Shown: one piece after another, positions 1-64,000 of the stretch | Numbering within the stretch: the first letter of the stretch is position 1 | How the letters are laid out: each line of letters opens with the position of its first letter | Assembly: GCF_042242105.1 (NCBI RefSeq) | Contig: NC_092014.1 | Location: forward strand, 1,748,374 to 1,812,373 | Source: Pempheris klunzingeri | Lineage: Eukaryota > Chordata > Actinopteri > Acropomatiformes > Pempheridae | Direction of reading: 5' to 3' | DNA: 64,000 bases | Position numbers and translations under genes: made by a program | Notes under the pieces: model-generated | Databases searched by the model: none | What the model saw: only the letters and a program-made list of their open reading frames with translations | What the model was told of the DNA's origin: nothing

Positions 1-885
1 GAGCTCATCAACACCATCAAAGAGAAGCAGGAAAGAGCAGAAAAACAGGCCCAAGCTTTCATCAGAGAGCTGGAACAGGAAATCTCTGAGCTGATGAAGA
101 GGAGGACTGAGGTGGAGAAGCTCTCACGCTCTGAAGACCACCTCCATCTCCTCCAGAGTGTCCAGACCCTCAACACCAACCAGCCTCCAGCCACCAGGGA
201 CTGGACAGAGGTCAGCGTCCCTCCACCGTCCTATGAGGGGACTGTGAGGAGAGCTGTGGCTCAGCTGGAGCAGGATCTCAGTAAAGAGATGAAGGAGTTG
301 ATCAAAGCTGAGCTGAGGAGGGTCCAGAAGTTTGAAGTGGATGTGAACCTTGATCCTGATACAGCACATCCTAAACTCATCCTGTCTGATGATGGGAAAC
401 AAGTGAGTGTTAGTGATGTGAGGAAGAAACTCCCAGACAATCCAGAGAGGTTTTCTAAGTGTATCATTGTCTTAGGAGAGCAGAGTTTCTCTTCAGGCAG
501 ATTCTACTTTGAGGTTCAGGTTAAAGGAAAAACTGATTGGGATTTAGGAGTGGCCAGAGAGTCGATCAGCAGGAAAGAGAACATCATACTGAGCCCTGAG
601 GATGGTTGCTGGACTGTATGGTTGAGGAATGGGAATGAGTACAAAGCTCTTGAGAACCCTCCAGTCCTTCTCTCTCTGAGGTCTCAGCCTCAGAAGGTGG
701 GGGTGTTTGTGGACTATGAGGACGGTCTGGTCTCCTTTTATGACGTAGATGCTGCAGCTCTCATCTACTCCTTCACCAGCTGCTCCTTCACTGAGAAACT
801 CTTCCCCTACTTCTGTCCGGGTAATAATAATAGAGGCAAAAACTCTGCCCCTCTGATCATCTCTCCTGTACACGCAGTAAACTGA
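1..885 (+). CDS. TRIM copy 1, 3' part (coiled coil + PRY-SPRY), cut by window edge
   Basis: The reading frame is open from base 1 and matches residues 256 onward of the complete copies, so the RING and B-boxes lie outside the window. Visible are the end of the coiled coil, a linker, and a full B30.2 (PRY-SPRY) domain with the LDPDTA motif, the FEVQV strand (WEVE-type motif) and VDYEDG (LDYE-type motif). The frame ends at a TGA (883-885). The family comprises E3 ubiquitin ligases whose SPRY recognises a target; fish members are linked to antiviral defence. This copy's SPRY has its own residues at variable sites (CIIV before LGEQ, KTDWDLGV, SPEDGC, ALENPP). Extrapolating from copy 2, the start codon would lie about 765 bases upstream of the window. 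Its 3' flank carries the spacer A layout. Confidence 0.93.
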   Translation, partial: ELINTIKEKQERAEKQAQAFIRELEQEISELMKRRTEVEKLSRSEDHLHLLQSVQTLNTNQPPATRDWTEVSVPPPSYEGTVRRAVAQLEQDLSKEMKELIKAELRRVQKFEVDVNLDPDTAHPKLILSDDGKQVSVSDVRKKLPDNPERFSKCIIVLGEQSFSSGRFYFEVQVKGKTDWDLGVARESISRKENIILSPEDGCWTVWLRNGNEYKALENPPVLLSLRSQPQKVGVFVDYEDGLVSFYDVDAAALIYSFTSCSFTEKLFPYFCPGNNNRGKNSAPLIISPVHAVN

Positions 886-1510
886 TGACTTCTCTTATTT
901 CATGTGATGATTTACTGCATTTAAGAGAGCGAATGAACATTTATAGTGTCAACTAAATATCTGATTTCAAACAGAATCTGTTTTCTTTGGTGATTGATTT
1001 ATATGGATCCATCACAGAGGAAACACGTCAGTTTGCTGATTTTTGGGTCATTTGTTTCTGTTTTATTACTGTTCTTCTATTTGATGTGCAGCCACAGAAA
1101 ACATGCTGCTGAATATTTCACTGTGTCGTCAACAGTTCGGTCCATTACAAACCTGCAGTGTCTACAGAGAACAGCTTGTCTTTGTTATGACGGCTACAAA
1201 AACTTAATGGACAAAGTCATTAACAGAACTGATGCAGAATTTTCTATGTGATGTGAAAAGTTGTTTGGTGAATTACTGGTGGCTTTGGTCAGTTTTTATG
1301 TGGTTTGTGAATAATTTGTGGTTCATGGTGAATAATCTGTAAATGTGTGATTGTACAATGAAGCAGATGTTGAACACGAGGCCTGAATGAGAAGAGAACA
1401 GAAAAGCCTGTTGTTTGTCACCACCAACAATGGAGAGAGGTAATTACTGGATTTAAAAGACATTAAAGAGCTGTTTCTGCCAATCATCAATAAATAGTTT
1501 GAAAAATGGG
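886..1510 (+). other. 3' UTR of TRIM copy 1 with poly(A) signal
   Basis: This stretch after the stop is strongly conserved behind copies 1-8 and ends in AATAAA at 1489-1494. The same signal follows copies 2-8 at 8877, 15202, 22789, 31523, 38771, 46024 and 53277. It contains a small frame with a hydrophobic segment (first ATG 1003, to 1251), discussed in the findings; I do not call it a gene. Between 1511 and 2339 I see only array-specific non-coding sequence, including a second AATAAA near 1790. Confidence 0.6.
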
Positions 1511-2339
1511 CTTTGATTCTGTGGAAATCTTCAGGGTTTTAACCGTTTGCCTTCAGCCCGACCGTGTGCTTCCTGCTGTTTGACTAAAATGACTTTTACC
1601 TTCTTCACATGTTCAGTAAAATCCACACGTCGTCCTGCATGTGAATCATTTCATTGGTGCAGCCTGAACTCGCTCATCTTCCTGGCAGGTTTTGGGGTGA
1701 GTACAGGAGAGACCGGGACTGATATGATGAGGGTCACATGACTGACGGGGGAGGGCGGCCGACCAGACTGCTCCTCTTCCCAGCTTCTCACAATAAACTC
1801 ACACATGAACTCATCCTTTCTGTCCTAAATTGTAACATAACACCTCACTCATCACAAACACTTCATTCACCTTCAAACTCCTGAAAATGCTCAGAAAAGG
1901 GGAAAGTTTGAACACCTACAGTTCTGTGACAACTGAAGACCATGTGACACGGTCAAAAACTCTGGAAGAAGACAACAAGTGGCCCTTGAGTTGAGATGTT
2001 TTGGCAGACTGACGTTTTCACTTTATAACTGGCTTTTTATTGCTTCTAACAAGAGGAAACATCTGTGGTATCAAATACTGAGATATCACATGATGTAAAT
2101 ATAAAGTATTGATTAAGATGTGGTAGGAACTGATACACGATGGTTAGTATGACAGGAGTGTTGATCAAATAACCAAGATAATAGAAGATGTAACCAATCA
2201 ATAAGCATGAAACAATGCAACCAAATATCACATTTTATACTCTGATTTAAATATAGGATTCTTTAACACTTAAAAAATGCAGAAAGAGGAAACCAGAACC
2301 TTAAAGGTGTAAATTGACGTGAAAGTATTGTTTAAAAAG

Positions 2340-2684
2340 TGTTGAGGAGGAGCTGGAACCTAATAGTGTCAGCAGATGGTGCTGTAGGATAAAGACAAAA
2401 TAATAGCTGCTCAGTGGAAGCTCACAAGGTCGGACAAAGTGATCAGGTCAAGTGGAGTTCAGAGGGACAAACTCCTCCTCATCAAAGGTGGTATAATTTC
2501 ATTGGGTGGGGAAAGATGCTAGGGGGCAGGCAGATGCTGGTTTTGGGTTATAAAAGATGGAACCTGTGCATTGTTTAGTCAGAACTGTTTGTTTGGGCTT
2601 TGTTGTGGACAATAAACCTCCACTGTGCTGAACTCTGAACTCTCCCGGTGCCTATTTGGAAGATTGACTCTTTGGTCTTTGACA
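2340..2684 (+). mobile_element. Candidate solo LTR (unit 1)
   Basis: A block of about 345 bp begins TGTTGAGG and ends GACA. It holds a TATA-like TTATAAAAG and, about 70 bases on, an AATAAA, in the order expected of an LTR promoter and poly(A) site. It is present downstream of every copy except the last. No internal retroviral or gypsy genes are seen, so it would be a solo LTR fossil older than the array duplications. Family is not assignable and the 5' boundary is uncertain. Confidence 0.5.
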
Positions 2685-2722
2685 CTTTATAACTTCTGTT
2701 GCTTCTAACAAGAGGAAACATC

Positions 2723-3532
2723 TGTTACAGGTACCGGCTGGTACCAAGTAAACAGATTATCGATTCTGCAAACAGAACAAATGACTGAGACAGGGCAACT
2801 TTGCTTCCGCTTGTTCAGCCTCGCTCAGCAGAATCCAATTTATTCTCATTTGCGATTACAACAATAAACCTTCTCTTTATAACTCATTCACAGACCAGCT
2901 ATTAAAATCAAACTCCTAATTACATGTTGTTCAGTGTTCTTACTGAATTACAATTTATATTTTAATTCACCAAATCTTAATAAACAATAACAATGTTTGT
3001 ATCCTTGCAGGTTGTATCCTAACCATGAATATCATTACCATTCCTGTTCCAGTCACAGGTTTCGTTGTGTGAGCATCCAATAGCTCTTAGCATGCTACTG
3101 CTAACAGTGGAAATGGCTTTGCGGTTTTTATTAAATGTAACAACCATTTTCTTACCATATTTTAACAATATTTACATATACAACAGCATCATAAAATATT
3201 TTCCGAATATTTACACATCAAACCAAATGTACAGGAGCCCAACGATAACCAACTGAATGGCGCGATGCAGGATGAGCATTTACCACAGCGCCATTTTGTG
3301 CTAATATGCTGATGGCCAGTAACAGATATTCATTACGTTATATATACATAAATTCTGCTACCATTCTCTTTACAGACAACCCAACTCAAACATCAATCGA
3401 TATGTTCACAAAGTAAACACAGACCGTGATGCCGCAAAAGCCACAAAGCGACTGCTGCAAACACACAACACAAAGTGCCCCGCTGCCTCCTGCTGGCCAA
3501 AGGCGGGAACGACATGTTAATTCCCTGTAACA
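2723..3532. mobile_element. LTR-like insertion 1 of spacer A
   Basis: An 810-bp AT-rich block is bounded by perfect 9-base inverted ends (TGTTACAGG at the left, CCTGTAACA at the right). It contains several AATAAA words and no credible coding frame. It is present only in spacer A (see also 16439-17240). TG...CA ends suggest a solo LTR; a non-autonomous DNA element is the alternative. It is a fossil shared by both A spacers, so it predates the dimer duplication. Confidence 0.5.
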
Positions 3533-3849
3533 AAACAAATGCATTGCCTACTGTGGACACCTTAAAAGCATGTTGCTACTACTTACAAACACAAAATACA
3601 TTATCATAATTGTGACTTCACAATTGTGGCGTCACACATCACAGAGCAAAAAGCCGTCTGAAACCGAAACAATCAGAACGACAATAAAGGTAATGAGCAC
3701 AGAAAGAAAGTCCAAGAGTTAAGAAGCACTCATTGGGATGATGAAATGATTTCACCAGTACAGACAGTTTAAAGTCCTGTTAAAACTGGGAATAAAGGAG
3801 CCGTTTCCTGTTTTCATCCGTAGTTTTCTGCAGTGCTTCCTCTTGTAGG
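3533..3849. other. Spacer A sequence shared with spacer B
   Basis: This is non-coding. From about 3640 to 3849 it aligns by eye with the B-spacer stretch around 10150-10545 (words such as the AAGCACTCATT and ATGATTTCACCAGTACAGAC segments). It shows that A and B spacers descend from one ancestor and differ mainly by insertions. Confidence 0.6.
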
Positions 3850-5044
3850 TGTAACATGTATTAAATGAATACAAGGATAATTATAATGAGACCACAAATG
3901 GGGTTTGAAATGGCTAGAATATCAGAAGAAACTAAATACGGCTACTGGAGGGCAGGGATGTGCAGTAAATAAAGACGATGACAGTATTTGCAGTTGAATA
4001 TGGAAAATATATTGAACCATAAAGTGCACAAAACAAAACCAAAAATCATAACATTTACAATCCTGCAATTCCTGAATAACTGGTTTAGCATTCAACCATT
4101 CAAAATGCACATTTATAATTGGCCAATAATTGCTTAACATGAGTCACAGTGCAGTCACCCAGGTCTAACTCCCTGATCAAAACACATGATCAAATGAACG
4201 AGCTTAGAGTTTTTTGGGTTTGAGGAGTAATGATGGAGAAATGCATATAATCCAGAAATATGAATGTGGTGAAATGCTCGGATCGAGAAGGTGGGATAGT
4301 AGGCAGGCTGGCAGGTGAAACTGACTGCAACAAGTTCTCTTCAGGCTCCTGGCCTTGTTTCCTAGCTCGCCATCTTGGAGTTGGTGCCAAGGCAGGGCAC
4401 CTGGCCTGCATGGACCAAACAATCCATTTAGAAAACTCAAAGACAAAGCTAATCAATGCTACGCTAACATAGCATGTCTCACCATATAATAGTATAAATT
4501 ACACCACAATCAGACATGCATTTACAATCTTGTGTTAGCATGTTAGCATATTAACATGATACATTGGTATCCAAAATCAGCCCTGTAAGTGTCGACAAGT
4601 TACTAGACCCTTATGTTAGCATTAGCCTATACGCTAACATTGTAGCTAATGCTAACAGGCCGTCATCCATCATCACATTTAATTGACAATTCAAAACTCA
4701 CCAGTTCAGCAGTTCAGTCTCACGGCACACAAGATAACAGGCCCCAACACACATGCAATGGTCTGGTTCTAAATGGTTGGTTACAAACAACATGATTTAA
4801 ACCAGGAAACTGCATGATATTTGAATTAAGGTATGAAATTGTTTGGAAACCTGACCTGCAGCTGTTGTCCCCTGGCCTCTCTCCCACACAACCAAAAGGG
4901 AAATGAGGTCAGGGCAGCTTATATAGTGCCTCGGAGACAAGTGATTGGGAGTTTGAAGTCATGTGACTGTCATGTGACATGGTACATTCAAAAGAATGGG
5001 AAAAACACACACTGGGCTAAACAGTGATTTCAACCCTGGTTACA
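3850..5044 (-). mobile_element. LTR-like insertion 2 of spacer A, minus orientation
   Basis: The block starts TGTAACATG and ends CTGGTTACA and is absent from B spacers, where CAGG runs directly into CAACAAG. The flanks TAGG and CCGG could be a degraded 4-base target duplication. Read on the minus strand it has a TATA-like CACTATATAAGC about 115 bases from its end, as expected of an LTR promoter. The interior carries clustered GTTAGCAT words near 4530-4660 and no gene. It is a solo LTR fossil of unknown family. Confidence 0.45.
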
Positions 5045-5480
5045 CCGGCAACAAGACGGATAACGACAATAATTCAAGTTCTGTTTGCTGAAAGTCGACC
5101 TCATTGTTTCAGGTCGAATTTCAACACAACAACAAATAGTGTTGTCTGGTCTCTCTGGAAGAGTCATCCAACAAAAACTGGTGTGTACCAAAGTGAGCGT
5201 ACTGCTGCCACGCCGAGCACCAAACACTCCTGGTACATGTGAGCGAACACACCGTCCGTCATGTTCAGGATCATCACTCATGATGGCCGAGGACCCGACC
5301 AACAGCCTCACACCAGTCTCTGCAGGAGGAGACGCCAGCTACAGTAAAACCTCCCTCCTCCACCTGTTGGGTGCAGAACCACCTTTGCTCCATATTAACA
5401 GAGAAGACTGGGGAGTTTCCCACCAACTGTGTAAATCAGAGGGAGGAAACAGAGGAGGAGCAGAGCTTCAACATCACACT
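5045..5480. other. Spacer A sequence upstream of copy 2 exon 1
   Basis: Non-coding upstream region. In spacer B the part from about 5157 to 5425 is replaced by the RTE-type LINE fragment. An open frame running 5085-5552 crosses this region but has no ATG at its start, no recognisable domain, and is not kept in spacer B copies, so it is left uncalled. Confidence 0.5.
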
Positions 5481-5616
5481 GCAGAACTGAAAGTAAAGTC
5501 AGTCAGAGTGGCAGCCAGGCAGCCGTGGAGACACGTCTGTGTTTCTGTCTGAAGAAAATCCAGACTGACTTCATCAGGTCTCCTCAACAACACAGCAGAG
5601 CCTCTGCCAAACACTG
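5481..5616 (+). promoter_or_regulatory. Promoter-proximal block and non-coding exon 1 of TRIM copy 2
   Basis: This block is nearly identical upstream of every complete copy and ends CACTG followed by GTGAGTACAG, a near-perfect splice donor (GT at 5617). It contains no start codon in frame with the TRIM protein, so it is read as a 5' UTR exon. The transcription start is not visible. AACTGAAA at 5485-5492 fits the IRF core AANNGAAA, which would suit an interferon-induced gene, but one short match is weak evidence. Confidence 0.65.
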
Positions 5617-6631
5617 GTGAGTACAGATGATCACATTTACAGCTTCAACCACCAGGATCAACACAAAGCTTCAGCTCCGCTCAGCAGGAAGTTCCTCTTT
5701 TCTCATTTCACACTTGTGACGTTGGTTAAAGTAGAACTACGGCTGTTTGTCCAGCGACCACTTTAACAGCTTTAAACAGCCTCTGTGTGTCAGCTCTCAG
5801 GACTTTAGGGACTTTAAACTGATTCTCTGTGGTTTGGAGTTTAGTTTCACTCTCACTTTCCTGCTGTCATTACTGTTTACTGATCACTACATGCAGCCAT
5901 ACTGCTTCCTGTTTCCTCTACTGCTTCACAATAAAGGCTTTCCAGCAGAGAGCCAGCAGGAGGCTTTTAATGTGAAGCACCAAGAGGAAATGGAACATGT
6001 TTCTCATCAGGTATTCAGGGAACAGTGAGGATCCTGGGCGTCGGCCAAAACAGTGATGTCACATAGATGAAACTGAACACGACTGACTAATATCATCACT
6101 TTGCACCCAAAGTACCTGAAACATTTAGTCCCAGGAATCTTTTTTCAAGGAACTTAAAGGCTCCTTCAGCCAGTTGTTGTCTAAAAGACCTGTGAAGATC
6201 AGGAAAGTTAGCCCGCTGACGCCTGTAGGCTCCATCATATCTTAAAGAGCTCATGGTACCGTACTACCCCACTGGAGCTCTGAGCTCCCAGACTGCAGCC
6301 GACTGGTGGCTCCTAAAGTCCTCTGAAGTAGTGATGGAGCCAGAGCTTTCAGCTATCAGGCTCCTCTCCTGTGGAATCTGCTTCCAGTTTGGGTTTGGGG
6401 GTCAAACACTTCTACATTTCAGAGTGGGATAAAACCTCCACTTAGTGATGAAGCCTATAGTTTAGGGCTGGTTCAGGCCTTGGACCAGCCTCTAGTGATG
6501 CTGCTGTAGGCTCAGACTGCCGGGGGATGTTATTATTATTCATGTATTAACTATTGTCATGTTTTCCACTGGTACCATGTTGCGAGTTTATTGACTACAC
6601 TGTTCTTCCTTTTCTTTCCCACTGTGTGCAG
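5617..6631 (+). other. Intron of TRIM copy 2 (class I intron, 1015 bp)
   Basis: The donor is GTGAGT at 5617. The acceptor is a long pyrimidine tract (CTTCCTTTTCTTTCCCACTG) followed by TGTGCAG ending at 6631, two bases before the ATG. Copies 3 and 4 have the same intron plus an extra segment of roughly 240 bp. Short frames inside it are not conserved as protein and look like chance. Confidence 0.75.
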
Positions 6632-6633
6632 AC

Positions 6634-8274
6634 ATGGCTGCTGCAAACTATCTGAGATCTGAAGATCAGTTTCTGTGCTCCATCTGTCTGGATGTGCTCA
6701 CTGATCCCGTCAGCACACCATGTGGACACAACTTCTGCAAAACCTGCATCACTGAACACTGGAACACTAACGACCGGTTTCTGTGTCCCTTGTGTAACAA
6801 GGCTTTTACCACAAGACCTGATTTGTGTGTCAACACTTTGCTCTCTGAGATGGTCTCTCAGTTCAGACAGTCAGCTCAACAGGACGCCAGCAGCAGCAGC
6901 TCAGAGCAACAAGTGTCCAAACCAGGAGAAGTTCCCTGTGACGTCTGTGCTGGAACCAAACTGAAGGCCCTGAAGTCCTGCCTGGTGTGTCTGCTCTCCT
7001 ACTGTGAGACTCACCTGGAGCCTCATCTGACAGCTTCACGTCTGAAAAGACACCAGCTGATCGACCCTGTGGAGAACCTGGACAGCAGGATGTGTACGAA
7101 GCACGATAAACCTCTGGAGCTGTTCTGTAAGACCGACCAGACGTGTGTCTGCGTGCTCTGCTCTGTTTTAGACCACATAGGACATAAGTTTGTTCCTCTG
7201 AAAGAAGAATATGAAGGACAGAAGGCCGAGCTGGGGAAGACAGAGGCTGAAATCCAGCAGATGATCCAGAAGAGACGACTGAAGATTGAGGAGATCAAAC
7301 GGTCAGCTGACCTCAGTCAGGAAGATGCAGACAGAGCGATAGCAGAAGGTGTTCAGGTCTTCACTTCTCTGAAGGAGCGTGTTGAGAGAGGCCAGGCAGA
7401 GCTCATCAACACCATCAAAGAGAAGCAGGAAAGAGCAGAAAAACAGGCCCAAGCTTTCATCAGAGAGCTGGAACAGGAAATCTCTGAGCTGATGAAGAGG
7501 AGGACTGAGGTGGAGAAGCTCTCACGCTCTGAAGACCACCTCCATCTCCTCCAGAGTGTCCAGACCCTCAACACCAACCAGCCTCCAGCCACCAGGGACT
7601 GGACAGAGGTCAGCGTCCCTCCACCGTCCTATGAGGGGACTGTGAGGAGAGCTGTGGCTCAGCTGGAGGAGGATCTCAGTAAAGAGATGAAGAAGCTGAT
7701 CAAAGCTGAGCTGAGGAGGGTCCAGAAGTTTGCAGTGGATGTGACTCTTGATCCTGATACAGCATATCCTAACCTCATCCTGTCTGATGATGGGAAACAA
7801 GTGAGTGTTGGTGATGTGTGGAAGAATCTCCCAGACAATCCAGAGAGGTTTTCTAAGTGTAACATTGTCTTAGGAGAGCAGAGTTTCTCTTCAGGCAGAT
7901 TCTACTTTGAGGTTCAGGTTAAAGAAAAGACTAAATGGGATTTAGGAGTGGCCAGAGAGTCGATCAGCAGGAAAGAGAGAATCAGACTGATCCCTGAGGA
8001 TGGTAACTGGACTGTATGTTTGAGGAATGGGAATGAGTACAAAGCTGCTAGTAACCGTCTCTCTCTGAGGTCTCAGCCTCAGAAGGTGGGGGTGTTTGTG
8101 GACTATGAGGACGGTCTGGTCTCCTTTTATGACGTAGATGCTGCAGCTCTCATCTACTCCTTCACCAGCTGCTCCTTCACTGAGAAACTCTTCCCCTACT
8201 TCGGTCCGTGTCTTAATGATGGAGGCAAAAACTCTGCCCCTCTGATCATCTCTCCTGTACACGCAGTAGACTGA
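6634..8274 (+). CDS. TRIM copy 2, complete RING-B-box-coiled coil-PRY-SPRY protein (546 aa)
   Basis: Predicted E3 ubiquitin ligase of the teleost bloodthirsty/TRIM39-like family, coded in one exon. The RING has C15, C18, C30, H32, C35, C38, C51 and C54 (C3HC4). A B-box1-like Cys/His cluster spans about residues 102-131. B-box2 uses C154, H157, C165, D168, C173, C176, H181, H184. A long coiled coil runs about 190-345, PRY from about 366 (LDPDTA at 372) and SPRY to the end. The ATG follows the splice acceptor by two bases and opens the conserved MAAANYL N-terminus, which fixes the start. Copy-specific points: R to C in RPDLCVN after the RING, and a shortened SPRY loop (SNRLSLR), shared only with copy 9. 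No inactivating change is seen. Confidence 0.95.
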   Translation: MAAANYLRSEDQFLCSICLDVLTDPVSTPCGHNFCKTCITEHWNTNDRFLCPLCNKAFTTRPDLCVNTLLSEMVSQFRQSAQQDASSSSSEQQVSKPGEVPCDVCAGTKLKALKSCLVCLLSYCETHLEPHLTASRLKRHQLIDPVENLDSRMCTKHDKPLELFCKTDQTCVCVLCSVLDHIGHKFVPLKEEYEGQKAELGKTEAEIQQMIQKRRLKIEEIKRSADLSQEDADRAIAEGVQVFTSLKERVERGQAELINTIKEKQERAEKQAQAFIRELEQEISELMKRRTEVEKLSRSEDHLHLLQSVQTLNTNQPPATRDWTEVSVPPPSYEGTVRRAVAQLEEDLSKEMKKLIKAELRRVQKFAVDVTLDPDTAYPNLILSDDGKQVSVGDVWKNLPDNPERFSKCNIVLGEQSFSSGRFYFEVQVKEKTKWDLGVARESISRKERIRLIPEDGNWTVCLRNGNEYKAASNRLSLRSQPQKVGVFVDYEDGLVSFYDVDAAALIYSFTSCSFTEKLFPYFGPCLNDGGKNSAPLIISPVHAVD

Positions 8275-9759
8275 TGACTTCTCTTATTTCATGTGATGAT
8301 TTCCTGCATTTAAGAGAGTGAATGAACATTTATAGTGTCAACTAAATATCTGATTTCATACAGAATCTGTCTGCTTTGGTGATTGATTTATATGGATCCA
8401 TCACAGAGGAAACATGTCAGTTTGCTGATTTTTGGGTCATTTGTTTCTGTTTTATTACTGTTCTTCTATTTGATGTGCAGCCACAGAAAACATGCTGCTG
8501 AATATTTCACTGTGTCGTCAACAGTTCGGTCCATTACAAACCTGCAGTGTCTACAGAGAACAGCTTGTCTTTGTTATGACGGCTACAAAAACTTAATGGA
8601 CAAAGTCATTAATAGAACTGATGCAGAATTTTCTATGTGATGTGAAAAGTGGTTTGGTGAATTACTGGTGGCTTTGGTCAGTTTTTATGTGGTTTGTGAA
8701 TAATTTGTGGTTCATGGTGAATAATCTGTAAATGTGTGATTGTAAAATGAAGCAGATGTTGAACACGAGGCCTGAATGAGAAGAGAACAGAAAAGCCTGT
8801 TGTTTGTCACCACCAACAATGGAGAGAGGTACTTACTGGATTTAAAGATATTAAAGAGCTGTTTCTGCCAATCATCAATAAATAGTTTGAAAATTGGACT
8901 TTGATTCTGTGGAAATCTTCAGGGTTTTAACCGTTTGCCTTCAGCCCGACCGTGTGCTTCCTGCTGTTTGACTAAAATGACTTTTACCTTTTTCACATGT
9001 TCAGTAAAATCCACACGTCGTCCTGCATGTGAATCATTTCATTGGTGCAGCCTGAACTCGCTCATCTCCCTGGCAGGTTTTGGGGTGAGTACGGGAGAGA
9101 CGGCCGGGACGAATATGATGAGGGTCACATGACTGACGGGGGAGGGCGGCCGACCAGACTGCTCCTCTTCCCAGCTTCTCACAATAAACTCACACATGAA
9201 CTCATCCTTTCTATCTTAAACTGTAACATAACACCTCACTCATCACAAACACTTCATTCACCTTCAAACTCCTGAAAATGCTCAGAAAAGGGGAAAGTTT
9301 GAACACCTACAGTTCTGTGACAACTGAAGACCATGTGACACTGTCAAAAACTCTGGAAGAAGACAACAAGTGGTCCTTGAGTTGAGAGTTTTTGGCAGAC
9401 TGATGTTTTAAAACTAAACAAAATGATGTTTTCCAACAGCACACTCTGGTTTCACTTTATAACAAGAGGAAACATCTGTGGTATCAAATACTGAGATATC
9501 ACATGATGTAAATATAATGTATTGATTAAGATGTGGTAGGAACTGATACACAATGGTTATTATGACAGGAGTGTTGATCAAATAACCAAGGTAGTAGAAG
9601 ATGTAACCAATCAATAAGCATGAAACAATGCAACCAAATATCACATTTTATACTCTGTTTTAAATATAGGATTTTTTTTAACACTTTGTTTAAAAAATGC
9701 AGAAAGAGGAAACCAGAACCTTAAAGGTGTAAATTGACGTGAAAGTATTGTTTAAAAAG
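8275..9759 (+). other. 3' UTR of copy 2 and following spacer
   Basis: Same layout as behind copy 1: poly(A) signal AATAAA at 8877-8882, the small hydrophobic frame (ATG 8392 to 8640), then non-coding array sequence up to the LTR. I see no further gene. Confidence 0.6.
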
Positions 9760-10104
9760 TGTTGAGGAGGAGCTGGAACCTAATAGTGTCAGCAGATGGT
9801 GCTGTAGGATAAAGACAAAATAATAGCTGCTCAGTGGAAGCTCACAAGGTCGGACAAAGTGATCAGGTCAAGTGGAGTTCAGAGGGACAAACTCCTCCTC
9901 ATCAAAGGTGGTATAATTTCATTGGGTGGGGAAAGATGCTAGGGGGCAGGCAGATGCTGGTTTTGGGTTATAAAAGATGGAACCTGTGCATTGTTTAGTC
10001 AGAACTGTTTGTTTGGGCTTTGTTGTGGACAATAAACCTCCACTGTGCTGAACTCTGAACTCTCCCGGTGCCTATTTGGAAGATTGACTCTTTGGTTTTT
10101 GACA
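9760..10104 (+). mobile_element. Candidate solo LTR (unit 2)
   Basis: Same 345-bp block as at 2340-2684, with TATA-like and AATAAA signals in the same places. Flanking sequence on both sides is shared with the other units, so it was copied by array duplication rather than inserted anew. Confidence 0.5.
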
Positions 10105-10655
10105 CTTTGAAGAACCTGGATGGAGAAGATTGACCCAGAAAAGATAAGAATGACAATAAAAGTGATGAGAGCACAGAAAGAAAATGTAATGTTGATCACC
10201 ATAAACAAAGTGGTGTAAACTCTTTATAGCTTCCCACTGTCACCAGGCGTTACAGTTACACTCCACAGCCTGATGGTAACGTCAGTACATGATGCAAAAC
10301 ACAATGTCTGCTTATCTTCATCTTCATCAGCAGCCACTGTGCAATAGAAACTCTATGACGTCTCTATGGAGGCTAACAGACAGTTTTAGACTCTGAAGTA
10401 TTAGTCCAAGACTTAAGAAGCACTCATTGTGATGATGAAATGATTTCACCAGTACAGACAGTTTAAAGTCCTGTTAAAACTGGGAATAAAGGAGCAGTTT
10501 CCTCTTTTCATCTGTAGTTTCCTGCAGTGCTTCTTCTTGCAGGCAACAAGATTGACAACAATAATAATTCAAGTTCTGTTTGCTGAAAGTCGACCTCATT
10601 GTTTCAGGTTGAATTTCCACACTGACAACAAATAGTATTGTCTGGTCTCTCTGGA
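10105..10655. other. Spacer B, part before the LINE
   Basis: Non-coding sequence shared by all B spacers (equivalents begin at 24015, 32746, 39999, 47252, 54505). It lacks both LTR-like insertions of spacer A. A minus-strand frame across its end has no recognisable domain. Confidence 0.55.
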
Positions 10656-11580
10656 ATGGAATCCCCCAATGAATTGCCACCTTATCGTGGTGGGGGAGTT
10701 TGTGCGCCCCTGAGAACCTGGGAGCTGTGTTGTCGGGGTCTATGGCCCCTGGTAGAGTCTCCAAAGGCAAAGTGGTTCCAGGGGAGGGGCCAGAGTAAGA
10801 GCGGTTCAAAAACCCTGTATGAAGAAGAACCCAAAGAGCAACGTACCCTCACCCGGGTTAGGGAATCTGGGACCCCCTTCTGGAGCCAGGCCAAGCCCAA
10901 AGGAATAACGTAGAACTGCAACCCTGTGGGCTCACCACCTGCAGGGGCCTCTACAGGCCGAGGTGGGTACCTGGCGTGCAGACATCCGGCATCGTAGACC
11001 TGCCGGACAGACCTGGTCGGCCCAAACGTGTAGTGAGGGTTTGCTGGGAATGTCTGGTGGAGGCCCCTGTCCTGGAGGTCTTCAACTCCCACCTCCGGAA
11101 GAGTTTCTCTTACATCCCAGGGGAGGTTGGGGACATGGAATCCCAGTGGGCCATGTTCAAAGCCTCCATTGCAGAGGAAGCTGCTGAGAGCTGTGGCCAG
11201 AAGGTCGTCGGTGCTGGTCTAAGAATTCGCTGGTGGAAGCCGGCGGTGAGGGAGGTCATCAGGCTGAAGAAGGCCTTTCCAGCCTGGCTGGCACTGGGGC
11301 TGTGGAGAAGGACTTTCAGGTGGCCTCAAGGAAGTTCTGGTAAACCATTCAGTGGCTCAGGAAGGGCAAGCGGGGCTTGGCTCAGGCCATATTCAACCAT
11401 GGAGGAGAACTGCTGACCCGGACTGGGGTTATCATAGGGTGGTGGGAAGGACACTTTGAAGAACTCCTGAACCCAATCAACACTGAGATTTGACCTGAGA
11501 TGCTGAAGCCTCTGGACATTGTTGGGCTGTTGTGGTTGACAAGCCTCTTCAGTGTGGTGTGGAGGTGAGGGACAGTACCT
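10656..11580 (+). mobile_element. Internally deleted RTE-type LINE fragment (unit 3)
   Basis: The block begins where spacers A and B diverge (ATGGAATCCCCC) and ends near GACAGTACCT. It reads in pieces as the region after the endonuclease of an RTE/Rex3-like non-LTR retrotransposon (RVCWECLVEAPVLEVFNSHL, then WAMFKASIAEEAAESCGQ and RWWKPAVREV). The reverse transcriptase core is absent and frames shift. The longest in-frame piece is 146 codons. This copy lacks most of the endonuclease, unlike the one at 24466. The clade name is from remembered protein similarity. Confidence 0.7.
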
Positions 11581-11665
11581 AACTGTGCAAATCAGAGGGA
11601 GGAAACAAAACCCCAAACCAAAATAGCAGCAGGAACAGGTTGAGCAGGTAGAGAGCTTTCACACT

Positions 11666-11801
11666 GCAGCAATGAAAGTAAAGTCAGTCAGAGTGGCAGC
11701 CAGGCAGCCGTGGAGACACGTCTGTGTTTCTGTCTGAAGAAAATCCAGACTGACTTCATCAGGTCTCCTCAACAACACAGCAGAGCCTCTGCCAAACACT
11801 G
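11666..11801 (+). promoter_or_regulatory. Promoter-proximal block and non-coding exon 1 of TRIM copy 3
   Basis: Same block as at 5481, ending in a GTGAGT donor at 11802. Here the IRF-like core reads CAATGAAAG, so AANNGAAA is lost, as also in copies 4 and 6. Confidence 0.6.
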
Positions 11802-13029
11802 GTGAGTACAGATGATCACATTTACAGCTTCAACCACCAGGATCAACACAAAGCTTCAGCTCCGCTCAGCAGGAAGTTCCTCTTTTCTCATTTCACACTT
11901 GTGACGTTGGTTAAAGTAGAACTACGGCTGTTTGTCCAGCGACCACTTTAACAGCTTTAAACAGCCTCTGTGTGTCAGCTCTCAGGACTTTAGGGACTTT
12001 AAACTGATTCTCTGTGGTTTGGAGTTTAGTTTCCCTCCACTTTCCTGGTATCATTACTGTTTACTGATCACTTCATGCAGCCATACTGCATCCTGTTTAC
12101 TCTACTGCTTCACAATAAAGGCTTTCCAGCAGAGAGCCAGCAGGAGGCTTTTAATGTGAAGCACCAAGAGGAAATGCAACGTGTTTCTCATGAGGTATTC
12201 AGTTAGTAATGCCCCTCTTCAATAAAAACTGGATTTAACAGAAGGACGTGGAGATATTCAGTATCATTCTTCCAACGCTGCAGGCTTGAACTTGCCAGCA
12301 CGGCTTAAAGATTCAGAATGTAGTAATTAGAAATACATTGTCATTGATGACACCAGTGGTCTTTAGGGGAACTGCAGTCAACATCATCTTGCTCGCGCTC
12401 AAGCATGTGTACACACTCCACAGGGTGGATCCTGGGCGTCAGCCAAAACAGTGATGTCACATACACTAAACTGAACATGACTGACTAATATCATCACTTT
12501 GCACCCAAAGTACCTGAAACATTTAGTCCCAGGAATCTTTTTTCAAGGAACTTAAAGGCTCCTTCAGCCAGTTGTTGTCTAAAACACCTGTGAAGATCAG
12601 GAAAGTTAGCCCGCTGACGCCTGTAGGCTCCATCATATCTTAAAGAGCTCATGGTACCGTACTACCCCACTGGAGCTCTGAGCTCCCAGACTGCAGCCGA
12701 CTGGTGGCTCCTAAAGTTCTCTGAAGTAGTGATGGAGCCAGAGCTTTCAGCTATCAGGCTCCTCTCCTGTGGAATCTGCTTCCAGTTTGGGTTTGGGGGT
12801 CAAACACCTCTACATTTCAGTGTGGGATAAAACCTCCACTTAGTGATGAAGCCTATAGTTTAGGACTGGTTCAGGCCTTGGACCAGCCTCTAGTGATGCT
12901 GCTGTTGGCTCAGACTGCCGGGGGATGTTATTATTATTCATGTATTAACTATTGTCATGTTTTCCACTGGTACCATGTTGCTAGTTTTTTGACGACACTG
13001 TTTTTCCTTTTCTTTCCCACTGTGTGCAG
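11802..13029 (+). other. Intron of TRIM copy 3 (class I with extra segment)
   Basis: Donor at 11802, acceptor TGTGCAG ending 13029. Compared with copy 2 it has an extra stretch from about 12195 to 12425 between CAGTTAG and GGTGGATCCTGG. The same extra stretch is in copy 4. It is either an insertion in the ancestor of copies 3 and 4 or a loss in copy 2; I do not recognise it. Confidence 0.7.
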
Positions 13030-13031
13030 AC

Positions 13032-14681
13032 ATGGCTGCTGCAAACTATCTGAGATCTGAGGATCAGTTTCTGTGCTCCATCTGTCTGGATGTGCTCACT
13101 GATCCCGTCAGCACACCATGTGGACACAACTTCTGCAAAACCTGCATCACTGAACACTGGAACACTAACGACCGGTTTCTGTGTCCCTTGTGTAACAAGG
13201 CTTTTACCACAAGACCTGATTTGAGGGTCAACACTTTGCTCTCTGAGATGGTCTCTCAGTTCAGACAGTCAGCTCAACAGGACGCCAGCAGCAGCAGCTC
13301 AGAGCAACAAGTGTCCAAACCAGGAGAAGTTCCCTGTGACGTCTGTGCTGGAACCAAACTGAAGGCCCTGAAGTCCTGCCTGGTGTGTCTGGTCTCCTAC
13401 TGTGAGACTCACCTGGAGCCTCATCTGACACTGTCAGGCCTGAAAAGACACCAGCTGATCGACCCTGTGGAGAACCTGGACAGCAGGATGTGTACGAAGC
13501 ACGATAAACCTCTGGAGCTGTTCTGTAAGACCGACCAGACGTGTGTCTGCATGCTCTGCCCTGTTTTAGACCACATAGGACATAAGTTTGTTCCTCTGAA
13601 AGAAGAATATGAAGGACAGAAGGCCGAGCTGGGGAAGACAGAGGCTGAAATCCAGCAGATGATCCAGAAGAGACGACTGAAGATTGAGAAGATCAAACGG
13701 TCAGCTGACCTCAGTCAGGAAGATGCAGACAGAGTGATAGCAGAAGGTGTTCAGGTCTTCACTTCTCTGAAGGAGCGTGTTGAGAGAGGCCAGGCAGAGC
13801 TCATCAACACCATCAAAGAGAAGCAGGAAAGAGCAGAAAAACAGGCCCAAGCTTTCATCAGAGCGCTGGAACAGGAAATCTCTGAGCTGATGAAGAGGAG
13901 GACTGAGGTGGAGCAGCTCTCACGCTCTGAAGACCACCTCCATCTCCTCCACAGTGTCCAGTCCCTCAACACCAACCAGCCTCCAGCCAGCAGGGACTGG
14001 ACAGAGGTCAGCGTCCCTCCACTGTCCTATGAAGGGACTGTGAGGAGAGCTGTGGCTCAGCTGGAGCAGGATCTCAGTAAAGAGATGAAGAAGCTGATTA
14101 AAGCTGAGCTGAGGAGGGTCCAGAAGTTTGCAGTGGATGTGACTCTTGATCCTGATACAGCACATCCTAAACTCATCCTGTCTGATGATGGGAAACAAGT
14201 GTATGATAGTGATGTGAGGAAGAAACTCCCAGACAATCCAGAGAGGTTTTCTAAGTATTGCATTGTCTTAGGAGAGCAGAGTTTCTCTTCAGGCAGATTC
14301 TACTTTGAGGTTCAGGTTAAAGGAAAAACTAATTGGTCTTTAGGAGTGGCCAGAGAGTCGATCAACAGGAAAGAGATCATCACACTGAGCCCTGAGGATG
14401 GTTGCTGGACTGTATGGTTGAGGAATGGGAATGAGTACCAAGCTCTTGATGATCCTTCAGTCCTTCTCTCTCTGAGGTCTCAGCCTCAGAAGGTGGGGGT
14501 GTTTGTGGACTATGAGGATGGTCTGGTCTCCTTTTATGACGTAGATGCTGCAGCTCTCATCTACTCCTTCACCAGCTGCTCCTTCACTGAGAAACTCTTC
14601 CCCTACTTCAATCCGTGTCTTAATGATGGAGGCAAAAACTCTGCCCCTCTGATCATCTCTCCTGTACACGCAGTAGACTGA
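13032..14681 (+). CDS. TRIM copy 3, complete RING-B-box-coiled coil-PRY-SPRY protein (549 aa)
   Basis: Full-length member with all eight RING ligands and all B-box2 ligands present. Most of the sequence is the same as copy 2 through the RING and coiled coil. Differences concentrate in the SPRY: YCIV before LGEQ, KTNWSLGV, EIITLSPEDGC, QALDDPSVLL. The spacer and LTR set behind it is type A, as behind copy 1, so copies 1 and 3 occupy the same place in the duplicated dimer. It looks intact. Role inferred as target-specific ubiquitination in innate immunity. Confidence 0.95.
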   Translation: MAAANYLRSEDQFLCSICLDVLTDPVSTPCGHNFCKTCITEHWNTNDRFLCPLCNKAFTTRPDLRVNTLLSEMVSQFRQSAQQDASSSSSEQQVSKPGEVPCDVCAGTKLKALKSCLVCLVSYCETHLEPHLTLSGLKRHQLIDPVENLDSRMCTKHDKPLELFCKTDQTCVCMLCPVLDHIGHKFVPLKEEYEGQKAELGKTEAEIQQMIQKRRLKIEKIKRSADLSQEDADRVIAEGVQVFTSLKERVERGQAELINTIKEKQERAEKQAQAFIRALEQEISELMKRRTEVEQLSRSEDHLHLLHSVQSLNTNQPPASRDWTEVSVPPLSYEGTVRRAVAQLEQDLSKEMKKLIKAELRRVQKFAVDVTLDPDTAHPKLILSDDGKQVYDSDVRKKLPDNPERFSKYCIVLGEQSFSSGRFYFEVQVKGKTNWSLGVARESINRKEIITLSPEDGCWTVWLRNGNEYQALDDPSVLLSLRSQPQKVGVFVDYEDGLVSFYDVDAAALIYSFTSCSFTEKLFPYFNPCLNDGGKNSAPLIISPVHAVD

Positions 14682-16055
14682 TGACTTCTCTTATTTCATG
14701 TGATGATTTACTGCATTTAAGAGAGCGAATGAACATTTATAGTGTCAACTAAATATCTGATTTCATACAGAATCTGTTTTCTTTGGTGATTGATTTATAT
14801 GGATCCATCACAGAGGAAACACGTCAGTTTGCTGATTTTTGGGTCATTTGTTTCTGTTTTATTACTGTTCTTCTATTTGATGTGCAGCCACAGAAAACAT
14901 GCTGCTGAATATTTCACTGTGTCGTCAACAGTTCGGTCCATTACATACCTGCAGTGTCTACAGAGAACAGCTTGTCTTTGTTATGACGGCTACAAAAACT
15001 TAATGGACAAAGTCATTAATAGAACTGATGCAGAATTTTCTATGTGATGTGAAAAGTGGTTTGGTGAATTACTGGTGGCTTTGGTCAGTTTTTATGTGGT
15101 TTGTGAATAATTTGTGGTTCATGGTGAATAATCTGTAAATGTGTGATTGTACAATGGAGAGAGGTAATTACTGGATTTAAAGATATGATCTGCCAATCAT
15201 CAATAAATAGTTTGAAAAATGGGCTTTGATTCTGTGGAAATCTTCAGGGTTTTAACCGTTTGCCTTCAGCCCGACCGTGTGCTTCCTGCTGTTTGACTAA
15301 AATGACTTTCACCTTTTTCACATGTTCAGTAAAATCCACACGTCGTCCTGCTTGTGAATCATTTCATTGGTGCAGCCTGAACTCGCTCATCTCCCTGGCA
15401 GGTTTTGGGGTGAGTACGAGAGAGACGGCCGGGACGGATATGATGAGGGTCACATGACTGACGGGGGAGGGCGGCCGACCAGACTGCTCCTCTTCCCAGC
15501 TTCTCACAATAAACTCACACATGAACTCATCCTTTCTGTCCTAAACTGTAACATAACACCTCACTCATCACAAACACTTCATTCACCTTCAAACTCCTGA
15601 AAATGCTCAGAAAAGGGGAAAGTTTGAACACCTACAGTTCTGTGACAACTGAAGACCATGTGACACGGTCAAAAACTCTGGAAGAAGACAACAAGTGGCC
15701 CTTGAGTTGAGATGTTTTGGCAGACTGACGTTTTCACTTTATAACTGGCTTTTTATTGCTTCTAACAAGAGGAAACATCTGTGGTATCAAATACTGAGAT
15801 ATCACATGATGTAAATATAAAGTATTGATTAAGATGTGGTAGGAACTGATACACGATGGTTAGTATGACAGGAGTGTTGATCAAATAACCAAGATAATAG
15901 AAGATGTAACCAATCAATAAGCATGAAACAATGCAACCAAATATCACATTTTATACTCTGATTTAAATATAGGATTCTTTAACACTTAACAAATGCAGAA
16001 AGAGGAAACCAGAACCTTAAAGGTGTAAATTGACGTGAAAGTATTGTTTAAAAAG
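14682..16055 (+). other. 3' UTR of copy 3 and following spacer
   Basis: Poly(A) signal at 15202-15207. Compared with copy 1, about 80 bases around 15155 are missing (the stretch with GAAGCAGATGTTGAACACGA), a deletion also seen behind copies 6-8. No gene recognised. Confidence 0.55.
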
Positions 16056-16400
16056 TGTTGAGGAGGAGCTGGAACCTAATAGTGTCAGCAGATGGTGCTG
16101 TAGGATAAAGACAAAATAATAGCTGCTCAGTGGAAGCTCACAAGGTCGGACAAAGTGATCAGGTCAAGTGGAGTTCAGAGGGACAAACTCCTCCTCATCA
16201 AAGGTGGTATAATTTCATTGGGTGGGGAAAGATGCTAGGGGGCAGGCAGATGCTGGTTTTGGGTTATAAAAGATGGAACCCGTGCATTGTTTAGTCAGAA
16301 CTGTTTGTTTGGGCTTTGTTGTGGACAATAAACCTCCACTGTGCTGAACTCTGAACTCTCCCGGTGCCTATTTGGAAGATTGACTCTTTGGTTTTTGACA
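16056..16400 (+). mobile_element. Candidate solo LTR (unit 3)
   Basis: Equivalent of 2340-2684, ending TTTTTGACA. Nearly identical to the unit 1 and 2 copies; duplicated with the array. Confidence 0.5.
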
Positions 16401-16438
16401 CTTTATAACTTCTGTTGCTTCTAACAAGAGGAAACATC

Positions 16439-17240
16439 TGTTACAGGTACCGGCTGGTACCAAGTAAACAGATTATCGATTCTGCAAACAGAACAAATGA
16501 CTGAGACAGGGCAACTTTGCTTCCGCTTGTTCAGCCTCGCTCAGCAGAATCCAATTTATTCTCATTTGCGATTACAACAATAAACCTTCTCTTTATAACT
16601 CATTCACAGACCAGCTATTAAAATCAAACTCCTAATTACATGTTGTTCAGTGTTCTTACTGAATTACAATTTATATTTTAAGTCACCAAATCTTAATAAA
16701 CAATAACAATGTTTGTATCCTTGCAGGTTGTATCCTAACCATGAATATCATTACCATTCCTGTTCCAGTCACAGGTTTCGTTGTGTGAGCATCCAATAGC
16801 TCTTAGCATGCTACTGCTAACAGTGGAAATGGCTTTGCGGTTTTTATTAAATGTAACAACCATTTTCGTACCATATTTTAACAATATTTACATATACAAC
16901 AGCATCATAAAATATTTACACATCAAACCAAATGTACAGGAGCCCAACGATAACCAACTGAATGGCGCGATGCAGGATGAGCATTTACCACAGCGCCATT
17001 TTGTGCTAATATGCTGATGGCCAGTAACAGATATTCATTTCGTTATATATACATAAATTCTGCTACCATTCTCTTTACAGACAACCCAACTCAAACATCA
17101 ATCGATATGTTCACAAAGTAAACACAACAGACCGGGATGCCGCAAAAGCCACAAAGCGACTGCTGCAAACACACAACACAAAGTGCCTCGCTGCCTCCTG
17201 CTGGCCAAAGGCGGGAACGACATGTTAATTCCCTGTAACA
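16439..17240. mobile_element. LTR-like insertion 1 of spacer A, second copy
   Basis: Same element as 2723-3532, with the same TGTTACAGG / CCTGTAACA ends at the same position in the spacer. Small indels separate the two. The shared site shows one insertion event followed by duplication. Confidence 0.5.
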
Positions 17241-17557
17241 AAACAAATGCATTGCCTACTGTGGACACCTTAAAAGCATGTTGCTACTACTTACAAACAC
17301 AAAATACATCATCATAATTGTGACTTCACAATTGTGGCGTCACACATCACAGAGCAAAAAGCCGTCTGAAACCGAAACAATCAGAACGACAATAAAGGTA
17401 ATGAGCACAGAAAGAAAGTCCAAGAGTTAAGAAGCACTCATTGGGATGATGAAATGATTTCACCAGTACAGACAGTTTAAAGTCCTGTTAAAACTGGGAA
17501 TAAAGGAGCAGTTTCCTGTTTTCATCCGTAGTTTTCTGCAGTGCTTCCTCTTGTAGG

Positions 17558-18739
17558 TGTAACATGTATTAAATGAATACAAGGATAATTATAATGAGAC
17601 CACAAATGGCTAGAATATCAGAAGAAACTAAATACGGCTACTGGAGGGCAGGGATGTGCAGTAAATAAAGACGATGACAGTATTTGCAGTTGAATATGGA
17701 AAATATATTGAACCATAAAGTGCACAAAACAAAATCAAAAATCATAATATTTACAATCCTGCAATTCCTGAATAACTGGTTTAGCATTCAACCATTCAAA
17801 ATGCACATTTATAATTGGCCAATAATTGCTTAACATGAGTCACAGTGCAGTCACCCAGGTCTAACTCCCTGATCAAAACACATGATCAAATGAACGAGCT
17901 TAGAGTTTTTTGGGTTTGAGGAGTAATGATGGAGAAATGCATATAATCCAGAAATATGAATGTGGTGAAATGCTCGGATCGAGAAGGTGGGATAGTAGGC
18001 AGGCTGGCAGGCGAAACTGACTGCAACAAGTTCTCTTCAGGCTCCTGGCCTTGTTTCCTAGCTCGCCATCTTGGAGTTGGTGCCAAGGCAGGGCACCTGG
18101 CCTGCATGGACCAAACAATCCATTTAGAAACTCAAAGACAAAGCTAATGAATGCTACGCTAACATAGCATGTCTCACCATATAATAGTATAAATTACACC
18201 ACAATCAGACATGCATTTACAATCTTGTGTTAGCATGTTAGCATATTAACATGATACATTGGTATCCAAAATCAGCCCTGCAAGTGTCGACAAGTTACTA
18301 GACCCTTATGTTAGCATTAGCCTATACGCTAACATTGTAGCTAATGCTAACAGGCCGTCATCCATCATCACATTTAATTGACAATTCAAAAGTCACCAGT
18401 TCAGCAGTTCAGTCTCACGCCACACAAGATAACAGGCCCCAACACACATGCAATGGTCTGGTTCTAAATGGTTGGTTACAAACAACATGATTTAAACCAG
18501 GAAACTGCATGATATTTGAATTAAGGTATGAAATTGTTTGGAAACCTGACCTGTAGCTGTTGTCCCCTGGCCTCTCTCCCACACAACCAAAAGGGAAATG
18601 AGGTCAGGGCAGCTTATATAGTGCCTCGGAGACAAGTGATTGGGAGTTTGAAGTCATGTGACTGTCATGTGACATGGTACATTCAAAAGAATGGGAAAAA
18701 CACACACTGGGCTAAACAGTGATTTCAACCCTGGTTACA
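17558..18739 (-). mobile_element. LTR-like insertion 2 of spacer A, second copy
   Basis: Same element as 3850-5044, same flanks (TAGG before, CCGG after). Fossil solo LTR of unknown family, copied with the dimer. Confidence 0.45.
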
Positions 18740-19175
18740 CCGGCAACAAGACGGATAACGACAATAATTCAAGTTCTGTTTGCTGAAAGTCGACCTCATT
18801 GTTTCAGGTTGAATTTCAACACAACAACAAATAGTGTTGTCTGGTCTCTCTGGAAGAGTCATCCAACAAAAACTGGTGTGTACCAAAGTGAGCGTACTGC
18901 TGCCACGCCGAGCACCAAACACTCCTGGTACATGTGAGCGAACACACCGTCCGTCATGTTCAGGATCATCACTCATGATGGCCGAGGACCCGACCAACAG
19001 CCTCACACCAGTCTCTGCAGGAGGAGACGCCAGCTACAGTAAAACCTCCCTCCTCCACCTGTTGGGTGCAGAACAACCTTTGCTCCACATTAACAGAGAA
19101 GACTGGGGAGTTTCCCACCAACTGTGTAAATCAGGGGGAGGAACCAGAGGAGGAGCAGAGCTTCAACGTCACACT

Positions 19176-19311
19176 GCAGCAATGAAAGTAAAGTCAGTCA
19201 GAGTGGCAGCCAGGCAGCCGTGGAGACACGTCTGTGTTTCTGTCTGAAGAAAATCCAGACTGACTTCATCAGGTCTCCTCAACAACACAGCAGAGCCTCT
19301 GCCAAACACTG
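19176..19311 (+). promoter_or_regulatory. Promoter-proximal block and non-coding exon 1 of TRIM copy 4
   Basis: Conserved block ending in the GTGAGT donor at 19312. The IRF-like core is in the CAATGAAAG form. Upstream lies spacer A sequence, not the LINE. Confidence 0.6.
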
Positions 19312-20540
19312 GTGAGTACAGATGATCACATTTACAGCTTCAACCACCAGGATCAACACAAAGCTTCAGCTCCGCTCAGCAGGAAGTTCCTCTCTTCTCA
19401 TTTCACACTTGTGACGTTGGTTAAAGTAGAACTATGGCTGTTTGTCCAGCGACCACTTTAACAGCTTTAAACAGCCTCTGTGTGTCAGCTCTCAGGACTT
19501 TAGGGACTTTAAACTGATTCTCTGTGGTTTGGAGTTTAGTTTCCCCCCACTTTCCTGGTATCATTACTGTTTACTGATCACTACATGCAGCCATACTGCA
19601 TCCTGTTTACTCTACTGCTTCACAATAAAGGCTTTCCAGCAGAGAGCCAGCAGGAGGCTTTTAATGTGAAGCACCAAGAGGAAATGCAACGTGTTTCTCA
19701 TGAGGTATTCAGTTAGTAATGCCCCTCTTCAATAAAAACTGGATTTAACAGAAGGACGTGGAGATATTCAGTATCATTCTTCCAACGCTGCAGGCTTGAA
19801 CTTGCCAGCACGGCTTAAAGATTCAGAATGTAGTAATTACAAATACATTGTCATTGATGACACCAGTGGTCTTTAGGGGAACTGCAGTCAACATCATCTT
19901 GCTCGCGCTCAAGCATGTGTACACACTCCACAGGGTGGATCCTGGGCGTCGGCCAAAACAGTGATGTCACATAGATGAAACTGAACACGACTGACTAATA
20001 TCATCACTTTGCACCCAAAGTACCTGAAACATTTAGTCCCAGGAATCTTTTTTCAAGGAACTTAAAGGCTCCTTCAGCCAGTTGTTGTCTAAAAGACCTG
20101 TGAAGATCAGGAAAGTTAGCCCGCTGACGCCTGTAGGCTCCATCATATCTTAAAGAGCTCATGGTACCGTACTACCCCACTGGAGCTCTGAGCTCCCAGA
20201 CTGCAGCCGACTGGTGGCTCCTAAAGTCCTCTGAAGTAGTGATGGAGCCAGAGCTTTCAGCTATCAGGCTCCTCTCCTGTGGAATCTGCTTCCAGTTTGG
20301 GTTTGGGGGTCAAACACCTCTACATTTCAAAGAGGGTCAAAAACCTCCACTTAGTGATAAAGCCTATAGTTTAGGACTGGTTCAGGCCTTGGACCAGCCT
20401 CTAGTGATGCTGCTGTAGGCTCAGACTGCCGGGGGATGTTATTATTATTCATGTATTCACTATTGTCATGTTTTCCACTGGTACCATGTTGCTAGTTTAT
20501 TGACTACACTGTTTTTCCTTTTCTTTCCCACTGTGTGCAG
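19312..20540 (+). other. Intron of TRIM copy 4 (class I with extra segment)
   Basis: Donor at 19312 and acceptor ending 20540. It carries the same extra stretch as the copy 3 intron. An 85-codon frame at 20161-20418 lies wholly inside it and is broken in the equivalent introns, so it is not called. Confidence 0.7.
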
Positions 20541-20542
20541 AC

Positions 20543-22186
20543 ATGGCTGCTGCCAGTTTTCTGCTGTATGAAGATCAGTTTCTGTGCTCCATCTGTCTGG
20601 ATGTGCTCACTGATCCCGTCAGCACACCATGTGGACACAACTTCTGCAAAACCTGCATCACTGAACACTGGAACACTAACGACCGGTTTCTGTGTCCCTT
20701 GTGTAACAAGGCTTTTACCACAAGACCTGATTTGAGGGTCAACACTTTGCTCTCTGAGATGGTCTCTCAGTTCAGACAGTCAGCTCAACAGGACGCCAGC
20801 AGCAGCAGCTCAGAGCAACAAGTGTCCAAACCAGGAGAAGTTCCCTGTGACGTCTGCGCTGGAACCAAACTGAAGGCCCTGAAGTCCTGCCTGGTGTGTC
20901 TGCTCTCCTACTGTGAGAGTCACCTGGAGCCTCATCTGACAGCTTCAGGCCTAAAAAGACACCAGCTGATCGACCCTGTGGAGAACCTGGACAGCAGGAT
21001 GTGTACGAAGCACGATAAACCTCTGGAGCTGTTCTGTAAGACCGACCAGACGTGTGTCTGCATGCTCTGCTCTGTTTTAGACCACATAGGACATAAGTTT
21101 GTTCCTCTGAAAGAAGAATATGAAGGACAGAAGGCCGAGCTGGGGAAGACAGAGGCTGAAATCCAGCAGATGATCCAGAAGAGACAACTGAAGATTGAGG
21201 AGATCAAACGGTCAGCTGACCTCAGTCAGGAAGATGCAGACAGAGCGATAGCAGAAGGTGTTCAGGTCTTCACTTCTCTGAAGGAGCGTGTTGAGAGAGG
21301 CCAGGCAGAGCTCATCAACACCATCAAAAAGAAGCAGGAAAGAGCAGAAAAACAGGCCCAAGCTTTCATCAGAGAGCTGGAACAGGAAATCTCTGAGCTG
21401 ATGAAGAGGAGGACTGAGGTGGAGCAGCTCTCACGCTCTGAAGACCACCTCCATCTCCTCCAGAGTGTCCAGTCCCTCAACACCAACCAGCCTCCAGCCA
21501 CCAGGGACTGGACAGAGGTCAGCGTCCCTCCACCGTCCTATGAGGGGACTGTGAACAGAGCTGTGGCTCAGCTGGAGGAGGATGTCAGTAAAGAGATGAT
21601 CAAAGCTGAGCTGAGGAGGGTCCAGCAGTTTGCAGTGGATGTGACTCTTGATCCTGATACAGCACATCCTTATCTCATCCTGTCTGATGATGGGAAACAA
21701 GTGAATGATGGTGATGTGAAGAGGAAAAAACTCTCAGACAATCCAGAGAGGTTTTCTAAGTGTGTCTGTGTCTTAGGAGAGCAGAGTTTCTCTTCAGGCA
21801 GATTCTACTTTGAGGTTCAGGTTAAAGGAAAAACTGAATGGGATTTAGGAGTGGTCAGAGAGTCGATCAACAGGAAAGAGATCATCAGACTGATCCCTAA
21901 GAATGGTTACTGGACTGTATGGTTGAGGAATGGGAATGAGTACGAAGCTCTTGATGACCCTTCAGTCCGTCTCTCTCTGAGGTCTCAGCCTCAGAAGGTG
22001 GGGGTGTTTGTGGACTATGAGGACAGTCTGGTCTCCTTTTATGACGTAGATGCTGCAGCTCTCATCTACTCCTTCACCAGCTGCTCCTTCACTGAGAAAC
22101 TCTTCCCCTTCTTCAGTCCGGGTAATAATGATGAAGGCAAAAACTCTGCCCCTCTGATCATCTCTCCTGTACACGCAGTAAACTGA
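20543..22186 (+). CDS. TRIM copy 4, complete RING-B-box-coiled coil-PRY-SPRY protein (547 aa)
   Basis: Intact family member with all RING and B-box2 zinc ligands. Its first residues differ from every other copy (MAAASFLLYEDQ against MAAANYLRSEDQ) although the flanks are identical, suggesting a short gene-conversion tract from another TRIM. Three residues are missing in the linker (SKEMIKAEL against SKEMKKLIKAEL). Two codons are gained before the SPRY (DVKRKKL against DVRKKL), shared with copies 6-9. SPRY variable sites read CVCV, KTEWDLGV, IPKNGY, ALDDPSVRL. Role as for the family. Confidence 0.95.
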   Translation: MAAASFLLYEDQFLCSICLDVLTDPVSTPCGHNFCKTCITEHWNTNDRFLCPLCNKAFTTRPDLRVNTLLSEMVSQFRQSAQQDASSSSSEQQVSKPGEVPCDVCAGTKLKALKSCLVCLLSYCESHLEPHLTASGLKRHQLIDPVENLDSRMCTKHDKPLELFCKTDQTCVCMLCSVLDHIGHKFVPLKEEYEGQKAELGKTEAEIQQMIQKRQLKIEEIKRSADLSQEDADRAIAEGVQVFTSLKERVERGQAELINTIKKKQERAEKQAQAFIRELEQEISELMKRRTEVEQLSRSEDHLHLLQSVQSLNTNQPPATRDWTEVSVPPPSYEGTVNRAVAQLEEDVSKEMIKAELRRVQQFAVDVTLDPDTAHPYLILSDDGKQVNDGDVKRKKLSDNPERFSKCVCVLGEQSFSSGRFYFEVQVKGKTEWDLGVVRESINRKEIIRLIPKNGYWTVWLRNGNEYEALDDPSVRLSLRSQPQKVGVFVDYEDSLVSFYDVDAAALIYSFTSCSFTEKLFPFFSPGNNDEGKNSAPLIISPVHAVN

Positions 22187-23669
22187 TGACTTCTCTTATT
22201 TCATGTGATGATTTCCTGCATTTAAGAGAGCAAATGAACATTTATAGTGTTAACTAAATATCTGATTTCATACAGAATCTGTTTTCTTTGGTGATTGATT
22301 TATATGGATCCATCACAGAGGCAACACGTCAGTTTGCTGATTTTTGGGTCATTTGTTTCTGTTTTATTACTGTTCTTCTATTTGATGTGCAGCCACAGAA
22401 AACATGCTGCTGAATATTTCACTGTGTCGTCAACAGTTCGGTCCATTACATACCTGCAGTGTCTACAGAGAACAGCTTGTCTTTGTTATGACGGCTACAA
22501 AAACTTAATGGACAAAGTCATTAATAGAACTGATGCAGAATTTTCTATGTGATGTGAAAAGTGGTTTGGTGAATTACTGGTGGCTTTGGTCAGTTTTTAT
22601 GTGGTTTGTGAATAATTTGTGGTTCATGGTGAATAATCTGTAAATGTGTGATTGTAAAATGAAGCAGATGTTGAACACGAGGCCTGAATGAGAAGAGAAC
22701 AGAAAAGCCTGTTGTTTGTCACCACCAACAATGGAGAGAGGTACTTACTGGATTTAAAGATATTAAAGAGCTGTTTCTGCCAATCATCAATAAATACTTT
22801 GAAAAATGGGCTTTGATTCTGTGGAAATCTTCAGGGTTTTAACCGTTTGCCTTCAGCCCGACCGTGTGCTTCCTGCTGTTTGACTAAAATGACTTTTACC
22901 TTTTTCACATGTTCAGTAAAATCCACACGTCGTCCTGCATGTGAATCATTTCATTGGTGCAGCCTGAACTCACTCATCTCCCTGGCAGGTTTTGGGGTGA
23001 GTACGGGAGAGACGGCCGGGACGAATATGATGAGGGTCACATGACTGACGGGGGAGGGCGGCCTACCAGACTGCTCCTCTTCCCAGCTTCTCACAATAAA
23101 CTCACACATGAACTCATCCTTTCTGTCCTAAACTGTAACATAACACCTCACTCATCAAAAACACTTCATTCACCTTCAAACTCCTGAAAATGCTCAGAAA
23201 AGGGGAAAGTTTGAACACCTACAGTTCTGTGACAACTGAAGACCATGTGACACTGTCAAAAACTCTGGAAGAAGACAACAAGTGGCCCTTGAGTTGAGAG
23301 TTTTTGGCAGACTGATGTTTTCAAACTAAACAAAATGATGTTTTCCAACAGCACACTCTGGTTTCACTTTATAACAAGAGGAAACATCTGTGGTATCAAA
23401 TACTGAGATATCACATGATGTAAATATAATGTATTGATTAAGATGTGGTAGGAACTGATACACAATGGTTATTATGACAGGAGTGTTGATCAAATAACCA
23501 AGGTAGTAGAAGATGTAACCAATCAATAAGCATGAAACAATGCAACCAAACATCACATTTTATACTCTGTTTTAAATATAGGATTTTTTAACACTTTGTT
23601 TGAAAAATGCAGTAAGAGCAAACCAGAACCTTAAAGGTGTAAATTGACGTGAAAGTATTGTTTAAAAAG
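22187..23669 (+). other. 3' UTR of copy 4 and following spacer
   Basis: Poly(A) signal at 22789-22794. Layout as behind copy 2. No additional gene recognised. Confidence 0.55.
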
Positions 23670-24014
23670 TGTTGAGGAGGAGCTGGAACCTAATAGTGTC
23701 AGCAGATGGTGCTGTAGGATAAAGACAAAATAATAGCTGCTCAGTGGAAGCTCACAAGGTCGGACAAAGTGATCAGGTCAAGTGGAGTTCAGAGGGACAA
23801 ACTCCTCCTCATCAAAGGTGGTATAATTTCATTGGGTGGGGAAAGATGCTAGGGGGCAGGCAGATGCTGGTTTTGGGTTATAAAAGATGGAACCTGTGCA
23901 TTGTTTAGTCAGAACTGTTTGTTTGGGCTTTGTTGTGGACAATAAACCTCCACTGTGCTGAACTCTGAACTCTCCCGGTGCCTATTTGGAAGATTTACTC
24001 TTTGGTTTTGGAGA
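23670..24014 (+). mobile_element. Candidate solo LTR (unit 4)
   Basis: Equivalent of 9760-10104, with a slightly changed 3' end (GGAGA in place of TGACA). Confidence 0.45.
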
Positions 24015-24465
24015 CTTTGAAGAACCTGGATGGAGAAGATTGACCCAGAAAAGATAAGAATGACGATAAAAGTGATGAGAGCACAGAAAGGAAATGTAAT
24101 GTTGATCACCATAAACAAAGTGGTGTAAACTCTTTATAGCTTCCCACTGTCACCAGGCGTTACAGTTACACTCCACAGCCTGATGGTAACGTCAGTACAG
24201 CCTTCAGCTACATTCATTCATGATGCAAAACACAATGTCTGCTTATCTTCATCTTCATCAGCAGCCACTGTGCAGTATAACCTAACCCCAGCCCTGTTAA
24301 AACAGGGAATAAAAACTGGGAATAAAGGAGCAGTTTCCTCTTTTAAATCTGTAGTTTTCTGCTGACAACAACAATAATTCAAGTTCTGTTTGCTGAAAGT
24401 CGACCTCATTGTTTCAGGTTAAATTTCAACACTGACAACAAATAGTATTGTCTGGTCTCTCTGGA

Positions 24466-25887
24466 ATGGAATCCCCCAATGAATCGTCGCCTTATCGTGG
24501 TCGGGGAGTTTGTGCACCCCTGAGAACCTGGGAGCTGTGTTGTCAGGGGCTATGGCCCCTGGTAGAGTCTCCAAAGGCAAAGTGGTTCCAGGGGAGGGGC
24601 CAGAGTAAGAGCGGTTCAAAAACCCTGTATGAAGAAGAAGCTAAAGAGCAACGTACCCTTGCCTGGGTCAGGGAATCCAGGACCCCCTTCTGGAGCCAGG
24701 CCAAGCACAAAGGAATACCGTAAAACTGCAACCCTGTGGGCTCACCACCTGCAGGGGCCACTATAGGGGGTTGGGTGCATGGAAAGCCGGGCTACAGGCC
24801 GAGGTGGGGTCCTGGGTGTGCAGACCCCCGGCATCGTAGACTGGCTCTAGGGACATGGAACATCACCTCTTTGGCGAGGAAAGAGTCGGAGCTGGTGTGG
24901 GAGGCTGAATGCTACCAGCTAGATATAGTTGGGCTTGCCTCCACGCACACCTCCACATGACTCTGGAACCAAACTCCTGGAGAGGGGCTGGACTCTCTCC
25001 CTTTCCAGAGTTGCCCAGGGTGAGAGGCGCCAGGTGGATGTGGGGATACTCTCAAGTCCCCGGCTGAGCACCGCTATGTTGGACTTCTCCCTGGTGAACA
25101 AGAGGGCTGCCTCCATGTAACTATGGTTTGCTGCTGTGTTTGAGCATAGGGTTGTTCATAAGTGTACATGGTACCAGACCACCTTAGGCCAAAGATCTAT
25201 GATCGACTATGCGGTCGTGTCATCGGATCCGTGGCCATATGTCTTGGACACTCGGGTGAAGAGAGGTCAACTGATCACCACCTGGTGGTGAGTTGGATCA
25301 GATGGCCGGGGAGGCTGACAGACTTGGTAGGCCAAAACGTGTCATGAGGGTTTGCTGGGAACGTCTGGTGGAGGCCCCTGTCCGGGAGGTCTTCAACTCC
25401 CACCCCCGGAAGAGCTTCTTACATCCCGGGAAAAGTTAGGGACATGGAATCCCAGTGGGCCATGTTCAAAGCCTCCATTGCAGAGGAAGCTGCTGAGAGC
25501 TGTGGCCAGGAGGTTGTCGGTGCTGGTCCAAGAACCCGCTGGTGGAGGTCGGCGGTGAGGGAGGCCATCAAGCTGAAGGAGGCCTTTCCAGCCTGGCTGG
25601 CTCTGGGGCTGTGGAGAAGGACTTTCAGGTGGCCTCAAGGAAGTTCCGGCAAACCATTCGGCGGCTCAGGAAGGCAAAGCGGGACTTGGCTCAGGCTGTA
25701 TTCAGCTGGGGAGAACTGCTGACCCGGACTGGGGTTATCATAGGGCGGTGAAAAGGACACTTTGAGGAACTCCTGAACCCAATCAACACTGAGATTTGAC
25801 CTGAGATGCTGAAGGCTCTGGACATTGTTGGGCTGTTGTGGTTGACAAGCCTCTTCAGTGTGACATGGAGGTGAGGGACAGTACCCA
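24466..25887 (+). mobile_element. RTE-type LINE fragment, longest copy (unit 5)
   Basis: Of all copies in the array this retains most of the element. It includes the start of the endonuclease region (LGTWNITSL, then LLERGWTLSLSR), a later endonuclease motif STDHHLVVSWIRW near 25268-25306, and the linker toward the reverse transcriptase (WAMFKASIAEEAAESCGQ). The reverse transcriptase itself is missing and the frame is broken several times. It is the best copy from which to classify the family (RTE/Rex3-like by remembered similarity). Confidence 0.72.
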
Positions 25888-25971
25888 ACTGTGTAAATCA
25901 GAGGGAGGAAACAAAAACCCAAACCAAAATAGCAGCATGAACAGGTTGAGCAGGTAGAGAGCTTTAACACT

Positions 25972-26107
25972 GCAGAACTGAAAGTAAAGTCAGTCAGAGT
26001 GGCAGCCAGGCAGCCGTGGAGACACGTCTGTGTTTCTGTCTGAAGAAAATCCAGACTGACTTCATCAGGTCTCCTCAACAACACAGCAGAGCCTCTGCCA
26101 AACACTG
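25972..26107 (+). promoter_or_regulatory. Promoter-proximal block and non-coding exon 1 of copy 5
   Basis: Conserved block with the GAACTGAAAG form of the IRF-like core and a GTGAGT donor at 26108. From this donor the transcript may join the PYD exon (27907) or go straight to the RING-less TRIM exon (29512). Confidence 0.6.
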
Positions 26108-26355
26108 GTGAGTACAGATGATCACATTTACAGCTTCAACCACCAGGATCAACACAAAGCTTCAGCTCCACTCAGCAGGAAGTTCCTCTCTTCTCATTTC
26201 ACACTTGTGACGTTGGTTAAAGTAGAACTACGGCTGTTTGTCCAGCGACCACTTTAACAGCTTTAAACAGCCTCTGTGTGTCAGCTCTCAGGACTTTAGG
26301 GACTTTAAACTGATTCTCTGTGGTTTGGAGTTTAGTTTCCCTCCACTTTCCTGGC

Positions 26356-27285
26356 AGCCATAACCAGGATAATTTGGCTACATTTCTGTACAGTGGTAGG
26401 AAGCAGAGACACGTCTTCCCTCTTTATATGCAGATGATGTTGAAAAACTCCCGATAATTAGCTTCACTTCAGATATAGTGAAGAATGTAAACTTCTGCAG
26501 TGATTGGGCTCGGGCAAGGCCTGCAGACTTCAGCCATGTTGGAAGTAACTGACTGAGACGTTCATGAAATTCTGCAGGATTGTCGCTCTCAAAGTTTCTG
26601 AACTTTACACATATTTATTTTCTTATTTCTTATTGCCCAACAGGAAGTCAGCCAATTTGGACTCCTTGTGCCAATTTTGATCTCATGAGCGAACGCTTAA
26701 AGACTTTAGGATGCTCAAAAACTCAGGAAACTTTGCGCACTCAATCAAAACCAGTGCATTTTGCCAGAATATGCAGTGATCGGGTTTTTGAGTGTTTTGC
26801 TGGCTCCATAGCGCCCCCATTGCGTGGCAAGACTTAGTCAGAGCATTGTGGCTTCAAATATTAGCAAAATCTGGCACGCACATTGCTCTCATCATGTCAG
26901 ACATATTTCACAGTGGCTCTCATCAGTTCTGCCAAACCCCTGGAGGTACAAAGAGACCTGGGTGCATCTTCTGCATAGTTGGGCCCTTAGAGCACCGCAT
27001 ACCTGCACTCAGTCAAGTGACTTCCTGTCAGCTCTCTGCTATGATGAGTGGGAACAAAATAATTTAATCAAAATCTAAATGTTATCAAACCGAATGGATC
27101 AAATTCTGATCTTGAAACGAGTCATTTCTTGGTTTGTGACTGTCAATGAAAACATGTCCCCTGATTTACAAACGTCTCCTTCACAAAGTGAGTCTGTGGG
27201 AAAAAAAATCTTTTTGGGCCAGTTTGGCGTAACGTGATGGACGCCATTGTTGTAATTACACGGTTTGGCCACAAGGTCAATTTGG
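26356..27285. repeat. Unclassified interspersed-repeat-like sequence in class II introns
   Basis: Begins CAGCCATAACCAGG. Equivalent, somewhat shorter copies lie in the introns of copies 6-9 (about 35072-35812, 42325-43065, 49578-50318, 56841-57581). The GCCAATTTGGACTC and AAGACTTTAGGATGCTC words resemble a dispersed fish repeat I remember but cannot name. Frames across it are not credible genes. Confidence 0.4.
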
Positions 27286-27365
27286 CTTCAAAGTAGGGAT
27301 GTGCAGTTCAAGCCAAAATACTATTTGATAGTTCAACTATGAACTGTTCAAGTATTGTTCGATAA

Positions 27366-27398
27366 CACTCACCTTAAAGCTTCACATTATTATTTTTG
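27366..27398. repeat. Direct repeat, left of PYD cassette
   Basis: The stretch CACTCACCTTAAAGCTTC and what follows to TATTTTTG recurs almost exactly at 28454-28489. Copies 6-9 have a single version that joins the left flank of this repeat to the right flank of the other, as expected if the cassette was lost, or gained with duplication, through these repeats. Confidence 0.65.
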
Positions 27399-27906
27399 TG
27401 TTAAGTCACTTGCTGGCCACTAAACACTGAGTAAAGTACTTACGTTTGCACTAAATGGAAATAATAATAATAATAAAACCTTCCTGCTTGTTTCCTCTGT
27501 TGCTGAGCTTTTGTAAATATCTGATAAATTAGACTGACAATGGTTTAAAAAATGATGCTGTTGTTATTGATGTAGTTTCCACATGATGAATCAGCAACAG
27601 AATTGTGTTGTTTTTTGTATCTTCTGTTGCTGATGTGAAGTTTGAATGGCTGAAAGAGCAATCTGACAGTTCATTAACATCCTACTTTAAAATGTGTAGT
27701 TTCAGTAGTGCTCTAACTCAAAGGCAAGTTTCTTTACTTGAAAGAAGCTGAAGCGGCGTGTCACTTAAAAATGACATGAAATCCAGTCACTGGAGTTCAA
27801 ACAGGACAGAAATCACACAAATCACAATCAGGACTCCTGTTTCTGCTCTGATTCATCAGGTTTCCTGCTGGTTGAAAACACCATCTGATCTCAGCAGGCA
27901 GCCACG

Positions 27907-28290
27907 ATGACTCCTGAGGACCTTTTGAACACTCTGGATGATTTAAAAGACGATGAATTCAGGAGCTTCAAATGGTTTCTGAAGCAGCCCGACAGCCTGG
28001 AATGCTACCAACCCATCAGAGTGTCCCAGCTGGAGGGGGCAGAGAGGACGGACACAGTGGATCTGATGGTGAACACCTACAAACCTGATGGAGCTCTGAA
28101 GGTGGCCAAGAAGGTTTTAGAGAAGATAAACAGGAAAGATCTGGCGCAGAGGCTGTCAGACACCAGATCACCATTACAAGGTCACAATAATAATAATAAT
28201 AATTATGTTAATATCTCTGATGGTAAAATGGTTCCACACCAATTTGTTGAAACGTCAATTCTACTCAGAAAACTCGGTTGCAAATTTTAA
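27907..28290 (+). CDS. Pyrin domain (PYD) exon, possibly the 5' coding exon of a pyrin-like gene
   Basis: A 127-codon frame from ATG. Residues 1 to about 88 are a fish-type PYD (LLNTLDDLKDDEFRSFKWFL, then RTDTVDLMVNTY and VLEKINRKDLAQRL). The PYD is a death-fold domain that recruits ASC or other PYD proteins in inflammasome signalling. After residue 91 the sequence becomes asparagine repeats and looks like read-through into intron. Two candidate donors, at 28181 (CAAG/GTCACA, weak) and 28223 (GATG/GTAAAA, better), both end in phase 1. Joined to the acceptor at 29512 either gives GAC followed by the TRIM ATG in frame. A CTCAGCAG acceptor-like site lies just upstream of the ATG (about 27890-27897). 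If unspliced it would be a stand-alone PYD protein. Confidence 0.8.
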   Translation: MTPEDLLNTLDDLKDDEFRSFKWFLKQPDSLECYQPIRVSQLEGAERTDTVDLMVNTYKPDGALKVAKKVLEKINRKDLAQRLSDTRSPLQGHNNNNNNYVNISDGKMVPHQFVETSILLRKLGCKF

Positions 28291-28370
28291 ACCTGCAGCA
28301 GCTGAATTTTTGGTCACGTTGGGGGGCGGCACAACCAGTAATAAACACATGATGACTCAGGTGTTTATCA

Positions 28371-28456
28371 CTAACTGAGTAAATCAGAGTGAGGAAAAAA
28401 AAACCCAAACCAAAATAGCAGCAGGAACAGGTCGAGCAGGTAGAGAGCTTTCACAC
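28371..28456. repeat. Displaced copy of TRIM promoter-proximal sequence
   Basis: This matches by eye the junction upstream of exon 1 in B units, for example 11579-11664 (shared words AACCAAAATAGCAGCAGGAA and GAGCAGGTAGAGAGCTTTC). Here it sits inside the intron, directly after the PYD cassette, and stops just before the exon 1 block would begin. Confidence 0.7.
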
Positions 28457-28489
28457 TCACCTTCAAGCTTCACATTATTATTATTTTTG
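28454..28489. repeat. Direct repeat, right of PYD cassette
   Basis: Partner of 27366-27398; see that entry. The distance between the two repeats is 1088 bp, close to the 1124-bp length difference between this hAT-like element and its copies in units 6-9. Confidence 0.65.
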
Positions 28490-29513
28490 CTTTTATTGCT
28501 CAAACGCGGCAGAATTACACGTTGGACTTGAACGTTTGGATTAAAGCCAACGTTAAGTCGATCGCTGGCCACGACATCCTCCGTCCACCCAGAAGAAGCA
28601 CTGCAGCAGGAGGAGAGTCGAGATAAGAGCTAAGCTAACCCGGCTAATACCTGCGGCTGCTTCTAGCTGATGTCTGGTTGTGAAGATAGGATACCTTAAA
28701 TGGGACGTGACAGGCAAACTACCAGGCACCAGGAAAAACAAAGGAAAATATACTTCTAAAGCAAAACGATAGTCGTATAAACTATTACATTTTTTGGGGG
28801 GGAAATTAACGAAGATTTCAAAATCATGACCCGTCCCTACTTCAAAAGTCTGGAGACCTTCACAGGGGCTTGGCCCAGCAGCACTGAAAGGCAACCATCT
28901 TCAATTTTAAACAACTTTCATGTATTTTAAGCAAATTTTGGGACATTCAATTTAAATAGTATGTCATGTGACAAGGCGCCACTTTGGAGCTATGGAACGT
29001 TTTTGTAAACTTGTCGTCGAGGTTTCAACACTTAATTTTGATCAGCAGAATATCAACACCTTCTCGACACCAAATTGCGAAGCTTTTCTAGTTTCAGGAA
29101 ACGAGGTTGGCACTTAAAGTTATTAATTCACATGCTGGGTAAGAGTGCAGGCCTGGAGACACCTACATGCCCATGTTGAGTTAGTGTTAGCGCCACCTAC
29201 TGGGCAACAAGAGGTCAGACTTATTTAAAATAGATCATTTGATTTACATGAAATTCACTCTGTGTGGTCTTCACATTAAATACAACAACAGGAAGTATAA
29301 TTTGTGTGTGTTGAATAAAGCCACACACTGAACACAGCAGTTGATGTTTCTCTTGTCACAGCTATAAAAAAAAAAAAAAGAACGACATGCCAAAGTAGCG
29401 AAAATGCAGCTACCGCTCAGCCTGAAAGATCACATTCACTGCTGCTGTAAGCTTCAATCAAAACTGTATTTTGACTACATTGTTTTTCCTTTTCTTTCCC
29501 ACTGTGTGCAGAC

Positions 29514-30920
29514 ATGGCTGCTGCAAACTATCTGAGATCTGAGCAACAAGTGTCCAAACCAGCAGAAGTTCCCTGTGACGTCTGCGCTGGAACCAAACTG
29601 AAGGCCCTGAAGTCCTGCCTGGTGTGTCTGCTCTCCTACTGTGAGACTCACCTGGAGCCTCATCTGACACTGTCAGGCCTGAGAAGACATCAGCTGATCG
29701 ACCCTGTGGAAAACCTGGATAGCAGGATGTGTACGAAGCACGATAAACCTCTGGAGCTGTTCTGTAAGACCGACCAGACGTATATCTGCGTGCTCTGCTC
29801 TGTTTTAGACCACAAGACACATGAGTTTGCTCCTCTGAAAGAAGAATATGAAGGACAGAAGGCCGAGCTGGGGAAGACAGAGGCTGAAATCCAGCAGATG
29901 ATCCAGAAGAGACGACTGAAGATTGAGGAGATCAAACGGTCAGCTGACCTCAGTCAGGAAGATGCAGACAGAGTGATAGCAGAATGTCTTCAGGTCTTCA
30001 CTTCTCTGAAGGAGCGTGTTGAGAGAGGCCAGGCAGAGCTCTTCAACACCATCAAACAGAAGCAGGAAAGAGCAGAAAAACAGGCCCAAGCTTTCATCAG
30101 AGAGCTGGAACAGGAAATCTCTGAGCTGATGAAGAGGAGGACTGAGGTGGAGCAGCTCTCACGCTCTGAAGACCACCTCCATCTCCTCCAGAGTGTCCAG
30201 TCCCTCAACACCAACCAGCCTCCAGCCACCAGGGACTGGACAGAGGTCAGCGTCCCTCCACCGTCCTATGAGGGGACTGTGAGGAGAGCTGTGGCTCAGC
30301 TGGAGCAGGATCTCAGTAAAGAGATGAAGAAGCTGATTAAAGCTGAGCTGAGGAGGGTCCAGAAGTTTGCAGTGGATGTGACTCTTGATCCTGATACAGC
30401 AAATCCTAACCTCATCCTGTCTGATGATGGGAAACAAGTGAATCATGGTGATGTGAGGAAGAAACTCCCAGACAATCCAGAGAGGTTTTCTAAGTGTAAC
30501 ATTGTCTTAGGAGAGCAGAGTTTCTCTTCAGGCAGATTTTACTTTGAGGTTCAGGTTAAAGGAAAAACTGAATGGACTTTAGGAGTGGCCAGAGAGTCGA
30601 TCAACAGGAAAGAGAACATTAGACTGAGCCCTAAGAAAGGTAACTGGACTGTATGGTTGAGGAATGGGAATGAGTACGAAGCTATTGATAACCCTTCAGT
30701 CCGTCTCTCTCTGAGGTCTCAGCCTCAGAAGGTGGGGGTGTTTGTGGACTATGAGGACGGTCTGGTCTCCTTTTATGACGTAGATGCTGCAGCTCTCATC
30801 TACTCCTTCACCGGCTGCTCCTTCACTGAGAAACTCTTCCCCTTCTTCGGTCCGTGTCTTAATGATGGAGGCAAAAACTCTGCCCCTCTGATCATCTCTC
30901 CTGTACACGCAGTAGACTGA
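29514..30920 (+). CDS. TRIM copy 5, RING-less: B-box-coiled coil-PRY-SPRY (468 aa)
   Basis: Same MAAANYLRSE start and upstream acceptor as its neighbours, but residues 11-91 of the full-length copies (the whole RING and its serine-rich linker) are deleted in frame, so the protein runs MAAANYLRSEQQVSKP. Both B-box-like regions, the coiled coil and the PRY-SPRY are intact. Without a RING it is not expected to act as a ubiquitin ligase alone. It might act as a decoy for RING-bearing paralogues through the coiled coil or, if spliced to the PYD at 27907, as a pyrin-like sensor. B-box2 reads TYICVLCSVLDHKTHEF, linking it to copies 6-9. SPRY sites: CNIV, KTEWTLGV, SPKKGN, AIDNPSVRL. No stops in the frame. 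Confidence 0.92.
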   Translation: MAAANYLRSEQQVSKPAEVPCDVCAGTKLKALKSCLVCLLSYCETHLEPHLTLSGLRRHQLIDPVENLDSRMCTKHDKPLELFCKTDQTYICVLCSVLDHKTHEFAPLKEEYEGQKAELGKTEAEIQQMIQKRRLKIEEIKRSADLSQEDADRVIAECLQVFTSLKERVERGQAELFNTIKQKQERAEKQAQAFIRELEQEISELMKRRTEVEQLSRSEDHLHLLQSVQSLNTNQPPATRDWTEVSVPPPSYEGTVRRAVAQLEQDLSKEMKKLIKAELRRVQKFAVDVTLDPDTANPNLILSDDGKQVNHGDVRKKLPDNPERFSKCNIVLGEQSFSSGRFYFEVQVKGKTEWTLGVARESINRKENIRLSPKKGNWTVWLRNGNEYEAIDNPSVRLSLRSQPQKVGVFVDYEDGLVSFYDVDAAALIYSFTGCSFTEKLFPFFGPCLNDGGKNSAPLIISPVHAVD

Positions 30921-32400
30921 TGACTTCTCTTATTTCATGTGATGATTTACTGCATTTAAGAGAGCGAATGAACATTTATAGTGTCAACTAAATATCTGAT
31001 TTCATACAGAATCTGTTTGCTTTGGTGATTGATTTATATGGATCCATCACAGAGGAAACACATCAGTTTGCTGATTTTTGGGTCATTTGTTTCTTTTTTA
31101 TTACTGTTCTTCTATTTGATGTGCAGCCACAGAAAACATGCTGCTGAATATTTCACTGTGTCGTCAACAGTTCGGTCCATTACATACCTGCAGTGTCTAC
31201 AGAGAACAGCTTGTCTTTGTTATGACGGCTACAAAAACTTAATGGACAAAGTCATTAACAGAACTGATGCAGAATTTTCTATGTGATGTGAAAAGTGGTT
31301 TGGTGAATTACTGGTGGCTTTGGTCAGTTTTTATGTGGTTTGTGAATAATTTGTGGTTCATGGTGAATAATCTGTAAATGTGTGATTGTACAATGAAGCA
31401 GATGTTGAACACGAGGCCTGAATGAGAAGAGAACAGAAAAGCCTGTTGTTTGTCACCACCAACAATGGAGAGAGATAATTACTGGATTTAAAGACATTAA
31501 AGAGCTGTTTCTGCCAATCATCAATAAATAGTTTGAAAATTGGGCTTTGATTCTGTGGAAATCTTCAGGGTTTTAACCGTTTGCCTTCAGCCCGACCGTG
31601 TGCTTCCTGCTCTTTGACTAAAATGACTTTTACCTTTTTCACATGTTCAGTAAAATCCACACGTCGTCCTGCATGTGAATCATTTCATTGGTGCAGCCTG
31701 AACTCGCTCATCTCCCTGGCAGGTTTTGGGATGAGTACAGGAGAGACCGGGACTGATATGATGAGGGTCACATGACTGACGGGGGAGGGCGGCCTACCAG
31801 ACTGCTCCTCTTCCCAGCTTCTCACAATAAACTCACACATGAACTCATCCTTTCTGTCCTAAACTGTAACATAACACCTCACTCATCACAAACACTTCAT
31901 TCACCTTCAAACTCCTGAAAATGCTCAGAAAAGGGGAAAGTTTGAACACCTACAGTTCTGTGACAACTGAAGACCATGTGACACGGTCAAAAACTCTGGA
32001 AGAAAACAACAAGTGGTCCTTGAGTTGAGATGTTTTGGCAGACTACAGTTTTCAAACTAAAGAAAATTATGCTTTCCAACGGCACACTCTGGTTTCACTT
32101 TATAACAAGAGGAAACATCTGTGGTATCAAATACTGAGATATCACATGATGTAAATATAATGTATTGATTAAGATGTGGTAGGAACTGATACACGATGGT
32201 TAGTATGACAGGAGTGTTGATCAAATAACCAAGGTAATAGAAGATGTAACCAATCAATAAGCATGAAACAATGCAACCAAATATGACATTTTATACTCTG
32301 TTTTAAATATAGGATTTTTTAACACTTTGTTTAAAAAATGCAGAAAGAGGAAACCAGAACCTTAAAGGTGTAAATTGAAGTGAAAGTATTGTTTAAAAAG
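30921..32400 (+). other. 3' UTR of copy 5 and following spacer
   Basis: Poly(A) signal at 31523-31528; layout as behind copy 4. No gene recognised. Confidence 0.55.
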
Positions 32401-32745
32401 TGTTGAGGAGGAGCTGGAACCTAATAGTGTCAGCAGATGGTGCTGTAGGATAAAGACAAAATAATAGCTGTTCAGTGGAAGCTCACAAGGTCGGACAAAG
32501 TGATCAGGTCAAGTGGAGTTCAGAGGGACAAACTCCTCCTCATCAAAGGTGGTATAATTTCATTGGTTGAGGAAAGATGCTAGGGGGCAGGCAGATGCTG
32601 GTTTTGGGTTATAAAAGATGGAACCCGTGCATTGTTTAGTCAGAACTGTTTGTTTGGGCTTTGTTGTGGACAATAAACCTCCACTGTGCTGAACTCTGAA
32701 CTCTCCCGGTGCCTATTTGGAAGATTGACTCTTTGGTTTTTTACA
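32401..32745 (+). mobile_element. Candidate solo LTR (unit 5)
   Basis: Equivalent of the other LTR blocks, ending TTTTTTACA. It marks the left edge of the most recent amplification. Confidence 0.45.
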
Positions 32746-33318
32746 CTTTGAATAACCTGGATGGAGAAGATTGACCCAGAAAAGATAAGAATGACAATAA
32801 AAGTGATGAGAGCACAGAAAGAAAATGTAATGTTGATCACCATAAACAAAGTGGTGTAAACTCTTTAAAGCTTCCCACTGTCACCAGACGTTACAGTTAC
32901 ACTCCACAGCCTGATGGTAACATCAGTACAGCTTTCAGCTACATTCATTCATGATGCAAAACACAATGTCTGCTTACCTTCATCTTCATCAGCAGCCACT
33001 GTGCAGTAGAAACTCTATGACGTCTCTATTGAGGCTAACAGACAGTTTTAGACTCTGAAGCATTAGTCCAAGACTTAAGAAGCACTCATTGTAATGATGA
33101 AATGATTTCACCAGTACAGACAGTTTAATGTCCTGTGAAAACTGGGAATAAAGGAGCAGTTTCCTGTTTTCATCTGTAGTTTCCTGTAGTGCTTCTTCTT
33201 GCAGGCAACAAGACGGACAACAACAATAATTCAAGTTCTGTTTGCTGAAAGTCGACCTCATTGTTTCAGGTTAAATTTCCACACTGACAACAAAATAGTA
33301 TTGTCTGGTCTCTCTGGA

Positions 33319-34603
33319 ATGGAATCCCCCAATGAATCGCCGCCTTATCGTGGTCGGGGAGTTTGTGCTTCCCTGAGAACCTGGGAGCTGTGTTGTCGGG
33401 GCTATGGCCCCTGGTAGGGTCTCCAAAGGCAAAGTGGTTCCAGGGGAGGGGCCAGAGTAAGAGCGGTTCAAAAACCCTGTATGAAGCAGAACCCAAAGAG
33501 CAACGTACCCTCACCCGGGTTAGGGAATCAGGGACCCCCTTCTGGAGCCAGACCTGGGAGGGGAGCTCAGTGGCGAGTGTCTAGTGGCTGGGCCACAGAG
33601 CAAGCCCAAAAGGAACAATGTGGAACTGCAACCCTGTGGGCTCACCACCTGCAGGAGCCTCTACAGGTCCTGGGCGTGCAGACCCCCGGCATCGTAGACT
33701 GGCTCTAAGGACATGGAACATCACCTCTCTGGAGACTACTGAGTCGGAGCTGGTGCGGGAGGCTGAACGCTACCAGCTAGATATAGTCAGGCTTGCGTCC
33801 ATGCACAGCATCGACTCTGGAACCAAACTCCTGGAGAGGGGCTGGACTCTCTCCTTTTATGGAGATGCTCAGAGTGAGAGGCGCCAGACGGGTCTGGGGA
33901 TACTCAGCAGGGAGTCCCGGGTGAACAAGAGGGCCGCCTCCATGAAACTCTGGGTTGCTGATTGTTGTGTGTGCATATGCACCAAACAGCAGTTCAGAGT
34001 ATCCGGCCTTCTTAAAGGCTCTGGATGGATCAGATGGTGGGAGAGGTTGCCGGACAGACCTGGTAGGTGCAAATATGTAGTGAGGGTTTGTTGGGAACGT
34101 CTGGTGGAGGCCCCTGTCTAGGAGGTCTTCAACTCCCACCTCCGGAAGAGTTTCTCGTACATCCCGAGGGAGGTTGGGGACATGGAATCCCAGTGGGCCA
34201 TGTTCAAAGCCTCCATTGCAGAGGCAGCTGCTGAGAGCTGTGGCCAGAAGGTCGTTGGTGGACGCTGGCGGTGAGGGAGGTCGTCAAGCTGAAGGAGGCC
34301 TTCAAGCCTGGCTGGCTCGGGGGCTATGGAGAGGGACTTTTGGGTGGCCTCAAGGAAGTTCTGGCAAACCATTCGGCGGCTCTGGAAGGGCAAGCGGGGT
34401 TGGCTCAGGCTGTATTCAGCCAGAGAGGAGAACTGCTGACCCGGACTGGGGATATCATAGGGTGGTGGGAAGGACACTTTGAAGAACTCCTGAACCCAAT
34501 CAACACTGAGATTTGACCTGAGATGCTGAGGCCTCTGGACATTGTTGGGCTGTTGTGGTTGACAAGCCTCTTCAGTGTGGTGTGGAGGTGAGGGACAGTA
34601 CCT
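33319..34603 (+). mobile_element. RTE-type LINE fragment (unit 6)
   Basis: Same insertion as at 24466, with a larger internal deletion (the STDHH part is gone). A 167-codon frame (33618-34121) reads TWNITSLETTESELVREAE, the start of the endonuclease, and then jumps to the linker. It is dead; frames in it, including long minus-strand ones, are not host genes. Confidence 0.7.
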
Positions 34604-34688
34604 AACTGTGCAAATCAGAGGGAGGAAACAAAACCCCAAACCAAAATAGCAGCAGGAACAGGTTGAGCAGGTAGAGAGCTTTCACACT

Positions 34689-34824
34689 GCAGCAATGAAA
34701 GTAAAGTCAGTCAGAGTGGCAGCCGGGCAGCCGTGGAGACACGTCTTTGTTTCTGTCTAAAGAAAATCCAGACTGACTTCATCAGGTCTCCTCAACAACA
34801 CAGCAGAGCCTCTGCCAAACACTG
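34689..34824 (+). promoter_or_regulatory. Promoter-proximal block and non-coding exon 1 of TRIM copy 6
   Basis: Conserved block with the CAATGAAAG variant and a GTGAGT donor at 34825. The predicted intron runs 34825-36585 (1761 bp, class II). Confidence 0.6.
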
Positions 34825-35820
34825 GTGAGTACAGATGATCACATTTACAGCTTCAACCACCAGGATCAACACAAAGCTTCAGCTCCGCTCAGCAGGAAGT
34901 TCCTCTTTTCTCATTTCACACTTGTGACGTTGGTTAAAGTAGAACTACGGCTGTTTGTCCAGCGACCACTTTAACAGCTTTAAACAGCCTCTGTGTGTCA
35001 GCTCTCAGGACTTTAGGGACTTTAAACTGATCCTCTGTGGGTTGGAGTTTAGTTTCCCTCCACTTTCCTGGCAGCCATAACCAGGATAATTCGGCTAAAT
35101 TTCTGTACAGTCGTAGGAAGCAGAGACACATCTTCCCTCTTTATATGCAGACAATGTTGAAAAACTCAAGATAATTAGCTTCACTTCAGATATAGCGAAG
35201 AATGTAAACTTCTGCAGTGAATGGGCTCGGGCGAGGCCTGCAGACTTCAGCCATGTTGGAAGTAACTGACCGAGACGTTCATGAAATTCGGTGGGATCAT
35301 CGCTCTCAAAGTTCTGAACCTTACACATATTTATTTTCTTATTTCTTAGTGCCCAACAGGAAGTCAGCCAATTTGGACTCATGAGCAAACGCTTAAAGAC
35401 TTTAGGATGCTCAAAAACTCAGGAAACTTTGCGCACTCATCAAAACCAGTGCATTTTGCCAGAATATGCAGTGATCGGGTTCTTGAGTGTTTTGCGTGGC
35501 AAGACTTAGTCAGAGCATTGTGGCTTCAAATATTCACAAAATCTGGCACTCTCATCAGCTCTGCCAAACCCCTGGAGGTACAAAGAGACCTGAGTGCAAC
35601 ATTAGAGGCGGATCTTCTGCATAGTTGGGCCCTTAGAGCACCACATACCTGCACTGAGTCAGGTGACTTCCTGTCAGCCGTCTGCTATGATGAGTGGGAA
35701 CAAAATGATTTAATTCTGATCAAATTCTGATCTTGAAACAAGGGAACAGTTTGGCGTCAAGTGATGGATGCCATTTTTGTAATTACACCGTTTGACCACG
35801 AGGTCAAACTGGCTTCAAAG

Positions 35821-36242
35821 TAGGGATGTGCAGTTCAAGCCAAAATACTATTTGATAGTTCATCTATGAACTGTTCAACTATTGTTTGATAACACTCACC
35901 TTCAAGCTTCGCATTATTATTTTCGCTTTTATTGCTTAAACATGGCAGAATTACATATTGGACATGAGTGTTTGGATTAAAGCAAACGTTAAGTCGATCG
36001 CTGGCCACGAAATCCTCCGTCCAACCAGAACAAGCGCCGCAGTGGGAGGAGAGTCGAGATAACAGCTAAGATAATCCGGCTAATACCTGCGGCTGCTTCT
36101 AGCTGATGTCCGGGTGCAAAGATCGGTTGCATGAAATGGGACCTGACAAAGGAAAACAAAGGAAAATATACTTCTAAAGCAAAACGATAGTCGTATTAAC
36201 TATTACATTTTTTTTGAAAATGAACGAATATTTGAAAACCTA
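35821..36242. mobile_element. hAT-like non-autonomous element (unit 6)
   Basis: Starts TAGGGATGTG, flanked on both sides by CTTCAAAG (8-bp duplication). The right terminal repeat has decayed. It is the cassette-free form of 27294-28839. Confidence 0.62.
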
Positions 36243-36587
36243 CTTCAAAGCCTGAAGACCTTCCCAGGGGCTTGGCCCAGCAGCACGGATAGTCTTCAAT
36301 AGTCTTCGATTTTAAAACAGATCATTTGACTTACATGAAATTCACTCTGTGTGGTCTTCACATTAAATACAACAGGAAGAATAATTTGTGTGTGTTGAAT
36401 AAAGCCACACAGTGAACACAGCAGGTGATATTTCTCTCGTCACAGCTCTAAAAAGAAGAAGAACGGCTAGCCGAAGTAACGAAAATGCAGCTACCGCTCA
36501 GCCTGAAAGAACACATTCACTGCTGCTGTAAGCTTCAATCAATTTTGACTACACTGTTTTTCCTTTTCTTTCCCACTGTGTGCAGAC

Positions 36588-38240
36588 ATGGCTGCAGCAA
36601 ACTATCCGAGATCTGAAGATCAGTTTCTGTGCTCCCTCTGTCTGGATGTGCTCACTGATCCTGTCACCACACCATGTGGACACAACTTCTGCAAAACCTG
36701 CATCACTGAACACTGGAACACTAACGACCGGTTTCTGTGTCCCTTGTGTAAAGAGGCTTTTACCACAAGACCTGATTTGAGGGTCAACACTTTGCTCTCT
36801 GAGATGGTCTCTCAGTTCAGACAGTCAGCTCAACAGGACGCCAGCAGCAGCAGCTCAGAGCAACAAGTGTCCAAACCAAGAGAAGTTCCTTGTGACGTCT
36901 GCACTGGAACCAAACTGAAGGCCCTGAAGTCCTGCCTGGTGTGTCTGGTCTCCTACTGTGAGACTCACCTGGAGCCTCATCTGACAGCTTCAGGCCTGAA
37001 AAGACACCAGCTGATCGACCCTGTGGAGAACCTGGACAGCAGGATGTGTACGAAGCACGATAAACCTCTGGAGCTGTTCTGTAAGACCGACCAGACGTAT
37101 ATCTGCGTGCTCTGCTCTGTTTTAGACCACAAGACACATGAGTTTGTTCCTCTGAAAGAAGAATATGAAGGACAGAAGGCCGAGCTGGGGAAGACAGAGG
37201 CTGAAATCCAGCAGATGATCCAGAAGAGACGACTGAAGATTGAGGAGATCAAACGGTCAGCTGACCTCAGTCAGGAAGATGCAGACAGAGCGATAGCAGA
37301 AGGTGTTCAGGTCTTCACTTCTCTGAAGGAGCGTGTTGAGAGAGGCCAGGCAGAGCTCATCAACACCATCAAAGAGAAGCAGGAAAGAGCAGAAAAACAG
37401 GCCCAAGCTTTCATCAGAGAGCTGGAACAGGAAATCTCTGAGCTGATGAAGAGGAGGACTGAGGTGGAGCAGCTCTCACGCTCTGAAGACCACCTCCATC
37501 TCCTCCAGAGTGTCCAGACCCTCAACACCAACCAGCCTCCAGCCACCAGGGACTGGACAGAGGTCAGCGTCCCTCCACCGTCCTATGAGGGGACTGTGAG
37601 GAGAGCTGTGGCTCAGCTGGAGGAGGATCTCAGTAAAGAGATGAAGAAGCTGATTAAAGCTGAGCTGAGGAGGGTCCAGAAGTTTGCAGTGGATGTGACT
37701 CTTGATCCTGATACAGCACATCCTGATCTCATCCTGTCTGATGATGGGAAACAAGTGAATGATGGTGATGTGAAGAGGAAAAAACTCCCAGACAATCCAG
37801 AGAGGTTTTCTAAGTATATCATTGTCTTAGGAGAGCAGAGTTTCTCTTCAGGCAGATTCTACTTTGAGGTTCAGGTTAAAGGAAAAACTGAATGGTCTTT
37901 AGGAGTGGCCAGAGAGTCGATCAACAGGAAAGAGAACATTAGACTGAGCCCTGAGGATGGTTACTGGACTGTATGGTTGAGGAATGGGAATGAGTACGAA
38001 GCTTGTGAGAACCCTTCAGTCCTTCTCTCTCTGAGGTCTCAGCCTCAGAAGGTGGGGGTGTTTGTGGACTATGAGGACGGTCTGGTCTCCTTTTATGACG
38101 TAGATGCTGCAGCTCTCATCTACTCCTTCACCGGCTGCTCCTTCACTGAGAAACTCTTCCCCTACTTCAATCCGTGTCTTAATGATGGAGGCAAAAACTC
38201 TGCCCCTCTGATCATCTCTCCTGTACACGCAGTAGACTGA
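36588..38240 (+). CDS. TRIM copy 6, complete RING-B-box-coiled coil-PRY-SPRY protein (550 aa)
   Basis: Intact, with the RING variant shared by copies 6-9 (CSLCLDVLTDPVTT, CPLCKEAF). The proline before C30 is kept (TTPCGHNF), whereas copies 7-9 have serine there. B-box2 carries TYICVLC and DHKTHEF, as in copy 5. The SPRY has the two-codon KR insertion (DVKRKKL) and the variable sites YIIV, KTEWSLGV, SPEDGY, ACENPSVLL. The stop TGA overlaps an ATG (TGATG) that opens a 75-codon frame to 38467. Start fixed by the acceptor at 36585. Confidence 0.95.
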   Translation: MAAANYPRSEDQFLCSLCLDVLTDPVTTPCGHNFCKTCITEHWNTNDRFLCPLCKEAFTTRPDLRVNTLLSEMVSQFRQSAQQDASSSSSEQQVSKPREVPCDVCTGTKLKALKSCLVCLVSYCETHLEPHLTASGLKRHQLIDPVENLDSRMCTKHDKPLELFCKTDQTYICVLCSVLDHKTHEFVPLKEEYEGQKAELGKTEAEIQQMIQKRRLKIEEIKRSADLSQEDADRAIAEGVQVFTSLKERVERGQAELINTIKEKQERAEKQAQAFIRELEQEISELMKRRTEVEQLSRSEDHLHLLQSVQTLNTNQPPATRDWTEVSVPPPSYEGTVRRAVAQLEEDLSKEMKKLIKAELRRVQKFAVDVTLDPDTAHPDLILSDDGKQVNDGDVKRKKLPDNPERFSKYIIVLGEQSFSSGRFYFEVQVKGKTEWSLGVARESINRKENIRLSPEDGYWTVWLRNGNEYEACENPSVLLSLRSQPQKVGVFVDYEDGLVSFYDVDAAALIYSFTGCSFTEKLFPYFNPCLNDGGKNSAPLIISPVHAVD

Positions 38241-39653
38241 TGACTTCTCTTATTTCATGTGATGATTTACTGCATTTAAGAGAGCGAATGAATATTTATA
38301 GTGTCGATGAAATATCTGATTTCATACAGAATCTGTTTTCTTTGGTGATTGATTTATATGGATCCATCACAGAGGAAACACGTCAGTTTGCTGATTTTTG
38401 GGTCATTTGTTTCTGTTTTATTACTGTTCTTCTATTTGATGTGCAGCCACAGAAAACATGCTGCTGAATATTTCACTGTGTCGTCAACAGTTCGGTCCAT
38501 TACATACCTGCAGTGTCTACAGAGAACAGCTTGTCTTTGTTATGACGGCTACAAAAACTTAATGGACAAAGTGATTAACAGAACTGATGCAGAATTTTCT
38601 ATGTGATGTGAAAAGTGGTTTGGTGAATTACTGGTGGCTTTGGTCAGTTTTTATGTGGTTTGTGAATAATTTGTGGTTCATGGTGAATAATCTGTAAATG
38701 TGTGATTGTACAATGGAGAGAGGTAATTACTGGATTTAAAGACATTAAAGAACTGTTTCTGCCAATCATCAATAAATAGTTTGAAAATTGGACTTTGATT
38801 CTGTGGAAATCTTCAGGGTTTTAACCGTTTGCCTTCAGCCCGACCGTGTGCTTCCTGCTGTTTGACTAAAATGACTTTTACCTTTTTCACATGTTCAGTA
38901 AAATCCACACGTCGTCCTGCATGTGAATCATTTCATTGGTGCAGCCTGAACTCGCTCATCTCCCTGGCAGGTTTTGGGGTGAGTACGGGAGAGACGGCCG
39001 GGACGAATATGATGAGGGTCACATGACTGACGGGGGAGGGCGGCCGACCAGACTGCTCCTCTTCCCAGCTTCTCACAATAAACTCACACATGAACTCATC
39101 CTTTCTGCCTTAAACTGTAACATAACACCTCACTCATCACAAATACTTAATTCACCTTCAAACTCCTGAAAATGCTTAGAAAAGGGGAAAGTTTGAACAC
39201 CTACAGTTCTGTGACAACTGAAGACCATGTGACACGGTCAAAAACTCTGGAAGAAGACAACAAGTGGTCCTTGAGTTGAGATGTTTTGGCAGACTGACGT
39301 TTTCAAACTAAACAAAATGATGTTTTCCAACAGCACACTCTGGTTTCACTTTATAACAAGATGAAACATCTGTGGTATCAAATACTGAGATATCACATGA
39401 TGTAAATATAATGTATTGATTAAGATGTGGTAGGAACTGATACACGATGGTTAGTATGACAGGAGTGTTGATCAAATAACCAAGGTAATAGAAGATGTAA
39501 CCAATCAATAAGCATGAAACAATGCAACCAAATATCACATTTTATACTCTGTTTTAAATATAGGATTTTTTAACACTTAACACTTAAAAAATGCAGTAAG
39601 AGGAAACCAGAACCTTAAAAGTGTAAATTGAAGTGAAAGTACTGTTTAAAAAG

Positions 39654-39998
39654 TGTTGAGGAGGAGCTGGAACCTAATAGTGTCAGCAGATGGTGCTGTA
39701 GGATAAAGACAAAATAATAGCTGCTCAGTGGAAGCTCACAAGGTCGGACAAAGTGATCAGGTCAAGTGGAGTTCAGAGGGACAAACTCCTCCTCATCAAA
39801 GGTGGTATAATTTCATTGGTTGAGGAAAGATGCTAGGGGGCAGGCAGATGCTGGTTTTGGGTTATAAAAGATGGAACCCGTGCATTGTTTAGTCAGAACT
39901 GTTTGTTTGGGCTTTGTTGTGGACAATAAACCTCCACTGTGCTGAACTCTAAACTCTCCCGGTGCCTATTTGGAAGATTGACTCTTTGGTTTTTTACA
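39654..39998 (+). mobile_element. Candidate solo LTR (unit 6)
   Basis: Equivalent of 32401-32745. The stretch 38241-39653 before it is the 3' UTR (AATAAA at 38771) and spacer, with no gene recognised. Confidence 0.45.
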
Positions 39999-40571
39999 CT
40001 TTGAATAACCTGGATGGAGAAGATTGACCCAGAAAAGATAAGAATGACAATAAAAGTGATGAGAGCACAGAAAGAAAATGTAATGTTGATCACCATAAAC
40101 AAAGTGGTGTAAACTCTTTAAAGCTTCCCACTGTCACCAGACGTTACAGTTACACTCCACAGCCTGATGGTAACATCAGTACAGCTTTCAGCTACATTCA
40201 TTCATGATGCAAAACACAATGTCTGCTTACCTTCATCTTCATCAGCAGCCACTGTGCAGTAGAAACTCTATGACGTCTCTATTGAGGCTAACAGACAGTT
40301 TTAGACTCTGAAGCATTAGTCCAAGACTTAAGAAGCACTCATTGTAATGATGAAATGATTTCACCAGTACAGACAGTTTAATGTCCTGTGAAAACTGGGA
40401 ATAAAGGAGCAGTTTCCTGTTTTCATCTGTAGTTTCCTGCAGTGCTTCTTCTTGCAGGCAACAAGACGGACAACAACAATAATTCAAGTTCTGTTTGCTG
40501 AAAGTCGACCTCATTGTTTCAGGTTAAATTTCCACACTGACAACAAAATAGTATTGTCTGGTCTCTCTGGA

Positions 40572-41856
40572 ATGGAATCCCCCAATGAATCGCCGCCTTA
40601 TCGTGGTCGGGGAGTTTGTGCTTCCCTGAGAACCTGGGAGCTGTGTTGTCGGGGCTATGGCCCCTGGTAGGGTCTCCAAAGGCAAAGTGGTTCCAGGGGA
40701 GGGGCCAGAGTAAGAGCGGTTCAAAAACCCTGTATGAAGCAGAACCCAAAGAGCAACGTACCCTCACCCGGGTTAGGGAATCAGGGACCCCCTTCTGGAG
40801 CCAGACCTGGGAGGGGAGCTCAGTGGCGAGTGTCTAGTGGCTGGGCCACAGAGCAAGCCCAAAAGGAACAATGTGGAACTGCAACCCTGTGGGCTCACCA
40901 CCTGCAGGAGCCTCTACAGGTCCTGGGCGTGCAGACCCCCGGCATCGTAGACTGGCTCTAAGGACATGGAACATCACCTCTCTGGAGACTACTGAGTCGG
41001 AGCTGGTGCGGGAGGCTGAACGCTACCAGCTAGATATAGTCAGGCTTGCGTCCATGCACAGCATCGACTCTGGAACCAAACTCCTGGAGAGGGGCTGGAC
41101 TCTCTCCTTTTATGGAGATGCTCAGAGTGAGAGGCGCCAGACGGGTCTGGGGATACTCAGCAGGGAGTCCCGGGTGAACAAGAGGGCCGCCTCCATGCAA
41201 CTCTGGGTTGCTGATTGTTGTGTGTGCATATGCACCAAACAGCAGTTCAGAGTATCCGGCCTTCTTAAAGGCTCTGGATGGATCAGATGGTGGGAGAGGT
41301 TGCCGGACAGACCTGGTAGGTGCAAATATGTAGTGAGGGTTTGTTGGGAACGTCTGGTGGAGGCCCCTGTCTAGGAGGTCTTCAACTCCCACCTCCGGAA
41401 GAGTTTCTCGTACATCCCGAGGGAGGTTGGGGACATGGAATCCCAGTGGGCCATGTTCAAAGCCTCCATTGCAGAGGCAGCTGCTGAGAGCTGTGGCCAG
41501 AAGGTCGTTGGTGGACGCTGGCGGTGAGGGAGGTCGTCAAGCTGAAGGAGGCCTTCAAGCCTGGCTGGCTCGGGGGCTATGGAGAGGGACTTTTGGGTGG
41601 CCTCAAGGAAGTTCTGGCAAACCATTCGGCGGCTCTGGAAGGGCAAGCGGGGTTGGCTCAGGCTGTATTCAGCCAGAGAGGAGAACTGCTGACCCAGACT
41701 GGGGTTATCATAGGGTGGTGGGAAGGACACTTTGAAGAACTCCTGAACCCAATCAACACTGAGATTTGACCTGAGATGCTGAGGCCTCTGGACATTGTTG
41801 GGCTGTTGTGGTTGACAAGCCTCTTCAGTGTGGTGTGGAGGTGAGGGACAGTACCT
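40572..41856 (+). mobile_element. RTE-type LINE fragment (unit 7)
   Basis: Copy of 33319-34603 at the exact 7253-bp offset. Differs at a few bases, for example CCCAGACTGGGGTTATC where unit 6 has CCCGGACTGGGGATATC. Confidence 0.7.
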
Positions 41857-41941
41857 AACTGTGCAAATCAGAGGGAGGAAACAAAACCCCAAACCAAAAT
41901 AGCAGCAGGAACAGGTTGAGCAGGTAGAGAGCTTTAACACT

Positions 41942-42077
41942 GCAGAACTGAAAGTAAAGTCAGTCAGAGTGGCAGCCGGGCAGCCGTGGAGACACGTCTT
42001 TGTTTCTGTCTAAAGAAAATCCAGACTGACTTCATCAGGTCTCCTCAACAACACAGCAGAGCCTCTGCCAAACACTG
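41942..42077 (+). promoter_or_regulatory. Promoter-proximal block and non-coding exon 1 of TRIM copy 7
   Basis: Carries the GAACTGAAAG form (AANNGAAA fit), unlike unit 6. Donor at 42078; predicted intron 42078-43838. Confidence 0.6.
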
Positions 42078-43073
42078 GTGAGTACAGATGATCACATTTA
42101 CAGCTTCAACCACCAGGATTAACACAAAACTTCAGCTCCGCTCAGCAGGAAGTTCCTCTTTTCTCATTTCACACTTGTGACGTTGGTTAAAGTAGAACTA
42201 CGGCTGTTTGTCCAGCGACCACTTTAACAGCTTTAAACAGCCTCTGTGTGTCAGCTCTCAGGACTTTAGGGACTTTAAACTGATCCTCTGTGGGTTGGAG
42301 TTTAGTTTCCCTCCACTTTCCTGGCAGCCATAACCAGGATAATTCGGCTAAATTTCTGTACAGTCGTAGGAAGCAGAGACACATCTTCCCTCTTTATATG
42401 CAGACAATGTTGAAAAACTCAAGATAATTAGCTTCACTTCAGATATAGCGAAGAATGTAAACTTCTGCAGTGAATGGGCTCGGGCGAGGCCTGCAGACTT
42501 CAGCCATGTTGGAAGTAACTGACCGAGACGTTCATGAAATTCGGTGGGATCATCGCTCTCAAAGTTCTGAACCTTACACATATTTATTTTCTTATTTCTT
42601 AGTGCCCAACAGGAAGTCAGCCAATTTGGACTCATGAGCAAACGCTTAAAGACTTTAGGATGCTCAAAAACTCAGGAAACTTTGCGCACTCATCAAAACC
42701 AGTGCATTTTGCCAGAATATGCAGTGATCGGGTTCTTGAGTGTTTTGCGTGGCAAGACTTAGTCAGAGCATTGTGGCTTCAAATATTCACAAAATCTGGC
42801 ACTCTCATCAGCTCTGCCAAACCCCTGGAGGTACAAAGAGACCTGAGTGCAACATTAGAGGCGGATCTTCTGCATAGTTGGGCCCTTAGAGCACCACATA
42901 CCTGCACTGAGTCAGGTGACTTCCTGTCAGCCGTCTGCTATGATGAGTGGGAACAAAATGATTTAATTCTGATCAAATTCTGATCTTGAAACAAGGGAAC
43001 AGTTTGGCGTCAAGTGATGGATGCCATTTTTGTAATTACACCGTTTGACCACGAGGTCAAACTGGCTTCAAAG

Positions 43074-43495
43074 TAGGGATGTGCAGTTCAAGCCAAAATA
43101 CTATTTGATAGTTCATCTATGAACTGTTCAACTATTGTTTGATAACACTCACCTTCAAGCTTCGCATTATTATTTTCGCTTTTATTGCTTAAACATGGCA
43201 GAATTACATATTGGACATGAGTGTTTGGATTAAAGCAAACGTTAAGTCGATCGCTGGCCACGAAATCCTCCGTCCAACCAGAACAAGCGCCGCAGTGGGA
43301 GGAGAGTCGAGATAACAGCTAAGATAATCCGGCTAATACCTGCGGCTGCTTCTAGCTGATGTCCGGGTGCAAAGATCGGTTGCATGAAATGGGACCTGAC
43401 AAAGGAAAACAAAGGAAAATATACTTCTAAAGCAAAACGATAGTCGTATTAACTATTACATTTTTTTTGAAAATGAACGAATATTTGAAAACCTA
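43074..43495. mobile_element. hAT-like non-autonomous element (unit 7)
   Basis: Copy of 35821-36242 with the same CTTCAAAG flanks. Confidence 0.62.
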
Positions 43496-43840
43496 CTTCA
43501 AAGCCTGAAGACCTTCCCAGGGGCTTGGCCCAGCAGCACGGATAGTCTTCAATAGTCTTCGATTTTAAAACAGATCATTTGACTTACATGAAATTCACTC
43601 TGTGTGGTCTTCACATTAAATACAACAGGAAGAATAATTTGTGTGTGTTGAATAAAGCCACACAGTGAACACAGCAGGTGATATTTCTCTCGTCACAGCT
43701 CTAAAAAGAAGAAGAACGGCTAGCCGAAGTAACGAAAATGCAGCTACCGCTCAGCCTGAAAGAACACATTCACTGCTGCTGTAAGCTTCAATCAATTTTG
43801 ACTACACTGTTTTTCCTTTTCTTTCCCACTGTGTGCAGAC

Positions 43841-45493
43841 ATGGCTGCAGCAAACTATCCGAGATCTGAAGATCAGTTTCTGTGCTCCCTCTGTCTGGAT
43901 GTGCTCACTGATCCTGTCACCACATCATGTGGACACAACTTCTGCAAAACCTGCATCACTGAACACTGGAACACTAACGACCGGTTTCTGTGTCCCTTGT
44001 GTAAAGAGGCTTTTACCACAAGACCTGATTTGAGGGTCAACACTTTGCTCTCTGAGATGGTCTCTCAGTTCAGACAGTCAGCTCAACAGGACGCCAGCAG
44101 CAGCAGCTCAGAGCAACAAGTGTCCAAACCAAGAGAAGTTCCTTGTGACGTCTGCACTGGAACCAAACTGAAGGCCCTGAAGTCCTGCCTGGTGTGTCTG
44201 GTCTCCTACTGTGAGACTCACCTGGAGCCTCATCTGACAGCTTCAGGCCTGAAAAGACACCAGCTGATCGACCCTGTGGAGAACCTGGACAGCAGGATGT
44301 GTACGAAGCACGATAAACCTCTGGAGCTGTTCTGTAAGACCGACCAGACGTATATCTGCGTGCTCTGCTCTGTTTTAGACCACAAGACACATGAGTTTGT
44401 TCCTCTGAAAGAAGAATATGAAGGACAGAAGGCCGAGCTGGGGAAGACAGAGGCTGAAATCCAGCAGATGATCCAGAAGAGACGACTGAAGATTGAGGAG
44501 ATCAAACGGTCAGCTGACCTCAGTCAGGAAGATGCAGACAGAGCGATAGCAGAAGGTGTTCAGGTCTTCACTTCTCTGAAGGAGCGTGTTGAGAGAGGCC
44601 AGGCAGAGCTCATCAACACCATCAAAGAGAAGCAGGAAAGAGCAGAAAAACAGGCCCAAGCTTTCATCAGAGAGCTGGAACAGGAAATCTCTGAGCTGAT
44701 GAAGAGGAGGACTGAGGTGGAGCAGCTCTCACGCTCTGAAGACCACCTCAATCTCCTCCAGAGTGTCCAGACCCTCAACACCAACCAGCCTCCAGCCACC
44801 AGGGACTGGACAGAGGTCAGCGTCCCTCCACCGTCCTATGAGGGGACTGTGAGGAGAGCTGTGGCTCAGCTGGAGGAGGATCTCAGTAAAGAGATGAAGA
44901 AGCTGATTAAAGCTGAGCTGAGGAGGGTCCAGAAGTTTGCAGTGGATGTGACTCTTGATCCTGATACAGCACATCCTGATCTCATCCTGTCTGATGATGG
45001 GAAACAAGTGAATGATGGTGATGTGAAGAGGAAAAAACTCCCAGACAATCCAGAGAGGTTTTCTAAGTATATCATTGTCTTAGGAGAGCAGAGTTTCTCT
45101 TCAGGCAGATTCTACTTTGAGGTTCAGGTTAAAGGAAAAACTGAATGGTCTTTAGGAGTGGCCAGAGAGTCGATCAGCAGGAAAGAGAACATTAGACTGA
45201 GCCCTGAGGATGGTTACTGGACTGTATGGTTGAGGAATGGGAATGAGTACGAAGCTTGTGAGAACCCTTCAGTCCTTCTCTCTCTGAGGTCTCAGCCTCA
45301 GAAGGTGGGGGTGTTTGTGGACTATGAGGACGGTCTGGTCTCCTTTTATGACGTAGATGCTGCAGCTCTCATCTACTCCTTCACCGGCTGCTCCTTCACT
45401 GAGAAACTCTTCCCCTACTTCAATCCGTGTCTTAATGATGGAGGCAAAAACTCTGCCCCTCTGATCATCTCTCCTGTACACGCAGTAGACTGA
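43841..45493 (+). CDS. TRIM copy 7, complete RING-B-box-coiled coil-PRY-SPRY protein (550 aa)
   Basis: Differs from copy 6 at three residues as read by eye: P29 to S in the RING (TTSCGHNF), H to N near the end of the coiled coil (EDHLNLLQ), and N to S in the SPRY (RESISRK). Zinc ligands and SPRY motifs are all present, so it should be functional. The stop/ATG overlap and 75-codon downstream frame (45493-45720) are kept. Confidence 0.95.
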   Translation: MAAANYPRSEDQFLCSLCLDVLTDPVTTSCGHNFCKTCITEHWNTNDRFLCPLCKEAFTTRPDLRVNTLLSEMVSQFRQSAQQDASSSSSEQQVSKPREVPCDVCTGTKLKALKSCLVCLVSYCETHLEPHLTASGLKRHQLIDPVENLDSRMCTKHDKPLELFCKTDQTYICVLCSVLDHKTHEFVPLKEEYEGQKAELGKTEAEIQQMIQKRRLKIEEIKRSADLSQEDADRAIAEGVQVFTSLKERVERGQAELINTIKEKQERAEKQAQAFIRELEQEISELMKRRTEVEQLSRSEDHLNLLQSVQTLNTNQPPATRDWTEVSVPPPSYEGTVRRAVAQLEEDLSKEMKKLIKAELRRVQKFAVDVTLDPDTAHPDLILSDDGKQVNDGDVKRKKLPDNPERFSKYIIVLGEQSFSSGRFYFEVQVKGKTEWSLGVARESISRKENIRLSPEDGYWTVWLRNGNEYEACENPSVLLSLRSQPQKVGVFVDYEDGLVSFYDVDAAALIYSFTGCSFTEKLFPYFNPCLNDGGKNSAPLIISPVHAVD

Positions 45494-46906
45494 TGACTTC
45501 TCTTATTTCATGTGATGATTTACTGCATTTAAGAGAGCGAATGAATATTTATAGTGTCGATGAAATATCTGATTTCATACAGAATCTGTTTGCTTTGGTG
45601 ATTGATTTATATGGATCCATCACAGAGGAAACACGTCAGTTTGCTGATTTTTGGGTCATTTGTTTCTGTTTTATTACTGTTCTTCTATTTGATGTGCAGC
45701 CACAGAAAACATGCTGCTGAATATTTCACTGTGTCGTCAACAGTTCGGTCCATTACATACCTGCAGTGTCTACAGAGAACAGCTTGTCTTTGTTATGACG
45801 GCTACAAAAACTTAATGGACAAAGTGATTAACAGAACTGATGCAGAATTTTCTATGTGATGTGAAAAGTGGTTTGGTGAATTACTGGTGGCTTTGGTCAG
45901 TTTTTATGTGGTTTGTGAATAATTTGTGGTTCATGGTGAATAATCTGTAAATGTGTGATTGTACAATGGAGAGAGGTAATTACTGGATTTAAAGACATTA
46001 AAGAACTGTTTCTGCCAATCATCAATAAATAGTTTGAAAATTGGACTTTGATTCTGTGGAAATCTTCAGGGTTTTAACCGTTTGCCTTCAGCCCGACCGT
46101 GTGCTTCCTGCTGTTTGACTAAAATGACTTTTACCTTTTTCACATGTTCAGTAAAATCCACACGTCGTCCTGCATGTGAATCATTTCATTGGTGCAGCCT
46201 GAACTCGCTCATCTCCCTGGCAGGTTTTGGGGTGAGTACGGGAGAGACGGCCGGGACGAATATGATGAGGGTCACATGACTGACGGGGGAGGGCGGCCGA
46301 CCAGACTGCTCCTCTTCCCAGCTTCTCACAATAAACTCACACATGAACTCATCCTTTCTGCCTTAAACTGTAACATAACACCTCACTCATCACAAATACT
46401 TAATTCACCTTCAAACTCCTGAAAATGCTTAGAAAAGGGGAAAGTTTGAACACCTACAGTTCTGTGACAACTGAAGACCATGTGACACGGTCAAAAACTC
46501 TGGAAGAAGACAACAAGTGGTCCTTGAGTTGAGATGTTTTGGCAGACTGACGTTTTCAAACTAAACAAAATGATGTTTTCCAACAGCACACTCTGGTTTC
46601 ACTTTATAACAAGATGAAACATCTGTGGTATCAAATACTGAGATATCACATGATGTAAATATAATGTATTGATTAAGATGTGGTAGGAACTGATACACGA
46701 TGGTTAGTATGACAGGAGTGTTGATCAAATAACCAAGGTAATAGAAGATGTAACCAATCAATAAGCATGAAACAATGCAACCAAATATCACATTTTATAC
46801 TCTGTTTTAAATATAGGATTTTTTAACACTTAACACTTAAAAAATGCAGTAAGAGGAAACCAGAACCTTAAAAGTGTAAATTGAAGTGAAAGTATTGTTT
46901 AAAAAG

Positions 46907-47251
46907 TGTTGAGGAGGAGCTGGAACCTAATAGTGTCAGCAGATGGTGCTGTAGGATAAAGACAAAATAATAGCTGCTCAGTGGAAGCTCACAAGGTCGG
47001 ACAAAGTGATCAGGTCAAGTGGAGTTCAGAGGGACAAACTCCTCCTCATCAAAGGTGGTATAATTTCATTGGTTGGGGAAAGATGCTAGGGGGCAGGCAG
47101 ATGCTGGTTTTGGGTTATAAAAGATGGAACCCGTGCATTGTTTAGTCAGAACTGTTTGTTTGGGCTTTGTTGTGGACAATAAACCTCCACTGTGCTGAAC
47201 TCTAAACTCTCCCGGTGCCTATTTGGAAGATTGACTCTTTGGTTTTTTACA
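46907..47251 (+). mobile_element. Candidate solo LTR (unit 7)
   Basis: Copy of 39654-39998. The 3' UTR before it has AATAAA at 46024. Confidence 0.45.
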
Positions 47252-47824
47252 CTTTGAATAACCTGGATGGAGAAGATTGACCCAGAAAAGATAAGAATGA
47301 CAATAAAAGTGATGAGAGCACAGAAAGAAAATGTAATGTTGATCACCATAAACAAAGTGGTGTAAACTCTTTAAAGCTTCCCACTGTCACCAGACGTTAC
47401 AGTTACACTCCACAGCCTGATGGTAACATCAGTACAGCTTTCAGCTACATTCATTCATGATGCAAAACACAATGTCTGCTTACCTTCATCTTCATCAGCA
47501 GCCACTGTGCAGTAGAAACTCTATGACGTCTCTATTGAGGCTAACAGACAGTTTTAGACTCTGAAGCATTAGTCCAAGACTTAAGAAGCACTCATTGTAA
47601 TGATGAAATGATTTCACCAGTACAGACAGTTTAATGTCCTGTGAAAACTGGGAATAAAGGAGCAGTTTCCTGTTTTCATCTGTAGTTTCCTGCAGTGCTT
47701 CTTCTTGCAGGCAACAAGACGGACAACAACAATAATTCAAGTTCTGTTTGCTGAAAGTCGACCTCATTGTTTCAGGTTAAATTTCCACACTGACAACAAA
47801 ATAGTATTGTCTGGTCTCTCTGGA

Positions 47825-49109
47825 ATGGAATCCCCCAATGAATCGCCGCCTTATCGTGGTCGGGGAGTTTGTGCTTCCCTGAGAACCTGGGAGCTGTGTT
47901 GTCGGGGCTATGGCCCCTGGTAGGGTCTCCAAAGGCAAAGTGGTTCCAGGGGAGGGGCCAGAGTAAGAGCGGTTCAAAAACCCTGTATGAAGCAGAACCC
48001 AAAGAGCAACGTACCCTCACCCGGGTTAGGGAATCAGGGACCCCCTTCTGGAGCCAGACCTGGGAGGGGAGCTCAGTGGCGAGTGTCTAGTGGCTGGGCC
48101 ACAGAGCAAGCCCAAAAGGAACAATGTGGAACTGCAACCCTGTGGGCTCACCACCTGCAGGAGCCTCTACAGGTCCTGGGCGTGCAGACCCCCGGCATCG
48201 TAGACTGGCTCTAAGGACATGGAACATCACCTCTCTGGAGACTACTGAGTCGGAGCTGGTGCGGGAGGCTGAACGCTACCAGCTAGATATAGTCAGGCTT
48301 GCGTCCATGCACAGCATCGACTCTGGAACCAAACTCCTGGAGAGGGGCTGGACTCTCTCCTTTTATGGAGATGCTCAGAGTGAGAGGCGCCAGACGGGTC
48401 TGGGGATACTCAGCAGGGAGTCCCGGGTGAACAAGAGGGCCGCCTCCATGCAACTCTGGGTTGCTGATTGTTGTGTGTGCATATGCACCAAACAGCAGTT
48501 CAGAGTATCCGGCCTTCTTAAAGGCTCTGGATGGATCAGATGGTGGGAGAGGTTGCCGGACAGACCTGGTAGGTGCAAATATGTAGTGAGGGTTTGTTGG
48601 GAACGTCTGGTGGAGGCCCCTGTCTAGGAGGTCTTCAACTCCCACCTCCGGAAGAGTTTCTCGTACATCCCGAGGGAGGTTGGGGACATGGAATCCCAGT
48701 GGGCCATGTTCAAAGCCTCCATTGCAGAGGCAGCTGCTGAGAGCTGTGGCCAGAAGGTCGTTGGTGGACGCTGGCGGTGAGGGAGGTCGTCAAGCTGAAG
48801 GAGGCCTTCAAGCCTGGCTGGCTCGGGGGCTATGGAGAGGGACTTTTGGGTGGCCTCAAGGAAGTTCTGGCAAACCATTCGGCGGCTCTGGAAGGGCAAG
48901 CGGGGTTGGCTCAGGCTGTATTCAGCCAGAGAGGAGAACTGCTGACCCAGACTGGGGTTATCATAGGGTGGTGGGAAGGACACTTTGAAGAACTCCTGAA
49001 CCCAATCAACACTGAGATTTGACCTGAGATGCTGAGGCCTCTGGACATTGTTGGGCTGTTGTGGTTGACAAGCCTCTTCAGTGTGGTGTGGAGGTGAGGG
49101 ACAGTACCT
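47825..49109 (+). mobile_element. RTE-type LINE fragment (unit 8)
   Basis: Copy of 40572-41856, sharing its CCCAGACTGGGGTTATC variant. Confidence 0.7.
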
Positions 49110-49194
49110 AACTGTGCAAATCAGAGGGAGGAAACAAAACCCCAAACCAAAATAGCAGCAGGAACAGGTTGAGCAGGTAGAGAGCTTTAACACT

Positions 49195-49330
49195 GCAGAA
49201 CTGAAAGTAAAGTCAGTCAGAGTGGCAGCCGGGCAGCCGTGGAGACACGTCTTTGTTTCTGTCTAAAGAAAATCCAGACTGACTTCATCAGGTCTCCTCA
49301 ACAACACAGCAGAGCCTCTGCCAAACACTG
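49195..49330 (+). promoter_or_regulatory. Promoter-proximal block and non-coding exon 1 of TRIM copy 8
   Basis: GAACTGAAAG form; donor at 49331; predicted intron 49331-51091. Confidence 0.6.
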
Positions 49331-50326
49331 GTGAGTACAGATGATCACATTTACAGCTTCAACCACCAGGATTAACACAAAACTTCAGCTCCGCTCAGCA
49401 GGAAGTTCCTCTTTTCTCATTTCACACTTGTGACGTTGGTTAAAGTAGAACTACGGCTGTTTGTCCAGCGACCACTTTAACAGCTTTAAACAGCCTCTGT
49501 GTGTCAGCTCTCAGGACTTTAGGGACTTTAAACTGATCCTCTGTGGGTTGGAGTTTAGTTTCCCTCCACTTTCCTGGCAGCCATAACCAGGATAATTCGG
49601 CTAAATTTCTGTACAGTCGTAGGAAGCAGAGACACATCTTCCCTCTTTATATGCAGACAATGTTGAAAAACTCAAGATAATTAGCTTCACTTCAGATATA
49701 GCGAAGAATGTAAACTTCTGCAGTGAATGGGCTCGGGCGAGGCCTGCAGACTTCAGCCATGTTGGAAGTAACTGACCGAGACGTTCATGAAATTCGGTGG
49801 GATCATCGCTCTCAAAGTTCTGAACCTTACACATATTTATTTTCTTATTTCTTAGTGCCCAACAGGAAGTCAGCCAATTTGGACTCATGAGCAAACGCTT
49901 AAAGACTTTAGGATGCTCAAAAACTCAGGAAACTTTGCGCACTCATCAAAACCAGTGCATTTTGCCAGAATATGCAGTGATCGGGTTCTTGAGTGTTTTG
50001 CGTGGCAAGACTTAGTCAGAGCATTGTGGCTTCAAATATTCACAAAATCTGGCACTCTCATCAGCTCTGCCAAACCCCTGGAGGTACAAAGAGACCTGAG
50101 TGCAACATTAGAGGCGGATCTTCTGCATAGTTGGGCCCTTAGAGCACCACATACCTGCACTGAGTCAGGTGACTTCCTGTCAGCCGTCTGCTATGATGAG
50201 TGGGAACAAAATGATTTAATTCTGATCAAATTCTGATCTTGAAACAAGGGAACAGTTTGGCGTCAAGTGATGGATGCCATTTTTGTAATTACACCGTTTG
50301 ACCACGAGGTCAAACTGGCTTCAAAG

Positions 50327-50748
50327 TAGGGATGTGCAGTTCAAGCCAAAATACTATTTGATAGTTCATCTATGAACTGTTCAACTATTGTTTGATAACA
50401 CTCACCTTCAAGCTTCGCATTATTATTTTCGCTTTTATTGCTTAAACATGGCAGAATTACATATTGGACATGAGTGTTTGGATTAAAGCAAACGTTAAGT
50501 CGATCGCTGGCCACGAAATCCTCCGTCCAACCAGAACAAGCGCCGCAGTGGGAGGAGAGTCGAGATAACAGCTAAGATAATCCGGCTAATACCTGCGGCT
50601 GCTTCTAGCTGATGTCCGGGTGCAAAGATCGGTTGCATGAAATGGGACCTGACAAAGGAAAACAAAGGAAAATATACTTCTAAAGCAAAACGATAGTCGT
50701 ATTAACTATTACATTTTTTTTGAAAATGAACGAATATTTGAAAACCTA
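50327..50748. mobile_element. hAT-like non-autonomous element (unit 8)
   Basis: Copy of 35821-36242. Confidence 0.62.
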
Positions 50749-51093
50749 CTTCAAAGCCTGAAGACCTTCCCAGGGGCTTGGCCCAGCAGCACGGATAGTC
50801 TTCAATAGTCTTCGATTTTAAAACAGATCATTTGACTTACATGAAATTCACTCTGTGTGGTCTTCACATTAAATACAACAGGAAGAATAATTTGTGTGTG
50901 TTGAATAAAGCCACACAGTGAACACAGCAGGTGATATTTCTCTCGTCACAGCTCTAAAAAGAAGAAGAACGGCTAGCCGAAGTAACGAAAATGCAGCTAC
51001 CGCTCAGCCTGAAAGAACACATTCACTGCTGCTGTAAGCTTCAATCAATTTTGACTACACTGTTTTTCCTTTTCTTTCCCACTGTGTGCAGAC

Positions 51094-52746
51094 ATGGCTG
51101 CAGCAAACTATCCGAGATCTGAAGATCAGTTTCTGTGCTCCCTCTGTCTGGATGTGCTCACTGATCCTGTCACCACATCATGTGGACACAACTTCTGCAA
51201 AACCTGCATCACTGAACACTGGAACACTAACGACCGGTTTCTGTGTCCCTTGTGTAAAGAGGCTTTTACCACAAGACCTGATTTGAGGGTCAACACTTTG
51301 CTCTCTGAGATGGTCTCTCAGTTCAGACAGTCAGCTCAACAGGACGCCAGCAGCAGCAGCTCAGAGCAACAAGTGTCCAAACCAAGAGAAGTTCCTTGTG
51401 ACGTCTGCACTGGAACCAAACTGAAGGCCCTGAAGTCCTGCCTGGTGTGTCTGGTCTCCTACTGTGAGACTCACCTGGAGCCTCATCTGACAGCTTCAGG
51501 CCTGAAAAGACACCAGCTGATCGACCCTGTGGAGAACCTGGACAGCAGGATGTGTACGAAGCACGATAAACCTCTGGAGCTGTTCTGTAAGACCGACCAG
51601 ACGTATATCTGCGTGCTCTGCTCTGTTTTAGACCACAAGACACATGAGTTTGTTCCTCTGAAAGAAGAATATGAAGGACAGAAGGCCGAGCTGGGGAAGA
51701 CAGAGGCTGAAATCCAGCAGATGATCCAGAAGAGACGACTGAAGATTGAGGAGATCAAACGGTCAGCTGACCTCAGTCAGGAAGATGCAGACAGAGCGAT
51801 AGCAGAAGGTGTTCAGGTCTTCACTTCTCTGAAGGAGCGTGTTGAGAGAGGCCAGGCAGAGCTCATCAACACCATCAAAGAGAAGCAGGAAAGAGCAGAA
51901 AAACAGGCCCAAGCTTTCATCAGAGAGCTGGAACAGGAAATCTCTGAGCTGATGAAGAGGAGGACTGAGGTGGAGCAGCTCTCACGCTCTGAAGACCACC
52001 TCAATCTCCTCCAGAGTGTCCAGACCCTCAACACCAACCAGCCTCCAGCCACCAGGGACTGGACAGAGGTCAGCGTCCCTCCACCGTCCTATGAGGGGAC
52101 TGTGAGGAGAGCTGTGGCTCAGCTGGAGGAGGATCTCAGTAAAGAGATGAAGAAGCTGATTAAAGCTGAGCTGAGGAGGGTCCAGAAGTTTGCAGTGGAT
52201 GTGACTCTTGATCCTGATACAGCACATCCTGATCTCATCCTGTCTGATGATGGGAAACAAGTGAATGATGGTGATGTGAAGAGGAAAAAACTCCCAGACA
52301 ATCCAGAGAGGTTTTCTAAGTATATCATTGTCTTAGGAGAGCAGAGTTTCTCTTCAGGCAGATTCTACTTTGAGGTTCAGGTTAAAGGAAAAACTAAATG
52401 GTCTTTAGGAGTGGCCAGAGAGTCGATCAACAGGAAAGAGAACATTAGACTGAGCCCTGAGGATGGTTACTGGACTGTATGGTTGAGGAATGGGAATGAG
52501 TACGAAGCTTGTGAGAACCCTTCAGTCCTTCTCTCTCTGAGGTCTCAGCCTCAGAAGGTGGGGGTGTTTGTGGACTATGAGGACGGTCTGGTCTCCTTTT
52601 ATGACGTAGATGCTGCAGCTCTCATCTACTCCTTCACCGGCTGCTCCTTCACTGAGAAACTCTTCCCCTACTTCAATCCGTGTCTTAATGATGGAGGCAA
52701 AAACTCTGCCCCTCTGATCATCTCTCCTGTACACGCAGTAGACTGA
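51094..52746 (+). CDS. TRIM copy 8, complete RING-B-box-coiled coil-PRY-SPRY protein (550 aa)
   Basis: Differs from copy 7 at two residues, both in the SPRY: E to K (KTKWSLGV) and S to N (RESINRK). That both changes fall at sites that vary among the older copies is notable. Otherwise identical, with all metal ligands intact. The TGATG overlap with a 75-codon downstream frame (52746-52973) is retained. Confidence 0.95.
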   Translation: MAAANYPRSEDQFLCSLCLDVLTDPVTTSCGHNFCKTCITEHWNTNDRFLCPLCKEAFTTRPDLRVNTLLSEMVSQFRQSAQQDASSSSSEQQVSKPREVPCDVCTGTKLKALKSCLVCLVSYCETHLEPHLTASGLKRHQLIDPVENLDSRMCTKHDKPLELFCKTDQTYICVLCSVLDHKTHEFVPLKEEYEGQKAELGKTEAEIQQMIQKRRLKIEEIKRSADLSQEDADRAIAEGVQVFTSLKERVERGQAELINTIKEKQERAEKQAQAFIRELEQEISELMKRRTEVEQLSRSEDHLNLLQSVQTLNTNQPPATRDWTEVSVPPPSYEGTVRRAVAQLEEDLSKEMKKLIKAELRRVQKFAVDVTLDPDTAHPDLILSDDGKQVNDGDVKRKKLPDNPERFSKYIIVLGEQSFSSGRFYFEVQVKGKTKWSLGVARESINRKENIRLSPEDGYWTVWLRNGNEYEACENPSVLLSLRSQPQKVGVFVDYEDGLVSFYDVDAAALIYSFTGCSFTEKLFPYFNPCLNDGGKNSAPLIISPVHAVD

Positions 52747-54159
52747 TGACTTCTCTTATTTCATGTGATGATTTACTGCATTTAAGAGAGCGAATGAATA
52801 TTTATAGTGTCGATGAAATATCTGATTTCATACAGAATCTGTTTGCTTTGGTGATTGATTTATATGGATCCATCACAGAGGAAACACGTCAGTTTGCTGA
52901 TTTTTGGGTCATTTGTTTCTGTTTTATTACTGTTCTTCTATTTGATGTGCAGCCACAGAAAACATGCTGCTGAATATTTCACTGTGTCGTCAACAGTTCG
53001 GTCCATTACATACCTGCAGTGTCTACAGAGAACAGCTTGTCTTTGTTATGACGGCTACAAAAACTTAATGGACAAAGTGATTAACAGAACTGATGCAGAA
53101 TTTTCTATGTGATGTGAAAAGTGGTTTGGTGAATTACTGGTGGCTTTGGTCAGTTTTTATGTGGTTTGTGAATAATTTGTGGTTCATGGTGAATAATCTG
53201 TAAATGTGTGATTGTACAATGGAGAGAGGTAATTACTGGATTTAAAGACATTAAAGAACTGTTTCTGCCAATCATCAATAAATAGTTTGAAAATTGGACT
53301 TTGATTCTGTGGAAATCTTCAGGGTTTTAACCGTTTGCCTTCAGCCCGACCGTGTGCTTCCTGCTGTTTGACTAAAATGACTTTTACCTTTTTCACATGT
53401 TCAGTAAAATCCACACGTCGTCCTGCATGTGAATCATTTCATTGGTGCAGCCTGAACTCGCTCATCTCCCTGGCAGGTTTTGGGGTGAGTACGGGAGAGA
53501 CGGCCGGGACGAATATGATGAGGGTCACATGACTGACGGGGGAGGGCGGCCGACCAGACTGCTCCTCTTCCCAGCTTCTCACAATAAACTCACACATGAA
53601 CTCATCCTTTCTGCCTTAAACTGTAACATAACACCTCACTCATCACAAATACTTAATTCACCTTCAAACTCCTGAAAATGCTTAGAAAAGGGGAAAGTTT
53701 GAACACCTACAGTTCTGTGACAACTGAAGACCATGTGACACGGTCAAAAACTCTGGAAGAAGACAACAAGTGGTCCTTGAGTTGAGATGTTTTGGCAGAC
53801 TGACGTTTTCAAACTAAACAAAATGATGTTTTCCAACAGCACACTCTGGTTTCACTTTATAACAAGATGAAACATCTGTGGTATCAAATACTGAGATATC
53901 ACATGATGTAAATATAATGTATTGATTAAGATGTGGTAGGAACTGATACACGATGGTTAGTATGACAGGAGTGTTGATCAAATAACCAAGGTAATAGAAG
54001 ATGTAACCAATCAATAAGCATGAAACAATGCAACCAAATATCACATTTTATACTCTGTTTTAAATATAGGATTTTTTAACACTTAACACTTAAAAAATGC
54101 AGTAAGAGGAAACCAGAACCTTAAAAGTGTAAATTGAAGTGAAAGTATTGTTTAAAAAG

Positions 54160-54504
54160 TGTTGAGGAGGAGCTGGAACCTAATAGTGTCAGCAGATGGT
54201 GCTGTAGGATAAAGACAAAATAATAGCTGCTCAGTGGAAGCTCACAAGGTCGGACAAAGTGATCAGGTCAAGTGGAGTTCAGAGGGACAAACTCCTCCTC
54301 ATCAAAGGTGGTATAATTTCATTGGTTGGGGAAAGATGCTAGGGGGCAGGCAGATGCTGGTTTTGGGTTATAAAAGATGGAACCCGTGCATTGTTTAGTC
54401 AGAACTGTTTGTTTGGGCTTTGTTGTGGACAATAAACCTCCACTGTGCTGAACTCTGAACTCTCCCGGTGCCTATTTGGAAGATTGACTCTTTGGTTTTT
54501 TACA
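54160..54504 (+). mobile_element. Candidate solo LTR (unit 8)
   Basis: Last LTR copy of the array. The 3' UTR before it has AATAAA at 53277. No equivalent follows copy 9. Confidence 0.45.
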
Positions 54505-55077
54505 CTTTGAATAACCTGGATGGAGAAGATTGACCCAGAAAAGATAAGAATGACAATAAAAGTGATGAGAGCACAGAAAGAAAATGTAATGTTGATCACC
54601 ATAAACAAAGTGGTGTAAACTCTTTAAAGCTTCCCACTGTCACCAGACGTTACAGTTACACCCCACAGCCTGATGGTAACATCAGTACAGCTTTCAGCTA
54701 CATTCATTCATGATGCAAAACACAATGTCTGCTTACCTTCATCTTCATCAGCAGCCACTGTGCAGTAGAAACTCTATGACGTCTCTATTGAGGCTAACAG
54801 ACAGTTTTAGACTCTGAAGCATTAGTCCAAGACTTAAGAAGCACTCATTGTAATGATGAAATGATTTCACCAGTACAGACAGTTTAATGTCCTGTGAAAA
54901 CTGGGAATAAAGGAGCAGTTTCCTGTTTTCATCTGTAGTTTCCTGTAGTGCTTCTTCTTGCAGGCAACAAGACGGACAACAACAATAATTCAAGTTCTGT
55001 TTGCTGAAAGTCGACCTCATTGTTTCAGGTTAAATTTCCACACTGACAACAAAATAGTATTGTCTGGTCTCTCTGGA

Positions 55078-56372
55078 ATGGAATCCCCCAATGAATCGCC
55101 GCCTTATCGTGGTCGGGGAGTTTGTGCTTCCCTGAGAACCTGGGAGCTGTGTTGTCGGGGCTATGGCCCCTGGTAGGGTCTCCAAAGGCAAAGTGGTTCC
55201 AGGGGAGGGGCCAGAGTAAGAGCGGTTCAAAAACCCTGTATGAAGCAGAACCCAAAGAGCAACGTACCCTCACCCGGGTTAGGGAATCAGGGACCCCCTT
55301 CTGGAGCCAGACCTGGGAGGGGAGCTCAGTGGCGAGTGTCTAGTGGCTGGGCCACAGAGCAAGCCCAAAAGGAACAATGTGGAACTGCAACCCTGTGGGC
55401 TCACCACCTGCAGGAGCCTCTACAGGCCGAGACAGGTCCTGGGCGTGCAGACCCCCGGCATCGTAGACTGGCTCTAGGGACATGGAACATCACCTCTCTG
55501 GAGACTACTGAGTCGGAGCTGGTGCGGGAGGCTGAACGCTACCAGCTAGATATAGTCAGGCTTGCGTCCATGCACAGCATCGACTCTGGAACCAAACTCC
55601 TGGAGAGGGGCTGGACTCTCTCCTTTTATGGAGATGCTCAGAGTGAGAGGCGCCAGACGGGTCTGGGGATACTCAGCAGGGAGTCCCGGGTGAACAAGAG
55701 GGCCGCCTCCATGCAACTCTGGGTTGCTGATTGTTGTGTGTGCATATGCACCAAACAGCAGTTCAGAGTATCCGGCCTTCTTAAAGGCTCTGGATGGATC
55801 AGATGGTGGGAGAGGTTGCCGGACAGACCTGGTAGGTGCAAATATGTAGTGAGGGTTTGTTGGGAACGTCTGGTGGAGGCCCCTGTCTAGGAGGTCTTCA
55901 ACTCCCACCTCCGGAAGAGTTTCTCGTACATCCCGAGGGAGGTTGGGGACATGGAATCCCAGTGGGCCATGTTCAAAGCCTCCATTGCAGAGGCAGCTGC
56001 TGAGAGCTGTGGCCAGAAGGTCGTTGGTGGACGCTGGCGGTGAGGGAGGTCGTCAAGCTGAAGGAGGCCTTCAAGCCTGGCTGGCTCGGGGGCTATGGAG
56101 AGGGACTTTTGGGTGGCCTCAAGGAAGTTCTGGCAAACCATTCGGCGGCTCTGGAAGGGCAAGCGGGGTTGGCTCAGGCTGTATTCAGCCAGAGAGGAGA
56201 ACTGCTGACCCGGACTGGGGATATCATAGGGTGGTGGGAAGGACACTTTGAAGAACTCCTGAACCCAATCAACACTGAGATTTGACCTGAGATGCTGAGG
56301 CCTCTGGACGTTGTTGGGCTGTTGTGGTTGACAAGCCTCTTCAGTGTGGTGTGGAGGTGAGGGACAGTACCT
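55078..56372 (+). mobile_element. RTE-type LINE fragment (unit 9)
   Basis: Retains 10 bases (CCGAGACAGG region) missing from units 6-8 but present in related form in units 3 and 5, so it is the older state. As a result a 216-codon frame (55240-55890) stays open. It is still a deleted LINE remnant, with the endonuclease start fused to the linker. Confidence 0.7.
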
Positions 56373-56457
56373 AACTGTGCAAATCAGAGGGAGGAAACAA
56401 AACCCCAAACCAAAATAGCAGCAGGAACAGGTTGAGCAGGTAGAGAGCTTTAACACT

Positions 56458-56593
56458 GCAGAACTGAAAGTAAAGTCAGTCAGAGTGGCAGCCGGGCAGC
56501 CGTGGAGACACGTCTTTGTTTCTGTCTAAAGAAAATCCAGACTGACTTCATCAGGTCTCCTCAACAACACAGCAGAGCCACTGCCAAACACTG
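56458..56593 (+). promoter_or_regulatory. Promoter-proximal block and non-coding exon 1 of TRIM copy 9
   Basis: GAACTGAAAG form; donor at 56594; predicted intron 56594-58354 (1761 bp). Confidence 0.6.
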
Positions 56594-57589
56594 GTGAGTA
56601 CAGATGATCACATTTACAGCTTCAACCACCAGGATTAACACAAAACTTCAGCTCCGCTCAGCAGGAAGTTCCTCTTTTCTCATTTCACACTTGTGACGTT
56701 GGTTAAAGTAGAACTACGGCTGTTTGTCCAGCGACCACTTTAACAGCTTTAAACAGCCTCTGTGTGTCAGCTCTCAGGACTTTAGGGACTTTAAACTGAT
56801 CCTCTGTGGGTTGGAGTTTAGTTTCCCTCCACTTTCCTGGCAGCCATAACCAGGATAATTCGGCTAAATTTCTGTACAGTCGTAGGAAGCAGAGACACAT
56901 CTTCCCTCTTTATATGCAGACAATGTTGAAAAACTCAAGATAATTAGCTTCACTTCAGATATAGCGAAGAATGTAAACTTCTGCAGTGAATGGGCTCGGG
57001 CGAGGCCTGCAGACTTCAGCCATGTTGGAAGTAACTGACCGAGACGTTCATGAAATTCGGTGGGATCATCGCTCTCAAAGTTCTGAACCTTACACATATT
57101 TATTTTCTTATTTCTTAGTGCCCAACAGGAAGTCAGCCAATTTGGACTCATGAGCAAACGCTTAAAGACTTTAGGATGCTCAAAAACTCAGGAAACTTTG
57201 CGCACTCATCAAAACCAGTGCATTTTGCCAGAATATGCAGTGATCGGGTTCTTGAGTGTTTTGCGTGGCAAGACTTAGTCAGAGCATTGTGGCTTCAAAT
57301 ATTCACAAAATCTGGCACTCTCATCAGCTCTGCCAAACCCCTGGAGGTACAAAGAGACCTGAGTGCAACATTAGAGGCGGATCTTCTGCATAGTTGGGCC
57401 CTTAGAGCACCACATACCTGCACTGAGTCAGGTGACTTCCTGTCAGCCGTCTGCTATGATGAGTGGGAACAAAATGATTTAATTCTGATCAAATTCTGAT
57501 CTTGAAACAAGGGAACAGTTTGGCGTCAAGTGATGGATGCCATTTTTGTAATTACACCGTTTGACCACGAGGTCAAACTGGCTTCAAAG

Positions 57590-58011
57590 TAGGGATGTGC
57601 AGTTCAAGCCAAAATACTATTTGATAGTTCATCTATGAACTGTTCAACTATTGTTTGATAACACTCACCTTCAAGCTTCGCATTATTATTTTCGCTTTTA
57701 TTGCTTAAACATGGCAGAATTACATATTGGACATGAGTGTTTGGATTAAAGCAAACGTTAAGGCGATCGCTGGCCACGAAATCCTCCGTCCAACCAGAAC
57801 AAGCGCCGCAGTGGGAGGAGAGTCGAGATAACAGCTAAGATAATCCGGCTAATACCTGCGGCTGCTTCTAGCTGATGTCCGGGTGCAAAGATCGGTTGCA
57901 TGAAATGGGACCTGACAAAGGAAAACAAAGGAAAATATACTTCTAAAGCAAAACGATAGTCGTATTAACTATTACATTTTTTTTGAAAATGAACGAATAT
58001 TTGAAAACCTA
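57590..58011. mobile_element. hAT-like non-autonomous element (unit 9)
   Basis: Copy of 35821-36242 with CTTCAAAG flanks. Confidence 0.62.
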
Positions 58012-58356
58012 CTTCAAAGCCTGAAGACCTTCCCAGGGGCTTGGCCCAGCAGCACGGATAGTCTTCAATAGTCTTCGATTTTAAAACAGATCATTTGACT
58101 TACATGAAATTCACTCTGTGTGGTCTTCACATTAAATACAACAGGAAGAATAATTTGTGTGTGTTGAATAAAGCCACACAGTGAACACAGCAGGTGATAT
58201 TTCTCTCGTCACAGCTCTAAAAAGAAGAAGAACGGCTAGCCGAAGTAACGAAAATGCAGCTACCGCTCAGCCTGAAAGAACACATTCACTGCTGCTGTAA
58301 GCTTCAATCAATTTTGACTACACTGTTTTTCCTTTTCTTTCCCACTGTGTGCAGAC

Positions 58357-60000
58357 ATGGCTGCAGCAAACTATCTGAGATCTGAAGATCAGTTTCTGTG
58401 CTCCCTCTGTCTGGATGTGCTCACTGATCCTGTCACCACATCATGTGGACACAACTTCTGCAAAACCTGCATCACTGAACACTGGAACACTAACGACCGG
58501 TTTCTGTGTCCCTTGTGTAAAGAGGCTTTTACCACAAGACCTGATTTGAGGGTCAACACTTTGCTCTCTGAGATGGTCTCTCAGTTCAGACAGTCAGCTC
58601 AACAGGACGCCAGCAGCAGCAGCTCAGAGCAACAAGTGTCCAAACCAAGAGAAGTTCCTTGTGACGTCTGCGCTGGAACCAAACTGAAGGCCCTGAAGTC
58701 CTGCCTGGTGTGTCTGGTCTCCTACTGTGAGACTCACCTGGAGCCTCATCTGACAGCTTCAGGCCTGAAAAGACACCAGCTGATCGACCCTGTGGAGAAC
58801 CTGGACAGCAGGATGTGTACGAAGCACGATAAACCTCTGAAGCTGTTCTGTAAGACCGACCAGACGTGTATCTGCATGCTCTGCCCTGTTTTAGACCACA
58901 AGACACATGAGTTTGTTCCTCTGAAAGAAGAATATGAAGGACAGAAGGCCAAGCTGGGGAAGACAGAGGCTGAAATCCAGCAGATGATCCAGAAGAGACG
59001 ACTGAAGATTGAGGAGATCAAACGGTCAGCTGACCTCAGTCAGGAAGATGCAGACAGAGCGATAGCAGAAGGTGTTCAGGTCTTCACTTCTCTGAAGGAG
59101 CGTGTTGAGAGAGGCCAGGCAGAGCTCATCAACACCATCAAAGAGAAGCAGGAAAGAGCAGAAAAACAGGCCCAAGCTTTCATCAGAGAGCTGGAACAGG
59201 AAATCTCTGAGCTGATGAAGAGGAGGACTGAGGTGGAGCAGCTCTCACGCTTTGAAGACCACCTCCATCTCCTCCAGAGTGTCCAGACCCTCAACACCAA
59301 CCAGCCTCCAGCCACCAGGGACTGGACAGAGGTCAGCGTCCCTCCACCGTCCTATGAGGGGACAGTGAGGAGAGCTGTGGCTCAGCTGGAGGAGGATCTC
59401 AGTAAAGAGATGAAGAAGCTGATTAAAGTTGAGCTGAGGAGGGTCCAGCAGTTTGCAGTGGATGTGACTCTTGATCCTGATACAGCACATCCTAAACTCA
59501 TCCTGTCTGATGATGGGAAACAAGTGAATCATGGTGATGTGAAGAGGAAAAAAATCCCAGACAATCCAGAGAGGTTTTCTAAGTGTTTCAGTGTCTTAGG
59601 AGAGCAGAGTTTCTCTTCAGGCAGATTCTACTTTGAGGTTCAGGTTAAAGGAAAGACTGGTTGGGATTTAGGAGTGGCCAGAGAGTCCATCAGCAGGAAA
59701 GAGAGAATCATAATGAGCCCTGCAAATGGTTACTGGACTGTATTGTTGAGGAATGGGAATGAGTACAAAGCTCCTGGTAACCGTCTCTCTCTGAGGTCTC
59801 AGCCTGAGAAGGTGGGGGTGTTTGTGAACTATGAGGACGGTCTGGTCTGCTTTTATGACGTAGATGCTGCAGCTCTCATCTACTCCTTCACCAGCTGCTC
59901 CTTCACTGAGAAACTCTTCCTCTACTTTAGTCCATGCCCTCATGATGGAGGCAAAAACTCTGCCCCTCTGATCATCTCTCCTGTACGCGCAGTAGACTGA
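58357..60000 (+). CDS. TRIM copy 9, complete RING-B-box-coiled coil-PRY-SPRY protein (547 aa)
   Basis: Intact last gene of the array. The RING matches copies 7 and 8 (TTSCGHNF). The second half is the most distinctive of the set: LSRFEDH in the coiled coil, KCFSV before LGEQ, KTGWDLGV, IIMSPANGY, a shortened loop (APGNRLSLR, as in copy 2), VNYEDG in place of VDYEDG, and SPVRAVD at the end. A conserved front joined to a divergent SPRY suggests an old edge gene partly homogenised with its neighbours. Its 3' UTR has an internal deletion and no downstream LTR or usual poly(A) signal. Confidence 0.95.
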   Translation: MAAANYLRSEDQFLCSLCLDVLTDPVTTSCGHNFCKTCITEHWNTNDRFLCPLCKEAFTTRPDLRVNTLLSEMVSQFRQSAQQDASSSSSEQQVSKPREVPCDVCAGTKLKALKSCLVCLVSYCETHLEPHLTASGLKRHQLIDPVENLDSRMCTKHDKPLKLFCKTDQTCICMLCPVLDHKTHEFVPLKEEYEGQKAKLGKTEAEIQQMIQKRRLKIEEIKRSADLSQEDADRAIAEGVQVFTSLKERVERGQAELINTIKEKQERAEKQAQAFIRELEQEISELMKRRTEVEQLSRFEDHLHLLQSVQTLNTNQPPATRDWTEVSVPPPSYEGTVRRAVAQLEEDLSKEMKKLIKVELRRVQQFAVDVTLDPDTAHPKLILSDDGKQVNHGDVKRKKIPDNPERFSKCFSVLGEQSFSSGRFYFEVQVKGKTGWDLGVARESISRKERIIMSPANGYWTVLLRNGNEYKAPGNRLSLRSQPEKVGVFVNYEDGLVCFYDVDAAALIYSFTSCSFTEKLFLYFSPCPHDGGKNSAPLIISPVRAVD

Positions 60001-60239
60001 TGACTTCTCTTATTTCATGTGATGATTTACTGCATTTAAGAGAGCGAATGAACATTTATAGCGTCAATGAAACATCTGATTTCAAACAGAATGTGGAGTT
60101 TCAGTCACAGTTATGTGAAAAGTGGTTTGGTGAATTACTGGTGGTTTTGGTCAGTTTTTATGTGCTTTGTGAATAATTTGGGTCTAGATTCGGAAAGGGT
60201 CTAATTTGCGTGCATGGCTTGATTTATACCATACTGAAC

Positions 60240-60420
60240 ATGCTTACTCTGTACAAACTCCACTTACAGAAGCACAAAGCTAGTGCTGATGTACGCAGGG
60301 TGCTTGGATGAGCCCTCCACTTAGAGTTTTGCAGGATTTGGTTCCTGGTGGAAACCTTGGCTCTCATGTTCTGAATGTGCTCCTTGAAGCTGAGGGTACG
60401 GTCCAAGGTTTCAATTGTTT
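60240..60420 (-). mobile_element. Non-LTR retrotransposon (LINE) fragment, reverse transcriptase C-terminal side
   Basis: On the minus strand the frame reads TLDRTLSFKEHIQNMRAKVS, then ALALCF. This resembles the segment after the palm in jockey/RTE-like reverse transcriptases. It is a short remnant next to the array edge, with no intact element around it. Confidence 0.6.
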
Positions 60421-60539
60421 TATGATTAAAATCAAACTGAACGGAATCGATCATGTGATTCAAATATATGCAAAGGCCTAGAGTACTTTTAACTGTCTGA
60501 TCAGTGCACAAATTAACTATTATTAATTGTTAAAAATCG

Positions 60540-61105
60540 AATTGCATGAATGAATACGAGTCGTTAATTGTACTTTTTGTATCGTTATAGAAAAGAATAA
60601 AAGCAAATGGAAAAATCTCAGCTGGGAGTTGTTATGTGTGCACTTGTGAAAGTAAAATCTCCACGAATACATGTTTTTATTTCAAATGGATCAAATGGCT
60701 CTGTGTGATGGGAAAATGATGATGTTCTTATTGACAAACCCGCAGAGGAGTAGCATCAGCAGCTCTGCAGCTCTACTGAGTTTTTCAGCCTGTTTTTTGT
60801 TCTGCAGCCAGCTGTTTTCATCAGATAATCTCTGATAATAACACCGAATACAACCTGCCCAGCACCAAACAGCAGACAGACTCAGTTTAAAACCAGCTGG
60901 TGAGCAGTTTTCTCCTTAGTTATGACACTTAAGGCTTAAGTTCTCCTTCGCTGGCGAACTTCAGGGTGTTGCACAGAATCCCTCAAAAGCGTTTCTTAGT
61001 TGAGGGGAAAAGATTTACTGCACTGAAGACTGTTTGCCGGACCAATATTAAAAAATATATCTGATCAGAGGAATACAACAAAAATCATGTATATTTGTAT
61101 TAGTT
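60540..61105. other. No gene recognised
   Basis: AT-rich intergenic sequence between the LINE fragment and the hAT remnant. Nothing in it is supported as a gene or named repeat. Confidence 0.4.
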
Positions 61106-61107
61106 AT

Positions 61108-62348
61108 GTGTCATGCGCTCTAAGAGCCGATGCTGTGTAGTGAATCAGAAGATCCGACTCCATCGAGTGAGAGCCGCCTCCCAACTTTGAACTTGATTGA
61201 CAGCATGGCAGCCATGCAGCCAATGTGATCGCAAAATAAGTCAGTTAATGCCAAAACTAATGACCCCAGCTGAACAGCACAGTATTGATGAGGAACTGGC
61301 TAAGATGGTAGCCACTGATTTCCAGCCCTTTTCCATTGTGGAGGACAAAGGTTTTAAAAGTCTTGTCAAACAATTGTCACAAACAATGATCCCAAAACTA
61401 TATGACACAGAACGTGCATTATGGCAAGAAAGGGTGAAAAAAGCTCCGTCAGTTTGCCGAACGACTGACTGGTGGACCTCCAGAACCACCTGCTGTTTCA
61501 TGGCTGTCACTTGCCATTTCATTGAAAATTACAAGATGCCATCTTGCCTGCTGGACTGCTGTGAGTTCACCGACAGACACACTGCAGAAAACTTGGCAGA
61601 GGAACAAGTAAGAGTGACAAAAGAGACATTTATACTGTTTGAATACTGAGTTAGGTTCTGTTTCTGTTCTGTGGGTTTGTGTGCAGTGTTTTGTTCATTT
61701 GTTTTTATGTGCAAAAGTAAGAATGCCTCCTTTTGTAACAGAGCAAATGCACTAAAATGAGGCAATTACAAGGCTTCTCATAAAAACACTGAATGCAAAA
61801 GGCATCCATAATCTCGCCCCTCCATACCTGTCTCATCCATGTTGCCACGCCCTCCTGTACTCTCCGCTCTTCTTCCTCCATCCACCTGACTGTCCCCTCT
61901 GCCCGTCTCACCACCATGGGGAGCAGAGCTTTCAGCCGCTCTGGCTCTGGAACTCACTACCATCCGATCTAAAAAATATTGACTCATTTTCCATACTTTT
62001 CAAATCTACACTCAAAACCCACCTGTTCCAGATCACTTTCTCACTATGATTTTAATTGCACTGTCAACCTGTTTTTATGTTTTGTAAACTTATTTAATAT
62101 TGTATGAATTTTCCATGTTTTATTGTTTTAACTGTCTTCTTGTACGGCGACCTTGAGTGCCAGAAAGGCGCCTCCAAATAAAATGTATTATTATTATTAT
62201 TAATAAAAGGGTTTATCAACACACAAATCATTCATATTTGCCAGGTTAGGCTAAAATATGAGGCTACAAATGATACTAAATTAGGAGCCGTTTGGGAGCC
62301 GTGCCAAAAGAACCGACTCTCTGAAAATAGCCGAACTTCCCATCACTA
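61108..62348 (+). mobile_element. hAT DNA transposon remnant (ZBED/hAT-Ac type), interrupted by a LINE
   Basis: The frame 61197-61650 encodes a hAT transposase piece (ELAKMVATDFQPFSIVEDKG, later TTDWWTSRT). This is the region after the BED finger, as in ZBED-like proteins; there is no ATG at its start. The far end, CCGAACTTCCCATCACTA at about 62331-62348, fits a hAT terminal repeat (reverse complement TAGTGATGGGAAGTTCGG). The GAGCCG-rich sequence before it and near 61120 is typical subterminal sequence. Most of the transposase is missing. The left terminus was not found. Confidence 0.68.
61755..62205 (+). mobile_element. L2-like LINE 3' end, nested in the hAT remnant
   Basis: Pieces of the C-terminal region of an L2/CR1-group reverse transcriptase can be read in separate frames (HNLAPPYLS near 61806, then KSTLKTHLF near 62005). 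They are followed by the typical tail GGCGACCTTGAGTG, AAATAAAATG and an (ATT)n run at about 62184-62204. It is 5' truncated. Frame breaks mean it is dead. Confidence 0.65.
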
Positions 62349-62384
62349 ATTTATACAGCTACTTGCTGTGCAAACGCCCGTTGT

Positions 62385-62649
62385 CACAAGACTACATTAC
62401 CCATGATTCATATCCTCCGGTATTTCCGGGTAGGTATTGCTGACAGCCATATTTGATTCGATTATGCTGTTCTGGCTGCGACGACCAGTTTAGCCAGTTC
62501 TTGACAAAAAAAAAAAAAAAAAGAGAGAGAGAGAGAGAGAGGAAAAAGAAACGGTGTCTTTTCTGCACTACGAGGCCAGCTTTCCGGTTAATCTGCGACC
62601 AAATCCAGCTGCGTTCACAGTAACAACAGTTCCTTACCTGTAGTCAACG
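62385..62649 (+). promoter_or_regulatory. Predicted promoter and 5' UTR of a Rab1-like gene
   Basis: The stretch holds ACTACATTACCCATGATTC (62391-62409, similar to the ZNF143/SBS motif), two ETS-type TCCGG sites (62416-62429) and GCCATATT (62446-62453, a YY1-type core). These are common in TATA-less housekeeping promoters and lie 190-260 bases before the ATG. A run of about 17 A followed by (GA)n at 62506-62541 interrupts the 5' UTR. The exact transcription start is not visible. Confidence 0.5.
62506..62541. repeat. Poly(A)/(GA)n simple repeat
   Basis: About 17 A residues followed directly by nine or so GA dinucleotides, in the predicted 5' UTR. Confidence 0.9.
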
Positions 62650-62663
62650 ATGAATCCTGAATA
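62650..62663 (+). CDS. rab1: Coding start of a Rab1-like small GTPase, exon 1 (MNPEY, partial)
   Basis: ATG AAT CCT GAA TA runs directly into GTAAGTGG, a canonical donor at 62664. Met-Asn-Pro-Glu-Tyr is the start of Rab1B and, after three extra residues, of Rab1A; the next residues would be DYLFKLLLIGD in an exon beyond this window. Rab1 controls ER-to-Golgi vesicle traffic. The call rests on five residues, the position of the donor, and the housekeeping-type promoter, so another gene is possible. The 1A/1B paralogue cannot be told. No in-frame upstream ATG for the MSS extension is seen. Confidence 0.55.
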
Positions 62664-64000
62664 GTAAGTGGGGCGTTTTGATGTCGATTATGACAGGTCC
62701 GGTTGAGCTGTCAGCTTAGCCGGGGGAGCTAAGCTAACGTTAGCTAGCTAGCTTGTTAGCTTGTTAGCTTGTTAGCTAGCTAGGCGGACCGGTAGACTGT
62801 GAACTAAATGAACGTCAGCTGCTTTGTCTCCTGTGCTAAGCTAGCGGGCTGCGGTGGGGTGTGCGCACCAACAAATGACAGCGTTGATGTTTGCCACATA
62901 ACTCGTGTTTGTCAACACCCACCTGTCAATATAGCTTCGATTAAACCGACCGTTTGTTTTTCGCTTCGTCCGCGGTGTTTGCTAGCTCGGCTAACGGTCA
63001 CTTAAATGGAAGTAGCGTTAGCAGCTAGCTAGCTAGCTAGGAGGCTAACTGAAGGGCTACGTAGCGTTACCTGACACTGTGGGGGATATTGTTATTGAGG
63101 TAGTCGCTCGCTTAGACACACAATGACACATTAATAGTTAAATACACACTAATGTCAGCAAACACGGTAATAATCGATACATTTTTACTGATCTGGGGTC
63201 GGCTCAGGTATAATTATAGTCAAATTTACCCACCGCAAACAGGAAGTTACTGCATTTTCTCCTGTTGTGGAGTGAGTTAGTTAGGTAACAGCAGTGTTAC
63301 TTCACTGCAACTAACGAATACTCTTATTACAGATCGATCTATTGAGTGTCCACATTCATTGATTAGTCGTGTGCTGCATAAAATGGCTTGTTTTGACTGA
63401 TTGGCCGTCTGCAGATATTCAGTTTACAGTCAGATTACAGGAAGAAAAGCTGCAAATCCTCAAATCTGACAGCCAGAGAAGAGCTGGTGTGTTTTCATGG
63501 TGGTTATGGATGATTAATTGGTCATTAATCAATGGCATTACTGTCACGTGCCCTTAAACTGTACAGTTGTCAGTAACAGGGTTGTAACTAGCTAGTATTT
63601 TATTACTTTGACTGTTTATGTGCTTGATGAGTTTATTACTTGTGTAATTATTCGCTTTTAATGCTGAAATAATGAGTTGGCTGACAGATGTTTAAGTACC
63701 AGCTGTTTTTGACACGTTTTCTCTGCTATATATTATTGTAAACTGAATATTTTTGGGCCTCAGACTTTTAAAAACTTCACCAAGAGCTCCTGGAAAATGT
63801 GAAATGTAATTTTAGTACCATTGATTGTAAATTTTTAAAAATAAATACCAAACATGACATGGCAATGTTTTTTTTTAAATATCTTACATCTCTGAGCCTC
63901 AGCACATTTTCTAAATACATATATGTTTTGTTTACATTTCACACAGCTGATGATTAACAGCACAAAGTGTCAGATTATAATGAAAATGTCATTTAAATAA
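62664..64000 (+). other. Predicted intron 1 of the Rab1-like gene (continues past window)
   Basis: CpG-rich at first (to about 63060), with GTTAGCTT/GCTAGCTA simple-repeat tracts at 62726-62782 and around 63015-63045, then AT-rich. Short frames here have no recognisable domain. No other gene is seen. Confidence 0.45.

Follow-up and report, generated by a model that had tools for sequence, protein, structure and literature searches.

Pyrin (MEFV, TRIM20) has the domain order PYD - B-box - coiled coil - B30.2 and no RING, and the human protein contains a linker of roughly 280 residues. This linker carries the PKN/14-3-3 phosphosites S208 and S242, according to an excerpt of PMC10653879. The proposal of Howe et al. 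(2016) for the formation of pyrin is much like the event described below, and section 16 of PMC4852459 presents the origin of pyrin as a proposal with no observed intermediate. A passage in a 2019 review dates the emergence of pyrin to after the fish-tetrapod split (PMC6721725). In fish, a pufferfish trim20 is listed in a part of PMC3137616, a cyprinid gene annotated as mefv is described in an excerpt of PMC11218377 as a wrongly annotated, typical TRIM, and no earlier report of a fish PYD-TRIM gene was found in the excerpts of open-access literature available. The term 'PYD', found 31 times in PMC12286827, stands there for the yeast vector PYD1, and this paper is hence a false lead.

In zebrafish, the TRIM-family genes ftr06, ftr52 and btr31 acquired a new domain when an exon was inserted or replaced; ftr06 retains the displaced exon intact, and btr31 is confirmed by EST (PMC3137616, in part). 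In these genes the gain is C-terminal or in the middle, whereas the gene described here, copy 5, has an N-terminal death-fold domain at the place of the RING and is known from DNA alone. Fish NLR-C proteins have the order PYD-FISNA-NACHT, often with B30.2, and are the source family of the copy 5 PYD; the local NACHT exons end LLPVV(R/K)AS(R/S)KAL, close to group 5 in the portion of PMC6988351 concerned (Table 4). Unlike in NLR-C, no FISNA-NACHT exon lies between PYD and TRIM at either of the two PYD-TRIM loci found here.

Copy 5 belongs to a tandem array of RING-B-box-coiled coil-B30.2 genes with at least 24 members on C3, the chromosome of the window (the whole stretch of 64 kb analysed), but itself lacks the RING; the array may be of the fish bloodthirsty/TRIM39 type or a finTRIM array. 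The sequence-only observation of a PYD frame lying in phase with a RING-less TRIM exon is confirmed by Pfam and by checks of frame and phase (Table 1). The translation of 27907-28287 covers the whole Pfam PYRIN model (E 9.6e-24, 83.8 bits, cut-off 22.9) and is encoded in the orientation of the TRIM exon, 1.3 kb ahead of it. Pfam finds the B-box, coiled coil, PRY and SPRY in copy 5 and no RING, while it detects a RING in each of the seven remaining complete members of the window; copy 1, cut by the window edge, has a genome frame of 562 aa, which is RING length. Exon 1 is 97-100% identical across 164 bp in eight window copies (copy 5 counted) and contains no ATG at 25972-26107. A tblastn search of the window gave no second PYD (next match E 5), a scan of viral contigs with the copy 5 TRIM gave no relative, and the prokaryote library NCBIfam gave no match.

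Table 1. Features of copy 5 and its surroundings (window positions)
Feature	Position	Strand	Remarks
Exon 1, 5' untranslated	25967..26107 (start approximate)	+	conserved block in window copies
hAT-like element, in intron	27294..28839	+	ends TAGGGATG.. / ..CGTCCCTA, flanks CTTCAAAG / CTTCAAAA; class inferred
Block inserted in hAT-like element relative to copies 6-9	27365..28452	+	
Segment of NLR origin: PYD exon with its 5' flank and GTCA, the first 4 bases of the intron	27471..28184	+	identity to C3 PYD loci
PYD exon as predicted	27860..28180	+	ATG 27907; acceptor 27859 (alternative 27897); donor GT 28181 (or 28223)
Copy of TRIM exon-1 upstream flank	28185..28452	+	begins in (AAT)n tract; holds 28223 donor and AATAAA 28340
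RING-less TRIM coding exon	29512..30920 (CDS 29514-30920, 468 aa)	+	B-box, coiled coil, PRY-SPRY by Pfam
Remnant N terminus up to RING-deletion junction	29514..29543	+	junction same in L010

That copy 5 should be the only RING-less and only PYD-bearing member holds for the window but not for the genome, where a second such locus, L010, lies about 0.2 Mb away on C3 in the opposite orientation (C3:1573686-1576588). L010 is collinear with 27650-30913 (91.9% identity in an alignment of 3283 columns) and has exon 1 (98.8%), the PYD, the RING-deletion junction and the TRIM exon in common with copy 5; its SPRY exon carries an insertion of roughly 1 kb at the final codons. The deletion removed 81 codons relative to copy 3, in frame and with a 3-base GAG microhomology. 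The TRIM part of copy 5 shares 89-94% identity with array members of RING length, and a RING-length frame is present in 22 of the 24 close members found, the two short ones being the two that bear the PYD. An own PYD is thus found in 2/2 RING-less and 0/22 RING-length members among those found, which counts for a fusion, but since both copies have one origin the coincidence amounts to one event. All 80 PYD candidates were scored, together with the best 91 of 493 TRIM candidates, so that these counts are lower bounds.

The PYD can be traced to NLR-type genes. The segment at 27471-28184 is 90-93% identical to C3:555507-556305 and C3:888016-888810, each match being in two pieces, and the copy 5 PYD stands beside C3 NLR-type loci in a tree. 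The PYD differs by 9.1% from L011 (C3, 0.888 Mb) and by 7.7% from L012, the 5' flank by 8.2% and 6.9%, respectively, so that the PYD is no better conserved than its flank in these comparisons either. In all ten C3 NLR-type PYDs fetched, the main match ends at 28184, an end that rests on the query having reached 28460 rather than on a query stopping at 28184; homology to the NLR loci therefore ceases 4 bp inside their intron. FISNA-NACHT lies downstream of the PYD in L011, and such an exon is present in 4/7 NLR-type loci with frames listed (L009, L011-L014, L016, L018). The stretch fetched holds none in the other three, including L012, which ranks among the two best matches for a donor; for L009, the stretch covers the flank of the PYD opposite to the one where the exon would lie.

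The PYD segment interrupts an (AAT)n tract that belongs to TRIM flanking DNA, and an empty counterpart of this site exists. At L020, the sequences matching 27400-27472 and 28195-28396 adjoin each other across the (AAT)n tract. They lie some 220 bp ahead of an exon 1 that its position assigns to a TRIM whose frame is 559 aa long, and no PYD remnant is present at this site. The surrounding hAT-like element is collinear in copies 6-9, its flanking repeat being seen in copy 6 too, and a 33-bp direct repeat bounds the inserted block (27365-27397 / 28453-28485, 94% identical). Capture and delivery of the PYD by the element is not favoured, as the element occupies the same place in the PYD-less copies 6-9 and the PYD boundary falls inside the (AAT)n tract. 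By sequence comparison, an NLR-type PYD exon and its 5' flank lie within the (AAT)n tract of a TRIM flank, and this flank is now part of the hAT-like element found in intron 1 of a TRIM gene whose RING was deleted in frame.

As judged by sequence comparison, copy 5 is a recent NLR x TRIM chimera and not a pyrin orthologue, because an NLR-like PYD block lies in an (AAT)n tract for which another TRIM flank has the empty site. Comparisons within this genome speak against descent from MEFV, since each half has much nearer relatives elsewhere on its contig. Among solved structures, the TRIM part is closest to 4cg4, the coiled-coil/B30.2 of human pyrin (E 8e-58), but this was rejected as a sign of pyrin ancestry: the RING-bearing copy 6 has the same best match, which is thus a property of the array. 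Of the proposal that a pyrin-like gene was assembled from a RING-type TRIM within the array, the assembly stands, backed by the donor family, the empty site, the RING-deletion junction and the second copy, while the pyrin-like product is called into question by weak donors and by the lack of purifying selection on the PYD in the comparisons made.

The splice sites were scored with rough matrices. As the sequence-only reading had it, the PYD frame from 27907 leaves one base at both GT 28181 and GT 28223, and the TRIM exon begins AC-ATG. This start is common to all eight complete window members, so that matching phase alone is a 1-in-3 event and was rejected as proof of fusion; the phase is retained at both GTs in copy 5 and L010. 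The PYD-exon acceptor had been placed near 27898, but on the rough matrix 27859 scores best, not 27897/8. Acceptor 27894/27897 has a counterpart behind a RING exon, apparently in frame, at two loci whose PYD lacks an ATG, which speaks for fusion, as does the PYD frame being open in both copies. The exon 1 donor, GTGAGT after CTG at 26108, is strong (score 6.4). GT 28181 falls where the NLR genes have their donor, but the breakpoint spoiled the context (GTCAGT to GTCACA); the score is -1.2, that of the NLR donor of origin 4.4, which counts against a working fusion. GT 28223, which belongs to TRIM flanking DNA and is present at the empty site too, is mediocre and below the NLR donor (1.3 in copy 5, 2.9 in L010). 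The AATAAA at 28340, between the PYD and TRIM exons, likewise counts against fusion.

Between copy 5 and L010, the PYD has diverged by 4.7% and its noncoding surroundings by 3.3% and 2.5-4.2%. The PYD dN/dS is 0.93, from small counts (3 synonymous, 10 nonsynonymous), so the comparisons made give no purifying selection on the PYD, another point against a working fusion. The B-box/coiled coil also has dN/dS near 1, and pairs of intact RING members range from 0.7 to 3. The two loci differ by seven frame-breaking indels in 1541 noncoding bp and none in about 1660 coding bp (p ~0.006 if evenly spread; ~0.02 without the microsatellite segment, by hand count), a difference that counts for the fusion. 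Gene conversion from neighbours may keep the TRIM frame open.

These data bear on several readings. That the PYD exon is a passenger, both loci being RING-less TRIMs in which exon 1 always joins 29512 and the damaged donor excludes the PYD, is rather unlikely, though it draws on much of the splicing evidence: the exon 1 donor and the TRIM acceptor that enclose the weak PYD donors are both strong, a pairing that favours skipping of the PYD exon, the TRIM exon retains its own start codon, and the PYD changes as fast as its flanks. It sits poorly with a PYD frame open in both copies, the strong acceptor at 27859 and a RING lost exactly on the PYD-bearing unit, in two of the 24 members found. Reading past the weak donor would instead yield the PYD alone, as a protein of 127 aa in copy 5, with an end at AATAAA 28340 and a role as inflammasome decoy. 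The frame is open to a stop at 28288-28290 with the AATAAA 50 bp beyond, but past 28184 it runs through a TRIM flank and is not the same in L010, and the AATAAA was not acquired for the PYD, since it is already at the empty site; we consider this improbable.

Decay of both loci as non-functional debris of array turnover would suit the dN/dS values near 1 in the PYD and B-box/coiled coil and the insertion at the L010 SPRY end, yet the coding sequence has neither stop nor frameshift where noncoding DNA has several indels, and intact RING members have similar dN/dS, making this quite improbable. Extremely improbable is an ancestral PYD-TRIM from which the RING members lost the PYD by direct-repeat recombination. 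Deletion between the 33-bp repeats would likewise leave one repeat copy, but the close identity to C3 NLR-type loci, 5' flank included, and the grouping of the PYD beside them in the tree point the other way, and loss of an old PYD from the other members was rejected on the remnant-free empty site at L020. The chimeric PYD-TRIM gene in two copies, with at least part of its transcripts fused in phase, we take to have an even chance of being right, expression of the fusion itself being put near even.

Exon 1, the PYD exon and the TRIM exon would then be joined in phase to encode PYD - B-box - coiled coil - B30.2. In such a protein the coiled coil and B-box would form multimers, the fast-changing B30.2 would bind ligand, and the clustered PYDs would seed ASC filaments, while loss of the RING would remove the E3 output. 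Only 10 or 24 codons and one Asp follow the PYD, which by length leaves no room for a pyrin-type linker, and the fusion would act in a pyrin-like manner without pyrin's phospho-regulated linker. At positions that we take to be the interface charges of human ASC (E13, K21, R41, D48), the copy 5 PYD has the same sign at E13, K21 and D48 (3/4) and a V at the R41 position. Recruitment of ASC is a putative function.

The locus displays a pyrin-type event at a divergence of only a few percent, and exon copying, RING loss and splice repair can therefore be ordered and tested. Were the fusion made, it would be an unsuspected inflammasome sensor in fish, and the exchange of RING for PYD would become a testable rule by which TRIM output passes from ubiquitin to the inflammasome. 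Next to the array are two loci with a TRIM-type RING exon ahead of a PYD that lacks a start codon, one of them with NACHT behind it, and exon traffic between NLR and TRIM genes may have run both ways. That pyrin was re-invented here, when an NLR PYD exon was copied into a RING-deleted TRIM as part of such two-way traffic and gave rise to a young PYD-TRIM inflammasome sensor in two copies, is a possible but doubtful extension.

The genome holds at least 75 PYDs, of which a minority had their partner examined. A PYD also lies 10.2 kb ahead of the TRIM at C5:2058931 (71%). PYD and CARD exons lie 1.2 kb apart at C21:22090779-22092428 and C11:26172745-26174348, and these are possible partners.

At 27907-28287 the window encodes a full-length Pfam PYRIN domain (PYD), one of at least 75 PYD matches genome-wide, from 80 candidates that were scored; C3 (contig NC_092014.1) holds 15 of the matches. 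Two of these matches lie within the TRIM array: that of copy 5, a short TRIM of the window, and that of a second locus, L010. In both cases the PYD precedes the short TRIM by about 1.3 kb, on the same strand. The next member along each array is 9-11 kb from the same PYD, past the short gene. Ten of the 13 other C3 PYDs were fetched, all related to the window PYD at 79-93% DNA identity. We name this group PYD-NLR genes because FISNA-NACHT exons are present at four of the seven NLR-type loci with frames listed (L011, L013, L014, and L018); those closest to the array (1.400-1.405 Mb) are separated from its first TRIM match by 33 kb. Elsewhere, PYDs form large clusters at C18:712469-1594400 and C8:22169048-22197392 (17 and 10 of the at least 75 matches, respectively).

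A chimeric origin of the PYD-TRIM locus is near certain. Positions 27471-28184, 5' flank included, match the C3 PYD loci L012 (0.556 Mb) and L011 (0.888 Mb) at 90-93% DNA identity; NACHT is present at L011, and no NACHT exon was seen within the stretch fetched at L012. With the query extended to 28460, the main match stops at 28184 for all ten C3 NLR-type PYDs fetched. The donor reads AAG/GTCAGT in the ten NLR-type PYDs printed and AAG/GTCACA at both PYD-TRIM loci; the breakpoint therefore spared the GT and ruined the remainder of the donor. From 28185 onward the DNA is the upstream flank of a TRIM exon 1. An empty site survives ahead of a TRIM whose frame is 559 aa long, at L020: there 27400-27472 abuts 28195-28396 at an (AAT)n tract. 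Block 27365-28452, bounded by a 33-bp direct repeat, is extra relative to copies 6-9 and lies inside a hAT-like element common to copies 5-9. We infer two steps: insertion of the PYD some 220 bp ahead of a TRIM exon 1, followed by recombination of this PYD-bearing flank into the intron via shared hAT sequence.

The window (C3:1748374-1812373 of the 646-Mb genome), whose content points to a bony fish, holds a portion of an array of tandem TRIM genes. With copy 5 as query, at least 24 members were found at C3:1438465-1808370 (89-100% identity, copy 5 counted in), a lower bound since the best 91 of 493 candidates were scored. A frame of 556-563 aa is found in 22 of the 24; the short ones are copy 5 (481 aa) and C3:1573686-1575071 (497 aa). 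Pfam detects a RING in all seven other complete window members and in neither short one, its presence in the remaining members being presumed from frame length. The sequence-only reading of copy 5 as the sole RING-less member thus holds within the window but not in the array. Relative to copy 3, copy 5 lacks 81 codons, two GAG triplets being joined with the frame kept. Because the L010 junction is identical, PYD insertion and RING loss most likely both predate duplication of the unit. Random RING loss among 24 members would strike the PYD bearer with a chance of about 1 in 24, which is suggestive only. Copies 6, 7, and 8 (window 36549-53224), nearly identical and with a 7253-bp repeat period by start codons, are by their sequence a very recent amplification. 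PRY-SPRY dN/dS exceeds 1 in 10 of 11 computed array-member pairs (maximum about 3), in keeping with what is reported for the B30.2 domains of fish TRIMs.

The exon 1 donor and the TRIM acceptor are strong. On a rough matrix, PYD-exon acceptor 27859 ranks in the top 0.1% of window AGs and 27897 at 94%. Donor 28181 scores -1.2, and 28223 scores 1.3 in copy 5 and 2.9 in L010. By comparison, the NLR donor reaches 4.4, and the donors of two other PYD exon types in the genome 0.2-2.9; the matrices are approximate. Both donors leave one base (phase 1), as had been read, and do so in both PYD-TRIM loci. Of the proposed pyrin-like gene inside the TRIM array, the chimeric origin stands firmly, but the chances that an in-phase fusion protein is made are about even.

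Substitutions reveal no constraint on the PYD, as it is conserved no better than its flanks and its dN/dS is 0.93. Copy 5 and L010 differ by 4.7% in the PYD, 3.3% in the 5' flank, 2.5-4.2% in the hAT part and intron, and 3.1% in the TRIM exon, with 18% and 0% in two short segments behind the donor; against L011 and L012, too, the PYD diverges at least as much as its 5' flank. dN/dS is 0.95 for the B-box/coiled coil and 1.35 for the PRY-SPRY. Values near 1 are no pseudogene mark here, since four pairs of RING-bearing members span 0.67-3.05. Between copy 5 and L010, noncoding DNA carries nine indels in 1541 bp, seven frame-breaking, against a single 9-base indel in about 1660 bp of coding DNA (assuming that indels are evenly spread, p is about 0.006, or about 0.02 by a hand count that leaves out the microsatellite segment). 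This suggests constraint on the coding parts taken together, the number for the PYD alone being too small.

If made, the fusion would oligomerise through its coiled coil and B-box, bind ligand through B30.2, and recruit ASC through the PYD, as in pyrin. Compared with the human ASC PYD, three of four interface charges (E13, K21, and D48) are kept in sign, and R41 is not. At C21:22090779-22092428 and at C11:26172745-26174348, a distance of 1.2 kb separates PYD and CARD exons, which are candidates for ASC-like adaptors. PYD-TRIM resembles pyrin in layout only, and orthology between them was not found. Lacking pyrin's long phospho-linker, the fusion would be unlikely to guard RhoA as pyrin does. 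A passage of PMC10653879 describes pyrin as working by its PYD, B-box/coiled coil, and B30.2, the human B30.2 acting negatively on assembly. Domain gain by TRIMs has precedents (ftr06, ftr52, and btr31) and RING loss is recurrent, according to sections of PMC3137616, which list trim20 for pufferfish and not for zebrafish; a statement in PMC6721725 has zebrafish without pyrin. B30.2 has been shuffled between finTRIMs and NLRs (part of PMC2657112), and a garbled sentence of PMC8122782 names RING among the domains of fish NLRC3-like proteins.

At two loci, a TRIM-type RING exon (donor AGG/GTAAGT, phase 0) lies upstream of an ATG-less PYD, the reverse of the PYD-TRIM exchange; a NACHT exon was seen behind one of them. 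As the RING-exon frame, as read, runs on into the PYD, RING-PYD proteins are likely at both.

Domain exons at the PYD-NLR locus L018 (G000:C3:1397132-1407031, minus strand), in locus coordinates
Feature	Coordinates
RING exons	8654-8902 and about 4135-4371
PYDs	7971-8240 and 3169-3441
FISNA-NACHT	672-2561

At L001 and G000:C22:1933452-1935816 (minus strand), a PYD is followed after 1 kb by a tandem pair of PRY-SPRY domains in a 431-aa frame, with an intervening minisatellite and no NACHT seen; this may be a PYD-B30.2-B30.2 gene.
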